Shown here piece by piece: positions 1 to 43,532 of a DNA stretch of 43,532 nt. Source of the DNA: a virus; the IMG/VR virus record IMGVR_UViG_3300009505_000022, positions 1 to 43,532 of that record, one strand, 5' to 3'. The position numbers and the translations under genes were made by a program. The stretch's first letter is position 1. The number at the start of each line of letters is the position of its first letter. The notes under the pieces were generated by a model. It saw nothing but the letters and a program-made list of their open reading frames with translations. It was not told the origin of the DNA and did not search any database.

Positions 1-1010
1 GTAGGTTCTTTTTGAGTTTCCTTACGACCTAGTTGTTTGTCTATGTGTCTTCTTAAAAACTCTTCAGCTTTAGCTTTTTGTTTTTTACCCATTTCACTTG
101 TAACATCCATAATCATTTTACCTGATCCTGGTTGTGAAGGGTCTTCTATCATAAGTATAGAGTTTTCGTCTTGGTCTTCTTTATTAAAAACAGTTTTAAA
201 ACCACCAACATAATCTTTAAGAATACTAGCAACCCCATTTGGAATTTGTACTTGACTCTGAACCATATCATTTACCATAAGGTCAAAATCTTTCATCTGC
301 CTAACATCATCGATAGTTCGGTATAATCCATCTGTTGTTAAATAGGTGTCTGCAAATTTAGCAACCTCAGCGTCTAAATCATCTAATTGATACTTTAGTA
401 TTTCTTGAGATAAAGAAAAGTTTAACTGTTGCACTGTAGTAAAATTACCAGGAGTTCTATCCATAGTAACAACCTTTTTTCCATCAACATCTTTCTCTAC
501 TAATTTACCAATACTTACCTGCCCATTTGTAGGGTTAATATAAGCCTCATGATTAGAAAAATTTGCGAATCCTTCAAGCCTAGCTAACATATCAGCATCT
601 AGTTGAGACGTAGTTCCATCTTGAAACTTCTTCATTCTATCAGAGTATATGGCTTGGTATTTTTTTCCTAAATTAAAAAGTTGTGTAGTTCCTTGGGTAA
701 GATTAGCACGACCAATGTTATAGTCTTTTAATTTTAACTGACCTGATTTTAATAGTTGGTCTTGCATTAAACGCATCTGTTGTGCGTTGTTTGCATATGT
801 CATGGCGAACTCATTTAAACCTCTGTGGTCTCCTTGTGGAGCTTCTGAAAGGGTTGCACCTAATTCTGCAGTAGCATCATTAATAGCCTGTCTTTTAGAC
901 TCTCTAATAGCCTCAGCCTCTTTGAGAGAGTTTACCATATTAGAGGTAATCTCTGCCCAATTTACTTGATTGCTAGCATCCCTTTCTGCGTATTTATAAT
1001 ATGTTGCCAT
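1..1010 (-). CDS. Putative virion/internal protein, C-terminus cut off by window edge
   Basis: An open frame begins at the ATG complementary to 1008-1010 and runs without a stop to the window edge, giving about 336 residues (start MATYYKYAERDASNQ). It is hydrophilic, rich in Gln, Lys and Asp, with no membrane segment or recognised catalytic motif. It directly follows an Ala-rich internal-virion-like gene at the end of the morphogenesis operon, where podoviruses commonly place ejected internal proteins. That role is inferred from position only. The C-terminal part and total length are unknown. Confidence 0.7.
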   Translation of the reverse strand, partial: MATYYKYAERDASNQVNWAEITSNMVNSLKEAEAIRESKRQAINDATAELGATLSEAPQGDHRGLNEFAMTYANNAQQMRLMQDQLLKSGQLKLKDYNIGRANLTQGTTQLFNLGKKYQAIYSDRMKKFQDGTTSQLDADMLARLEGFANFSNHEAYINPTNGQVSIGKLVEKDVDGKKVVTMDRTPGNFTTVQQLNFSLSQEILKYQLDDLDAEVAKFADTYLTTDGLYRTIDDVRQMKDFDLMVNDMVQSQVQIPNGVASILKDYVGGFKTVFNKEDQDENSILMIEDPSQPGSGKMIMDVTSEMGKKQKAKAEEFLRRHIDKQLGRKETQKEP

Positions 1011-1028
1011 TTAATTTATTGTTTTTTT

Positions 1029-2015
1029 CTAATAAAATCCATACATGCCATCCAATCTATTACCCCTTTTTGTTTTTTCAACTACAAACTCATCTTCATT
1101 TTCATCTTCTATAGGTCTAAACACACTACCAGTTAAAGCATTATTGAATAAAGCTTGTTGCTCTACACTACCTCTGTTTATAAAACTCATGGGGTTAGCT
1201 AGAAATTCATTTTCATTAAATTCAATACCCTGCTTTCCTTGAGCTTTATTAAATTGATCTATAAAGGTTGGATTATTTTTTGTAATTTGAGCTAATGTTG
1301 ACTGATTTAAAACTGCTTGTCTACCTAATGCCCCTGGATTTTTTCTATATCCTGTTCCAACACCTAAAAAACCAGCATTTGGATTAGCTTGCATAAAAGC
1401 CTCTTTACCCTCTCTACCAGCCACTCTGTATGCCTTGTTAGATGCTCTCACTCCTGGACTCTTTGAAAACAGTGGTGCTGCTGACATAAGTTCAGCACCA
1501 AAAGATGCTAATTGTTGAAACCCTTGTGTCTGTGCTGCAGTAGCAGCCTGACTAGCATCTGATGCTGCCATCTGTGCTCCTGCAACCTCACCTAAATCTA
1601 ACTGAACACCAACGTCACGAAGCCTTGAATCTTCTGCTGCTGCTGCTCTATCTAATGCAGTCAACTCTTTACCCATTGCAGTACGAATTCCTTGTTGACC
1701 TTTTTGTTGTGCTAGTTGTATTCGACCAACACCTGCTGCTGCACCACGTTCAGACTCTCTTGCTGCCTCAACACCCTGTGCTCCTGCAACTAGTAAAGCC
1801 TCACGTTCAAGTTCGTAAGGTTCTTTCTGTATGCCTAATGCGTCTATATAATTTACCTCAAGTTTTTTCCTAGCTGCTGCCATTGCTTTTTCGGCTTCAC
1901 GCTTGGCTTTTTCTTCGGCTTTACGTTGTTGACCTGCCTGAAGAAAAGATGCACCCATTCCCCCTGCAGATAAAATTAAACTACCTATTAATAAACCTGT
2001 TGCTGGTCCTGCCAT
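1029..2015 (-). CDS. Putative internal virion (ejection) protein, Ala-rich
   Basis: A 328-residue protein. Residues 1-25 form a hydrophobic, glycine-rich segment (MAGPATGLLIGSLILSAGG) and are followed by a long Ala/Lys/Glu-rich, probably coiled-coil region (about 28-165), then a more polar C-terminal part. A hydrophobic N-terminus followed by an Ala-rich helical body is typical of podovirus internal virion proteins of the T7 gp14 or P22 ejection type, which help form the DNA channel through the host envelope. No direct homology is claimed. The start overlaps the end of the upstream cupin gene by 28 bases, which suggests translational coupling. Confidence 0.6.
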   Translation of the reverse strand: MAGPATGLLIGSLILSAGGMGASFLQAGQQRKAEEKAKREAEKAMAAARKKLEVNYIDALGIQKEPYELEREALLVAGAQGVEAARESERGAAAGVGRIQLAQQKGQQGIRTAMGKELTALDRAAAAEDSRLRDVGVQLDLGEVAGAQMAASDASQAATAAQTQGFQQLASFGAELMSAAPLFSKSPGVRASNKAYRVAGREGKEAFMQANPNAGFLGVGTGYRKNPGALGRQAVLNQSTLAQITKNNPTFIDQFNKAQGKQGIEFNENEFLANPMSFINRGSVEQQALFNNALTGSVFRPIEDENEDEFVVEKTKRGNRLDGMYGFY

Positions 2016-2518
2016 AATATTCTTTTTTTAATTATTTCTTGAGGCAACTCTTTATAAGTATCTACATAAACATCTGCCTCAGCTTCTTCAAATGTTTTTG
2101 CATCAGTTTTATACACACAACACCACTCACTATCTTCGTGTACATAGAAAACTCGTTGTGCACCCTCTTTTGTTTTTACAACATGTGGAGCAACAATAGT
2201 TTCAACTAATCCTTCATCAGTTAAATAAGACACCTTACCTTTTAGTAAGAATGATGGATGATTTTGTTTGTGTATCATTGTAATTATTAAATGTCCTTTA
2301 GGCATAAATAACTCCCTTGTATACAAACCTCCTTCAAGATGTTGTCTTAAAGGGTACACTTCACTCATCTTTCCTTCGTACTTAGTACCTGCTTTATGTT
2401 TTAACGCACCTTCTATAGCGTCAACTTGTTCTTTAAATTTTTCTATTTTTTCCCACAACATCCCTGTCCCTTGTGGAATACTATTTAAAACCTGTAAAGA
2501 AACCTCTTCTTCTACCAT
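1988..2518 (-). CDS. Cupin-fold protein of phage type
   Basis: A 176-residue protein. Residues about 65-140 read as one cupin beta-barrel: an RELFMPKG start, an IHKQNHPSFLLKG strand pair carrying His, then a G-x-x-x-I-x-AP turn and a final YVHEDSEWCCVYKT strand. Small cupin proteins of this kind are frequent beside tail or internal virion genes in marine phages. Their job is unknown; carbohydrate binding or virion structure is possible. The His residues (HKQNH and VHED) could form a metal site. The 28-base overlap with the next gene marks it as part of the late operon. Confidence 0.7.
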   Translation of the reverse strand: MVEEEVSLQVLNSIPQGTGMLWEKIEKFKEQVDAIEGALKHKAGTKYEGKMSEVYPLRQHLEGGLYTRELFMPKGHLIITMIHKQNHPSFLLKGKVSYLTDEGLVETIVAPHVVKTKEGAQRVFYVHEDSEWCCVYKTDAKTFEEAEADVYVDTYKELPQEIIKKRILWQDQQQVY

Positions 2519-2537
2519 TACTTCAAAGATACTAATT

Positions 2538-3389
2538 TTAAGGAAATGATTTCATAACCTCTGATCCAACTGCAAATAACTCTACTGCACCTGTATTATT
2601 GTTGGTTAAAGTAAACACTGCATAGTGACCTAATATACCATGAGACTCTGCAGTACCATTCTTTATGAAAAAATAATAGCTTGGACTAGTAGGTGGTAAA
2701 TTACCTATTGGAGTTCCAGCCGAATCTGTGATGGTGGTATCAACTATTAAATAATTTGTTCCATTTTGAAGGTCTAAAACTTTATCTTTTACCTCTCCAA
2801 TTAAAGTAACTTGATTTGTAACACCACTCTTAATATACAAATAATCGCCAATACTTAATATTGTTCCAATATTTATATATGGGTCTGTGCTAAAATTAAT
2901 AATTACATTATTTGGAGATAAGGTATTTACAGTTGTGTTATTTCCAATACCATTGGCAGACCTTAAAGGATATTGAGCTGCACTTGCAGGCTCTGAATTT
3001 TGTGCTCTAAGATATCCGAAATAGTTTCCTTCTTTAAGTTTAAACTCGTCTTCATTAATAAAGTTACCAATTTGCTGATCACTATCTGCAGTTGCACTCC
3101 ACGATGCATCAGACTCTAACTCTAAAGTTTTAAATAATTTATTCTCTAAAGGTAAATCATTAAACACCGATGTTAGTATGGAAGAAAAATCTTCTCCATA
3201 ATAATTATTTCTAGTTTCATTTGTGTTATGTCTATAAATATTACCTCCCTTAAAAGTGTATAGGTAATTATTCATACCTTGAATCCAATCAGGATAGTAG
3301 GTATAAAAAGAAGGAAATCCTTTTACTCCATCATCATATGTTAAGGTATATTTTGATTCTAATGTTGGTATTGGTACAGGTCCAGCCAT
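2538..3389 (-). CDS. Predicted virion structural protein
   Basis: A 283-residue, Asn/Ser/Thr/Gly-rich protein of beta-strand character, typical of tail or fibre components. The N-terminal part (TYDDGVKGFPSFYTYYPDW, then a YLYTFKGGNIYRHN stretch) describes a compact aromatic-rich domain that I associate with structural proteins next to the large stabilisation-like protein in Bacteroidota podoviruses. The C-terminal half looks like stacked beta strands. No signal peptide or catalytic motif is visible. It starts three bases after the preceding stop, in the same late operon. The role in the virion is inferred. Confidence 0.6.
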   Translation of the reverse strand: MAGPVPIPTLESKYTLTYDDGVKGFPSFYTYYPDWIQGMNNYLYTFKGGNIYRHNTNETRNNYYGEDFSSILTSVFNDLPLENKLFKTLELESDASWSATADSDQQIGNFINEDEFKLKEGNYFGYLRAQNSEPASAAQYPLRSANGIGNNTTVNTLSPNNVIINFSTDPYINIGTILSIGDYLYIKSGVTNQVTLIGEVKDKVLDLQNGTNYLIVDTTITDSAGTPIGNLPPTSPSYYFFIKNGTAESHGILGHYAVFTLTNNNTGAVELFAVGSEVMKSFP

Positions 3390-3392
3390 AAT

Positions 3393-4100
3393 TTAAAGGT
3401 TTTGACAGTTATTAGATGCGTCACATGCTAAAATATCAGTAACAAGATTGCTTTGTATTTCCATTACCCTCCAACCATTAGCAGGAGCACTAGTAGACGA
3501 AGTTTCAAAATAATAGGCATACCATCCATCAACTAATCCTCCTACAATTTCATCACCTAATGTTAAGCTATAGTAGTCATTACCACTAACTGTAGATGTC
3601 TGTATAACTATATTATAATTATTAGTACAGAAAGTACTACAAGGTATAGCTACTCCTGATAGGTATAATTGACTTGGTGGAGGACAAACAGGTCCAGGTT
3701 GCTGAATTTGTAAGTTACTTCCAGAATTTTCACGATAAATATTTGAACCTATTTCTTTGTAAAAACCATCAGCCATAGGAGTGGTTAAAGAATTAGTTTG
3801 AAATATTTGTGAAGCAGTTAGAAATGTATCACCTAAAGCCATATAAGCAGTAACCTGTACACTTGATACACAAAATAAATCCAAAGCAGATGTTACATTA
3901 TACTCAAGTGTTATAGGATTCTCAATGCAATTAGGACAAACTTGTTGAGGTAGAAGAACACAATTAACTTGTTCCCTAGAAATAGTTCCATCAGAATAAA
4001 ATCCATCTGGAGCACATACAGTTAAATCAACATCTGTAAATACTGCAGTAGATAATCCTAATGTAGGTCCGTTTAAATAATAATTTCCTGTTACTGCCAT
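3393..4100 (-). CDS. Predicted virion protein with Cys-rich, fibre-like repeats
   Basis: A 235-residue protein built of Ser/Thr-rich beta-like segments with paired cysteines (VCPNC, IPCSTFC) and three loosely repeated aromatic turns (PDGFYSDG, ADGFYKEIG, VDGWYAYYFET). The pattern suggests three related beta modules of about 70 residues. It sits just after the giant Cys-rich virion protein and shares its composition, so the two may assemble together on the outside of the particle, where disulfides can form. A receptor-binding or fibre-tip role is possible but not shown. Confidence 0.6.
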   Translation of the reverse strand: MAVTGNYYLNGPTLGLSTAVFTDVDLTVCAPDGFYSDGTISREQVNCVLLPQQVCPNCIENPITLEYNVTSALDLFCVSSVQVTAYMALGDTFLTASQIFQTNSLTTPMADGFYKEIGSNIYRENSGSNLQIQQPGPVCPPPSQLYLSGVAIPCSTFCTNNYNIVIQTSTVSGNDYYSLTLGDEIVGGLVDGWYAYYFETSSTSAPANGWRVMEIQSNLVTDILACDASNNCQNL

Positions 4101-4101
4101 A

Positions 4102-4257
4102 TTAATTTTTTATCCCAAAATTTAATAATGTGAATATAAATTTCTTTTTTCCAAAATCAACGTTAAATTTAATAAAAGTTATTTTACCAATTCTAAGGAT
4201 AAAATCTAATTTATCATTTTGTTTTGCGTTTGATTTCCAACTGTTAGTGTATTTCAT
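4102..4257 (-). CDS. Small basic hypothetical protein, 51 aa
   Basis: An open frame of 51 residues (starts MKYTNSWKSNAKQND, ends LLNFGIKN) fills the gap between the two Cys-rich virion protein genes, starting 11 bases after the upstream stop. It is rich in Lys, Phe, Ile and Asn and has no recognised motif. Filling an otherwise empty interval inside a tightly packed operon, on the same strand, supports it being real. Its AT-rich codon content means chance remains possible. Confidence 0.45.
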   Translation of the reverse strand: MKYTNSWKSNAKQNDKLDFILRIGKITFIKFNVDFGKKKFIFTLLNFGIKN

Positions 4258-4268
4258 AGTTATTTAAT

Positions 4269-7200
4269 TTAAAAACAAGTGCATGTAACGCTAATTACTG
4301 TAGCACCATCGTTAGTAATAAGTTGTGATATACAAGCATTCCAAACCTCAGTAGGAATAAGTGTCTGAGAAACAGGTGTTCCAACACAATTAACATACTC
4401 AAGTGTTAAATTACTTCCAGTATTATTTTCCCATGTATATGAGTTACAAACACAAACTTGATTTGAAGTTAATGCAATTATATCATCAGTAGCAGTGTTT
4501 ACAGAAGTTCCTGTTATTGTCCACTTACAACCATCTCCACTTAGTAACTCAACTCTATCTCCAACTGAAACTGTAATAGAAGATGTCACTGTTCTAACTT
4601 CACCAGTAACACATTCTTGAATTGAATAGTTTGAAGCAATAAGATTACACTCACAAGAAACAAAGTCCACATCTATTCCTAAAGAAGGATTAATAGAAGA
4701 TGCACAAATGTTTTCCACTACTGGACTAGTAACATCTATTTTTACTAATAATCCATTACAGTCTGTATAATTAACTGAAATACTACCTCCTGCAGTATTT
4801 GTAAGTGTATATTCATTACAAACGTCACTGCAATCTTCACCTGGATAAGTGTTTATTATGTTAGTATTAACAGTTCCAAACTCAGTAAATGATATTACTT
4901 TAAATTTACAATCAGGCTCGTTGTCAATTTGAACTATATCACTTACAGTGTAACTCGCATTATTAGCTATATATGTAGTAGGAATTGTTGTAGCTAATGA
5001 AACTTGACATCTTTCTAGATTCACAAAAGAAGGTTCACTACTAGGGCATTCACAACTTGTCCAAACTAAATCAAAATCAGGTTGTGGTGCTGCATCTTTA
5101 GCACATATATTTTTAAAACTTCCTACTTTAATATCTTCATTTATAACTACACCATTACAATTAGTATATATAAAATCAACTGTTGAAGCATTATTAGTTA
5201 CTGTGTAAAAATTACATACTTCACTACAATCTGCAGCAGTGCTTAATCCTGTAGAAGTAGCGTCTGCAGGACCAGCATTTGTTTCAGAAACAACAACATA
5301 CGTACAGTCTGCATCTTCATTTATAGTAATTAAATCACCGATATTAAACAGACCACTATTTACTACAGTAACTTGATTAAAACCATTTGTACTCCAATCT
5401 ATTACACATCTTTCAGCTATTAAGAATGGTGCAATAGGATCACACTCACAATCTTCAAGAGTAATAATAATTCCTGGTGTTGCAGAAATCTCTTGAGCAC
5501 AAATAACTAAATCATCGTCTGCAAGAACTGTAGCCGTTACTGAATCCCCATTACAATCTATGTAGTCAACATCTGTATCAACTCCATTAGTTTCTTCTAG
5601 TTGATACTCTTGGCATATATCTTCACATGTAGTACCTGAAGGTAATATAGAAGTAACAGTTGCAGTCGCTGCCGTTGGTGTTACTGCTCCAATTTCATAA
5701 GTACATCCATTAATAGTAACTAATTCCCCTGTAGTATATACGCCTTGAACTGTTTCAGTTTGCACAACCCCATCAGCTCTACATTGTGTAGCTATAAAAG
5801 TATCAGGTTCTGAACAACCACAACACGAATCCAAAGAATCTACAGTTGAGTAACATAACTCTGCAAAAACAGGAGACCTGTAATCATATATTAAATACAA
5901 GTAATCACCAGACGTTCCTGCAGGCATTATAAAGTCTCCCAAGTATGTACTTGGTGCTCCTGAAGAATTTACTGGTAATTGAGTAGAAGCGTTTAACAAT
6001 GTTTGTATTGATGCAGGTGTATTTGAATATAACGTTGCTGACCTTAAATATTTAAAATTCATAGGTGGTGTTACAAAAACAAAATCATCTGTCGGTGGTA
6101 TCTTATTCGAAATAATCGAAACAATTGCTCCATCAGCAGGAACAACTCCTGCACCTTGAACACCTGCAACTGTACTATATTGTGATACATTAGGTGAGTT
6201 TGGAGATGACAAAAATTCAATTTGTTCTTGGTGTAATGGAGAAATAAATGGTCCATCAACCCATCGATATTGATTATGAATAAATTGACCTGCATCTGAG
6301 TTATTAGTAACACAGACTTGTACAATACTTAATGCTTTGGCATCTACACAACTAACTGTATAATCTATAACTGCTGACGCAGTTCCATCAAAAGTAAGGT
6401 TTAGAGTATCTGTTAAAACTAAATTTTTAATTACTGTGATTGTGTTTAGTCCATTAACTAAATTTACTACTTGAAGTGTTGTTCCATATTCAGCTTGTGC
6501 TTGAAGAGAACCACTAGTTAAATCAGAAACATTAATTGTTATAGTTACTTCACCCACTAATTCTCCTACATTAAAGCAGTAGATGATAGTTGTTCCGTTA
6601 AAATTTAATAGTTGATTAATTCCACATTCAACACAAGGCACATTAATTGGAAGCAACTCATCATTAATAGAAAAAACATATTCATCCATGTAAGGGTCGT
6701 ACCCTCCTAGTTTTTGATTATTAGGAGATGATATAAATTTATCTCTAAACCAAGAACGCATTCCTGCATCTGATATAACTGTAAGTTGTTCATTAGAATA
6801 TGAACTACCTTTTAGTTGAATTAATGCTCCACGTTTTTGGTCAGAAAAATATTTATCAAATCCATATTCTGCAAAACTTTCAGGGTTAAAACTTATCCCA
6901 TACTCCTCTAGTCTAGCTATTTGAGTTCCAAGAACTTCTGGAACAGATGTAATAGATCCTCCTGGAACTGAATCAGATAATAAATTTTTACCTGCTAGTA
7001 CATATGATATTTTATCTTCTTGTAATGTAAGTATATCAGTAGCTCTAGCAAATAGTTTTTCAATAGGACCAAATGATTCTTCTGTTTTTTTAAAATTTAA
7101 AAGTCCAAGGTTAAACTCATTAAGTTTATTTACGTTACTTTCATCATTGTATATACCACTATAAGTAATGTCTGCAAACCTATCAGCTTCTCTATAATCT

Positions 7201-10200
7201 TCTGCAGATGTAGTTGTTACTCTATTACCTAATAATAATGGTTTTCCCACTATTGAATCTCTAATCTTGTAACTTTCTACACCATTACCAAAAGAAAAAC
7301 AATTAAAAAATGATGTGTCAATAATTGCAGGATTAGTTGCGTCTTGATCTTGAACATTTCCAAGATGCACATCTTGATATGGAGTGTTAGTAATTGTTAC
7401 ATCTGCAGGGTCATCAGGTGGAGTAGATGGTGATATTATAGCAGACCCACAATCTGTCCATGATGCTGCCGAATCTCCTGGCTGAAGAACAAGTTGAGAT
7501 TGAATACCATCTAAAGTGTATACAAATGCAATTGGGTTAGATTCACTAGAACCTACTTGAAACACAGTTTTACAACCTCCAGTGGCAATGTCAAATGTTT
7601 GAGCACCTTCATACCAAACATCTGGTTGTGCATCAGTAGGCTCTGTTTCAAATACAAGTGTAGATTCAGCTCTAAATATTTGCCATGTTGCAGTAGCTCT
7701 AGACCTTCTTTTCTTAGTTGTTCCACAAGCTCTAGTACCTGACATTATAAAACGTATCTCTAAAGTACTAGGGTCTTGAAACCATCTATAATAATTTGTT
7801 CCCAACGCAGGCGTAATTCCATATCTATTAAATGGATTTGAAGATGTTGCCGTAGTTGGTATGTACACATTGTCTACATCTCCACCAGTACCACCAACTT
7901 CTTGCGTTCCTGTATTTAAAACTGATTGAATATTATCTCCATTAAACCACTCAATAATATCATCATAATCAGTAGATGCAATTAAACTAACATCTAAATT
8001 ATATTTTCTACGTTCACATGCATTATTACCTTTTTGAGGTCCTCTTCTTTCGAATTCAAATGTCATTTGTATTCTACTACCTGCAGGAATAGAAAGGTTT
8101 TGAAAAATACCTGCATCATCAGGCTCTGCAAATCCTTTATAGGCAAGTACAGGATAGTTATCATTTCCTCTTACTGTTATAGACTGCTTACCTGGTAATA
8201 TAAAAGGGTCAGGTCCTGTAGCTATAGAAAAATCTTGAGCTTTTATTTTCATATAAGTCCCTGAAGGAATATTTATTTCTTTTCCATTTTCATCAGTTGG
8301 TAAAGGGTCAAGAAAATCTCTTTCTTGTGCTTGCTTATCTAAAATTGTAGCATAAGCACATCTTAACAAAGAACCAGTTGTGTCAGCTTTAACAATTAAC
8401 CTGTCTCCTGTTTCTACTTTTCTTTGGTTTTCCCCTTCTAATAAAAAGTACGTGTCATTGGTAGCAGGGTCTGTAAAAAATATATTGGTATAAACTGTTT
8501 CGTAAGTTTCTGCATTAGGTTTTATTGCAAATTTATATTTAGTTGCCCAATACGGAGGTTTCTGTTGAGGTGGTATTGAAACCCTTATAAAATTTTTAAG
8601 GTCAGCAAAGCTACAAGGAACGTGTTCAGTATTTAATGGACTAACTAAAGCAGTTGAAGCTCTATTAAAATCATCCATATAAACTATACCTATTTCGTAA
8701 TCTCTATTACTATGAAGACTTTTGGTATTACTAAGTTCTTGATAAGTAACTTCTGCATTACTCCATTTAAAATATTCATAGGCACTTTGAGTTGGAGTTG
8801 TAGTATTGTCTACTCTTCTCATAGCAATTAATCCTATACTAATTTGATTGGGATAACCAGGAGAAGCACCAATTTGTAAAGGTTGATTTACTGCTGAAAT
8901 ACCACTTTCATATTTAGTCCAAGAAGTTGGAGAGCCACCATCTAATATATTAGGGATAACACAGTTAATATTGTCAGTAAATGTAACCCCATCACAAGAA
9001 GTTTCAACTAGTGGGTCAATATTAAAAATAGGTTTTATATTGCTAGCTATACCTATCTTTTCTTGAAAATCTAAACTACTAGCTAATTCGTATGCATTAT
9101 TAAAATCTTGAGGCAACACATAACTGAATTGAACTTCTAATGAACCACTTGTTTCAGTTGGAGTATTTCCACTAAAAGCACTATGTTCAATAGTTGCGTC
9201 AATATTTAAAAGACCACCTGCTTTTAATTCTACATCTAATTCAATTAGTAACATTGAATTTGAAATAACTACAGAACCATCAATACTGTATATAATAGGA
9301 AGAAAGTTATCTTCTATTTCAGTAAGACCTATATTATCGCTTATTAATTCAGTAACATATTCAAATCTTACAGGAGAATTGTTTTTATCAACTAAATTAT
9401 AGTTCTCTATATAGTTACCATACATTAGTCTGTTACCCATTATTGTTTGAGCTTTAGCTAATAAAGGAACATTGTCATATAATCTAAGCAGTTCTGAGTC
9501 TGGGAGTATGGTAAATATTTTACTATTTCTAAAATTAAAAGTATATTCGGTGTTATCTGCTAAACCTAATTCAGATTTTTTTAATTTTTCAATTACTTTT
9601 ATAAAAGTACCATCACTGTCTTTAAAAAGTAAATCAATTGCAGTAACTAAAGGTCCTCCTGAATTATATGTTATAACGGCAGTATTAAACCTATGAATAG
9701 CACCTTCATTTAAAAAAGATTCTGCACTAAAATCAAAAGCTTTAGGCTGAAAAGCTGCATCTGTAAATTGTGAAACGGCAGAATATTCATCATCTTGGTA
9801 TTCATATCTGTAAGCAAAAGATATAAACCTTTCTTCTAAAAAATTTTCTTGTCCACCACTAGTAACTGTTAACTCTATTTCTGGAGCTTTAGCAGGTGGT
9901 TTTTTGATAACTAACAAAGACTCTCTTAAAAGGCTTGCATTACCTCCACCATCAACCAAAGGACTTCCTAAAGGGTCTGGGTAACTTCTTAGTATATTAA
10001 TAAACCTTGGAGGATTGTAATCATCAGTCCAAAATAATAATCCATCAATAACATTAATTCCAGTTATTAAATGTTTATCATCAAAGTTTAATACTGTTTG
10101 TGATGATGTACCTCCATCCGAAACACTTATTACTAAATAGGATAAAATGCTTGTTACTACATTAAACGAGACAATTAAGTCTAACTTTCCTGAAGGACTT

Positions 10201-10484
10201 GTAGAACCAAACGCAGGGTCAGTTACAAACCAATACAAAGTATCATTAGCACCATCGTCTACAGCACCAATACACTTTGCTTGGTTACTTAAAAGAACTC
10301 CTTCGTATGATAAGTTCGTAAGCTTAGTATTTCCTTTAGAATTTTCTACTGCTCCAATCTCGGTTGATTCAGATGATCCTAACCTAACATTTACTGCGTC
10401 AATATATTGTCCGTTTGGAACGAGTCTTTCGTCAACGGACTTATTCATTTTACCTGCTACAAAGTTTCTTGAAAGTTTAGCCAT
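4269..10484 (-). CDS. Giant virion stabilisation-like protein with C-terminal Cys-rich tandem repeats
   Basis: A 2071-residue protein, the largest in the window. The N-terminus (SRNFVAGKMNKSVDERLVPN, then an N-x-R-x-G turn) matches the pattern I know from crAss-like and other Bacteroidota podovirus stabilisation or tail-hub proteins, which sit at the portal-tail junction. Residues about 1-1400 appear to be this body. Residues 1560-2071 consist of four tandem Cys-rich repeats of 123-133 residues, each closing with CEC or CTC. The gene starts two bases after the ring-protein-like gene, at the position expected in the crAss-type order. The C-terminal extension may be an attached fibre or receptor-binding part. 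Function is inferred from order and N-terminal pattern. Confidence 0.7.
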   Translation of the reverse strand: MAKLSRNFVAGKMNKSVDERLVPNGQYIDAVNVRLGSSESTEIGAVENSKGNTKLTNLSYEGVLLSNQAKCIGAVDDGANDTLYWFVTDPAFGSTSPSGKLDLIVSFNVVTSILSYLVISVSDGGTSSQTVLNFDDKHLITGINVIDGLLFWTDDYNPPRFINILRSYPDPLGSPLVDGGGNASLLRESLLVIKKPPAKAPEIELTVTSGGQENFLEERFISFAYRYEYQDDEYSAVSQFTDAAFQPKAFDFSAESFLNEGAIHRFNTAVITYNSGGPLVTAIDLLFKDSDGTFIKVIEKLKKSELGLADNTEYTFNFRNSKIFTILPDSELLRLYDNVPLLAKAQTIMGNRLMYGNYIENYNLVDKNNSPVRFEYVTELISDNIGLTEIEDNFLPIIYSIDGSVVISNSMLLIELDVELKAGGLLNIDATIEHSAFSGNTPTETSGSLEVQFSYVLPQDFNNAYELASSLDFQEKIGIASNIKPIFNIDPLVETSCDGVTFTDNINCVIPNILDGGSPTSWTKYESGISAVNQPLQIGASPGYPNQISIGLIAMRRVDNTTTPTQSAYEYFKWSNAEVTYQELSNTKSLHSNRDYEIGIVYMDDFNRASTALVSPLNTEHVPCSFADLKNFIRVSIPPQQKPPYWATKYKFAIKPNAETYETVYTNIFFTDPATNDTYFLLEGENQRKVETGDRLIVKADTTGSLLRCAYATILDKQAQERDFLDPLPTDENGKEINIPSGTYMKIKAQDFSIATGPDPFILPGKQSITVRGNDNYPVLAYKGFAEPDDAGIFQNLSIPAGSRIQMTFEFERRGPQKGNNACERRKYNLDVSLIASTDYDDIIEWFNGDNIQSVLNTGTQEVGGTGGDVDNVYIPTTATSSNPFNRYGITPALGTNYYRWFQDPSTLEIRFIMSGTRACGTTKKRRSRATATWQIFRAESTLVFETEPTDAQPDVWYEGAQTFDIATGGCKTVFQVGSSESNPIAFVYTLDGIQSQLVLQPGDSAASWTDCGSAIISPSTPPDDPADVTITNTPYQDVHLGNVQDQDATNPAIIDTSFFNCFSFGNGVESYKIRDSIVGKPLLLGNRVTTTSAEDYREADRFADITYSGIYNDESNVNKLNEFNLGLLNFKKTEESFGPIEKLFARATDILTLQEDKISYVLAGKNLLSDSVPGGSITSVPEVLGTQIARLEEYGISFNPESFAEYGFDKYFSDQKRGALIQLKGSSYSNEQLTVISDAGMRSWFRDKFISSPNNQKLGGYDPYMDEYVFSINDELLPINVPCVECGINQLLNFNGTTIIYCFNVGELVGEVTITINVSDLTSGSLQAQAEYGTTLQVVNLVNGLNTITVIKNLVLTDTLNLTFDGTASAVIDYTVSCVDAKALSIVQVCVTNNSDAGQFIHNQYRWVDGPFISPLHQEQIEFLSSPNSPNVSQYSTVAGVQGAGVVPADGAIVSIISNKIPPTDDFVFVTPPMNFKYLRSATLYSNTPASIQTLLNASTQLPVNSSGAPSTYLGDFIMPAGTSGDYLYLIYDYRSPVFAELCYSTVDSLDSCCGCSEPDTFIATQCRADGVVQTETVQGVYTTGELVTINGCTYEIGAVTPTAATATVTSILPSGTTCEDICQEYQLEETNGVDTDVDYIDCNGDSVTATVLADDDLVICAQEISATPGIIITLEDCECDPIAPFLIAERCVIDWSTNGFNQVTVVNSGLFNIGDLITINEDADCTYVVVSETNAGPADATSTGLSTAADCSEVCNFYTVTNNASTVDFIYTNCNGVVINEDIKVGSFKNICAKDAAPQPDFDLVWTSCECPSSEPSFVNLERCQVSLATTIPTTYIANNASYTVSDIVQIDNEPDCKFKVISFTEFGTVNTNIINTYPGEDCSDVCNEYTLTNTAGGSISVNYTDCNGLLVKIDVTSPVVENICASSINPSLGIDVDFVSCECNLIASNYSIQECVTGEVRTVTSSITVSVGDRVELLSGDGCKWTITGTSVNTATDDIIALTSNQVCVCNSYTWENNTGSNLTLEYVNCVGTPVSQTLIPTEVWNACISQLITNDGATVISVTCTCF
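4272..5807 (-). repeat. Four tandem Cys-rich repeats of about 130 residues in the giant virion protein
   Basis: Residues 1560-2071 divide into units of 123, 132, 133 and 124 residues. Each has the order: an initial Cys (QC, RC, RC, EC), a G-x-x-V/I beta strand, a second Cys before an aromatic or basic residue, a C-x-x-x-C or C-x-C pair followed by N/E-x-Y, a Y-x-x/D-CxG turn, a buried Cys (ICA, ICA, ICA, ACI) and a closing CxC. The units differ widely in sequence, so the repeats are old. The regular cysteines suggest disulfide-bonded beta modules. Confidence 0.8.
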
Positions 10485-10485
10485 A

Positions 10486-11409
10486 TTATTTTATCCACTT
10501 GTCTCTACCTCTCAGATTCATTAATAATCTTCCTGGGTGTATATTGCTTAATCTTATTTTTGCGTTCCTTAGAAGTGCTGATTTAGATTTTCTTGCTCTA
10601 TTAACTATGTACTCCTGAACTCCTAATTTACTACCTAATATTTGATAGCTAATATATGCATAAACATATTCTTCAAATAATTTATTTACAGTTATCTGAG
10701 TATCATCACCACCTTCCATACCATCAGAAACATATTCTAAAATACAACTTTCATTAGCCATTGTAGAATCAAAGTTAATTACTCCTGATTTTTTATCAAT
10801 TCTAAAAGTAGGATTAGCATTTGCAGTTTCTGTGTTAAGACCAAACCTAGCACCAACTGCAAAGTCAAAGTACCAACATCCTTCATATTCATATCCTAAA
10901 AATCCATTATATGGACTTAAACTATTTAAATAAATACTTGGTTGTTGACCTGTAATTCTAGCAAAATCCAAAGGTGAGTATTGAGGTTGTATAGCATTTC
11001 CATCTTGGTCAAAAAGTATTCTAGCATCATTGGCTTGTAAATAAGCTCTAGCTGAATTTACTTGAATGTTTTCTACCATTGGTCTAATAACACCATCTTT
11101 ATAGTAAGATATTCTAACCCAATTTACATAATCTGAAGGTAATATAAATCTAAGTTCTTCTGAAACAGTAAGTTGTAAAACCTTTATTTCTTTAAATGCA
11201 TCATAGTTCAATTCTTGAATAGCTCTCTTTGCATGAAAAAGTATCTTGTATCTTTCTTCATTATTTATCAAAGAATGATTACCTGAATACATTAATTGAT
11301 AGTTTACAACTATATCTTGCAATGATACATATTGGTATGATCCCCAATTAGCATCTTCTGGAGCATTTCCCCCATTCTCGTAATATTGGTATTGACTAAT
11401 GTATGACAT
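10486..11409 (-). CDS. Putative ring/connector protein (head-to-tail)
   Basis: A 307-residue protein. The N-terminal part is largely helical (LQDIVVNYQLMYSGNHSLIN, then an RYKILFHAKRAIQELNYDAF helix). It is followed by a beta-rich middle (LPSDYVNWVRISYYKDG) and a C-terminal helical Arg/Lys-rich tail. The arrangement resembles P22 gp4-like or crAss ring proteins that extend the portal and seal the channel, and the order between capsid and stabilisation-like gene agrees. It starts three bases after the upstream stop and its own stop abuts the giant gene. The exact ring number cannot be assigned. Confidence 0.6.
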   Translation of the reverse strand: MSYISQYQYYENGGNAPEDANWGSYQYVSLQDIVVNYQLMYSGNHSLINNEERYKILFHAKRAIQELNYDAFKEIKVLQLTVSEELRFILPSDYVNWVRISYYKDGVIRPMVENIQVNSARAYLQANDARILFDQDGNAIQPQYSPLDFARITGQQPSIYLNSLSPYNGFLGYEYEGCWYFDFAVGARFGLNTETANANPTFRIDKKSGVINFDSTMANESCILEYVSDGMEGGDDTQITVNKLFEEYVYAYISYQILGSKLGVQEYIVNRARKSKSALLRNAKIRLSNIHPGRLLMNLRGRDKWIK

Positions 11410-11411
11410 AA

Positions 11412-12374
11412 TTATTTTTCGCTATTAATTTCAGAAGCTTCTTTTGCTCCTGCGTATTGTACAACTGATGCTTCACGTATTGATACTCCTGCATACTGTA
11501 AAATTTTCATTGTTAAATCCGTAGCATCATCTGGAAACAATTCAAAGTCTTGATAATCAGGTTGTGATTGGTCAAAGACTGGTTCATTATCATTACCTAA
11601 ATCCACATAAGTCCACTTAGGAACTTTAGGATATCGTATATATTGACTCGTCACAACTGTTCCTAATACAGGTGTTGGATATAATGTAGCAACATTTCCT
11701 TCGGTTGTGTAAGCAGGAAACATCAAAGATGGTGCAGTTAAAGGAGACATATTTAATAAAGTAATTTTACTTTGCTCCACCCTTTCAACTTCCTTGATGG
11801 TGCTTCCTTTGTATATTTGATAAGCTAATGGAAACGTATTTATAACATTAGGTTCAATAGTTAGTTGTATACTACTATCAACACTCGTTACAGTAACATA
11901 AGTAGGAACTGAAGCTATGACTACAAAAACAATATCTCCAACCTGAACACCTGATGATGTAAAGTTTGCATTTGAATCTATTATTTTATTTTGCCCACCA
12001 ACATTTCCTGTTGTAGTTCCAGAAGCTACTAAAGTATTATTAATAATTATCTTGTTAATTAAGTAATAATCTGAACCTGTCGTAGCTAATGAAGGTAAAT
12101 TATACTGTGTATAATTTGGTGCTATTGGTGTTAATGGCGTAGTTACAGAAAAGAAATCTATAACTTCTACATAACCTTTTTTTATATCAGCATATCCTGT
12201 TCCAGAAGTTCTTTGGTTTTCTTTATTAACCTGATAGTTATATGCATAAAAATAATCCTCAAATAAATCCATTTGAGCTTGTTGTGCATATAGATTAAAA
12301 TCTTGTGGAGAGATGTAGCCGTAATTATTTTTGTTCAATACGGCTAAAACTGTATTTCTAATATCGTTTATCAT
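11412..12374 (-). CDS. Putative ring/connector (adaptor) protein
   Basis: A 320-residue protein starting MINDIRNTVLAVLNKNNYG. Residues 1-50 are helical and close with an LYAQQAQMDLFEDYFYAYN motif common to Bacteroidota podovirus adaptor proteins. A beta-rich insertion follows (about 110-190, with repeated TTGNVG and VQVGDIVFVV strands). The C-terminal part contains a WTYVDLG...FELFPDD segment and a final helix. With the next gene it forms the pair expected between capsid and stabilisation-like protein. A promoter-like box and a terminator directly upstream suggest that a new transcript starts here. Confidence 0.6.
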   Translation of the reverse strand: MINDIRNTVLAVLNKNNYGYISPQDFNLYAQQAQMDLFEDYFYAYNYQVNKENQRTSGTGYADIKKGYVEVIDFFSVTTPLTPIAPNYTQYNLPSLATTGSDYYLINKIIINNTLVASGTTTGNVGGQNKIIDSNANFTSSGVQVGDIVFVVIASVPTYVTVTSVDSSIQLTIEPNVINTFPLAYQIYKGSTIKEVERVEQSKITLLNMSPLTAPSLMFPAYTTEGNVATLYPTPVLGTVVTSQYIRYPKVPKWTYVDLGNDNEPVFDQSQPDYQDFELFPDDATDLTMKILQYAGVSIREASVVQYAGAKEASEINSEK

Positions 12375-12391
12375 CCTAACTATTATTTACA

Positions 12392-12399
12392 CAAAGATA
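12392..12399 (-). promoter_or_regulatory. Bacteroidota -7 box upstream of the connector genes
   Basis: On the minus strand this reads TATCTTTG, an exact match to the Bacteroidota -7 consensus TAnnTTTG. It lies 17 bases before the ATG at 12374 and directly after a terminator. No TTG -33 element is visible at the usual distance, so this is a partial match. Confidence 0.45.
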
Positions 12400-12402
12400 A
12401 TC

Positions 12403-12434
12403 AAAAAAAAAAGAGGTCTTAAAAAAGACCCCCC
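12403..12434 (-). terminator. Rho-independent terminator after the 248-aa gene
   Basis: On the minus strand a GGGTCTT / AAGACCTC-type stem with a T-rich loop is followed by a run of about ten T. It sits between the stop at 12472 and the ATG at 12374, so it ends the capsid-side transcript. Confidence 0.8.
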
Positions 12435-12471
12435 TACTTAATAAATCACAAAAAAAATTATTATTAACTAA

Positions 12472-13218
12472 TTACTCCATTAAGTTCTCTAATACTTTTA
12501 ATGCCTCAATTCCATCGTCAGATTGGAAATATGATGACACTATATAAATTGGGTCTTCTCCAAAAGGTATTACACATAGTCGTGTTTTGTTAGTTTTGGT
12601 AGAAAACCACACTTCTTTATTTTTATTTCTATATTTAATAAGACCTTGTTCAAACAACTTATGTACAGTTGCTTGTAACTTTAATACAGGGTCGTTTATA
12701 ACCGACATAAAATCTTCAGGTTCTCTTTTAGCATAAACCAAGATGTCTCTCTTCATTTCATCCGTACTAATTCTAGATGGGTCTTTTTGAAACAACACTC
12801 TTGTTAAAGTTTCTAATTGTGATATAGATAAAGAACGAGCTTCTATCATTGCGTCAAGCTCTATGTTAATGTTTTCTACAACTTGTTGAGCATCTTTTGC
12901 ATTATCTAATTCTTTAAACTTAACACCATTGTGTGGGTGAACATCTAAGAATCTTTGTAAAACTTGATTATTTTTAGTAACTCTTAAAAATCCATCTTCA
13001 AAAATAACAGGCTCTATAATTGCATTATCATCTTGTTCATCTACAAATGGAGATGATTGATTTCTAGCATAACGTAATTCTCTGTTTATTCCTGTTTCAG
13101 GGTCAACCCAAAGTAATGGGAATCTTCTAGTGTGTCTAGTTGCAAGCATGAAAGATAAAGGTGCTGCATTTCTTGTTAATTTGTAGACTTTGTCTACTCT
13201 TTGTACTGTAGTTTTCAT
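12472..13218 (-). CDS. Conserved virion-associated protein downstream of capsid (unknown role)
   Basis: A 248-residue protein starting MKTTVQRVDKVYKL. Residues 15-110 hold a distinctive RNAAPLSFML...RHTRRFPLLW and LRYARNQSSPF region that I associate with a protein placed after the capsid gene in many Bacteroidota podoviruses. The middle (110-190) is helical and the C-terminus (NKNKEVWFS, then RLCVIPFGEDPIYI) is beta-like. It is flanked on both sides by terminators, so it may be transcribed at a level different from its neighbours. A capsid-accessory role is plausible from position only. Confidence 0.6.
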   Translation of the reverse strand: MKTTVQRVDKVYKLTRNAAPLSFMLATRHTRRFPLLWVDPETGINRELRYARNQSSPFVDEQDDNAIIEPVIFEDGFLRVTKNNQVLQRFLDVHPHNGVKFKELDNAKDAQQVVENINIELDAMIEARSLSISQLETLTRVLFQKDPSRISTDEMKRDILVYAKREPEDFMSVINDPVLKLQATVHKLFEQGLIKYRNKNKEVWFSTKTNKTRLCVIPFGEDPIYIVSSYFQSDDGIEALKVLENLME

Positions 13219-13242
13219 TTGATATAATTTAATTTAATTTAT

Positions 13243-13271
13243 AAAAAAGGAGTCTCTTTAAAGAGACCCCC
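13243..13271 (-). terminator. Rho-independent terminator after the major capsid gene
   Basis: On the minus strand a GGGGTCTCTTT / AAAGAGACTCC hairpin is followed by TTTTTT. It lies 19 bases beyond the capsid stop, as expected for shutting off or tuning transcription beyond a very highly expressed capsid gene. Confidence 0.85.
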
Positions 13272-13289
13272 TTTCACTTGTTGGTATTC

Positions 13290-14747
13290 TTAATCTTGGA
13301 AGATGAAGAAGTTATTTGCACCTAAAGTACAAACTGCTCTTTCACTCAAGAAGTTTACTTCCATCGCATCTAAGTCAGATGTTCTTGCACCACCAGCAGA
13401 ACCAGTAATCCAAGTTTTGTAACGTCTGTCTTCAGTTTCAGAAGCTCTGTATCGAACATGTAAGAATGGTCTCTTAGCGTTCTTTCCAAGAATTTGATCA
13501 TAAACAGTTGTAGAACCTGCAGGCACTAACAATCCATTGATGCTTCCTGTACCATCAACTCCACCACGCATTGTTGGGTCGTTTAAGTATTTCCAGTCAG
13601 ACTTGTAAAAGTCATAACCTCTACGGAATCCTGTAAATCCTAAGTTAAGTGCCATCTCCTCATCATTGTCAAAAAGACCATAAGAAGTTCCACCTGCTCC
13701 ATAAGAGTTTTGAGCTGCTAACATATCATCGATGTCAAATCCAAAGTCTCTGTTCAAGAAAATTACATTCTCTTCAATAGAACCTTGCTTATCTAAACGT
13801 GAAATGATTGCATCAAAATCTGCTAAAGCATTAGGATTTCCACCTGCCCATACATTTCCTCTTTGTTGCACTACATAGAATACACCTTCAGAACCTTTGT
13901 TTCCAACTTGGTCAGAAGTAACTTGTGTAGCAACACCAGAACCTGCTTCAGCAGGAACTGCTTCAATCATTGCAGTTTCTAAATAGTCATCATAACGTAA
14001 ACGAGTTTCGTGTTCAGACTTTAAGTACCATAAGTAACCTGAAGCTCCGTTTTCAGTAGTAACCTCAATCCATCCGATTTGAGCCATATCAGAACCTGAT
14101 ACTGCATACTTATCTTTGATGATAATTGGAGAGTTTTCGAAAATGAAATCGTCAGATTCTAATGAACCTTGCATTCCGTTTGTTCCTTTCTTAAATTCAG
14201 AACCATAGATGAAAACACTTGCATCAGCATTTCCTAATCCTGAACCACCTGTATAACCACCTGCATCGTAGAATGCAACAGTGAATTGGTTGTTTGCAAG
14301 GTCAACTGCTATAACAATAGCTTTGAACTCACCTGATCCATCATTGTTTACAACAACAACTGTTTGACCAACTCTAATTGCAATTTGAACTGTTGCACCA
14401 GAACCTGGTTGTACAGTTGAACCTGCAGGGTTAAGAACGTCATTTACTTGGAAAACTGCTTCTCCACCTGCTACTACTGCTGCAGTACCACAATCAACGT
14501 ACTTGGTGTGTAATCTTCCTTGCTCTGCCCATTTAATAAGGTCTGAGTTAGAAGGCATTTCTGCTCCTACCATTCTAATGAATGAGGAGATTGTTCTGTT
14601 ACCATATCTTTCGAATTCTTTTTCGTAAGTATCTGGTAAATACTGATTCAAAAAGTTGAAGTCAGTAATATAATTTGACGCTAAAGGTGTTTGATGCGAA
14701 CTTGGTTGCAAATCAAAACCTGGCGTAGCTTGGACTGATCCTGCCAT
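13290..14747 (-). CDS. Major capsid protein
   Basis: A 485-residue protein with the composition and segment order of a HK97-fold capsid of the crAss-like type. The N-terminal arm contains TPLASNYITDFNFLNQYLP. A helix (KEFERYGNRTISSFIRMVGAE) with SNSDLIKWAEQGRLH corresponds to the N-arm and spine entry. A beta-rich insertion (about 95-180) follows, and the C-terminal part ends TCTLGANNFFIFQD-like. It follows a charged scaffold-like gene and precedes a strong terminator, both typical of capsid genes. The identification rests on order, length and this pattern. Confidence 0.85.
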   Translation of the reverse strand: MAGSVQATPGFDLQPSSHQTPLASNYITDFNFLNQYLPDTYEKEFERYGNRTISSFIRMVGAEMPSNSDLIKWAEQGRLHTKYVDCGTAAVVAGGEAVFQVNDVLNPAGSTVQPGSGATVQIAIRVGQTVVVVNNDGSGEFKAIVIAVDLANNQFTVAFYDAGGYTGGSGLGNADASVFIYGSEFKKGTNGMQGSLESDDFIFENSPIIIKDKYAVSGSDMAQIGWIEVTTENGASGYLWYLKSEHETRLRYDDYLETAMIEAVPAEAGSGVATQVTSDQVGNKGSEGVFYVVQQRGNVWAGGNPNALADFDAIISRLDKQGSIEENVIFLNRDFGFDIDDMLAAQNSYGAGGTSYGLFDNDEEMALNLGFTGFRRGYDFYKSDWKYLNDPTMRGGVDGTGSINGLLVPAGSTTVYDQILGKNAKRPFLHVRYRASETEDRRYKTWITGSAGGARTSDLDAMEVNFLSERAVCTLGANNFFIFQD

Positions 14748-14769
14748 AATTTTTATTTTTTTAAATTAA

Positions 14770-15840
14770 TTATTTTCTTTTTATACTCTTAATTTTAAGT
14801 CCTCTACCACTATCTGTGCTTAAAGACTTAAATTGTGTTCCTCCCTTGCTTGTCACTTCAGGTGTTCTGCGTTCTGACATATTTATATTTTTTGTCTTAC
14901 GCATTACGTCTTCTGTGGCATTAGCTTTACCTTGTTCGTAAAAAAACTTAGCAAACTTTTCAGGATTCTGTGCAATTGCTACACTCCTATGAAAACCTTT
15001 AGAATCTTTTAAAAGACCACTATCATCTAAATACTTGGTTGCCCAACCACCTGGATTTAATGCATTTTTTTTTAAATCTTCTAAACTACCTGGAGAAAAT
15101 GTTATTGTTTCTTCACCTATATTAAACTCAAAACCTTTGAATTCAGGTGTAAATACTTCTAACGTCTTTGAGTCGTAAAACTCTTTCTTTCTAGTAGTCT
15201 CTTCTTCATGAGACTTCGCATCTGCAATGTATTGCTTATAGCCTTCCATTTCTTCATCAGAGACATTTGAAGTCTGCATTCCCCTTGACTCAAGTGGTTG
15301 CTTATACTTCTCTTGCATTTCTTTAAAGTAATCTTTTGCCTTAGCAATAGCTTTTTTCTTCTTTAACTTAATTTTCTTTATGTCACCCTCATCATCTAAG
15401 TCTTCATCAAAAGAATAGTCATCCATTAAGGTTTCTATATCCTCTTCATCAAGACCATCTTCCGTAACACGTAAATAATCTCTAAGTAAAGAATCAGGAT
15501 TGGTATCATCAAAATCTTTTTGTAATTCTACATAGTCTTTGATTCCTCTCCCTGTATCTTTTTTATATTTAAAGTAAGCAGCGACATCTTCAGGTAATTC
15601 TTCCTGAGTTTCTCTCTCACTCATTAATTCATCAAATGAATTAATTTCTTTATTATATCTTTTACCAATATATGAAAGAACGTCTTTCTCGTTTAATTCA
15701 GCAGGTTCTTCAGCTTTTGGCTCTTCAGCTTTAGGTTGGTCTTCTTGAAGACCTTCTTCATGCTTGTCTAAAAGCTCTTGTTCTACCTGTTGTGTGGATT
15801 TTTCTTCCCCTACTGTTACTTCTTTTACTTTGAATTCCAT
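14770..15840 (-). CDS. Putative scaffolding protein, highly charged
   Basis: A 356-residue, strongly acidic and Lys/Glu-rich protein located directly between portal and major capsid genes, the usual place for a scaffold. Residues 15-55 form a Glu/Ala/Pro-rich stretch (EEPKAEEPAELNEKD), and 135-170 an acidic run followed by a Lys run (DDEGDIKKIKLKKKKAIAKA). The C-terminus is basic (GRGLKIKSIKRK), as in scaffolds that bind the capsid protein. No enzymatic motif is seen. A TATATTTG box lies about 20 bases upstream, so this gene may begin the capsid transcript. Confidence 0.7.
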   Translation of the reverse strand: MEFKVKEVTVGEEKSTQQVEQELLDKHEEGLQEDQPKAEEPKAEEPAELNEKDVLSYIGKRYNKEINSFDELMSERETQEELPEDVAAYFKYKKDTGRGIKDYVELQKDFDDTNPDSLLRDYLRVTEDGLDEEDIETLMDDYSFDEDLDDEGDIKKIKLKKKKAIAKAKDYFKEMQEKYKQPLESRGMQTSNVSDEEMEGYKQYIADAKSHEEETTRKKEFYDSKTLEVFTPEFKGFEFNIGEETITFSPGSLEDLKKNALNPGGWATKYLDDSGLLKDSKGFHRSVAIAQNPEKFAKFFYEQGKANATEDVMRKTKNINMSERRTPEVTSKGGTQFKSLSTDSGRGLKIKSIKRK

Positions 15841-15860
15841 ATGATTAAATTTAATTATTA

Positions 15861-15868
15861 CAAATATA
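15861..15868 (-). promoter_or_regulatory. Bacteroidota-type -7 box before the scaffold/capsid genes
   Basis: On the minus strand the sequence is CTTATATTTG; TATATTTG fits TAnnTTTG. A TTG lies 15 bases upstream, closer than the usual 17-23. It is placed 20 bases before the scaffold ATG, in the only gap of this gene cluster. Confidence 0.5.
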
Positions 15869-15895
15869 AGAAAAAAATAATACCAATTTTAGACA

Positions 15896-18331
15896 TTATC
15901 TAGGATTGAATTCAGCCAAGTCAAATCCATCTAGACTATCCTCATTTGATTCAAAATTTACTGGTGGTAAATTATTTTTTCTTTGTTGTATTAGTTTTGA
16001 TTGTTCAGTATTAGCTTGACTAATTCTATTAGCTTTTGCTCCTTCTCTTTGTACCTCTCTTTGAGCTAATGATTGTTCCGATATATTTCTTAGTTGTATA
16101 TTATAATTAAACTCTTCTTGCATTAATTTACTTTTAAGCATAGCCTCATTATTTTGCTTTTCAATCTCAAAAGCTATCTCAGCTTGTTTTAATTGCATCT
16201 TACCTTGCATCTCAGCTTGTTGCTTTTGCATTTCCATTTGAGACTTTATTTCTTGAGACTTTAAAGCTTGTTGAGCCTGCATAGCTTGAGCTTGCATAAC
16301 TTGTTGTTGTTGCTGCTCTTGTAATGCTTTACGTTTTACTTTAAGTAATTGATTAGCAAGTTTGATATTTTTTATTTCTCGAATATCAATAGCATCTTCT
16401 AAATTAATGTCACCCTTAGATAAAGCCATTTGTATGTTAGCTTCTAATTGAGCTCTTTGTTCTTCATCTGGAGCTACTTCAATAAAAATACCAAAGTCAT
16501 AAATATACAAGTCTTTAATATCATTAAGTATACTCACATTATATTTACCTATAGCATTAGCAAAATCATCTTTAAAGTCTGCATACTGTAATATATCTGC
16601 TACCCTATAAGTTATAGCTTCTGCTAAAGTTCTATATATATACAACGAACCTTCAAGTATATGTCTAGTTGCAACATTGGAATTTAAAGCTGCAAGTTTT
16701 TGCAAACCAACTAAAGAATTAGGATCAGGAGATGAAGCATCTCTAGCTTCGTTTAATCCTGTGACTTGTCTAATCATTCCTAAATAATGATTATAATTAG
16801 CAATAAGCATTTGTGTTTTACTAGAACCTGAACTAGATTGTAATTCTTTTATTGGTACTTTACCTTGGTTGTAATCTCCATCTTGTGTATAGCTTCTACC
16901 AATAACAGAACCTGTTTGAAAATATAATCTCAAAGCATCTTCTGGATTATAAGCATTTCCTGTACCTAGGTCTACTTCATTCAATCCATCAGCATCAATA
17001 TAAACCCCATCAGGAACAACTCTTGAAATTACTTGTTGTAGTTTTAAATGTGTTATTTGTATTAAATCTGCAAAAGGAATCATACGTCTAGTTAAAGACT
17101 CAATAACACCTTTGTACATTCTTGGTGCAACTGCTACATAGTTTGGTAATGCATGTTGTTGAGCTGATTTAGGTCTTACCATATTTTCTGCAAGTTCCCA
17201 CTTTAAAAGAATATTTGTACCCATAACCATTACTCCTTCATACCACACATCAATGGTTTTTTCCATCTTTTCAAATCTTCCTTCTTCCATCATTTCTACA
17301 GGTGGATTAAATTGGTCATCTTTCTCTATAACCTTTGCTCCTCCATTTTCTAGTATTTTCTTTTTATAAACTACTTTTTTAGTGGTTTTATAATTAAAAT
17401 ACATTAATGTAACAGTGTCTCTATAAAAAATATCATTCTCATAGAATTGAGCCACATTATAATAGTCATACCAACTCTGAGAGTATTTAGAAATTTCTTC
17501 TAAATCTTCTCTAGTTAAAGACTGGTCAATTTTCATCAACTCAGTAATTGGGAGAGTTTTAATTTCTCCCCAATAAAAACAATCTTTAAAGTGTGGGTCT
17601 TCTGTATAACTGTAAACAATATTTGCAGGGTCTACATATTTAATTTCAACTCCTGCTCCTGGTAAAAATTCGTGTTTTGTACAACCAATACCTAAAACAG
17701 TTAAATCATAATCAACTCTTTTACGAACATCGTTATAGTGGTTTTCAGCTAAAATTGTATTAATTGCTTCCTCTTCTGCAATCTCTATTGCAGGCTTATA
17801 TTTAAGTTGCATGTATAAATTTAACTCTTCATCAGTTTGAGGAAGGTCATCAGGATTCATAATAAAAGGGTCAGCTCCTGTTTCTTTTTGTACAATTTGA
17901 AGTATATCTTTGGCTGCTGCTTGACCTTGTATCATATCTTGATACTTGCTTCTTTGAGCTTGAGACATAGCGTCTTCGGCATATGCTTTTACATCAAACA
18001 ACCTGTCGTTCATTCCGTTAACAACAACATCTACAAATTTAGGTATAATAGGTACAGGTGTCCAATCTAGATTCAAGTAACTTAAATCACCATCAACTGC
18101 AAGTTCATTTTTATATTTAGCAACCGACTGTTCACCTCTAGCATAAAGACGTAACCTGTAGAAATCTCTCCACTGATTATAGTATCTACATTGGTTGCCA
18201 TCTTTCTTAAACCATTCGTATTGAATGGCTTGACCTATTTGTAAGCCAAATTCATCTGATGCTTTTTCACTATCAGAAACAAACTGACTTGGAAACCCAA
18301 CAGAGGAAACATTTATTTTTACGTCTTTCAT
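15896..18331 (-). CDS. Portal protein
   Basis: An 811-residue protein placed between large terminase and scaffold, the position and size expected for a portal of the crAss-like type. The first 600 residues contain the N-terminal wing pattern (YYNQWRDFYRLRLYARGEQS) and the typical core strands and helices, including a RMIPFADLIQITHLKLQQVI helix and the GLNEARDASSPDPNSLVGLQ segment recurrent in portals. Residues about 660-770 form a long Gln/Met/Lys-rich coiled coil, which would project into the capsid as a barrel. It abuts the terminase gene with no gap, indicating co-translation. Confidence 0.85.
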   Translation of the reverse strand: MKDVKINVSSVGFPSQFVSDSEKASDEFGLQIGQAIQYEWFKKDGNQCRYYNQWRDFYRLRLYARGEQSVAKYKNELAVDGDLSYLNLDWTPVPIIPKFVDVVVNGMNDRLFDVKAYAEDAMSQAQRSKYQDMIQGQAAAKDILQIVQKETGADPFIMNPDDLPQTDEELNLYMQLKYKPAIEIAEEEAINTILAENHYNDVRKRVDYDLTVLGIGCTKHEFLPGAGVEIKYVDPANIVYSYTEDPHFKDCFYWGEIKTLPITELMKIDQSLTREDLEEISKYSQSWYDYYNVAQFYENDIFYRDTVTLMYFNYKTTKKVVYKKKILENGGAKVIEKDDQFNPPVEMMEEGRFEKMEKTIDVWYEGVMVMGTNILLKWELAENMVRPKSAQQHALPNYVAVAPRMYKGVIESLTRRMIPFADLIQITHLKLQQVISRVVPDGVYIDADGLNEVDLGTGNAYNPEDALRLYFQTGSVIGRSYTQDGDYNQGKVPIKELQSSSGSSKTQMLIANYNHYLGMIRQVTGLNEARDASSPDPNSLVGLQKLAALNSNVATRHILEGSLYIYRTLAEAITYRVADILQYADFKDDFANAIGKYNVSILNDIKDLYIYDFGIFIEVAPDEEQRAQLEANIQMALSKGDINLEDAIDIREIKNIKLANQLLKVKRKALQEQQQQQVMQAQAMQAQQALKSQEIKSQMEMQKQQAEMQGKMQLKQAEIAFEIEKQNNEAMLKSKLMQEEFNYNIQLRNISEQSLAQREVQREGAKANRISQANTEQSKLIQQRKNNLPPVNFESNEDSLDGFDLAEFNPR

Positions 18332-20497
18332 TTATCTAATTATTTCACTACGATTTCCTTTATTGTTATATCTAGCAAAGTTAACAATAATATTTGATTG
18401 TTTTTTTACAGGTTGATAAAGGTGTCTTTGACAAGCCATTACTGCTAAACCTGAACTAATAGATGCATCAAACTTAGTTCTATTGCTAATATCAAACTTT
18501 GCCCAATCTTCTAATGTTCTACTAAAAGGCATGTAACCCATTTCATCTTCTTTAACTAGTCCTACATATGTTTCAATATAAGACTCAATAGCTGCTGCGT
18601 GAGCTTGTTTTACTGCTTCACTTGAGTTAGGTATACCCCCAAGTTCTTTTTCTGTCTTAGAGAGTTTGTGTTTAAGTTTATCTGGTCGATTTATACTAAA
18701 GCTTCTATACCCTCTATTTTTAAAATGATATAATAACCTAGGTTTATTATTCTCTACTAATATAGGCATTCCATAAAAAACACACGCCATCAATACTTCC
18801 TCAAAAAATATTTCGGCAGTTTGAGGTCTTGCTACATACTCTAAAAAAAACTGATTACTAGGAGCATCATCCATATTAAACTTTGTAATTCCATGCAATG
18901 CCCCATTAGATGCACCTCCTCCAACAGTTCCTGATATGTCATAGCTATCACACCCAAAAGCACCAAGATGCTCATTTAAAGGAAAAAAATCTCCCTTGTT
19001 ATTTTTCTTGTACCTATTTTGCATATTCTTTTTAGGAAGCCATCCTACTAAAAATCTTCCTCTAGTGTTAGGAGTCCATATTACTTCAGTATCTTTAATT
19101 CCATTCTTCCAGGAAAAAGAACCACGTGTTGTGTGGTGTTCTTGTATAAGTGAATCATTGTAGTCTATCTGCTGATATATACGTGTAAGATTAAACAATG
19201 ACTGTTTGCTTTCATCCCTGAACGCATGAGATTCAGTTCGAGGAAATTGTCTGTAAAACTCATTTAATGCGTCAGGATCATTCTTTAAACTTTCAACTTC
19301 ATTGTTCCAATACTCTATTACATCATTCATAGGCATACCATACTCATCTATATAACCTTCAAAGTTCCACTCCATAGGGATGAAAAGTGAATATAACCCA
19401 CTTTTGGTTTGACCATTATTACTTCTTTCATGTGGATTAGAGTCATAATACAGTTTTTTAAACTCTTCCCCTCCTTTACTAAGGGAGTTAGAAGTTGAAC
19501 CCATCATACATTTACCAATTATTCTTCTACCCAACCTTAAACAAGTTTTGGTAACACGATAATTATTTAATATATTATTAGGCTTTAGCCATTTACCACT
19601 TTCATCATGAGCTAATAGTAAAAGTTTTTCACCATCATAAGAGTTGTCATCTGTGTTCTTCCAGTCAATAGTTGTGTCAAGACCTTCCATCTCTTCATCA
19701 TCAACATTGTACATATTCTTTTTTGTAATCTTTGACGCAGGTATTCTAAAAGCTAATTCAGTTTTTGGTTTATCCATACCATCCTGGACAGGTTTAAAAA
19801 AGAACGGATAGTTTCTTACAATTGGAACAACCTTGTCTGTAAACATTTTTTTTGCATCAGAACCAGACTTAGATAATATTCCAATACGAGAGTTTTTAGA
19901 TATTGTTCCAACATTTGCACACTCTTCAGATGCCATATAAGAAAAACCTGAACGTCTGATTTTTAAATATATCATGCCAAAGCAACGAGGGTCTGCTTTA
20001 CAAGCTTCCCAAAAAATATAAAAAATTCTATTAGCTTCCCTAAAATCTGGATAACCAACATCAATCTTTGTCCATTGAAGATACATGTAATGTGACCCAG
20101 TTATATATGTACTTTTGTTATTGTTTACAAACCAATAGCCTTGCTCTCTTTTATCAAATTCATTTTCAATGTAGTCTACCCATTGAGCTTTAAAAGTATT
20201 AGGGTGCTCATTCCATTGAAATATAGATTGTATTTTTAAGATTGCCTTTGGAGGCTCTTTTCTTTCCCACTTATTGTTGTCTCTTTGAAGAGACTCTGGA
20301 GCTTTAGGTAATCCAATTCTAAGTCCGTTAATTTCATATATCTCACCTACCTCACCTGTTTTAGAAATTACAACAACATCATACTTTTCATCATAGCCAT
20401 ATTTCCATGACCTATTTCTATTCTTTTTTTTAAGAATACCTTTAGGTATGTAGTTATCTATAACTCTGTATAAACTATGAAGACCTTCGTTCTGCAA
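18332..20497 (-). CDS. terL: Terminase large subunit (DNA-packaging ATPase/nuclease)
   Basis: A 721-residue packaging motor. The ATPase half shows a deviant Walker A region (YLKIRRSGFSYMA, about residues 177-189), Walker B LLLLAHDE (about 292-299) with the catalytic Glu, and a coupling motif MMGSTSN (about 331-337). The nuclease half begins with the strand GAFGCDSYDISG (about 512-523), whose Asp is a metal ligand in the RNase H-like fold, and ends with later acidic residues near KQAHAAAIESYI. The usual GK(S/T) of Walker A is absent and the RR preceding SGFS may substitute. The start overlaps the candidate small terminase by 23 bases. Confidence 0.9.
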   Translation of the reverse strand: MQNEGLHSLYRVIDNYIPKGILKKKNRNRSWKYGYDEKYDVVVISKTGEVGEIYEINGLRIGLPKAPESLQRDNNKWERKEPPKAILKIQSIFQWNEHPNTFKAQWVDYIENEFDKREQGYWFVNNNKSTYITGSHYMYLQWTKIDVGYPDFREANRIFYIFWEACKADPRCFGMIYLKIRRSGFSYMASEECANVGTISKNSRIGILSKSGSDAKKMFTDKVVPIVRNYPFFFKPVQDGMDKPKTELAFRIPASKITKKNMYNVDDEEMEGLDTTIDWKNTDDNSYDGEKLLLLAHDESGKWLKPNNILNNYRVTKTCLRLGRRIIGKCMMGSTSNSLSKGGEEFKKLYYDSNPHERSNNGQTKSGLYSLFIPMEWNFEGYIDEYGMPMNDVIEYWNNEVESLKNDPDALNEFYRQFPRTESHAFRDESKQSLFNLTRIYQQIDYNDSLIQEHHTTRGSFSWKNGIKDTEVIWTPNTRGRFLVGWLPKKNMQNRYKKNNKGDFFPLNEHLGAFGCDSYDISGTVGGGASNGALHGITKFNMDDAPSNQFFLEYVARPQTAEIFFEEVLMACVFYGMPILVENNKPRLLYHFKNRGYRSFSINRPDKLKHKLSKTEKELGGIPNSSEAVKQAHAAAIESYIETYVGLVKEDEMGYMPFSRTLEDWAKFDISNRTKFDASISSGLAVMACQRHLYQPVKKQSNIIVNFARYNNKGNRSEIIR

Positions 20498-20762
20498 ATC
20501 CTTGTTTAGTGTCTAGTTTACTTGGACCTCGTGCTTCGATTTCCATTAAATTTTTTTCATTCTCTATTCTAGTCAGTATATCAAAAGCATCAAATATAGC
20601 TAACTTCTTTGTAGCTGCAGCATTCTTTAATCTATCAGCAGCTAGCTCGTCTTCAGGGTCTGGTTTAATTATATCTTCTTTAGCAACTTTAATTAGTTGC
20701 TCTACGGCTCTCATTCCTGCCTGAATAATATTCTTCTTTAAAGTTTGTGGGTCTAGTGCCAT
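20475..20762 (-). CDS. Candidate small terminase subunit, 95 aa
   Basis: A 95-residue, mainly helical and charged protein (MALDPQTLKKNIIQAGMRAV start, then DELAADRLKNAAATKKLAIF). It lies directly before the large terminase and overlaps it by 23 bases. Small terminases bind the packaging site and load the motor; they are short, helical and placed here in most tailed phages. No clear helix-turn-helix can be drawn by eye, so the assignment rests on position, size and helical character. Confidence 0.5.
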   Translation of the reverse strand: MALDPQTLKKNIIQAGMRAVEQLIKVAKEDIIKPDPEDELAADRLKNAAATKKLAIFDAFDILTRIENEKNLMEIEARGPSKLDTKQGFAERRSS

Positions 20763-20814
20763 TTGGATTATATTTAATTCTTGGTCGTTTTTTTCTTTTA
20801 GGCTTATCTTTCAT
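20689..20814 (-). CDS. Small basic overlapping ORF, 41 aa
   Basis: An open frame of 41 residues (MKDKPKRKKRPRIKYNPN, ending RNESRRATN) whose ATG overlaps the TGA of the preceding gene as ATGA at 20811-20814, the coupling arrangement used elsewhere in this window. Its second half overlaps the start of the TerS candidate in another frame by 74 bases. Very basic N-terminus, no domain recognised. The coupling favours a real gene, while the overlap with the next gene argues caution. Confidence 0.4.
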   Translation of the reverse strand: MKDKPKRKKRPRIKYNPNGTRPTNFKEEYYSGRNESRRATN

Positions 20815-21374
20815 AATTTAATTGTTATTTGATGATCAAACATTCGATAAAGTTTTTCACCATCCACTTCAAACTCATACTCGCTTTCTGGTTTAAAACA
20901 TATTTTGTCTCCTGGATTTACATTTTGTGAACGTAAATACTCATTGCTATATTTTATTTCACCCACCAATGGCTCTTCATTAGTGTTTTTATATAGATAA
21001 TAATCTTCAGTAGGAACAGGTTTTGTAAAGCAATACCTTCCATTAGTATTCCACTCTTTACCATCATGATACATATAAAACTGATCAGGCTCAACAAAAA
21101 ACAAATCATTCATAAAATAACTCCTGCCACTTTTTCTTCTACCCTGCATGTCATTGTAAAACTTAAAAACATTGTGATGAACTAAAAGTTTATCTCCTGG
21201 CTTGATAGGACCATCATAAACAATAGGTGTGGCTACCACCTCAGCAATACGATTAGATGCTTTATGATTTTCCTCTGAGGTGCTTGTTATAAAGTCTACT
21301 CCACCTATATTTTTTGTATTGTTATATCTTTTATTGTCTAAAGGAGTAGTGATAAATAAGTAAGGTGATTTCAT
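20811..21374 (-). CDS. Probable GroES-fold (Cpn10-like) duplicated-domain protein
   Basis: A 187-residue protein with two GroES-like halves. The first (about 40-110) has NRIAEVVATPIVYDGPIKPGDKLLVHHNVFKF, matching the Cpn10 pattern G-x-V-x-x-V ... V-x-x-G-D-x-V-L-F. The second (about 135-187) has LVGEIKYSNEYLRSQ, then VNPGDKICFKP and VDGEKLYRMFDHQITIKL, close to the end of GroES (the I-D-N-E-E ... I-L-A-I-V-E region). The identity is an inference from these patterns. It is the first of a chain of overlapping genes leading into the packaging genes and could cooperate with the phage GroEL, or be a structural protein. Confidence 0.45.
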   Translation of the reverse strand: MKSPYLFITTPLDNKRYNNTKNIGGVDFITSTSEENHKASNRIAEVVATPIVYDGPIKPGDKLLVHHNVFKFYNDMQGRRKSGRSYFMNDLFFVEPDQFYMYHDGKEWNTNGRYCFTKPVPTEDYYLYKNTNEEPLVGEIKYSNEYLRSQNVNPGDKICFKPESEYEFEVDGEKLYRMFDHQITIKL

Positions 21375-21604
21375 TAGAAGTTAATATTATATTCGACAGA
21401 CACAGGCATATTAATAAACTGCTTCCACAAAACAATTTCTTTATTATATGTAGATTCAATCCATACTTTAAAAGCATCTACATTTTCATCATATCTTATG
21501 TGATGTATTTTGTAAGTACCTTTTAATATTTCTTGCCCAACAACATAGTGCATAGCTCCTCCTTTGTAATCAGGACCAACTGCTATCTTACGAATATCAT
21601 TCAT
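21374..21604 (-). CDS. Conserved hypothetical protein, 76 aa
   Basis: A 76-residue protein starting MNDIRKIAVGPDYKGGAMHY. It has a GxEILKGTYKIHHIRYDENVDAF-like beta pattern and an aromatic C-terminal half. No function known to me. Its stop touches the next ATG, so it is coupled to the GroES-fold gene. A TATATTTG box lies about 22 bases upstream, just beyond a terminator, so it appears to be the first gene of the packaging operon. Confidence 0.6.
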   Translation of the reverse strand: MNDIRKIAVGPDYKGGAMHYVVGQEILKGTYKIHHIRYDENVDAFKVWIESTYNKEIVLWKQFINMPVSVEYNINF

Positions 21605-21625
21605 TTAATTAGATTTAATTTATAA

Positions 21626-21633
21626 CAAATATA
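21626..21633 (-). promoter_or_regulatory. -7 box before the packaging operon
   Basis: On the minus strand TATATTTG, an exact TAnnTTTG match. It lies 22 bases upstream of the ATG at 21604 and directly after the terminator, hence the likely start of the packaging transcript. No TTG -33 element is seen at the usual distance. Confidence 0.5.
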
Positions 21634-21636
21634 ATG

Positions 21637-21668
21637 AAAAAAAAATACCCCTGAATTAACAGAGGTAT
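21637..21668 (-). terminator. Strong rho-independent terminator before the packaging operon
   Basis: On the minus strand an ATACCTCTG / CAGGGGTAT stem of nine pairs (one wobble), loop TTAATT, followed by about eight T. It ends the fibre/lysis transcript before the packaging promoter. Confidence 0.9.
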
Positions 21669-21673
21669 TCTAA

Positions 21674-21762
21674 GCGAAGAGGAGACTCTAATTGGAAACA
21701 TCTCAAGGATGTGACCCTAGTTGTAAACATCTCAAGGATGTCATACTAATTGAGCTCCTCGC
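21674..21762 (-). ncRNA. Candidate structured RNA with two identical hairpins
   Basis: On the minus strand an outer pairing (GAGGAG with CTCCTC, then CTCAATT with AATTaGAG, one A bulged) encloses two exact copies of the 15-base hairpin ACATC-CTTGA-GATGT, at 21727-21741 and 21698-21712, 29 bases apart. The interval has no good reading frame. It lies in the 3' untranslated tail of the fibre gene, just before the terminator. It could be a small RNA, a processing site or a packaging signal; no known family is recognised. Confidence 0.5.
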
Positions 21763-21767
21763 ATATT

Positions 21768-22688
21768 TTAAGGACTAGACCTTTGAGCATTACCTGTTGA
21801 CCCTTGAGCTATTGTGTAATTATTTACAACTTGATTATTACTGCCATCATATTGATATTTTAATGTTACGGCATTTGATAAATTTCCAAAAATATAAGGT
21901 AACTCATGGTTTGTATTTGTCCATGTAGGGTTTGGTATACCTATAGCAAATTTCATTATAATTTGTGAGGTATGATAATCATTTGGATTATTCTCTGTAT
22001 TTTCATTAGCAGCAGGTCTTGTAACTGAAAATCGTGTTCCCCAGTTTTGATTGGTTGTTGTCGCAGGAAGTGATGTCACTTCTGTTGGATTCAGGATATC
22101 AAACAAAAATCCTAAAGGATTAAAAGGAACTTCAATATATGTAGTAGGTCTTAGCGAAGCAAAGTCAGTTATCAATGACCCTGTCTTAGCAATCTTTAAT
22201 TCACTATTTATATCCCATTCTGTTGGAATAGGAAATAATAATGCACCACCATTGGTAGTTTGGATAGTTGATGCCCAATTACTACCTGGAAAATTAGCTC
22301 TCTGATATTCTCCATTGTTATGAGAAGGATGAATAAAATTTGCCCTTTTCATTATATACGAATAATTAGGACCTAAATCTATTCTTTTATTTTTTTGCTT
22401 TCTATATCTAAACATAAAAAGCCTAGGATTTTTAGTTAACCAATCTGTTTCAGTTGGTTTTTGCATAGCAACAAAAGCTTTGTTATTTTTTGTAGTTGCA
22501 TCAACATATGGTCTTTTTAAAACATACATATAGGGTGTAGGAATATCATCAGCTTGTCCTATGTAAGTTTTTAAACCATCGACAGTAATGTTCTTGGTTA
22601 CATCTGTTGGTGTACCATTTGTTTGAGTGATAACTATCTTATCATCACCTTGAGGTGCAACTGTATTATATGAACTAATTTTTGGCAT
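21768..22688 (-). CDS. Putative virion fibre/spike protein
   Basis: A 306-residue protein. The N-terminus (MPKISSYNTVAPQGDDKIVI, then a TPTDVTKNITVDGLKTYI segment) is a pattern I associate with particle-anchored fibre proteins of marine phages. The remaining 250 residues are rich in Asn, Thr, Pro and aromatic residues, with no enzymatic motif, and end with QGSTGNAQRSSP. The gene lies between the lysis cassette and the packaging operon. Role inferred from N-terminal pattern and composition. Confidence 0.6.
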   Translation of the reverse strand: MPKISSYNTVAPQGDDKIVITQTNGTPTDVTKNITVDGLKTYIGQADDIPTPYMYVLKRPYVDATTKNNKAFVAMQKPTETDWLTKNPRLFMFRYRKQKNKRIDLGPNYSYIMKRANFIHPSHNNGEYQRANFPGSNWASTIQTTNGGALLFPIPTEWDINSELKIAKTGSLITDFASLRPTTYIEVPFNPLGFLFDILNPTEVTSLPATTTNQNWGTRFSVTRPAANENTENNPNDYHTSQIIMKFAIGIPNPTWTNTNHELPYIFGNLSNAVTLKYQYDGSNNQVVNNYTIAQGSTGNAQRSSP

Positions 22689-22692
22689 AATA

Positions 22693-23088
22693 TTATTTTT
22701 TTGTATCTGAATATGACTTCATCATTTTTTCTCCTGTTCTTCCGATAACATATCCACCTATTCCTATTTGTAGCAAATTCCAAAACTCGTTTTCAAGCTC
22801 AGGTATTGTTAAATCAAACAAAGGAGCAAGAAACTTTACATAGATAACTATAAACCCAAAAGCTAACATTAAAATTGGTCTCCAACTTCTTTGAATCCAA
22901 TTCCCTTTCGCTTCGGCTACTATTATTTCTGTCTGCATTCTTTGCAGCTCCAATTCTTTTTCAATAAGAATTTGTTTGATAGCATTCTCTGCTAATATTT
23001 TTTCTTCTTTAGAAGTAAATAGTTTATCAAGACCACCCATTATGTCCTTGACTACAGTACCTCCAAACCAATCTAATATTTTTTTCAT
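22693..23088 (-). CDS. Holin of the three-TM (GTA-holin-like) family
   Basis: A 131-residue protein with an amphipathic N-terminus, a charged coiled-coil (about 25-62), then a GNWIQRSWRPILMLAFGF motif leading into membrane segments at about 70-90 and 100-117. The W-x-x-R-S-W-R-P signature and the FWNLLQIGIGGYVIGRTGEK end match the 3TM holin family. Holins make inner-membrane lesions that let the endolysin reach the cell wall at lysis. It follows the M15 peptidase gene immediately, forming a lysis cassette. Confidence 0.8.
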   Translation of the reverse strand: MKKILDWFGGTVVKDIMGGLDKLFTSKEEKILAENAIKQILIEKELELQRMQTEIIVAEAKGNWIQRSWRPILMLAFGFIVIYVKFLAPLFDLTIPELENEFWNLLQIGIGGYVIGRTGEKMMKSYSDTKK

Positions 23089-23089
23089 A

Positions 23090-23461
23090 CTAATACATCC
23101 ACATTACTTGCTGAGACTTCTCTAAATCTAAATCTACATGAATAAAAGTTTTAGCAACTCCTATTCTTTGAAAACCTGTTTCTTGTAGTAAAAATATTAA
23201 ATGAAATCTATCAACACTATTATCACATTTTATATCTGCTGCTAACCCATACATATGACTTGAACCTTTTGAAGTTTCAGTCTTAGGTTTACCACCAACT
23301 GCTGCGTTATGCTCTTGCGATCTATACCCACTATTTATAACAATAGGCTTTCCAAATTTATCACGAACCTCATCAAGCATCTGTAGAAAATTCTCATCCA
23401 TTAAATTACCACTTCCTGGCATGTCAGGTGAATCAAATTCTTTGTAGCTAAAGTGTTTCAT
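23090..23461 (-). CDS. Endolysin: peptidase M15-type (VanY/D-Ala-D-Ala carboxypeptidase-like)
   Basis: A 123-residue single-domain enzyme. The zinc-binding signature is visible: SSHMYGLAADIKCD with His69 and Asp76 as ligands and FIHVD with His108 and Asp110, all at the spacing of the M15 family. It cleaves peptide cross-bridges of peptidoglycan. There is no signal peptide, so export needs the holin encoded next door. Its start overlaps the stop of a small membrane-protein gene as ATGA, so the lysis genes are translated together. Confidence 0.9.
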   Translation of the reverse strand: MKHFSYKEFDSPDMPGSGNLMDENFLQMLDEVRDKFGKPIVINSGYRSQEHNAAVGGKPKTETSKGSSHMYGLAADIKCDNSVDRFHLIFLLQETGFQRIGVAKTFIHVDLDLEKSQQVMWMY

Positions 23462-23613
23462 TTATTTTCCTTATAGTTAGCATAAATTCTTTGTGCCGTA
23501 TACACAATAGAGATTATTAATAATATTATTTTTAGTATTGCTTCTATTTTACTAAATGAAACAACTAAAGCAAGACCATTAAGTATAGTCAGTTTTATAT
23601 CCGATAAGTTCAT
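23458..23613 (-). CDS. Small single-TM membrane protein in the lysis cassette
   Basis: A 51-residue protein (MNLSDIKLTILNGLALVVSF start, then a KIILLIISIVYTAQRIYANY segment). It has one or two hydrophobic stretches and a short basic C-terminus. Its TGA overlaps the ATG of the M15 endolysin. It resembles small pinholin or spanin-like partners of phage lysis genes in size and position. An in-frame ATG at 23625 would add four residues. The role is inferred. Confidence 0.55.
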   Translation of the reverse strand: MNLSDIKLTILNGLALVVSFSKIEAILKIILLIISIVYTAQRIYANYKENK

Positions 23614-23617
23614 TTTA

Positions 23618-23704
23618 CTAAACATGTTTGTATTGATAATTCATTTGAACGTCAATCAACCAAGAATTAGTTTGAACATAGTAAGTTTTAATACTTGATT
23701 TCAT
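23618..23704 (-). CDS. Very short ORF upstream of the lysis cassette (28 aa)
   Basis: An open frame of 28 residues (MKSSIKTYYVQTNSWLIDVQ...KHV) overlapping the next possible ATG at 23625. A TAACTTTG box (matches TAnnTTTG) on the minus strand at 23710-23717 lies 5 bases before its ATG, so it could be a leaderless leader peptide. It may equally be chance in AT-rich sequence; nothing in the protein is recognised. Confidence 0.25.
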   Translation of the reverse strand: MKSSIKTYYVQTNSWLIDVQMNYQYKHV

Positions 23705-23738
23705 ACAAACAAAGTTAAGTAAAAAATAATTAACCTAT

Positions 23739-26582
23739 CTATGGAGTACAGGCAGCAAAATTAGGTTTTGGTTGTGTCCATGAAGTAGTGCCATCAGCAA
23801 AGCTTGTACAGTAAGTCACATTACTCACACTCCATCCACTTAAATCTTGGTTATAAGATGTTGCATCTTGAAACATAAAGCCCATATTAGTTATACTACT
23901 CGTATCCCAAGAACTTAAATCTTGGTTAAAAGCAGTAGCATTAAAAAACATACTTAACGTAGTATTTGCACTAGTCACATCCCAAGAGCTTATATCTTGG
24001 TTAAAAGAAGAATTTCTAAACATATTATTAAAATCAGTAACACTACCAGTATCCCATCCACTTATGTCTCCGTTAAAAGCAGTAGAATCAGAAAACATTC
24101 TACCCATATTAGTAACACTACTCACATCCCAATTTGAAATATCTCCATTAAAATTAGACTCAAAAAACATTTGAGTCATATTATCAACACTACTTGTATC
24201 CCAAGAATTTAAGTTTTGATTAAAAGAATCTGTTTGCCCAAACATTCTACCCATACTAGTTACACTACTAACATCCCAATTATTTAAAGGTTGATTAAAA
24301 TCACGACACTTATTAAACATATCATTCATCCTAGTAACACTACTCACATCCCAACTACCAATAGGTTGATTAAATGAATCTGCATTCTCAAACATATTGA
24401 ACATAGTGTTAACACTACTCGTATCCCATCCACTTATATCTTGGTTAAAAGGAGTACCAGTAAACATACTATCCATCTTAGTTACACTACTCGTATCCCA
24501 AGACCCTATATCTTGATTGAAAGAATTTGCAAAATTAAACATATTAGTCATAGTGGTAACACTACTCGTATCCCAAGACCCTATATCTTGATTGAAAATA
24601 GTAAACTGAAACATATAAGACATAAGAGTCACACTACTTACATCCCATCCACTTATGTCTCCGTTAAAATCATTTGCTCCAGAAAACATTTGACTCATAT
24701 TAGTAACACCACTAACAACCCATGAATTTAAATCTTGGTCAAAATCACGAGCATCATAAAACATTTGAGACATTATAGTTACATTACTCACATCCCAAGA
24801 ACTTATATCTTGATTAAACGCAAATGCTTGACGAAACATCTGAGACATATCAGTAATATTACTAACATCCCAAGAACTAATGTTTCCGTTAAAATCAAAT
24901 GCTCGATAAAAAATTTTAGTCATACCAGTAGCACTACTTGTATCCCATGAATTTAAATCTTGGTTAAAATCATAAGCATTTTGAAACATTGCTTCAAAGT
25001 TAAAAACACTACTCACATCCCATGAGTCAAGAGGTTGGTTGAATATACCTGCACCTAAAAACATATATTGCATGGTAAATACATTACTTGTATCCCAAGA
25101 GCTTATATCTTGATTAAAAGCATTTGCAGAATAAAACATACTACTCATGTTAGTCACACTACTAGTATCCCAAGAACCTATATCTTGATTAAAAATAGAA
25201 TTATTCCTAAACATATTAGTCATACTAGTTACACTACCAGTATCCCAAGAACCTATATCTTGATTAAAAGCATTTGCAGAATAAAACATATCGCCCATAA
25301 CAGTAACACTACTTGTATTCCAACTTGTAATATTGCCATTAAAAACAGAAGCATCCCTAAACATAGAAAACATATTAGTTACACTGCTGACATCCCAAGA
25401 ATTTAAGTTTTGATTAAAAACAGTTGCACCTCTAAACATACTACCCATTAAAGTTACACTTGACACATCCCAAGCACTAATATCGCCATTAAACGAGCTT
25501 TTGTTAAAAAAAGCATTAGTCATATTAGTTACTAGGCTCACATCCCAATCTTGTATCTTTCCGTAAGGAGAAAGATTATAGTCTCCATTAGGGTCTTGAG
25601 CTAGTATATCATTAATTGCAGTTTGAAATGTTGCATCAGTTAATTGACTAGCATTTACAAAAGGTGGTTTGGATAATATCCAACTTGGTGTATTAGTATC
25701 AAAGTCAGTATAATTAGTAACTAGACTTACATCCCATCCACTTAAATCTTGGTTAAAACTTGTTGCATCTTTCCACATTTCTTTCATGTTGTTCACGTTG
25801 GCAGTGTCCCAAGAAGTAATGTTTCCGTTAAATGATATAGCATCTTCAAACATGCTAAACATATTTGTAACATTATCTACATCCCAACTGTTTAAAGATT
25901 TATTAAATGAAGTTGCGTTCTGAAACATATAAGACATATCAATTACATTGCTCACATCCCAATTGCTAAGAGGTTGGTTAAAAACAGAATTACTTCTAAA
26001 CATAAAACCCATAGCAATTACATTACTAACATCCCAATTATTTAAAGGTTGATTAAAAGCAGAATTTTGAAACATTTGTTGCATATTGCTAACATTACCA
26101 GTGTTCCATGAACTTATATCTTGGTTAAAAGAGGTAGTATTCAAAAACATCTCTTTCATAGTAGTCACACTACTCACATCCCAATTATTAAGGGGTTGGT
26201 TAAAAGATGATGCGTTAAAAAACATAGCCTGCATAGTAGCTACATTACTTGTATTCCAACTACTTATGTTTCCATTAAAAGAACTAGCTCCATCAAAAAG
26301 AGCAAACATATTAGTCACACTAGACGTATTCCAAGAACTTATATCTCCATTAAAAGTACTTTTAAATTGAAATGCACTCGACATATCTGTTACTTGGCTA
26401 ACGTTCCAATCTTGAATTTTGCCATAGGGTGCTAGGTCGTAATCCCCATTGGGGTCTTGAGCTAATATATCTGTAATAGCTTGATTAAATGTAGCGTCAG
26501 TTAGAGGCAGAGAACCACCTCCCCCTGCACCAATTGCTGAGGATGTTGAAGATCCTATACCTACTGCAATGGATATATACAT
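23739..26582 (-). CDS. BspA-like (DUF285) leucine-rich-repeat surface/fibre protein
   Basis: A 947-residue protein. Residues 1-25 form a Gly/Ser-rich segment, then two blocks each open with LTDATF...[14 protein letters not shown] and PYGKIQDW. They continue as about 25-residue repeats of the BspA/DUF285 type, W-D-x-S-x-V-T-x-M-x-x-M-F ... F-N-Q-D-I-S-S. I count about 10 repeats in block 1 and 24 in block 2, each block closing with a degenerate unit ending in TSW. BspA-type repeats form a right-handed solenoid used for binding surfaces in bacteria. On a phage the protein is most simply a receptor-binding fibre. It lies between decoration-like and lysis genes. Confidence 0.85.
23739..26582 (-). 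repeat. BspA/DUF285 25-residue (75-base) repeat array in the fibre gene
   Basis: The coding sequence contains about 34 units of 72-75 bases, each with the codons for W-D-(T/V)-S-x-V-T-x-M. Adjacent units share long stretches of identical DNA, for instance the ATATCTTGATTGAAA (plus strand) surroundings near 24510 and 24585. Such an array is open to gain, loss or exchange of units by homologous recombination. Confidence 0.75.
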
Positions 26583-26583
26583 A

Positions 26584-26850
26584 CTACCAAAGTGCTAATA
26601 TGTCAGAAGCAGAAGTTCCTGTTAAATAAACTCTTACAACATTTACTGGTAAAAAACCTCCATTAGGAAATCCTGCAAAAGTTACGTCATCTCCACCTGC
26701 AGTTAATACTCTAAGGTTTCCTCCAGTCCCTACATATAAAACACATCCATTATTTCCTCTTCCATTTTGTGAAGAAATGCTAGGTATATCATCAGTATTA
26801 GATGGAATCACTGCAACTGCCCTGCTTGTTTGTAATTTCTGGTATGACAT
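26584..26850 (-). CDS. Small virion decoration-like protein
   Basis: An 88-residue protein ([20 protein letters not shown] start) with a central [20 protein letters not shown] strand pair and a C-terminal [22 protein letters not shown] recognise this pattern as a small beta-sandwich protein common in marine podo- and myovirus genomes, beside head or tail fibre genes, probably a capsid decoration or spike. The gene sits immediately before the BspA gene (stop-to-start gap of one base). The family is of unknown function to me. Confidence 0.65.
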
Positions 26851-26860
26851 ATTTTAAATA

Positions 26861-27445
26861 TTAAATTTTAGTAACAACAATTCCTACTACTGCTTCAAGA
26901 GTAGTTTCTGTAATGCTTCCTGCTAATTCAATTCCCCCCATAGCAAACATACTTCCTGCAGGAATAGTAAGGTTTTGAGAAGTTAAATCTTCCACAAATC
27001 CTGGTGCAGTATTGTTATCTGAATTAGTTAACTCAGTAACTAAAGCTCCTAATTGAGTCCATGTTCCTGGTGTGTTAGGGTCTGCTGCTAAATCTGAACT
27101 AGTGTAAAGATTAAATACATAATTAAAATCTGCACTTGCTCCAGTTATTGGTGCAGCAGCTTTAAAATATACAGACTGAATTTTTACTGCATATGGAAAT
27201 ATAATTGCAGAAGCTTGACTAGTTGGTGATTGGATTCCTCCCCACTCTACTGTGTCTCCGTTAAATGGATTGTTATTACCTGCTCCGAGGTTAATAATTT
27301 TTCCGTTATAAGATATTGTTACAAGTTCACTGAAATCTTCAGGAAATGTATAAGCATCTCTCATTGCGTTTGCTGAAGCTGATCCTAAATTCTCTGTTGG
27401 TACAAAGGATGCAACTCCATGAAATTTTGTTCCGTTTGGTATCAT
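26861..27445 (-). CDS. Putative virion fibre protein with a shared N-terminal anchor
   Basis: A 194-residue protein (MIPNGTKFHGVASFVPTENL start). Residues 1-32 match the N-terminus of the 159-residue gene at 28335-28814 almost residue for residue (I-P-x-G-T-K-F-H-G-V-A ... S-A-x-A-N-A-M-R-D-A-Y-T). The rest is beta-rich and unrelated. A shared N-terminal tag joined to different C-terminal domains suggests an attachment module for fibres or decorations. No catalytic motif. Confidence 0.6.
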   Translation of the reverse strand: MIPNGTKFHGVASFVPTENLGSASANAMRDAYTFPEDFSELVTISYNGKIINLGAGNNNPFNGDTVEWGGIQSPTSQASAIIFPYAVKIQSVYFKAAAPITGASADFNYVFNLYTSSDLAADPNTPGTWTQLGALVTELTNSDNNTAPGFVEDLTSQNLTIPAGSMFAMGGIELAGSITETTLEAVVGIVVTKI

Positions 27446-27470
27446 TTTTATTTTTATTTTTAAAGTTTAA

Positions 27471-27635
27471 CTATTTACTATATGGAAACTTTCTGTTTAA
27501 CGAATCTCTTCTTTCAGAACATCCACATGGTTTACCTGTTGCTTTAGCAACTTTGTCTACTACTTTTTTAATACCAGTAGCAGTGGTAATTTTTTCAATG
27601 GTATCTCCTAATCCTTTAGATTTTTCGTTCAACAT
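27471..27635 (-). CDS. Small Cys-containing conserved phage protein, 54 aa
   Basis: A 54-residue protein (MLNEKSKGLGDTIEKITTAT start; C-terminal GKPCGCSERRDSLNRKFPYS). The CGC-x-x-RR-D-x-L-N-x-x-F-P-Y tail is a pattern I have seen as a recurring small phage protein with a likely zinc- or nucleic-acid-binding end. It is the first of several small genes in this cluster after the fibre genes, and lies within an otherwise unassigned gap. Function unknown. Confidence 0.55.
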   Translation of the reverse strand: MLNEKSKGLGDTIEKITTATGIKKVVDKVAKATGKPCGCSERRDSLNRKFPYSK

Positions 27636-27637
27636 AC

Positions 27638-27847
27638 TTATTTTCTTATTAATTTACTTAAATGTCCTTTTACACTTTTTGGGTAATGTTTTTCATACTT
27701 CATAGAATGATCTCCTCCGTATGCATGACCATAGTCTTTTTTAGACATTGCTTTACTTTCGTCTCTACGATCTTTTAATGACTGAGACTTTTTTCCGTTT
27801 TTTGCTCCTAGAGATTCATCTAGTCTAGCGTTGTAACCTTGTTTCAT
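27638..27847 (-). CDS. Small basic protein, 69 aa
   Basis: A 69-residue Lys/Arg/Ser-rich protein (MKQGYNARLDESLGAKNGKK start; then RRDESKAMSKKDYGHAYGGD). Highly charged, probably disordered or helical, with no membrane segment. It is one of a row of similar basic genes from 27.5 to 30.7 kb and ends two bases before the start of the next. DNA-binding or virion-packaged roles are conceivable; none is shown. Confidence 0.6.
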   Translation of the reverse strand: MKQGYNARLDESLGAKNGKKSQSLKDRRDESKAMSKKDYGHAYGGDHSMKYEKHYPKSVKGHLSKLIRK

Positions 27848-27870
27848 GATATATTTATTTATTTAATTAA

Positions 27871-28032
27871 TTACTTATTTCTTCTAGCTCTCTTCATACC
27901 TGCTGCTGCTTTTCTAGCCATTCCTTTTTTACCATACTTGTTTACGCCAGCAGTATAGGCTATTTTTTTAGCAGCCGTTTCAGACTTACCTTCCGACATT
28001 AGCTTCTTAACTAGTTGTTTAAATTTTCCCAT
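27871..28032 (-). CDS. Small basic helical protein, 53 aa
   Basis: A 53-residue protein (MGKFKQLVKKLMSEGKSETA start; then KKIAYTAGVNKYGKKGMARKAA). It is a basic helix-turn-like fold often seen as a short conserved phage protein. A TATATTTG box at 28037-28044 on the minus strand lies only 4 bases upstream of the ATG, which would make the transcript nearly leaderless. Function unknown. Confidence 0.6.
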   Translation of the reverse strand: MGKFKQLVKKLMSEGKSETAAKKIAYTAGVNKYGKKGMARKAAAGMKRARRNK

Positions 28033-28036
28033 GATA

Positions 28037-28044
28037 CAAATATA
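28037..28044 (-). promoter_or_regulatory. -7 box immediately upstream of the 53-aa basic gene
   Basis: On the minus strand TATATTTG, an exact TAnnTTTG match, 4 bases before the ATG at 28032 and directly beside the stop codon of the preceding gene. No TTG -33 element is seen. The closeness to the ATG makes a leaderless message possible. Confidence 0.35.
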
Positions 28045-28335
28045 CTAATATTTTCCTTGTCTATTTTTTGGACTAGATTTTGTGCTTCCACCTTTACCTG
28101 ACCATAAGTTTTTACATGCCCAATATCTTGCAGTTAATTTACTTTTTGCAGTTCCACACTTATGTCTAGCTTTAAAACTTTTTCTAGCTGCTGCACTGTA
28201 GTTGTGTCCGTAACCTTTTGCACCAAAATGAATAAGTTTTTCTTTGCCACCTGCACAAGCTTTAACCATTTTCTTTTTTCCTGCTCTATCTGAACGTCTT
28301 GGCTTGTTACAAGCCATTTTACTTTTATCTGCCAT
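28045..28335 (-). CDS. Conserved small basic Cys/His protein (DUF6321-like pattern), 96 aa
   Basis: A 96-residue protein beginning MADKSKMACNKPRRSDRAGK. It has a KKMVKACAGGKEKLIHFGAK turn, an AARKSFKARHKCGTAKS segment and an ARYWACKNLW end; the pattern fits a family I remember as DUF6321 in marine phages. The Cys/His content hints at a metal or nucleic-acid fold. The start at 28335 is preferred over an upstream one at 28365 because it overlaps the previous stop as TAATG and matches the family start. Function unknown. Confidence 0.65.
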   Translation of the reverse strand: MADKSKMACNKPRRSDRAGKKKMVKACAGGKEKLIHFGAKGYGHNYSAAARKSFKARHKCGTAKSKLTARYWACKNLWSGKGGSTKSSPKNRQGKY

Positions 28336-28814
28336 TATGTTGATTTTGCTTGAATTACTATCCAATTACTACCATCAGACCATACTGCAACTCCGTTATA
28401 TGATTTGTTTATTTCATATGTTGCACCCCCATCAATAGTTTCACCAATAGGTGCAGCTATATCAACCTTATCATTTGCAGTAACAGTGGAGTCATTTACT
28501 ATCCTTAAAAACCTATAAGGTATCTCAGTTGCTGAAGGCAACGTTAAAGTATAAGTTCCTGATCCACCAACCCAATTAATGTCTACAATATTTTTAGATG
28601 TTGATAATACAGAACTTCCTCCAGGTGTCGCAGTGATAAACTCAGGAACTAGACGTGTAACTGAATTATCTTGAATAAAAATATTTATAGATTCACCTAA
28701 CTCTTCAAGAGTATAAGCATCTCTCATTGCATTAGCCTGTGCAGAGCCTTTGTTCTGAGTATCTACAGAGGGTGCTACTCCATGAAATTTTGTTCCATCT
28801 GGTATTGTTGCCAT
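28335..28814 (-). CDS. Putative virion fibre/decoration protein with shared N-terminal anchor
   Basis: A 159-residue protein (MATIPDGTKFHGVAPSVDTQ start). Residues 1-35 closely match those of the protein at 26861-27445. The C-terminal half (about 80-159) is a beta-rich domain with Thr, Asp and Asn and a WSDGSNWIVIQAKST end, as in phage fibre knobs of the collagen-like or carbohydrate-binding type. It lies inside the basic protein cluster. The function as a structural appendage is an inference. Confidence 0.6.
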   Translation of the reverse strand: MATIPDGTKFHGVAPSVDTQNKGSAQANAMRDAYTLEELGESINIFIQDNSVTRLVPEFITATPGGSSVLSTSKNIVDINWVGGSGTYTLTLPSATEIPYRFLRIVNDSTVTANDKVDIAAPIGETIDGGATYEINKSYNGVAVWSDGSNWIVIQAKST

Positions 28815-29062
28815 TACTTAGTATATTTTTTAGTTACTCGTGCTGCCTTTGTGTTTGAAACAAACTGCTTCTTTCCACCAGAGGCTTTCTTTTTTCTTGC
28901 CGTTTTAGCTCGTTGTCTTTTACTTAATGATTTGGCTTTAGCTAATGGAAGACATCTATCTGGGTTCTTTTTGTTTTTGCTTGTTCCACAAGCTCCTTTA
29001 ATAGAACCATCAAGCCCTATACGTACCCACTTTTCTTTTCTCCATTTAGCTAGATCACCCAT
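28814..29062 (-). CDS. Small basic protein (DUF5872-like), 82 aa
   Basis: An 82-residue protein beginning MGDLAKWRKEKWVRIGLDGS. It has a conserved CGTSKNKKNPDRCLP core and an RQRAKTARKKKASGG helix rich in Arg and Lys, a layout I associate with DUF5872 phage proteins. Start and stop touch both neighbours, showing translational coupling. DNA-binding character is suggested by charge. Function unknown. Confidence 0.6.
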   Translation of the reverse strand: MGDLAKWRKEKWVRIGLDGSIKGACGTSKNKKNPDRCLPLAKAKSLSKRQRAKTARKKKASGGKKQFVSNTKAARVTKKYTK

Positions 29063-29384
29063 TACTTTTTAGTCTTTTGCTTTTCCTATATGCCTTCATA
29101 GCTTCCCTTCTTGCTTTTCCTTTTTTCCAAGAACCTGCAGCAAATCTTTCTGCTCTTCTTTTGCTTCTGAATTCATAAACTTCCCCTGCTTCTAGTGCTT
29201 GCTTAAATGTTTGAGGTTTTGCTTTTTCATTTTTTTTAAAAGTTATAGTAGGAGCAGCATAATGTTTATCATTATTTTTTCCACCTGTATACGTTGCCAT
29301 CTTTACAGTAGCCTTTCTACCTGACTTATTTCGTTCAAGGTTTTTTAAATGCTGCTTTCTTCTTTTTTTTATTGGATCACCCAT
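29055..29384 (-). CDS. Small basic protein, 109 aa
   Basis: A 109-residue Lys/Arg-rich protein (MGDPIKKRRKQHLKNLERNK start; C-terminal AYRKSKRLKSNG). The region of residues 60-95 (GEVYEFRSKRRAERFAAGSW) looks like a small helical domain. It overlaps its neighbours at both ends (8 bases downstream; TAATG upstream). Probably virion-associated or nucleic-acid-binding, with no recognised family. Confidence 0.6.
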   Translation of the reverse strand: MGDPIKKRRKQHLKNLERNKSGRKATVKMATYTGGKNNDKHYAAPTITFKKNEKAKPQTFKQALEAGEVYEFRSKRRAERFAAGSWKKGKARREAMKAYRKSKRLKSNG

Positions 29385-29545
29385 TAGTAACCTGTTTCAG
29401 TCATTTTAGTGTTGGGATTGTTCTTCATAGAACCACCCATCGTTTTTGCAAATGTATGTGCTTGAGCTTTTCCTACTGCATTGTAGGGAAAACTTTTTTT
29501 CATTGACTTTCCAGTATCTGGACAACTAAATTTTACTGTTGGCAT
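29384..29545 (-). CDS. Small basic protein, 53 aa, zinc-like Cys
   Basis: A 53-residue protein (MPTVKFSCPDTGKSMKKSFP start; then YNAVGKAQAHTFAKTMGGSM). Its TAA is part of TAATG with the next gene start at 29384, a typical coupled junction. It contains a short FSCPDTGK turn. No function known. Confidence 0.55.
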   Translation of the reverse strand: MPTVKFSCPDTGKSMKKSFPYNAVGKAQAHTFAKTMGGSMKNNPNTKMTETGY

Positions 29546-29547
29546 AA

Positions 29548-29862
29548 TTAATTTATTTTATTTATAAATCTATCTTGTTGTTTATTAAACCTATTAGTCA
29601 TTCTTTCTAACTTTTTAGCAGCTCTATTTTTTTTATTAATAGTTCTTTTTCTTCCAACAGGTTTTCTAGAAGTATTAACTGCAATTACCAAACTACCATC
29701 ATCTTGTAAGGTTGCCGATTTACGTTTTATATTTCCTCCGTTAGTAACTTTTTTTGAAATTCTATTTTCTGATTCAAATGTAGAACGACTCTTTCTTTTC
29801 TTTTTGTCATTTTTTACTTTTGTAACAGAAGCAGTAGTTACTATTGTTTTATCTGTTGGCAT
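29548..29862 (-). CDS. Small basic protein, 104 aa
   Basis: A 104-residue protein (MPTDKTIVTTASVTKVKNDK start) with a Lys/Arg-rich middle and an Arg-rich C-terminal helix (KPVGRKRTINKKNRAAKKLE). Very low content of acidic residues. It lies in the cluster of small basic genes. A histone-like or packaged DNA-condensing role is conceivable from composition only. Confidence 0.6.
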   Translation of the reverse strand: MPTDKTIVTTASVTKVKNDKKKRKSRSTFESENRISKKVTNGGNIKRKSATLQDDGSLVIAVNTSRKPVGRKRTINKKNRAAKKLERMTNRFNKQQDRFINKIN

Positions 29863-29869
29863 AATTAAT

Positions 29870-30061
29870 TTATTTTATATAATTATTTCCTATTATCATT
29901 GCTACAATAGCAATTAAACTTGTTGTTATTTGTCTTATAATTTCTTTACTATCTTCATCTAATTGTCTATCTATTATTACAGATGCAACTAATGTAAATA
30001 TTAATATAAAACCTATAACACTTAATATCATCATAACAATATTGTAATGGTTTTTATTCAA
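29870..30061 (-). CDS. Small two-TM membrane protein
   Basis: A 63-residue protein with two hydrophobic stretches (about residues 8-30, VMMILSVIGFILIFTLVASV, and 45-62, TSLIAIVAMIIGNNYI) separated by a short charged loop. It is the only membrane protein within the basic cluster, and its size fits a holin-like or host-membrane-targeting protein. A different, better holin candidate lies at 22693-23088, so this role is uncertain. Confidence 0.5.
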   Translation of the reverse strand: MNKNHYNIVMMILSVIGFILIFTLVASVIIDRQLDEDSKEIIRQITTSLIAIVAMIIGNNYIK

Positions 30062-30063
30062 AC

Positions 30064-30216
30064 TTATTTTTTTCCTTTAGCGTAGTTAGGGTCTTTACAA
30101 TATTTACTTGCAGCCATATTCGCATACGCAGATGGATATTTGTCAAAGGTTCTCTTTGCCCAAGCAATGCCTGCAGGGCATATTTTGTTTTCTTTTGTTC
30201 TTCCCTTCTTTGCCAA
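30064..30216 (-). CDS. Small basic Cys protein, TTG start, 50 aa
   Basis: A 50-residue protein (MAKKGRTKENKICPAGIAWA start; then KRTFDKYPSAYANMAASKYC, ending KDPNYAKGKK). The start is TTG, chosen because it lies 4 bases after the previous stop and fits the common phage pattern of this family. The ICPAG-W-A-K and Y-x-N-M-A-A-S-K-Y-C features are what I recognise; function unknown. It is missed if only ATG starts are counted. Confidence 0.55.
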   Translation of the reverse strand: MAKKGRTKENKICPAGIAWAKRTFDKYPSAYANMAASKYCKDPNYAKGKK

Positions 30217-30219
30217 AAT

Positions 30220-30429
30220 TTAAAATTGTGTTGGAGCTAATGGCTGAGAAGTTCGTACTGTATTTTTATTATTCGTAGAATATTTTTTTAAATACTTATT
30301 TTTTGTCTTCATAGCAGCTTTATTTTTAGCATTAAAAATACTATCTTTTTTCTTTAATTGTTTCATAAACTTTTCTTGCTCCTTGCAAGCTTTTAAAGTA
30401 GCTCCTGTTTTTCCTTTACATTTACTCAT
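30220..30429 (-). CDS. Small basic protein, 69 aa
   Basis: A 69-residue Lys-rich protein (MSKCKGKTGATLKACKEQEK start; ends RTSQPLAPTQF). Coiled-coil-like Lys runs are visible at residues 20-50. Its ATG overlaps the TGA of the reconstructed upstream gene, so it belongs to the same cotranslated chain. Function unknown. Confidence 0.55.
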   Translation of the reverse strand: MSKCKGKTGATLKACKEQEKFMKQLKKKDSIFNAKNKAAMKTKNKYLKKYSTNNKNTVRTSQPLAPTQF

Positions 30430-30675
30430 GTCGTTTTATTTTTTGTTGTTGTTAATCCTTGAAGTCCTTGAAGTCCCTGAAGACCTGCTATTTTAGTATA
30501 CTTGTCTGACACTCTTTTTCTTCTAGCATCTTTCCTCTTTTTTTTTAGCTGCAGCTCTTTTTTCCTTTCTGTTTGCGATTGCTTCAGAAGTGAGCTTTTT
30601 ATTTTGTGATTTTAAATCAGAAATTGCATCAGCAGTCTTTTTCCTGAAATTAGATGTTTTTTCTTCGTCAGTCAT
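30426..30675 (-). CDS. Small basic gene with a frameshift in an A9 run
   Basis: From the ATG at 30675, the 0-frame runs 50 residues (MTDEEKTSNFRKKTADAISD start) and ends at a TAG just after an A9 run (plus-strand T9 at 30538-30546). If one A is skipped, the frame continues through RKRVSDKYTKIAGLQ to a TGA at 30426-30428 that overlaps the next ATG, giving 82 residues and perfect coupling. So the gene probably carries a one-base slip in the homopolymer, either a sequence error or transcriptional slippage. Basic, helical, of unknown function. Confidence 0.5.
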
Positions 30676-30714
30676 AATTAGTATCTTTACAACAAAGTTA
30701 CTAAATTAAATTTT

Positions 30715-31149
30715 ATGCAATCAGACTACTTAAAATATTGGAGGGTAGTGCGTCAGTTTATAAAAGCAAAACATAAACTAACACAAGCAGACCTTGACAT
30801 CCTACTGTTTTTAAAATCAGAACAATACTTTTCAAAAGATAAATTCAAAGAGTTCGATGAGTTAATCAGTTGGAATAAAAACAGGTTTGAAAATCTAAGA
30901 CAGGCAGGTTGGATTGAGGTGTTTAGAAAAAGAATGGGGAAAAGGAAAGCTCTATATCAACTTTCTACAAAAGGAAAAAGGGTCACCACATCAATATACA
31001 AATACCTCAATGGGAAGGAAATTCCTACAAGTAATGATGGCAACCCTATGTTTCTTAGAAACGTATCATACACCGATAAGGTGTATCGAAATTTTATAAC
31101 AGAAATGAACGCTTTTACAAGACAACAACGACATCAGACTCAGAAATAA
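30715..31149 (+). CDS. Winged-helix DNA-binding protein (MarR-like)
   Basis: A 144-residue protein with a winged-helix layout: a helical N-terminus (LKYWRVVRQFIKAKH), a LTQADLDILLFLK helix, a recognition-helix-like LISWNKNRFENLRQAGWIEV followed by basic wing residues (FRKRMGKRKALYQLSTKG). It is the only plus-strand gene inside the late block, and faces the late genes, so it may regulate them. It overlaps the groES end by 35 bases on the opposite strand. It could be MarR-type; the ligand is unknown. Confidence 0.6.
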   Translation: MQSDYLKYWRVVRQFIKAKHKLTQADLDILLFLKSEQYFSKDKFKEFDELISWNKNRFENLRQAGWIEVFRKRMGKRKALYQLSTKGKRVTTSIYKYLNGKEIPTSNDGNPMFLRNVSYTDKVYRNFITEMNAFTRQQRHQTQK

Positions 31150-31372
31150 CTGTGTGCTGCGTTCCGTTGATTACCATCTTGTAGCCTGCCCTTGAGTCAT
31201 AGTATATCTCATCAGCAGTGTTTACCACACCCACATCTGTACCAGGCATCACAACCACACCCTTCTTATACCTCAAGTCTTTTGTGTCTTCAGCAGTTAA
31301 AAGTATTCCTGACTCTGTACTGATCTCTTCTTTGATTTCATCAATCACGATATATTTTCCTATTGGCTTCAT
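31115..31372 (-). CDS. groES: Co-chaperonin GroES (Cpn10)
   Basis: An 85-residue Cpn10. It has an N-terminal MKPIGKYIVIDEIK strand, a mobile loop EISTESGILLTAED equivalent to the GroEL-binding loop, a KKGVVVMPGTDVG turn and a VISESDVVVVL end. GroES caps GroEL rings. Its ATG overlaps the groEL stop as ATGA, so the two are coupled. The order is groEL then groES, opposite to the usual bacterial operon. It overlaps the 3' end of the plus-strand winged-helix gene. Confidence 0.85.
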   Translation of the reverse strand: MKPIGKYIVIDEIKEEISTESGILLTAEDTKDLRYKKGVVVMPGTDVGVVNTADEIYYDSRAGYKMVINGTQHTVISESDVVVVL

Positions 31373-32991
31373 TCGGTCTCGTATGTTCTAGCCATTGTGA
31401 TAATAGCATTGGTTGATAAAATAGTTACTGCAACAGACACTGCATTTTGAAGAGCTGATCTAGTTACCTTGGTAGGGTCAATGACACCCATCTCTATTAG
31501 GTCACCATATTCCTTAGTCTTTAAATCATACCCATAATCAAATCCACTAAGGTAGTGGTCTTTAAGAATATCGTCAGGTTCTAGTCCTGCGTTTATAAGT
31601 ATCTGTCTCCATGGAGCTTGCAGAGCATTGTACATAATATCTCTTGCTACCATAAGCTCCTTGGTTTCCTTTTTTTCATTTCTCTTGAAGTGAAAGGGTG
31701 CACATATTTTTGCTAGTGCCATTCCTGCTCCTGGAAGTATTCCCTCCTCTAAAGCTGAACGTACTGCACACACTGCATCGTCTACCCTGTCATATAACTC
31801 CTTCTGCTCAAGGTCTGTGTTACCTCCTACATGGATAACCCCTATCCCTCCTGTTAAGGAGGCGATTCGCTGCAGAATAAAATCCTTGTCCTGCTTTGCT
31901 TTGGTTACCTTATGTGCATCCCATAACTCAGCTACCCTTTGGTCCACATCCTTGTTTTGGTCAGCCTCACTTAAAATTACAGAAGAGTCTCTCCCAACTA
32001 TCACCCTGGAAGCAAACCCTAAGTCTGTAAATTCAATGAGGCTTAAATCGTCACCTGTCTTCTCCGAAAAATATGTAGCTCCTACCGACAACGCAATGTC
32101 CTGCATCAGCTCATGCTGACGATATCCAAAGTTTGGTGGTGGTACTGTACATAAGTGTAACCCCCTCTTCTGAACGTTGGCAGCCAAAGTGGCTATCACA
32201 TTCGTAGTACATGGTGATATAATTAATAATTTTTTCTTATCTTGTATGATTGGTTTCAACACATTCTCTATCTGAAGTATGTTACTGATCTCTGCATCAC
32301 ATACTAGTATATGCACATCATCCAATATACACTCGTCTTTCTTTTGGTGGTTGATAAACATCGGTGACGAATATCCCTTATCTATCTTAATACCCTTCGT
32401 GGTTTCATAAAAAGTATCTGGTGTCGGTGAGTTCTCTACAGTGACTATGCCGTTCTTGCCAACATCGTTGTAGCAGTCAGAGATTATCTTTCCTATAACC
32501 TTGTCGTTATTAGCTGATATAGTTGCCACATCAACTAACCTCTTCTTGGTAACCTTCTTACTTTCTTTCTTTAAAGACTTAACCAACCCTTCGGTCTCAC
32601 TTGCTAGATGTCTTAGAACTTCTGTCTTGTTTACATCACCAGTAATCTTTTGCAATCCCTGTTTGACTAACGCCTCTGTCAGCACAATAGCAGTGGTAGT
32701 CCCATCACCTGCTGAGGTAGCAGTTCTAGCTGACGCTTCTTTCATCATCTTTACGGCAAGATTACCTACAGGGTCTGCCATGTCATAACTCTTGGCAACA
32801 GTAACACCATCCTTGGTGACTGTCATTCCATGCGTGTGATGAGGTGATTCAATTATTACTGTTTGACCCATAGGTCCTAACGTGCTCTTAACTGCACTCG
32901 ATATCATAGAGATACCCTGAAGAAGTTTCTTTTGTGAGTCTACACCTATTGTAAGTTCTTTAGGTGAATACCCTCCCATTGGATTATTCAT
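31369..32991 (-). CDS. groEL: Chaperonin GroEL (Cpn60)
   Basis: A 540-residue Cpn60, close to normal length. Seen: SSAVKSTLGPMGQTVI (nucleotide-binding N-terminal part), GDGTTTAIVL (ATPase, about residues 95-104), VATISANNDKVIGKI, and the C-terminal VEEGILPGAGM-like region. It lacks the Gly-Gly-Met repeat tail. The start at 32991 was chosen over a TTG 66 bases upstream because it aligns with the family N-terminus and because a promoter lies in that extra stretch. The GroEL-GroES pair would fold phage proteins, probably capsid or tail proteins that do not fit host GroEL. Phage GroELs are known but uncommon. Confidence 0.9.
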   Translation of the reverse strand: MNNPMGGYSPKELTIGVDSQKKLLQGISMISSAVKSTLGPMGQTVIIESPHHTHGMTVTKDGVTVAKSYDMADPVGNLAVKMMKEASARTATSAGDGTTTAIVLTEALVKQGLQKITGDVNKTEVLRHLASETEGLVKSLKKESKKVTKKRLVDVATISANNDKVIGKIISDCYNDVGKNGIVTVENSPTPDTFYETTKGIKIDKGYSSPMFINHQKKDECILDDVHILVCDAEISNILQIENVLKPIIQDKKKLLIISPCTTNVIATLAANVQKRGLHLCTVPPPNFGYRQHELMQDIALSVGATYFSEKTGDDLSLIEFTDLGFASRVIVGRDSSVILSEADQNKDVDQRVAELWDAHKVTKAKQDKDFILQRIASLTGGIGVIHVGGNTDLEQKELYDRVDDAVCAVRSALEEGILPGAGMALAKICAPFHFKRNEKKETKELMVARDIMYNALQAPWRQILINAGLEPDDILKDHYLSGFDYGYDLKTKEYGDLIEMGVIDPTKVTRSALQNAVSVAVTILSTNAIITMARTYETE

Positions 32992-33017
32992 TTGATTTGA
33001 TTTAAATGTTATACATA

Positions 33018-33045
33018 CAAAGATACAATAATTATTCCATTTCAA
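33018..33045 (-). promoter_or_regulatory. Promoter of the groEL-groES operon
   Basis: On the minus strand TTG (33045-33043), 17 bases, then TATCTTTG (33025-33018), a full match to TTG-N17-23-TAnnTTTG. It lies about 27 bases upstream of the ATG at 32991 and inside what would otherwise be a spurious 5' extension of groEL. Confidence 0.65.
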
Positions 33046-33050
33046 AACTC

Positions 33051-33279
33051 GTGACAAGGTGACAAACTTTTTCCCCTATATATATATATATATTTTCCTC
33101 CTTTTATAAATACTACTCCCTATACAACCCTTTAAAACTGTCACAAACTATCACCACTCTAATAATCAAATAGTTAAGTATTTAAATTCGTCACAAAACT
33201 GTCATTTATTTGTCACAATAATATAGTAATCTTTATAATTCTGTCACAATAAAACAAAAAAAGAGGCAACTATAAAGTC
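33051..33279. repeat. Cluster of TTGTCAC / GTGACAA sites in the groEL upstream region
   Basis: Between the groEL promoter and the next gene there are four TGTCACA or CGTCACA copies at 33139, 33189, 33211 and 33242, a partial CTGTCAT at 33199, a GTCAC at 33277, and two inverted GTGACAA copies at 33051 and 33059. An alternating TA stretch lies at about 33078-33093. These behave like operator half-sites or iterons, and none is inside a gene. The regulator is unknown. Confidence 0.5.
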
Positions 33280-33304
33280 ACCCCTTAAAACAAAACAGTA
33301 AATT

Positions 33305-33496
33305 TTACTTTAAAAATTTTGCAATTGCTTGTTTCATTTGTTTTCTGTCATCAGCAAGTTCAATACCCAATGCAATATCTTGAGTTATACTTCTTTGCTT
33401 GTTAGCCTTGCGTAACATAGAAGCTTGTGATATACCAGAAATACCTACAGGGCGATCATTAATCAATCTCCCATCTTTCATTGTTAATCCATCCAT
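33305..33496 (-). CDS. Hypothetical protein, 63 aa
   Basis: A 63-residue protein (MDGLTMKDGRLINDRPVGIS start; then RKANKQRSITQDIALGIELA, ending AIAKFLK). It has a basic helical C-terminal half. A TACCTTTG box lies 32 bases upstream. It appears to be the first gene of the minus-strand block after the 33.5-34.1 kb interval. No function recognised. Confidence 0.5.
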   Translation of the reverse strand: MDGLTMKDGRLINDRPVGISGISQASMLRKANKQRSITQDIALGIELADDRKQMKQAIAKFLK

Positions 33497-33527
33497 GGTT
33501 CTTAATTTTTAAATTATACGTATATCC

Positions 33528-33535
33528 CAAAGGTA
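33528..33535 (-). promoter_or_regulatory. -7 box before the 63-aa gene
   Basis: On the minus strand TACCTTTG, an exact TAnnTTTG match. It stands 32 bases before the ATG at 33496. A TTG lies immediately adjacent rather than at the usual distance, so the match is partial. Confidence 0.4.
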
Positions 33536-33539
33536 CAAA

Positions 33540-34069
33540 ATTTTATTAGATAGGTGCAGTGTTTGGGTTATATGATATGATGAAGACGCACCCCCCCAGA
33601 GAAAACCGATTTTTTTTGCTCGACATTTCACGTTTTTTTTTCGTTGTTTCTGATTTTTTTAGCTTTTAGTTTAGGTAGGATCAGCCCTTACCACCACTAC
33701 GATTGTCGTAGGTTTTACCCTTGCATCAATCTGCGTGGAACTCCCAATCTAATGAAGGGGAACTACCTCCACATCCATAGGAACAGATACAAAAGAGAAC
33801 TAAATAACTTTAAACTCTTAAAGTATTGAGATGATTAGAGACATCTCATAACCTCTGTCCCTTCATCATATTGCCTAAACATTTAGAGATAATCAGCATC
33901 TCGCAATCCCTTTGTTAGTCTATGTTCAGACAAGTCAAGAACAAAAGACAATCACTCGAATGAAAATAACACAGATATTAGACAGATATTAGACGAATAT
34001 TCACTATATTGTCGTGGGAATAGTCCCATAACACGAGTAAAAACATAAATACTTGAAAATCACAGAATT
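33540..34069. other. Intergenic divergent control region with several hairpins and tandem repeats
   Basis: About 530 bases without a convincing gene between the leftward late block and the rightward early block. It holds a C7 run at about 33591, T-rich tracts, a perfect hairpin CTACGA-TTG-TCGTAG at 33697-33711, two related hairpins GAGATG...CATCTC (33828-33847) and GAGAT...ATCTC (33886-33902), an 11-base tandem repeat CAGATATTAGA twice at 33972-33993 followed by a weaker third copy, and a bulged hairpin TCGTGGGA/TCCC..CACGA at 34012-34036. A short 25-codon frame at 33752-33829 exists but lacks support. It may contain the early promoter, an ncRNA or the origin; none can be proved. Confidence 0.5.
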
Positions 34070-34246
34070 ATGAAGAAAAACAAGATTACAAAAGAGTTCA
34101 AGGCTTGGTTAAAAAGCGACAATGTCATTGAACTATCGAAAGATGGAGTATCATTTTGGGCAAGTCAAGATGCTCAATACCGAAACAAGTTGTACACTAG
34201 GCAAGATGCTTGGAACTACTATCAGAAAGAATTTATTAATCAGTAA
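34070..34246 (+). CDS. Hypothetical early protein, 58 aa
   Basis: A 58-residue protein (MKKNKITKEFKAWLKSDNVI start, ends AWNYYQKEFINQ), basic and helical. It is the first gene of the rightward early block. The preceding bases, AATCACAGAATT, are a variant of the leader seen before later genes in the block. No function recognised. Confidence 0.6.
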   Translation: MKKNKITKEFKAWLKSDNVIELSKDGVSFWASQDAQYRNKLYTRQDAWNYYQKEFINQ

Positions 34247-34259
34247 ACCAATTAGAACT

Positions 34260-34433
34260 ATGAACAGAATACTCAAACACATTGTATTGCCGAGTGGATT
34301 ACACGCAATACAGACAAGGCAAGATGGTAGTGATATCATCAGAACAGAAATCTTCACTGAAGAGGAATACCAACACTTTACGTGGTGGAACAGAACTAAA
34401 TTTAAACTTAACCTTTTAACCTTAAACAACTAG
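34260..34433 (+). CDS. Hypothetical early protein, 57 aa
   Basis: A 57-residue protein (MNRILKHIVLPSGLHAIQTR start; ends KFKLNLLTLNN). The start at 34260 was chosen over an upstream ATG at 34122 because the leader ACCAATTAGAACT lies directly before it and because the upstream part overlaps the previous gene. The C-terminal LNN comes from the leader of the next gene. Unknown function. Confidence 0.6.
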   Translation: MNRILKHIVLPSGLHAIQTRQDGSDIIRTEIFTEEEYQHFTWWNRTKFKLNLLTLNN

Positions 34434-34437
34434 AATT

Positions 34438-34701
34438 ATGAGAAACATTTATAACATTTACGGCTATGACCTAAAGAACGGATTTTGCTTTGAGAACATT
34501 GACTTTTCAAGCAAGAAAACTGCACTAGATTCACTTGCATACATCCGAGAACATTGGATGAAAAAGTTAGACTTATCTTCAGCAAATGTGCTGAACATCG
34601 GAACTACAGAAGATGAACAATTTGTAGTGGAGATTGACAATAGGGTAAGACTTACTCTTACGAAGAAACCAATTTATACACAAGTAGTAAAATACGTTTA
34701 A
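34438..34701 (+). CDS. Hypothetical early protein, 87 aa
   Basis: An 87-residue protein (MRNIYNIYGYDLKNGFCFEN start) with alternating hydrophobic pattern (FSSKKTALDSLAYIREHWMK), of mixed alpha-beta character. Preceded by AACAACTAGAATT. Ends 20 bases before the leader of the next gene. Unknown function. Confidence 0.6.
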   Translation: MRNIYNIYGYDLKNGFCFENIDFSSKKTALDSLAYIREHWMKKLDLSSANVLNIGTTEDEQFVVEIDNRVRLTLTKKPIYTQVVKYV

Positions 34702-34721
34702 CCATTAAAACAATTAGAATT

Positions 34722-35294
34722 ATGAAGACAATTAAGCAATCAGTATTTAGAGAATTATCGAATAAATTTAGTGGCAATGAGTTCACTAGAAAAGACATCC
34801 AAAAAGCCGTTTGGAATGCTCAAGGATTTAACGCAGATGAGTTTACCTACAGACAAGGGTACTACGGCATCAACATCAAGAGTTGGAACGACTATGAACG
34901 TCTAATTGAAAGGCAATCAAGAGGTCGCTACAAGTTGACTAAAGTCGGCAAGAAGTTCGCTACTTGCAGTTATGAAGATGGAGTTGCTTTGATACGTGAG
35001 AACAACAAAAAACTACTTGCAGAACGTCAAGCTAAAAGAGAGGCAAACAGATTCGCCTTACCACCTCATATACTCCACGCAGACAAGTTCCAACATTTGA
35101 GTGGACTGACCATCACTAGAGTTCGTTATATGACTCCTAAAGAGGTGGAGCATTTAGGTTGGTACAAGAGTTCCATAGTCTTTGAAATGAGTGATGGAAG
35201 TTTATTGTTTCCACAGATGGATGATGAAGGAAATGATGGTGGAGCAATGTCACATATTACTGAACAAGGGATGGATACAATCTACACGATTTAG
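34722..35294 (+). CDS. Predicted DNA-binding protein with conserved phage C-terminal domain, 190 aa
   Basis: A 190-residue protein. The N-terminal 80 residues look like a winged helix (FTRKDIQKAVWNAQGFNADE, then SRGRYKLTKVGKKFATCSYE). The C-terminal part (about 115-185) carries LTITRVRYMTPKEVEHLGWY and a MSDGSLLFPQMDDEGNDGGA end, a segment I know as a widespread conserved phage module of unknown function (MT-x-x-E ... GW ... DDEGNxxG). A leader motif precedes the start. Confidence 0.6.
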   Translation: MKTIKQSVFRELSNKFSGNEFTRKDIQKAVWNAQGFNADEFTYRQGYYGINIKSWNDYERLIERQSRGRYKLTKVGKKFATCSYEDGVALIRENNKKLLAERQAKREANRFALPPHILHADKFQHLSGLTITRVRYMTPKEVEHLGWYKSSIVFEMSDGSLLFPQMDDEGNDGGAMSHITEQGMDTIYTI

Positions 35295-35304
35295 TCCTTC
35301 AAAA

Positions 35305-35378
35305 CACCAATTTCCAGTATTCGCCTCACTATGAAAATAGTGGGGTTTTGGTGGTGAAAGCAATGAAGTTTTCACTTA
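35305..35378 (+). ncRNA. Structured RNA element, copy 1 (GAAA-loop hairpin + TTTTGGTGGT + second hairpin)
   Basis: Stem A, CCTCACTAT/ATAGTGGGG (35324-35345), nine pairs with a GAAA tetraloop, followed by TTTTGGTGGT (35346-35355) and stem B, GTGAAA/TTTCAC (about 35355-35376), then the leader motif of the next gene. In copy 1 an upstream CACCAA (35305-35310) can pair with TTGGTG inside the linker. The same arrangement recurs at 36610-36660 with different stem sequences. Confidence 0.6.
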
Positions 35379-35393
35379 AAAACAATTAGAAAA

Positions 35394-35621
35394 ATGAGTA
35401 AAAATTTAAACAACGACCAACGGATCAAACGAGGTCACAAAGACGTAAAAGGTCTTGGAACACTAGCATCAACTATCCTAGTAATTGAGTTGCAACAACT
35501 CATCGAGCAGAGGGTAAAAGAGGTGCAAAAAATCAAGAGTGGAACACGAGTAAATCCATTCGTATCAAACCAAGCCGTAGTGCAAGTATTAGAAACATTT
35601 ATTAACCCAATTAACAATTAG
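35394..35621 (+). CDS. Hypothetical early protein, 75 aa
   Basis: A 75-residue protein (MSKNLNNDQRIKRGHKDVKG start) with a helical core (ASTILVIELQQLIEQRVKEV). It is preceded by the structured RNA element and by the leader AACAATTAGAAAA, so its expression may be regulated by that RNA. Ends in PINN, from the next leader. Unknown function. Confidence 0.6.
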   Translation: MSKNLNNDQRIKRGHKDVKGLGTLASTILVIELQQLIEQRVKEVQKIKSGTRVNPFVSNQAVVQVLETFINPINN

Positions 35622-35625
35622 AATT

Positions 35626-36021
35626 ATGACTACAGAACAAATTTTAGAACAACTACACGACAAAACGATTCACGCAATCCAAGTTGAACTGCTTGAGATT
35701 CTTCAAGCCAATGACCTTGCAAATAATGACAAGGCATTAAACGAAACCGACTACGAGTTTATGAATATGCTACTAACAAAGTTCTTCAACAAAACACACT
35801 ATCAGAAGGCTTACTATCTTTTTGGAGATGGTGCAGTTCAGATATTTGATGATGAAGGAGTAGATGCCTTAATTGAGGCTTACGAAGACAACGAAGTTGG
35901 ATACCTTACTTATTGCTTTGACCAAAGCAAAGATACACCTACAGACCTCTTGTATGAGGCTCAAGGGATGAACGACTTTTCCGTAATAACTGAAGAAGAA
36001 TATAATAAATTAAATCAATAG
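35626..36021 (+). CDS. Hypothetical acidic early protein, 131 aa
   Basis: A 131-residue, strongly acidic protein (MTTEQILEQLHDKTIHAIQV start; then YLFGDGAVQIFDDEGVDALI). Helical N-terminus. Acidic early proteins can mimic DNA or sequester host factors; this is only a thought. Preceded by AACAATTAGAATT. No family recognised. Confidence 0.6.
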   Translation: MTTEQILEQLHDKTIHAIQVELLEILQANDLANNDKALNETDYEFMNMLLTKFFNKTHYQKAYYLFGDGAVQIFDDEGVDALIEAYEDNEVGYLTYCFDQSKDTPTDLLYEAQGMNDFSVITEEEYNKLNQ

Positions 36022-36026
36022 AAATT

Positions 36027-36335
36027 ATGACCACAAAAATCAAATTAAGAAGTGGATTTCCACAAGGATATCTACCACAAGGAATTACCTACAAGAACTA
36101 CACAATGCTTGTAGCAATCGCTAACTATTCTGACAACGGCTCTTGTTGTGGAACGGCTCACACTCTCATCGAAGAGGTTGCATCCATAGAACGCAAGGAG
36201 CAACTTGTAGATGGGTTAGGAGGCTTTATGACTGCAATTTGCAGAGGCACGTTTACAGAGGCTTGGAAAAGAGCAGACCACTCTAATCGCAAGGCACTAA
36301 TCGAGGGACTAACTAATAACGAGATAGAGCTATGA
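36027..36335 (+). CDS. Hypothetical early protein with Cys pair, 102 aa
   Basis: A 102-residue protein (MTTKIKLRSGFPQGYLPQGI start). It contains a DNGSCCGTAHT segment and a basic helix (RADHSNRKALIEGL). Preceded by a variant leader AATCAATAGAAATT and overlapped by the next gene (ATGA). Unknown function. Confidence 0.55.
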   Translation: MTTKIKLRSGFPQGYLPQGITYKNYTMLVAIANYSDNGSCCGTAHTLIEEVASIERKEQLVDGLGGFMTAICRGTFTEAWKRADHSNRKALIEGLTNNEIEL

Positions 36336-36583
36336 TACAGACATATAGAGAGTTTATAGATGCTGACACACGAGCAGAGGGTCTTACGATACCATTTCGT
36401 GATGTTTATGCGATACTTGAAACCAAGTGGAGTGACGTAGAAGAACATTGTTTTAGGCTACGAGGCAATGAGAGGTGCAGTTACGAGGATAGGCTTGAAC
36501 ACACACTTGAACTATTAAGTAAAGACAAGTGGCTATTGTACCTTGACAAGTATGGTAACATTTATAGTGGAGTAATAATGTAG
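36332..36583 (+). CDS. Hypothetical early protein, 83 aa
   Basis: An 83-residue protein (MIQTYREFIDADTRAEGLTI start), with a mixed fold and aromatic C-terminus (YLDKYGNIYSGVIM). Its ATG overlaps the previous TGA, so it is translated by coupling and has no own leader motif. Unknown function. Confidence 0.55.
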   Translation: MIQTYREFIDADTRAEGLTIPFRDVYAILETKWSDVEEHCFRLRGNERCSYEDRLEHTLELLSKDKWLLYLDKYGNIYSGVIM

Positions 36584-36609
36584 AATAACAACCTCAACCT
36601 CATCAAATG

Positions 36610-36660
36610 CCTTGCACAGAAATGTGCGAGGTTTTGGTGGTACAAGGCGATATTGCCTTG
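36610..36660 (+). ncRNA. Structured RNA element, copy 2
   Basis: Stem A, CCTTGCACA/TGTGCGAGG (36610-36631), nine pairs with a GAAA tetraloop and one T-G wobble; then TTTTGGTGGT (36632-36641); then stem B, CAAGGC/GCCTTG (36643-36660). Same order as at 35305-35378 while both stems have changed on both arms, which is compensatory support for real structure. GCCTTG also occurs in the 5' arm of stem A, so stem B's 5' arm could swap partners. A leader motif and a gene start follow. Confidence 0.65.
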
Positions 36661-36680
36661 CATTTAAAACAATTAGAACG

Positions 36681-36857
36681 ATGGCAAAAGCAATCACAGA
36701 TTACACCTTAGATGGTAATGGAACGCTGACAACATTTGTCGGTAAAGAAGTACACAATGTTATGTATAATGTAGATACCTTTTTTGAGGCTCAGATGCAT
36801 ATCAGCGAACAGAACAACGAACTATTTAACAAACATTTATTAACCTTAAACAATTAG
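36681..36857 (+). CDS. Hypothetical early protein, 58 aa
   Basis: A 58-residue protein (MAKAITDYTLDGNGTLTTFV start; ends LNN). The start at 36681 was chosen because AACAATTAGAACG directly precedes it; an upstream ATG at 36612 would run through the structured RNA. Unknown function. Confidence 0.55.
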   Translation: MAKAITDYTLDGNGTLTTFVGKEVHNVMYNVDTFFEAQMHISEQNNELFNKHLLTLNN

Positions 36858-36861
36858 AATT

Positions 36862-37200
36862 ATGAAGAATTATTATCGAGAATTACGACACAATCCACCA
36901 ACACTAGAGGTGGTAAAAAATCCAAAGAGAGTGACACTAAAAATGGTTGCGTGTATGTGCGACAATCGTTCAGAAATCAAGTTTATAAAGACAGAAGATT
37001 TTTGGAGGGTATGGTCAGTTCTTCCGAGTGGAATGGGCAACGCAATGAGCAACTATCAGTTCGGTTGTGGTGCAACTGGAGGTGGCTTTAAAGCTAGTGC
37101 TGACGACCTATGTTGGATGGCTCTAGAAGGCGATTGGGATGGAATCCTAAAGACCATTAATAGTGGAACTGCCGTAATAGAAAAAGTAAGAAGTTTATAA
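36862..37200 (+). CDS. Hypothetical early protein with Cys-rich loop, 112 aa
   Basis: A 112-residue protein (MKNYYRELRHNPPTLEVVKN start) with a Gly/Asn loop (SGMGNAMSNYQFGCGATGG) and aromatic residues. Preceded by AACAATTAGAATT. Unknown function. Confidence 0.55.
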   Translation: MKNYYRELRHNPPTLEVVKNPKRVTLKMVACMCDNRSEIKFIKTEDFWRVWSVLPSGMGNAMSNYQFGCGATGGGFKASADDLCWMALEGDWDGILKTINSGTAVIEKVRSL

Positions 37201-37220
37201 CCATTAAAACAATTAGAAAA

Positions 37221-37463
37221 ATGAAGACACAAAATTTAACATATGTCAATGAAGAAAATGAACAAGTAGGTTTGTTTCTTCTCAATACTCTAGAAGGTAA
37301 AAAAATATGGAGTATGAGCCAAACAAGTGATGAATTAGAATCTCTAGTTAGGAAATACCACAGAAAGAATGGTATTACTAATTGGAAATTTGCAGACAAC
37401 TATGACGAAGGTATAGATTGGGTTTGCTTTGGAGATTTATTTAACAATTTAAAAAACAATTAG
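37221..37463 (+). CDS. Hypothetical early protein, 80 aa
   Basis: An 80-residue protein (MKTQNLTYVNEENEQVGLFL start; ends LKNN, from the next leader). A mixed alpha-beta pattern. Preceded by AACAATTAGAAAA. Unknown function. Confidence 0.55.
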   Translation: MKTQNLTYVNEENEQVGLFLLNTLEGKKIWSMSQTSDELESLVRKYHRKNGITNWKFADNYDEGIDWVCFGDLFNNLKNN

Positions 37464-37467
37464 AAAG

Positions 37468-37821
37468 ATGAAACAGATTATTAGAAAAAATGACATCCAA
37501 TCAAGATTGGAATCAAGAGAATGTACAATAGTAGAAGTAAACCACATATGGCATCAGCCATCAGACCGATGGATATACATCGAGAAACACGAAGATAATT
37601 GGATTGGCTTAAACTTTATGCAAGGCGATGAGTACGAACTATTCAAGGAAGAATACTGCATTGAAGATAGGGCATTAAGTACGTTCTTTGATGAGATGAA
37701 AAATGATGAACTACCTTTTGATCTTCAACTCGAAAAAGATGGAGATGTGGAATACATCGATAAAATCATATGGATATTTTATAAAGCAAAGGCAAGTATA
37801 CTTAACTTTTCAAGCCTATGA
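37468..37821 (+). CDS. Hypothetical early protein, 117 aa
   Basis: A 117-residue protein (MKQIIRKNDIQSRLESRECT start), acidic with several Trp (NHIWHQPSDRWIYIEKHEDN). Preceded by AACAATTAGAAAG and overlapped by the next gene (ATGA). Unknown function. Confidence 0.55.
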   Translation: MKQIIRKNDIQSRLESRECTIVEVNHIWHQPSDRWIYIEKHEDNWIGLNFMQGDEYELFKEEYCIEDRALSTFFDEMKNDELPFDLQLEKDGDVEYIDKIIWIFYKAKASILNFSSL

Positions 37822-37967
37822 AAGCTACCTTAAAATTTAGAACAGAGAGAGCAAACGATTGGTACGTTACCAAAGAGTTTGCTGACGAGAAACATATGGA
37901 TAATTTCATCAACTACATCTGTAGGACAAAGTTTGGATACTCTTTAGATGAGGTCTTTCTAGACTAA
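37818..37967 (+). CDS. Small early protein, 49 aa
   Basis: A 49-residue protein (MKATLKFRTERANDWYVTKE start; ends YSLDEVFLD). Its ATG overlaps the TGA of the preceding gene as ATGA, which supports it being translated. Unknown function. The structured RNA begins 5 bases after its stop. Confidence 0.5.
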   Translation: MKATLKFRTERANDWYVTKEFADEKHMDNFINYICRTKFGYSLDEVFLD

Positions 37968-37972
37968 AAAAA

Positions 37973-38017
37973 GTGGGATGCGTAGACGCACTTGTATGGA
38001 GCAAAACCATATCCCAC
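37973..38017 (+). ncRNA. Three-way-junction-like structured RNA
   Basis: Outer stem GTGGGAT/ATCCCAC (37973-37979 with 38011-38017) encloses two hairpins, GCGT/ACGC and ATGG/CCAT (loop AGCAAAA). It follows the stop of the 49-aa gene. The sequence to 38065 has a GGA-TAAAG-TCC hairpin and a CCC/GGG pair. No T run follows, so it is not a normal terminator. It is too small for a tRNA. Family unknown. Confidence 0.55.
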
Positions 38018-38065
38018 ATCTAACTAGGATAAAGTCCCTTCCGACTAAAATGGGCGATTTAAATT

Positions 38066-38374
38066 ATGGAAAGCAATAAACTTATTGCAGAATTTATGGG
38101 GCTTGATTCATTCAAGGATTCATTAGCCTCACTACATCAAGGAAAGATAAACGTAGATGTAGATGTGTATGAACAAGCACAATACCACACCTCTTGGGAT
38201 TGGCTTATGCCAGTAGTTCAAAAGATAGAAAGTTTGGGGTACGTATTCACTATACAAGGAGGTAAGGCAGAATATAATGAAATGATAAGTAAACCTAAAA
38301 TCTTTATAGCAAAAGACAAAATGTCGTCTACGTATAAAGCAGTAGTTAAATTTATTAATCAATTAAACAATTAG
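38066..38374 (+). CDS. Phage ABA-sandwich-type protein, 102 aa (copy 1)
   Basis: A 102-residue protein with NKLIAEFMG at the start, YHTSWDWLMPVVQKIE in the middle and YKAVVKFINQLNN at the end. This order is what I recall of the phage ABA sandwich domain, found in Bacteroidota phages with unknown role. A second copy follows at 38507 with long stretches of identical DNA, so one arose by duplication. The leader is short and lacks the usual motif. Confidence 0.65.
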   Translation: MESNKLIAEFMGLDSFKDSLASLHQGKINVDVDVYEQAQYHTSWDWLMPVVQKIESLGYVFTIQGGKAEYNEMISKPKIFIAKDKMSSTYKAVVKFINQLNN

Positions 38375-38379
38375 AAATT

Positions 38380-38502
38380 ATGAGTAAAAAAGAATTAATT
38401 AAAAAAATTGAATGGATTATAGAAGGTTTGGAAGTAGGAGATAATATTTTCAAAGTAGTCCAAGATATAGATAAATTAATAAAAGAAGAGAAAAACCAAT
38501 AA
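38380..38502 (+). CDS. Small early protein, 40 aa
   Basis: A 40-residue Lys/Glu/Ile-rich helix (MSKKELIKKIEWIIEGLEVG start; ends IKEEKNQ). It lies between the two ABA-sandwich copies and has the full leader AACAATTAGAAATT before its start, which makes translation likely. Coiled-coil-like. Function unknown. Confidence 0.55.
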   Translation: MSKKELIKKIEWIIEGLEVGDNIFKVVQDIDKLIKEEKNQ

Positions 38503-38506
38503 GATT

Positions 38507-38863
38507 ATGAACACACAAGAAAACAATAAACTTATTGCAGAATTTATGGGTGGTATACCATCAAGTGTACCAAATTTAATTAACCTACCACAAACAATAG
38601 GGGAATCAAGAATCCTTTGCGTAAAAGGAAGTGAGGGTTTACCAAGTGGTACTTATGCCGTTAAAAGAATTAATGATTTAAAATATCATTTCTCTTGGGA
38701 TTGGCTTATGCCAGTAGTTGAGCAATGTTTAATAGGCGAAGCCGAAGTAAGCGAAGAAATCTCTAAAACTACAATTACAAACATATACGAGGGTATTTGT
38801 AGTCAAGATATATCAGCTACTTATAAATCAGTAGTTAAATTTATTAATCAATTAAACAATTAG
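38507..38863 (+). CDS. Phage ABA-sandwich-type protein, 118 aa (copy 2)
   Basis: A 118-residue paralogue of the gene at 38066: NKLIAEFMG at the start, YHFSWDWLMPVVEQ in the middle, YKSVVKFINQLNN at the end. Between them it has a longer Gly/Pro insertion (LPQTIGESRILCVKGSEGLP). The ends are almost identical in DNA to copy 1, the middle differs, so selection or recombination has changed the variable part. Leader variant AACCAATAAGATT. Confidence 0.65.
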   Translation: MNTQENNKLIAEFMGGIPSSVPNLINLPQTIGESRILCVKGSEGLPSGTYAVKRINDLKYHFSWDWLMPVVEQCLIGEAEVSEEISKTTITNIYEGICSQDISATYKSVVKFINQLNN

Positions 38864-38868
38864 AAATT

Positions 38869-39177
38869 ATGAGTGAAATGGAACAAGAAAAAATCGTAAG
38901 CCTCAATGCAGACAAAGCTATTCGTAGAGCATTGGACATCCAAGAGGCTAAAGACCTTCTAAAGAGAGAAGGATTCTGTGTGGACAACCTTTGGCATATA
39001 GACGATATACAACAAAATTATCATTGTGAAGATGATGAGGCAATGGAAGTGTTAGAAATAGTTTGTGCAAATGACTATATAGTAAGTCAAACGTTTGATG
39101 CTATAGATATGTATATTGAGTGCAATACAGAACAAGGAGAGTTTAAACCAAAAACCAACTCAAGACATGGAGAATAA
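38869..39177 (+). CDS. Hypothetical acidic early protein, 102 aa
   Basis: A 102-residue protein (MSEMEQEKIVSLNADKAIRR start) with a helical acidic body (DDIQQNYHCEDDEAMEVLEI). It overlaps the next methyltransferase-like gene by 11 bases. Leader AACAATTAGAAATT. Unknown function. Confidence 0.55.
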   Translation: MSEMEQEKIVSLNADKAIRRALDIQEAKDLLKREGFCVDNLWHIDDIQQNYHCEDDEAMEVLEIVCANDYIVSQTFDAIDMYIECNTEQGEFKPKTNSRHGE

Positions 39178-39820
39178 ACTATTAGAATTATTCGCAGGTT
39201 CTAGAAGTGTTGGCAAAGAGGCAGAGAAGTTAGGATACGAAGTATTTTCGTCTGACATCAATGAGTTCGATGGGATTGATTACGCAGTTGACATCAACAA
39301 TTTTGATGTATCAAGAGTGCCATTCATCCCATCAGTCATATGGGCATCTCCACCTTGTACATATTTCTCTGTTGCTAGTATTGGCAAACATTGGAATAAA
39401 GACCACACACCGAAGTCAGAGAACGCACTTAAAGGTGTGGAGTATGTTCAGTCTACCTTGAATATAATTGAACACTTTAAAAGGCTTAATCCAAGCCTAA
39501 AGTTTTTTATAGAGAATCCTAGAGGAAAGCTACGCAAATTAAGTGTGGTCCAGGCGTTGCCAAGAACAACGATATGGTACTGCACCTATGGAGATTCTAG
39601 GGCAAAACCCACAGACATTTGGAGCAACTTTATCTACGGATTGGATAATCCAAACGGATGGATTCCAAGAGCAGAATGTCACAATGGTAACAAGAATTGC
39701 CATCACGAGTCTGCACCGAGAGGAAGTCAAAGTGGAACTCAAGGTCGGAAGGGTAACTACGAAAGGTCGAAGATACCATCAGAACTATGCAAGGAAGTAA
39801 TGTTAAAATGTAAACTATGA
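39167..39820 (+). CDS. Atypical cytosine-C5 DNA methyltransferase-like protein
   Basis: A 217-residue protein (MENKLLELFAGSRSVGKEAE start). Motif I LELFAGSRSVG binds AdoMet; motif IV reads SPPCTYFSVA with the catalytic Cys (the usual form is PPCQxFS); motif VI is IENPRG (usual ENV). Sequence between 150 and 210 may form a small target-recognition part. The start at 39167 gives the expected N-terminus; an earlier one at 39116 adds residues overlapping the previous gene. It may protect phage DNA from host enzymes. The partner gene follows with ATGA overlap. Confidence 0.7.
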   Translation: MENKLLELFAGSRSVGKEAEKLGYEVFSSDINEFDGIDYAVDINNFDVSRVPFIPSVIWASPPCTYFSVASIGKHWNKDHTPKSENALKGVEYVQSTLNIIEHFKRLNPSLKFFIENPRGKLRKLSVVQALPRTTIWYCTYGDSRAKPTDIWSNFIYGLDNPNGWIPRAECHNGNKNCHHESAPRGSQSGTQGRKGNYERSKIPSELCKEVMLKCKL

Positions 39821-40458
39821 AGATACTAGTAGGATGTGAGGAATCACAAGCCGTAACCATAGAGTTACGCAAGTTAGGTCACGAGGCATTCAGTTGCGAT
39901 GTGATGGAGAGTAGTGGAGGATATCCACAATGGCACATACAAGGCGATTTATTAAAGGAGTTGCACAAGGGTTGGGATATGCTTATTGCATTCCCACCTT
40001 GCACTCATTTAGCCGTTAGTGGTGCTAGACATTTTGAGCAGAAGATTAAGGATGGTAGGCAACAACAAGGTATAGACTTTTTTATGGAGATGATTAACGC
40101 ACCCATAGATAAGATATGCGTAGAAAATCCTATTGGAATTATGAGTACAAAGTACCGAAAGCCTAGCCAAATAATCCAACCTTATATGTTTGGGGACAAG
40201 GCTCAAAAAAGCACTTGTTTATGGTTAAAAAACCTACCTCTACTTGTTCCAACGAATATTGTAGAAAAAGGCGAGTTCATAGAATTCGTTAGTAAAAAGG
40301 GAGTCAAGAAAAGGCAACCGAAGTGGTACTTTGATGCACTAAAGAATTCAAAAAATGCATCGGAGAGATCAAAGCTACGAAGTAAAACGTTCAAGGGAAT
40401 AGCCAAAGCTATGGCTACCCAATTTACAATTATTAACCAAAAACAATTAGAATTATGA
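39817..40458 (+). CDS. Second methyltransferase-like protein with PPCT and ENP motifs
   Basis: A 213-residue protein (MKILVGCEESQAVTIELRKL start). It has an AFPPCTHLAVSGARHF loop matching motif IV and a CVENPIGIMSTKY segment matching motif VI, but motif I is degenerate (ILVGCEESQAV). It ends in a basic helix. This is a common phage family annotated as DNA cytosine methyltransferase-like; the activity is uncertain. The overlapping ATGA with the preceding MTase suggests that both act together, perhaps as subunits or with different targets. Confidence 0.6.
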   Translation: MKILVGCEESQAVTIELRKLGHEAFSCDVMESSGGYPQWHIQGDLLKELHKGWDMLIAFPPCTHLAVSGARHFEQKIKDGRQQQGIDFFMEMINAPIDKICVENPIGIMSTKYRKPSQIIQPYMFGDKAQKSTCLWLKNLPLLVPTNIVEKGEFIEFVSKKGVKKRQPKWYFDALKNSKNASERSKLRSKTFKGIAKAMATQFTIINQKQLEL

Positions 40459-40661
40459 CAATCGAAAAATTATTAAGTGAGCCAATAGTATTTGTTTACT
40501 CGGAAACGGATGACGCATCAGCGACATACGAATTTAATTACGAAGAAGTAAAACAAGTTATTGAGGCACACAATGAAGATTTTGACACGAACTACAAAAC
40601 CATCGCAGAATTTAATGATGGCGAAGAATATAGAAAAATAAATATTAACCTACCATTTTAA
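40455..40661 (+). CDS. Hypothetical acidic early protein, 68 aa
   Basis: A 68-residue acidic protein (MTIEKLLSEPIVFVYSETDD start) with a mixed alpha-beta pattern. Preceded by AACAATTAGAATT, which overlaps the end of the MTase-like gene. Unknown function. Confidence 0.55.
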   Translation: MTIEKLLSEPIVFVYSETDDASATYEFNYEEVKQVIEAHNEDFDTNYKTIAEFNDGEEYRKININLPF

Positions 40662-40673
40662 ACAATTAGAATT

Positions 40674-40967
40674 ATGAAAGTAAAAATTGAAACAAGACAA
40701 GTGTATCACAAGTATGCACAAGTAGAAATAGAAGTATGCGAAGATGAATTCGACCACTTTAAATTAGATAATGGAAAGTGGACAACACTCCAAGACTATT
40801 TAATATCCCATGAAGACTTGTATACCGACAAGATTGACCAAGCTATATCTAAAGCAAAGTATGAATGTGGTAATGGTATAGAGGAACACGATGGAATGAA
40901 TGAGCCAGAATCAAACTCAGAGTGGAGATATGAGTGTGATAAATTGCACGATGGAGGACATCTGTAG
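40674..40967 (+). CDS. Hypothetical acidic early protein, 97 aa
   Basis: A 97-residue protein (MKVKIETRQVYHKYAQVEIE start) with a beta-rich N-terminus and a charged helix. Last gene before the terminator. Leader AACAATTAGAATT. Unknown function. Confidence 0.55.
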   Translation: MKVKIETRQVYHKYAQVEIEVCEDEFDHFKLDNGKWTTLQDYLISHEDLYTDKIDQAISKAKYECGNGIEEHDGMNEPESNSEWRYECDKLHDGGHL

Positions 40968-40993
40968 CTAATCAAAACAATTTATTATTATTT

Positions 40994-41024
40994 AAGCCTA
41001 TGCAATTATGTGTAGGCTTTTTTT
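40994..41024 (+). terminator. Rho-independent terminator of the early operon
   Basis: A ten-pair hairpin AGCCTATGCA / TGTGTAGGCT with loop ATTA, followed by TTTTTTT. It closes the first early transcript 27 bases after the last gene, and separates it from the DnaA-like and recombination genes. Confidence 0.9.
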
Positions 41025-41050
41025 GTATAGTTAAAAAAGTTGAGTCACTT

Positions 41051-41076
41051 TTAGGGAGTCCCTAAAAAATCCCTAA
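41051..41076 (+). promoter_or_regulatory. Operator candidate: perfect palindrome TTAGGGA-G-TCCCTAA plus a third half-site
   Basis: TTAGGGAGTCCCTAA (41051-41065) is a perfect 7+1+7 palindrome, followed after four bases by a third TCCCTAA (41070-41076). It stands about 65 bases before the -7 box at 41141, between the terminator and the next transcript. It looks like a repressor or activator site; the protein is unknown. Confidence 0.55.
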
Positions 41077-41140
41077 CGTGTATTTGTTGCAAAGCACAGA
41101 ATAGGTGTGTAGTTTTCTAGTTTTTGTGCAATAAGTTTCT

Positions 41141-41148
41141 TATATTTG
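41141..41148 (+). promoter_or_regulatory. -7 box of the second early transcript
   Basis: TATATTTG fits TAnnTTTG and belongs to CTTATATTTGTCTAA (41139-41153), found again exactly at 41839. It lies 18 bases before the ATG at 41167. A TTG is present 14 bases upstream, shorter than the usual spacing. Confidence 0.5.
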
Positions 41149-41166
41149 TCTAAATTAAATCAAATT

Positions 41167-41319
41167 ATGAAGACAATGAAACTTACTGTCCACCTATATT
41201 ATGGTGGAGCACACCCATCAGAAACTAAACACACCAATGATATAGATCAGGCTAGGAGATGGGTAGCCGATGCCGAACATGGCGAGATTATTAACTCTCA
41301 AAACATATCAGTAGAATGA
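41167..41319 (+). CDS. Small hypothetical protein, 50 aa
   Basis: A 50-residue protein (MKTMKLTVHLYYGGAHPSET start; ends IINSQNISVE). Its TGA overlaps the ATG of the DnaA-like gene as ATGA, so it is translated with it. First gene of the second early transcript. Function unknown. Confidence 0.55.
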   Translation: MKTMKLTVHLYYGGAHPSETKHTNDIDQARRWVADAEHGEIINSQNISVE

Positions 41320-41618
41320 AGTACACATTATTTAACAAGTTAGCCACAGAAGTATCGGTGGCATTCGGAATGGAAGAAAAATATTTATTTCAAAAAAATA
41401 AAAAAGCATCAATAGTAGACGCAAGATATTTATTATACTACCTATGTTTAGAAAACAAAATACAACTCACAAACATTCAAAAGTATATGGAGAACAGAGG
41501 ATACCAAATACCTCACTCCACTATACACTACGGAATAAAAAGAGTTAATGAAAAGGTTTCTGAAGATAGAGATTATCAAATTGTTATAGATAGAATAAAT
41601 ACTTTATGTACAATTTAG
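41316..41618 (+). CDS. DnaA domain IV-like DNA-binding protein
   Basis: A 100-residue protein. Residues about 28-95 match the pattern of DnaA domain IV (helix-turn-helix that binds DnaA boxes): ASIVDARYLLYYLC, then LTNIQKYMENRGYQIPHSTI and HYGIKRVNEKVSEDRDYQ. There is no AAA+ ATPase domain. It could bind host or phage DnaA-box-like sequences in replication initiation, or serve as a regulator. Flanked by overlapping genes. Confidence 0.65.
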   Translation: MKYTLFNKLATEVSVAFGMEEKYLFQKNKKASIVDARYLLYYLCLENKIQLTNIQKYMENRGYQIPHSTIHYGIKRVNEKVSEDRDYQIVIDRINTLCTI

Positions 41619-41998
41619 GTGAATTATTCTACCAAGCTGAAAAAGATTATCATTCAAAACCATTGCATGACAAAGTAGTTAATTCTTATATGTGTTATGG
41701 ATTTAAAATTATAAAAGAATTAAATTCAAACCAGGTATCCATCGTAGATATGACAAAAGGTGGAGACTACTACCAAGAAATAAATATTGACGAGTATAGT
41801 TATTTTAAAACTTTAGGTTGGAAAAGAGCAATATATGTCTTATATTTGTCTAATTGTCGTACAAAGCTTTCACGATTGGAAACAAGAATACAGAATGCTT
41901 TGGTTAATAATGTTAGTATAAAGACAATCAGAAAACTTAAAGCTAGTAGAGAACAAATCTTACGAAACTTTAATAAAGTAAAAATCAAGTTAAATTAA
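41606..41998 (+). CDS. Hypothetical protein, 130 aa
   Basis: A 130-residue protein (MYNLGELFYQAEKDYHSKPL start). Mostly helical C-terminus rich in Lys/Arg (KTIRKLKASREQILRNFNKV). It overlaps the end of the DnaA-like gene by 13 bases. Contains an internal promoter-like site (41818-41848). Unknown function. Confidence 0.55.
   Translation: MYNLGELFYQAEKDYHSKPLHDKVVNSYMCYGFKIIKELNSNQVSIVDMTKGGDYYQEINIDEYSYFKTLGWKRAIYVLYLSNCRTKLSRLETRIQNALVNNVSIKTIRKLKASREQILRNFNKVKIKLN
41818..41848 (+). promoter_or_regulatory. Internal promoter-like sequence upstream of the recombination genes
   Basis: TTG (41818-41820), 20 bases, then TATATTTG (41841-41848): a full match to TTG-N17-23-TAnnTTTG within the 130-aa gene. 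It includes the same CTTATATTTGTCTAA as 41139-41153. It would drive the annealing protein and exonuclease genes, 164 bases downstream. Confidence 0.45.
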
Positions 41999-42011
41999 AT
42001 TAAATACAATT

Positions 42012-42704
42012 ATGAAAGAAACAGAAAAATCAGTTTTTGAAACTCTGTCGGCTATCAATGTCAATGACAAGGTCGAGCAGAAAAATGGATTAACTTATCT
42101 CTCTTGGGCATGGGCATGGGCAGAGGTAAAGAAGAACTACCCTAGTGCAACGTACAAGGTAGTAAAAGACGAGGCTACCAATTTACCTTTTGTTTACGAT
42201 GTGCATATGGGTTATATGTGTAGCACAGAGGTTACCATCAAGGGCGAAACATTGGAAATGTGGTTGCCAGTTATGGATGGAGCAAACAAGGCTATGAAGT
42301 TAGAGGCATACGAGTACACCACAAGGTATGGAAAGAAGTCTGTAAAGGGTGCTACAATGTTTGACATCAACAAGACTATTATGAGATGTCTTGTGAAGAA
42401 CTTAGCTATGTTTGGGTTAGGTCATTACATCTATGCTGGTGAAGACTTACCACAAGATGACAAGAGTGTAGCCGAGAAGTTAGCTACTCCAAAAAAGGCA
42501 GAGCCTAAAAAGACTGCACCAAAAAAATCAGAGCCTAAAAAGACTACTATAATTAAGCTAGATATTGGTGATGATAATTGGGATAAGGTCTTGAATTATG
42601 TCATAGCCAATAAAGAGTTAGGATTAAAGAAGATCGGTGAGAACTTACTTACTAAGTATAGTATGACTGCAAAGGTTAAAAAAGAAATTGCTAAATCCTT
42701 ATAA
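42012..42704 (+). CDS. Single-strand annealing protein, Sak3/DUF1071-like
   Basis: A 230-residue protein. Residues about 24-46 (NGLTYLSWAWAWAEVKKNYP) and 120-145 (TIMRCLVKNLAMFGLGHYIY followed by AGEDLP) fit the DUF1071 (Sak3) annealing family, which pairs complementary single strands in phage recombination. Residues 155-180 form a Lys/Pro-rich linker (KKAEPKKTAPKKSEPKK), then a C-terminal helical part. It is coupled with the exonuclease next to it, the usual SSAP-exonuclease pair. Confidence 0.75.
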   Translation: MKETEKSVFETLSAINVNDKVEQKNGLTYLSWAWAWAEVKKNYPSATYKVVKDEATNLPFVYDVHMGYMCSTEVTIKGETLEMWLPVMDGANKAMKLEAYEYTTRYGKKSVKGATMFDINKTIMRCLVKNLAMFGLGHYIYAGEDLPQDDKSVAEKLATPKKAEPKKTAPKKSEPKKTTIIKLDIGDDNWDKVLNYVIANKELGLKKIGENLLTKYSMTAKVKKEIAKSL

Positions 42705-42707
42705 GCT

Positions 42708-43448
42708 ATGTCAGACACAATAATAAAACAACTTAAAGACGATAAGGAATATTACGGAGGGATAGGTAGGAACTATCTCTCCAATAGTGATATTGGAGCA
42801 TTACTTTCAAACCCAAAAGAATTTGGGATACAGAAAGATGACAATATAAATTTTGCAAAAGGAAGACTGTTTCATCATTTAATTTTAGAGCCAGAGAAAG
42901 TTCAAAATTGGAGTGCAGTTGATGTGTCTAGCAGAAACACAAAGAAGTACAAAGAAATAATAGCTGAGTCTAATGAGCCATTTCTTTTGTTACAGAAAGA
43001 GTTTGACGAGATTACAGAACTCTCAAAAGTAATGACATCAAACCTAGATTTCTACGATATGATATATGCTGATGGTAATCAGTTTGAAGTGCCTTCAATT
43101 GGAGAGATTGGAGGAGTAATGTGGAAAGGTAAAGCAGATATAGTTTGTGATGACTGCTTGATTGATATAAAAACTACAAGTGACATAAATAAATTCATTT
43201 ATAGTGCATCAAACTACAACTACGATAGCCAAGCATACGTATACCATACATTGTTTGGTAAGCCACTTAAATTCCTAGTAATAGACAAGAGTAATGGTCA
43301 GCTAGGAGTCTTTGAAACAACGGCAGACTTTATTGAAAAAGGTGCAGTAAAAGTTCAGAAAGCAATTCAGGTATACAATAAGTTTTTTCATGACGTAAAG
43401 GCTACGGATGATATAAACCAATACTATCGTCATGTGGAGCTTTTTTAA
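42708..43448 (+). CDS. PD-(D/E)XK exonuclease, RecE/DUF3799-like
   Basis: A 246-residue protein. The nuclease core is WKGKADIVCDDCLIDIKTTS (about residues 139-158), with Asp, Asp and Lys of the PD-(D/E)XK signature, followed by a YDSQAYVYH helix that fits the QxxxY motif. Such exonucleases resect double-stranded ends and hand the strand to the annealing protein. It starts three bases after the SSAP stop, forming the recombination module. Confidence 0.75.
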   Translation: MSDTIIKQLKDDKEYYGGIGRNYLSNSDIGALLSNPKEFGIQKDDNINFAKGRLFHHLILEPEKVQNWSAVDVSSRNTKKYKEIIAESNEPFLLLQKEFDEITELSKVMTSNLDFYDMIYADGNQFEVPSIGEIGGVMWKGKADIVCDDCLIDIKTTSDINKFIYSASNYNYDSQAYVYHTLFGKPLKFLVIDKSNGQLGVFETTADFIEKGAVKVQKAIQVYNKFFHDVKATDDINQYYRHVELF

Positions 43449-43473
43449 AAAACTAAAAAAATCTTCTAACATT

Positions 43474-43532
43474 ATGTACTTACAAGTTCCAAAAGTATGT
43501 AAGACCAGGAGGGATAAGAACTTACTTATCGA
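43474..43532 (+). CDS. Partial ORF at the right edge
   Basis: An open frame from ATG 43474 (MYLQVPKVCKTRRDKNLLI) continues to the window edge. It follows the exonuclease by 25 bases on the same strand, so it is probably the next gene of the module. Too short to identify. Confidence 0.35.
   Translation, partial: MYLQVPKVCKTRRDKNLLI

Follow-up and report, generated by a model that had tools for sequence, protein, structure and literature searches.

A covarying hairpin with a conserved tail between phage genes, a probable signal for dividing or controlling viral mRNA

Introduction

Why would a virus place a hairpin with the same cap and the same flanking decamer, yet different stem sequences, ahead of two of its small genes? 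The question arises from an IMG/VR virus record of 43,532 nt, the whole of which is called the window in the following. Judged by a structural protein, its closest annotated relatives are Caudoviricetes sp. MW202828, Maribacter phage Panino and the Flavobacterium elemo phages, and its genes include groEL, Cpn10, one with a crAss-type muzzle domain and one for a Sak annealing protein. Both hairpins are on the plus strand within a run of small plus strand genes, in which 17 of the 23 gaps listed measure between -4 and 20 nt. According to an earlier sequence-only reading of this DNA, no long gaps exist in the segment besides the two that contain the hairpins, which overlooks 37968-38065 (98 nt) and 40968-41166. 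A search of the window for tRNAs and tmRNA found none.

To our knowledge, mRNA control in Bacteroidota phages has been little explored. A repeat that can be found with a covariance model would help to resolve how operons are built in uncultivated phages, and would in addition offer a small RNA substrate for testing host RNases and proteins. The comparisons described below indicate that the element is a real, so far uncatalogued RNA signal, which probably divides or controls viral mRNA.

Architecture of the two copies

In each unit a stem P2 is enclosed by an outer stem P1, whose 5' arm comes directly behind the upstream stop codon, and a hairpin P3, a leader and the ATG of the next gene follow (Table 1). 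The sequence-only reading had located P2 correctly as a nine-pair stem capped by GAAA, starting at 35324 and at 36610, and was also right about the layout, with P2 leading in both copies into the identical TTTTGGTGGT, P3, leader and ATG. It took the conserved decamer for a spacer, however, whereas most of the decamer is one strand of P1. As the upstream arm of P1 in the second copy lies at 36601-36607, this copy begins slightly upstream of its P2. The folding energy of each of four stretches lies below that of all 200 dinucleotide shuffles (z -3.8 to -5.5), and with model R2, which contains both copies, P2 scores 54.4 bits in copy 1 and 54.3 bits in copy 2. A third exact TTTTGGTGGT, at 32342, falls within groEL and reads antisense to it; R2 does not report it even at an E-value of 10.

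Table 1. Positions of the parts of both copies and of the genes that follow them in the window
Feature	Position	Strand	Remarks
Copy 1, P1 5' arm CACCAA	35305-35310	+	Pairs in the MFE fold with TTGGTG 35348-35353; P1 supported across copies
Copy 1, P2 nine-pair GAAA hairpin	35324-35345	+	Arms CCTCACTAT 35324-35332 and ATAGTGGGG 35337-35345
Copy 1, decamer TTTTGGTGGT	35346-35355	+	
Copy 1, conserved tail TTTTGGTGGTG, with P1 3' arm inside	35346-35356	+	Tail profile NTTTNGTGGTA
Copy 1, P3 hairpin	35354-35375	+	From fold
Copy 1, AT-rich leader TTAAAAACAATTAGAAAA preceding ATG	35376-35393	+	TTAAAACAATTAGAA enriched in window
Gene after copy 1, 75 aa	35394-35621	+	Weak PHROGs match only (E 0.07); kept in L120-L123
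Copy 2, P1 5' arm CATCAAA	36601-36607	+	Pairs with TTTGGTG 36633-36639
Copy 2, P2 nine-pair GAAA hairpin	36610-36631	+	Arms CCTTGCACA 36610-36618 and TGTGCGAGG 36623-36631
Copy 2, decamer TTTTGGTGGT	36632-36641	+	
Copy 2, conserved tail TTTTGGTGGTA, with P1 3' arm inside	36632-36642	+	TTTTGGTGGT repeat; tail profile
Copy 2, P3 hairpin	36643-36660	+	From fold
Copy 2, AT-rich leader CATTTAAAACAATTAGAACG	36661-36680	+	
Gene after copy 2, 58 aa	36681-36857	+	Without PHROGs family

The leader word TTAAAACAATTAGAA has 28 matches with up to three mismatches in the whole window against 11.0 expected, and it recurs ahead of the start codons of many plus strand genes from 34243 to 40671.

Further copies in other phages

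Viral contigs were scanned with a pattern in which nine unspecified bases separate GAAA from the decamer, and with a second pattern, and each scan returned at least 119 stretches; among the matches listed, 13 distinct cores, the two of the window included, have 8 or 9 of 9 pairs flanking GAAA. Two scans in which P2 was fixed and the tail left free returned 48 and 25 stretches. The tail is present in all but four of the 49 distinct cores listed from these tail-free scans (L350, which came from another scan, included), the exceptions being L414 and L419, which lack it, and L396 and L402, which are doubtful. From 35 non-redundant tails, none of them constrained by the search, the consensus NTTTNGTGGTA was derived, and the exact decamer occurs in 14 of the 35. 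Loops other than GAAA occur, namely TAATC, GAAATA and GAGA, and the core of copy 2 is found unchanged in three other phages (L039, L244, L281).

Could such a combination arise by chance? On loci collected largely by motif patterns, a perfect P2 followed by a tail with at most one mismatch to TTTTGGTGGTA gave 50 distinct matches and each of four control tails gave none, on which grounds a chance origin was rejected. With two mismatches the numbers were 21 against 5-6 for the controls, and with three mismatches 45 against 17-43. Of these 116 matches 73 were kept by eye (50 of 50, 14 of 21 and 9 of 45 at up to one, two and three mismatches, respectively), and this selection by hand biases the position and pairing statistics given below towards recognised copies; the dropped row L173 may be a genuine copy. 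The 73 were reduced to 44 non-redundant copies, mostly from viral contigs and among the matches listed, which form the basis of the structural analysis.

Covariation and the RNA strand

Since only rows with a fully paired P2 were admitted, they are paired to 100% by construction, and it is the variety of pair types that constitutes the evidence. Across the 44 copies both sides change at six of the nine pairs, a number that shuffles reach in 58 of 500 cases. More discriminating are the cells with a two-sided change, 102 of 396 as compared to 20.4 in shuffles, and the covariation score, 0.79 as compared to 0.26, neither of which was attained in any of 500 shuffles. The earlier proposal of a selected RNA structure is supported by the covarying P2 pairs of 44 copies, and what it had named as supporting evidence, more covarying copies outside this phage, came from the pattern scans.

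In 43 of 44 copies the fold of the plus strand is better than that of the complementary strand. Moreover, G-U pairs occur in P2 of 42 of the 44 copies, with exactly one in 30 and none in two. The G-U pairs together with the strand preference point to an RNA rather than a DNA palindrome. A site acting at the DNA level, for example a repressor operator, was considered and is disfavoured by the covariation and the G-U pairs. The L17 downstream element (RF01708) was oriented with the help of G-U pairs and GNRA loops (PMC2864571), and it resembles the present element in being a hairpin-type candidate RNA located after a gene, albeit in different hosts. Within the otherwise covarying hairpin certain bases are conserved, these being UUU and GUGGUA of the tail, and the base of P2 is G-rich and usually holds a U-G pair.

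For P1 the upstream arm of each copy was compared to arms taken from other copies. The own arm stabilises P1 by -9.08 kcal/mol, swapped arms by -7.44 kcal/mol (sd 0.25) and shuffled arms by -5.53 kcal/mol (sd 0.37), with 0 of 200 trials reaching the observed value in either control. The same holds when the comparison is restricted to the 25 copies whose tails deviate (-8.20 versus -6.17 kcal/mol, sd 0.41, for swapped arms; 0 of 200) and for the helix score (12.91 versus 11.51 for swapped arms; 0 of 200). Clear cases of altered arms that still pair are TACCTAT/ATAGGTA (L386), CCTAG/CTAGG (L384) and CCTCAA/TTGAGG (L326). Simply counting the copies that have four or more P1 pairs reveals no excess, with 42 of 44 versus 39.4 for swapped and 40.3 for shuffled arms. 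In MFE folds of the 44 copies P1 and P2 together form one irregular hairpin with a median of 17.5 bp and a range of 9-22 bp, as compared to the roughly 20 bp plus internal loop expected of a T7-type RNase III site. P3 is optional: only 22 of the 44 copies have a hairpin of -3 kcal/mol or better in the 30 bases around and after the end of the tail, and its stems include GGCA-TGCC, GACA-TGTC and GAGGA-TCCTC. The pairing is shown by these comparisons; what the element does we infer.

Position and gene context

P2 follows the upstream stop codon at a median distance of 21 nt (interquartile range 20-25, n=71), and the next ATG follows the tail at a median of 34 nt (n=61), the distance being 12-22 nt in 15 of the 61. 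An ORF starting with ATG on the same strand, of at least 30 aa or cut by the contig end, begins within 130 nt downstream of 72 of the 73 copies, the exception being one copy in L094, and a same-strand ORF ends within 200 nt upstream of 71 of them. Placement between co-directional genes, as expected for sites of the T7 type, is what was found.

In 33 whole records, which were chosen for carrying the motif and include some near relatives, each contains 1-4 R2 matches (E ≤0.001, a few of them weak) and 24 contain at least two. Within a record the matches share a strand, G053 with an additional weak match being the sole exception. Four matches lie within 1.5 kb in G020, and the three of them that were inspected precede a start codon. 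When 50 phages were picked by Sak alone, four had a match (E ≤0.001), of which a single one is strong and belongs to L142, a member of the model, indicating that the motif is sporadic.

Which genes surround the element? Seven of 45 large proteins of motif loci match groEL, and by mutual identity they represent seven different loci. A gene for a major head protein directly precedes the motif in L271, L038, L215 and L261; the gene before the motif in L401 and L287 gave no match to a major head protein. Most of the 61 distinct proteins encoded downstream belong to no family, some being related to each other, and the families found are three DNA methyltransferases (PHROGs) and one DUF932 protein (Pfam). 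The gene at 36332-36583, located between the preceding stop codon and copy 2, is missing in L122 and L125, and in L122 the copy 2 element is kept with nearly unchanged spacing. In L126, whose Sak is 92% identical, most of the early block is absent from the 20.7 kb examined, and the record has no R2 match at 0.001. A small gene at 33305-33496, beside groEL (31369-33057), has relatives with 44-57% identity among motif phages (L350, L383, L384, L223, L210, L382, L406, L232 and L416); L133 also has a relative, at 55%, and no motif was found in its record.

Distribution and catalogues

Is the element confined to phages? A pattern search of genome_contigs gave 34 matches, of which one, L350 (G102:C687), combines the full stem with the tail. 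It lies on a phage-like contig with a groEL relative within a MAG titled Aliivibrio. This MAG contains four R2 matches on three contigs (L350, L437 and L438), which probably stem from phages and were assigned to the wrong host during binning. L341, from a Bacteroidaceae MAG, has 8 of 9 pairs. Among 299 genomes of the family to which L337, a Flavobacterium contig, belongs, 15 have matches at 1e-5 under stricter filters. The ten best host matches, which were inspected, resemble terminators or hairpins of some other sort; tail-like GGT words occur in five (L427-L429, L433 and L436), and host scores of 28-37 bits overlap with the weak end of the phage scores, which run from 17 to 59 bits. An element of bacterial chromosomes is disfavoured, as the lone full-stem match in genome_contigs is on a phage-like contig.

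Comparison of the two copies with cultured phages by blastn yielded nothing convincing, the match to Vibrio phage HNL01 being 22 nt long, and for MW202828, Panino and elemoF the best E-values were 0.008 (R1, whole records) and 0.025 (R2, stretches). A comparison with Rfam, which had been suggested along with the original observation, was carried out with release 15 at gathering thresholds and gave no match to any family in the window or in 14 other motif loci; at a relaxed threshold 35280-36720 gave a single chance-level match, elsewhere and on the other strand. In the literature searched no description of the motif was found. HMP_4078, a candidate RNA of Bacteroidetes that is linked to phages, is mentioned in one publication (PMC8040213). 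Hairpins between phage cistrons are as such a known kind of element; a family with a second covarying stem and a conserved tail appears to be new.

Function of the element

How might a hairpin in an intergenic gap act? A precedent is T7 early RNA with its processing sites R0.3, R0.5, R1, R1.1 and R1.3. RNase III cuts this RNA at five sites (PMC4858673), and R1.1 is located between genes 1.0 and 1.1 and contains a 4/5 internal loop (PMC6121014). Common to both systems are repeated, similar hairpins in the intergenic gaps of one transcript. In our own folds of the T7 record five of six early junctions contain a stem of 9-13 bp, which is followed by TTTATGAT in three of them and by an ATG about 28-37 nt further on in four. 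The likeness is partial, as the 0.6-0.7 junction has no stem and the 1-1.1 hairpin is much farther from the ATG. Moreover, T7 sites are devoid of the NTTTNGTGGTA tail, and the best R2 match in T7 700-6700 has an E-value of 0.19 and is on the opposite strand, so that sequence homology was not found; judged by sequence, the element is not a T7 site by descent.

Because place, shape and spacing resemble the T7 early junctions, the reading favoured here, by analogy and with a likelihood a little short of even, is that of an intercistronic hairpin for RNA processing or insulation that would work like the T7 RNase III sites. Briefly, it would act in cis between two genes of one transcript, and a double-strand-specific RNase, be it host RNase III, a phage-modified form or a dedicated enzyme, would cut in or beside the P1/P2 junction, on the 3' side, which is rich in U. 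A hairpin would then remain at the 3' end of the upstream message and protect it, and the downstream gene would gain its own 5' end some 30-45 nt ahead of the AUG. The spacing from the stop codon would keep P2 and most of P1 clear of the terminating ribosome. UUU and GUGGUA of the tail and the base of P2 could be recognised by the RNase or a helper protein. RNase III is not known to require much sequence, and the conservation of tail and P2 base beyond such needs makes it likely that a sequence-reading protein is involved, whatever the model. If processing holds true, other phages would have arrived at the T7 strategy of dividing a long transcript into shorter messages by way of another sequence, whose conserved bases imply that something reads it. 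It should be noted that many copies, in a range that starts at 9 bp, are shorter than two full helical turns and that P2 with UUUU resembles host intrinsic terminators, both of which count against processing. It could further be imagined, though we regard it as rather doubtful, that different Bacteroidota phages share an RNA code, namely a two-stem hairpin with conserved tail bases at an almost constant distance behind stop codons of early and capsid operons. A single protein of host or phage origin, be it an RNA-binding protein or an RNase that recognises sequence, would read this code and cut or mark the mRNA gene by gene.

Alternatively, the resemblance to terminators could be taken at face value. 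P2 and the U-run would then constitute an attenuator or partial intrinsic terminator that releases some RNA polymerase after the upstream gene, with read-through tuned by P1 or its upstream arm, by a ribosome on the stop codon or by a phage factor. Bacteroidota intrinsic terminators likewise have a GC-rich hairpin, sometimes with a GAAA loop, followed by T's; P2 followed by TTTT has this shape, several of the ten best host matches of R2 look like plain terminators (e.g. AAAAACCC..GGGTTTTT), the element follows the major head gene in one group of phages and its fixed distance from the stop would be in keeping with a device coupled to the ribosome. However, most of these ten host matches have A-tracts and T-runs without P1, tail positions 5-8 carry on average 2.9 G/C, which should stabilise the hybrid, fewer than four of the first five tail bases are T in 12 of 44 copies, and the tail of L438, CATTGGTGGT, has no U-run at all. 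A terminator scan of 33000-43532, requiring at least five T in eight after a GC stem, called 40994 (+) and 33286 (-) and neither element. Furthermore, elements in series would multiply the losses, and the 15 of 61 short distances to the start leave no room for a new promoter. Such partial release is conceivable, if well short of probable. Somewhat less likely still is an operator at which an RNA-binding protein of phage or host would regulate how the downstream gene is translated or how stable its message is, with one protein serving an RNA regulon. It would account for the conserved bases in a covarying hairpin, including the G-rich P2 base with its usual G-U pair, and for several copies per phage before mostly unrelated genes, but the position is set as tightly by the upstream stop as by the downstream start, and no RNA-binding family was found among 41 window proteins (Pfam, E 0.001) or ten (PHROGs).

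PeSLs, of which Arbiol in 2010 and Comeau in 2014 reportedly gave accounts, are promoter-plus-stem-loop cassettes of T4-type phages, and they invite the idea of a recombination cassette at gene junctions that is kept for gene swapping. Here too repeated stem-loops stand in gaps between small variable genes, and one of them is a place of gene gain or loss, as seen in L122 with its nearly kept spacing. The reduced early block of L126 and the identical copy 2 cores in three other phages also speak for a cassette. This idea we consider very unlikely, as a joint of DNA homology needs neither covariation nor G-U pairs nor strand preference, and such shuffling may be a by-product of an RNA role rather than a rival to it. 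In contrast to PeSLs, the element has a weak U-run and a second covarying stem, and TAnnTTTG, which occurs in five places from 33000 on (including 41141), is found at neither copy; a promoter of this type at the elements was rejected for the lack of the motif, and sigma-70-like matches are near chance (44 vs 38.3 expected). The sequence-only reading had seen a switch or attenuator in the duplicated arm GCCTTG of copy 2, which occurs at 36609-36614 and 36655-36660 and can pair with CAAGGC from either place. Such a switch is scarcely credible, since it is impossible in copy 1, and L039, L244 and L281 share the P2 arm and have a P3 without CAAGGC; outside copy 2 and the orthologues of that copy the pairing is not conserved. 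Mutually exclusive pairing as in riboswitches was not found for the one alternative examined, that of GCCTTG. The put RNA of HK022 and the nut RNA of lambda suppress termination downstream of an early promoter, and up to four element matches in a short stretch fit poorly with such antitermination.

Other signals in the same segment

The gap 37968-38065 folds into a structure resembling a three-way junction, with GTGGGAT..ATCCCAC enclosing two short hairpins (z -1.5 for the whole gap). It has no Rfam match, and a strict pattern of it occurs in four viral contigs. It is nearly unchanged in L121-L126, the motif-less L126 included, though the following gene differs. The gap 40968-41166 contains a textbook terminator with a stem at 40994-41019 followed by T's, and the ATG of the next gene is at 41167. 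Between the two lie TTTTTG (41121) and TATATTTG (41141), which fit the consensus of a Bacteroidetes-type promoter.
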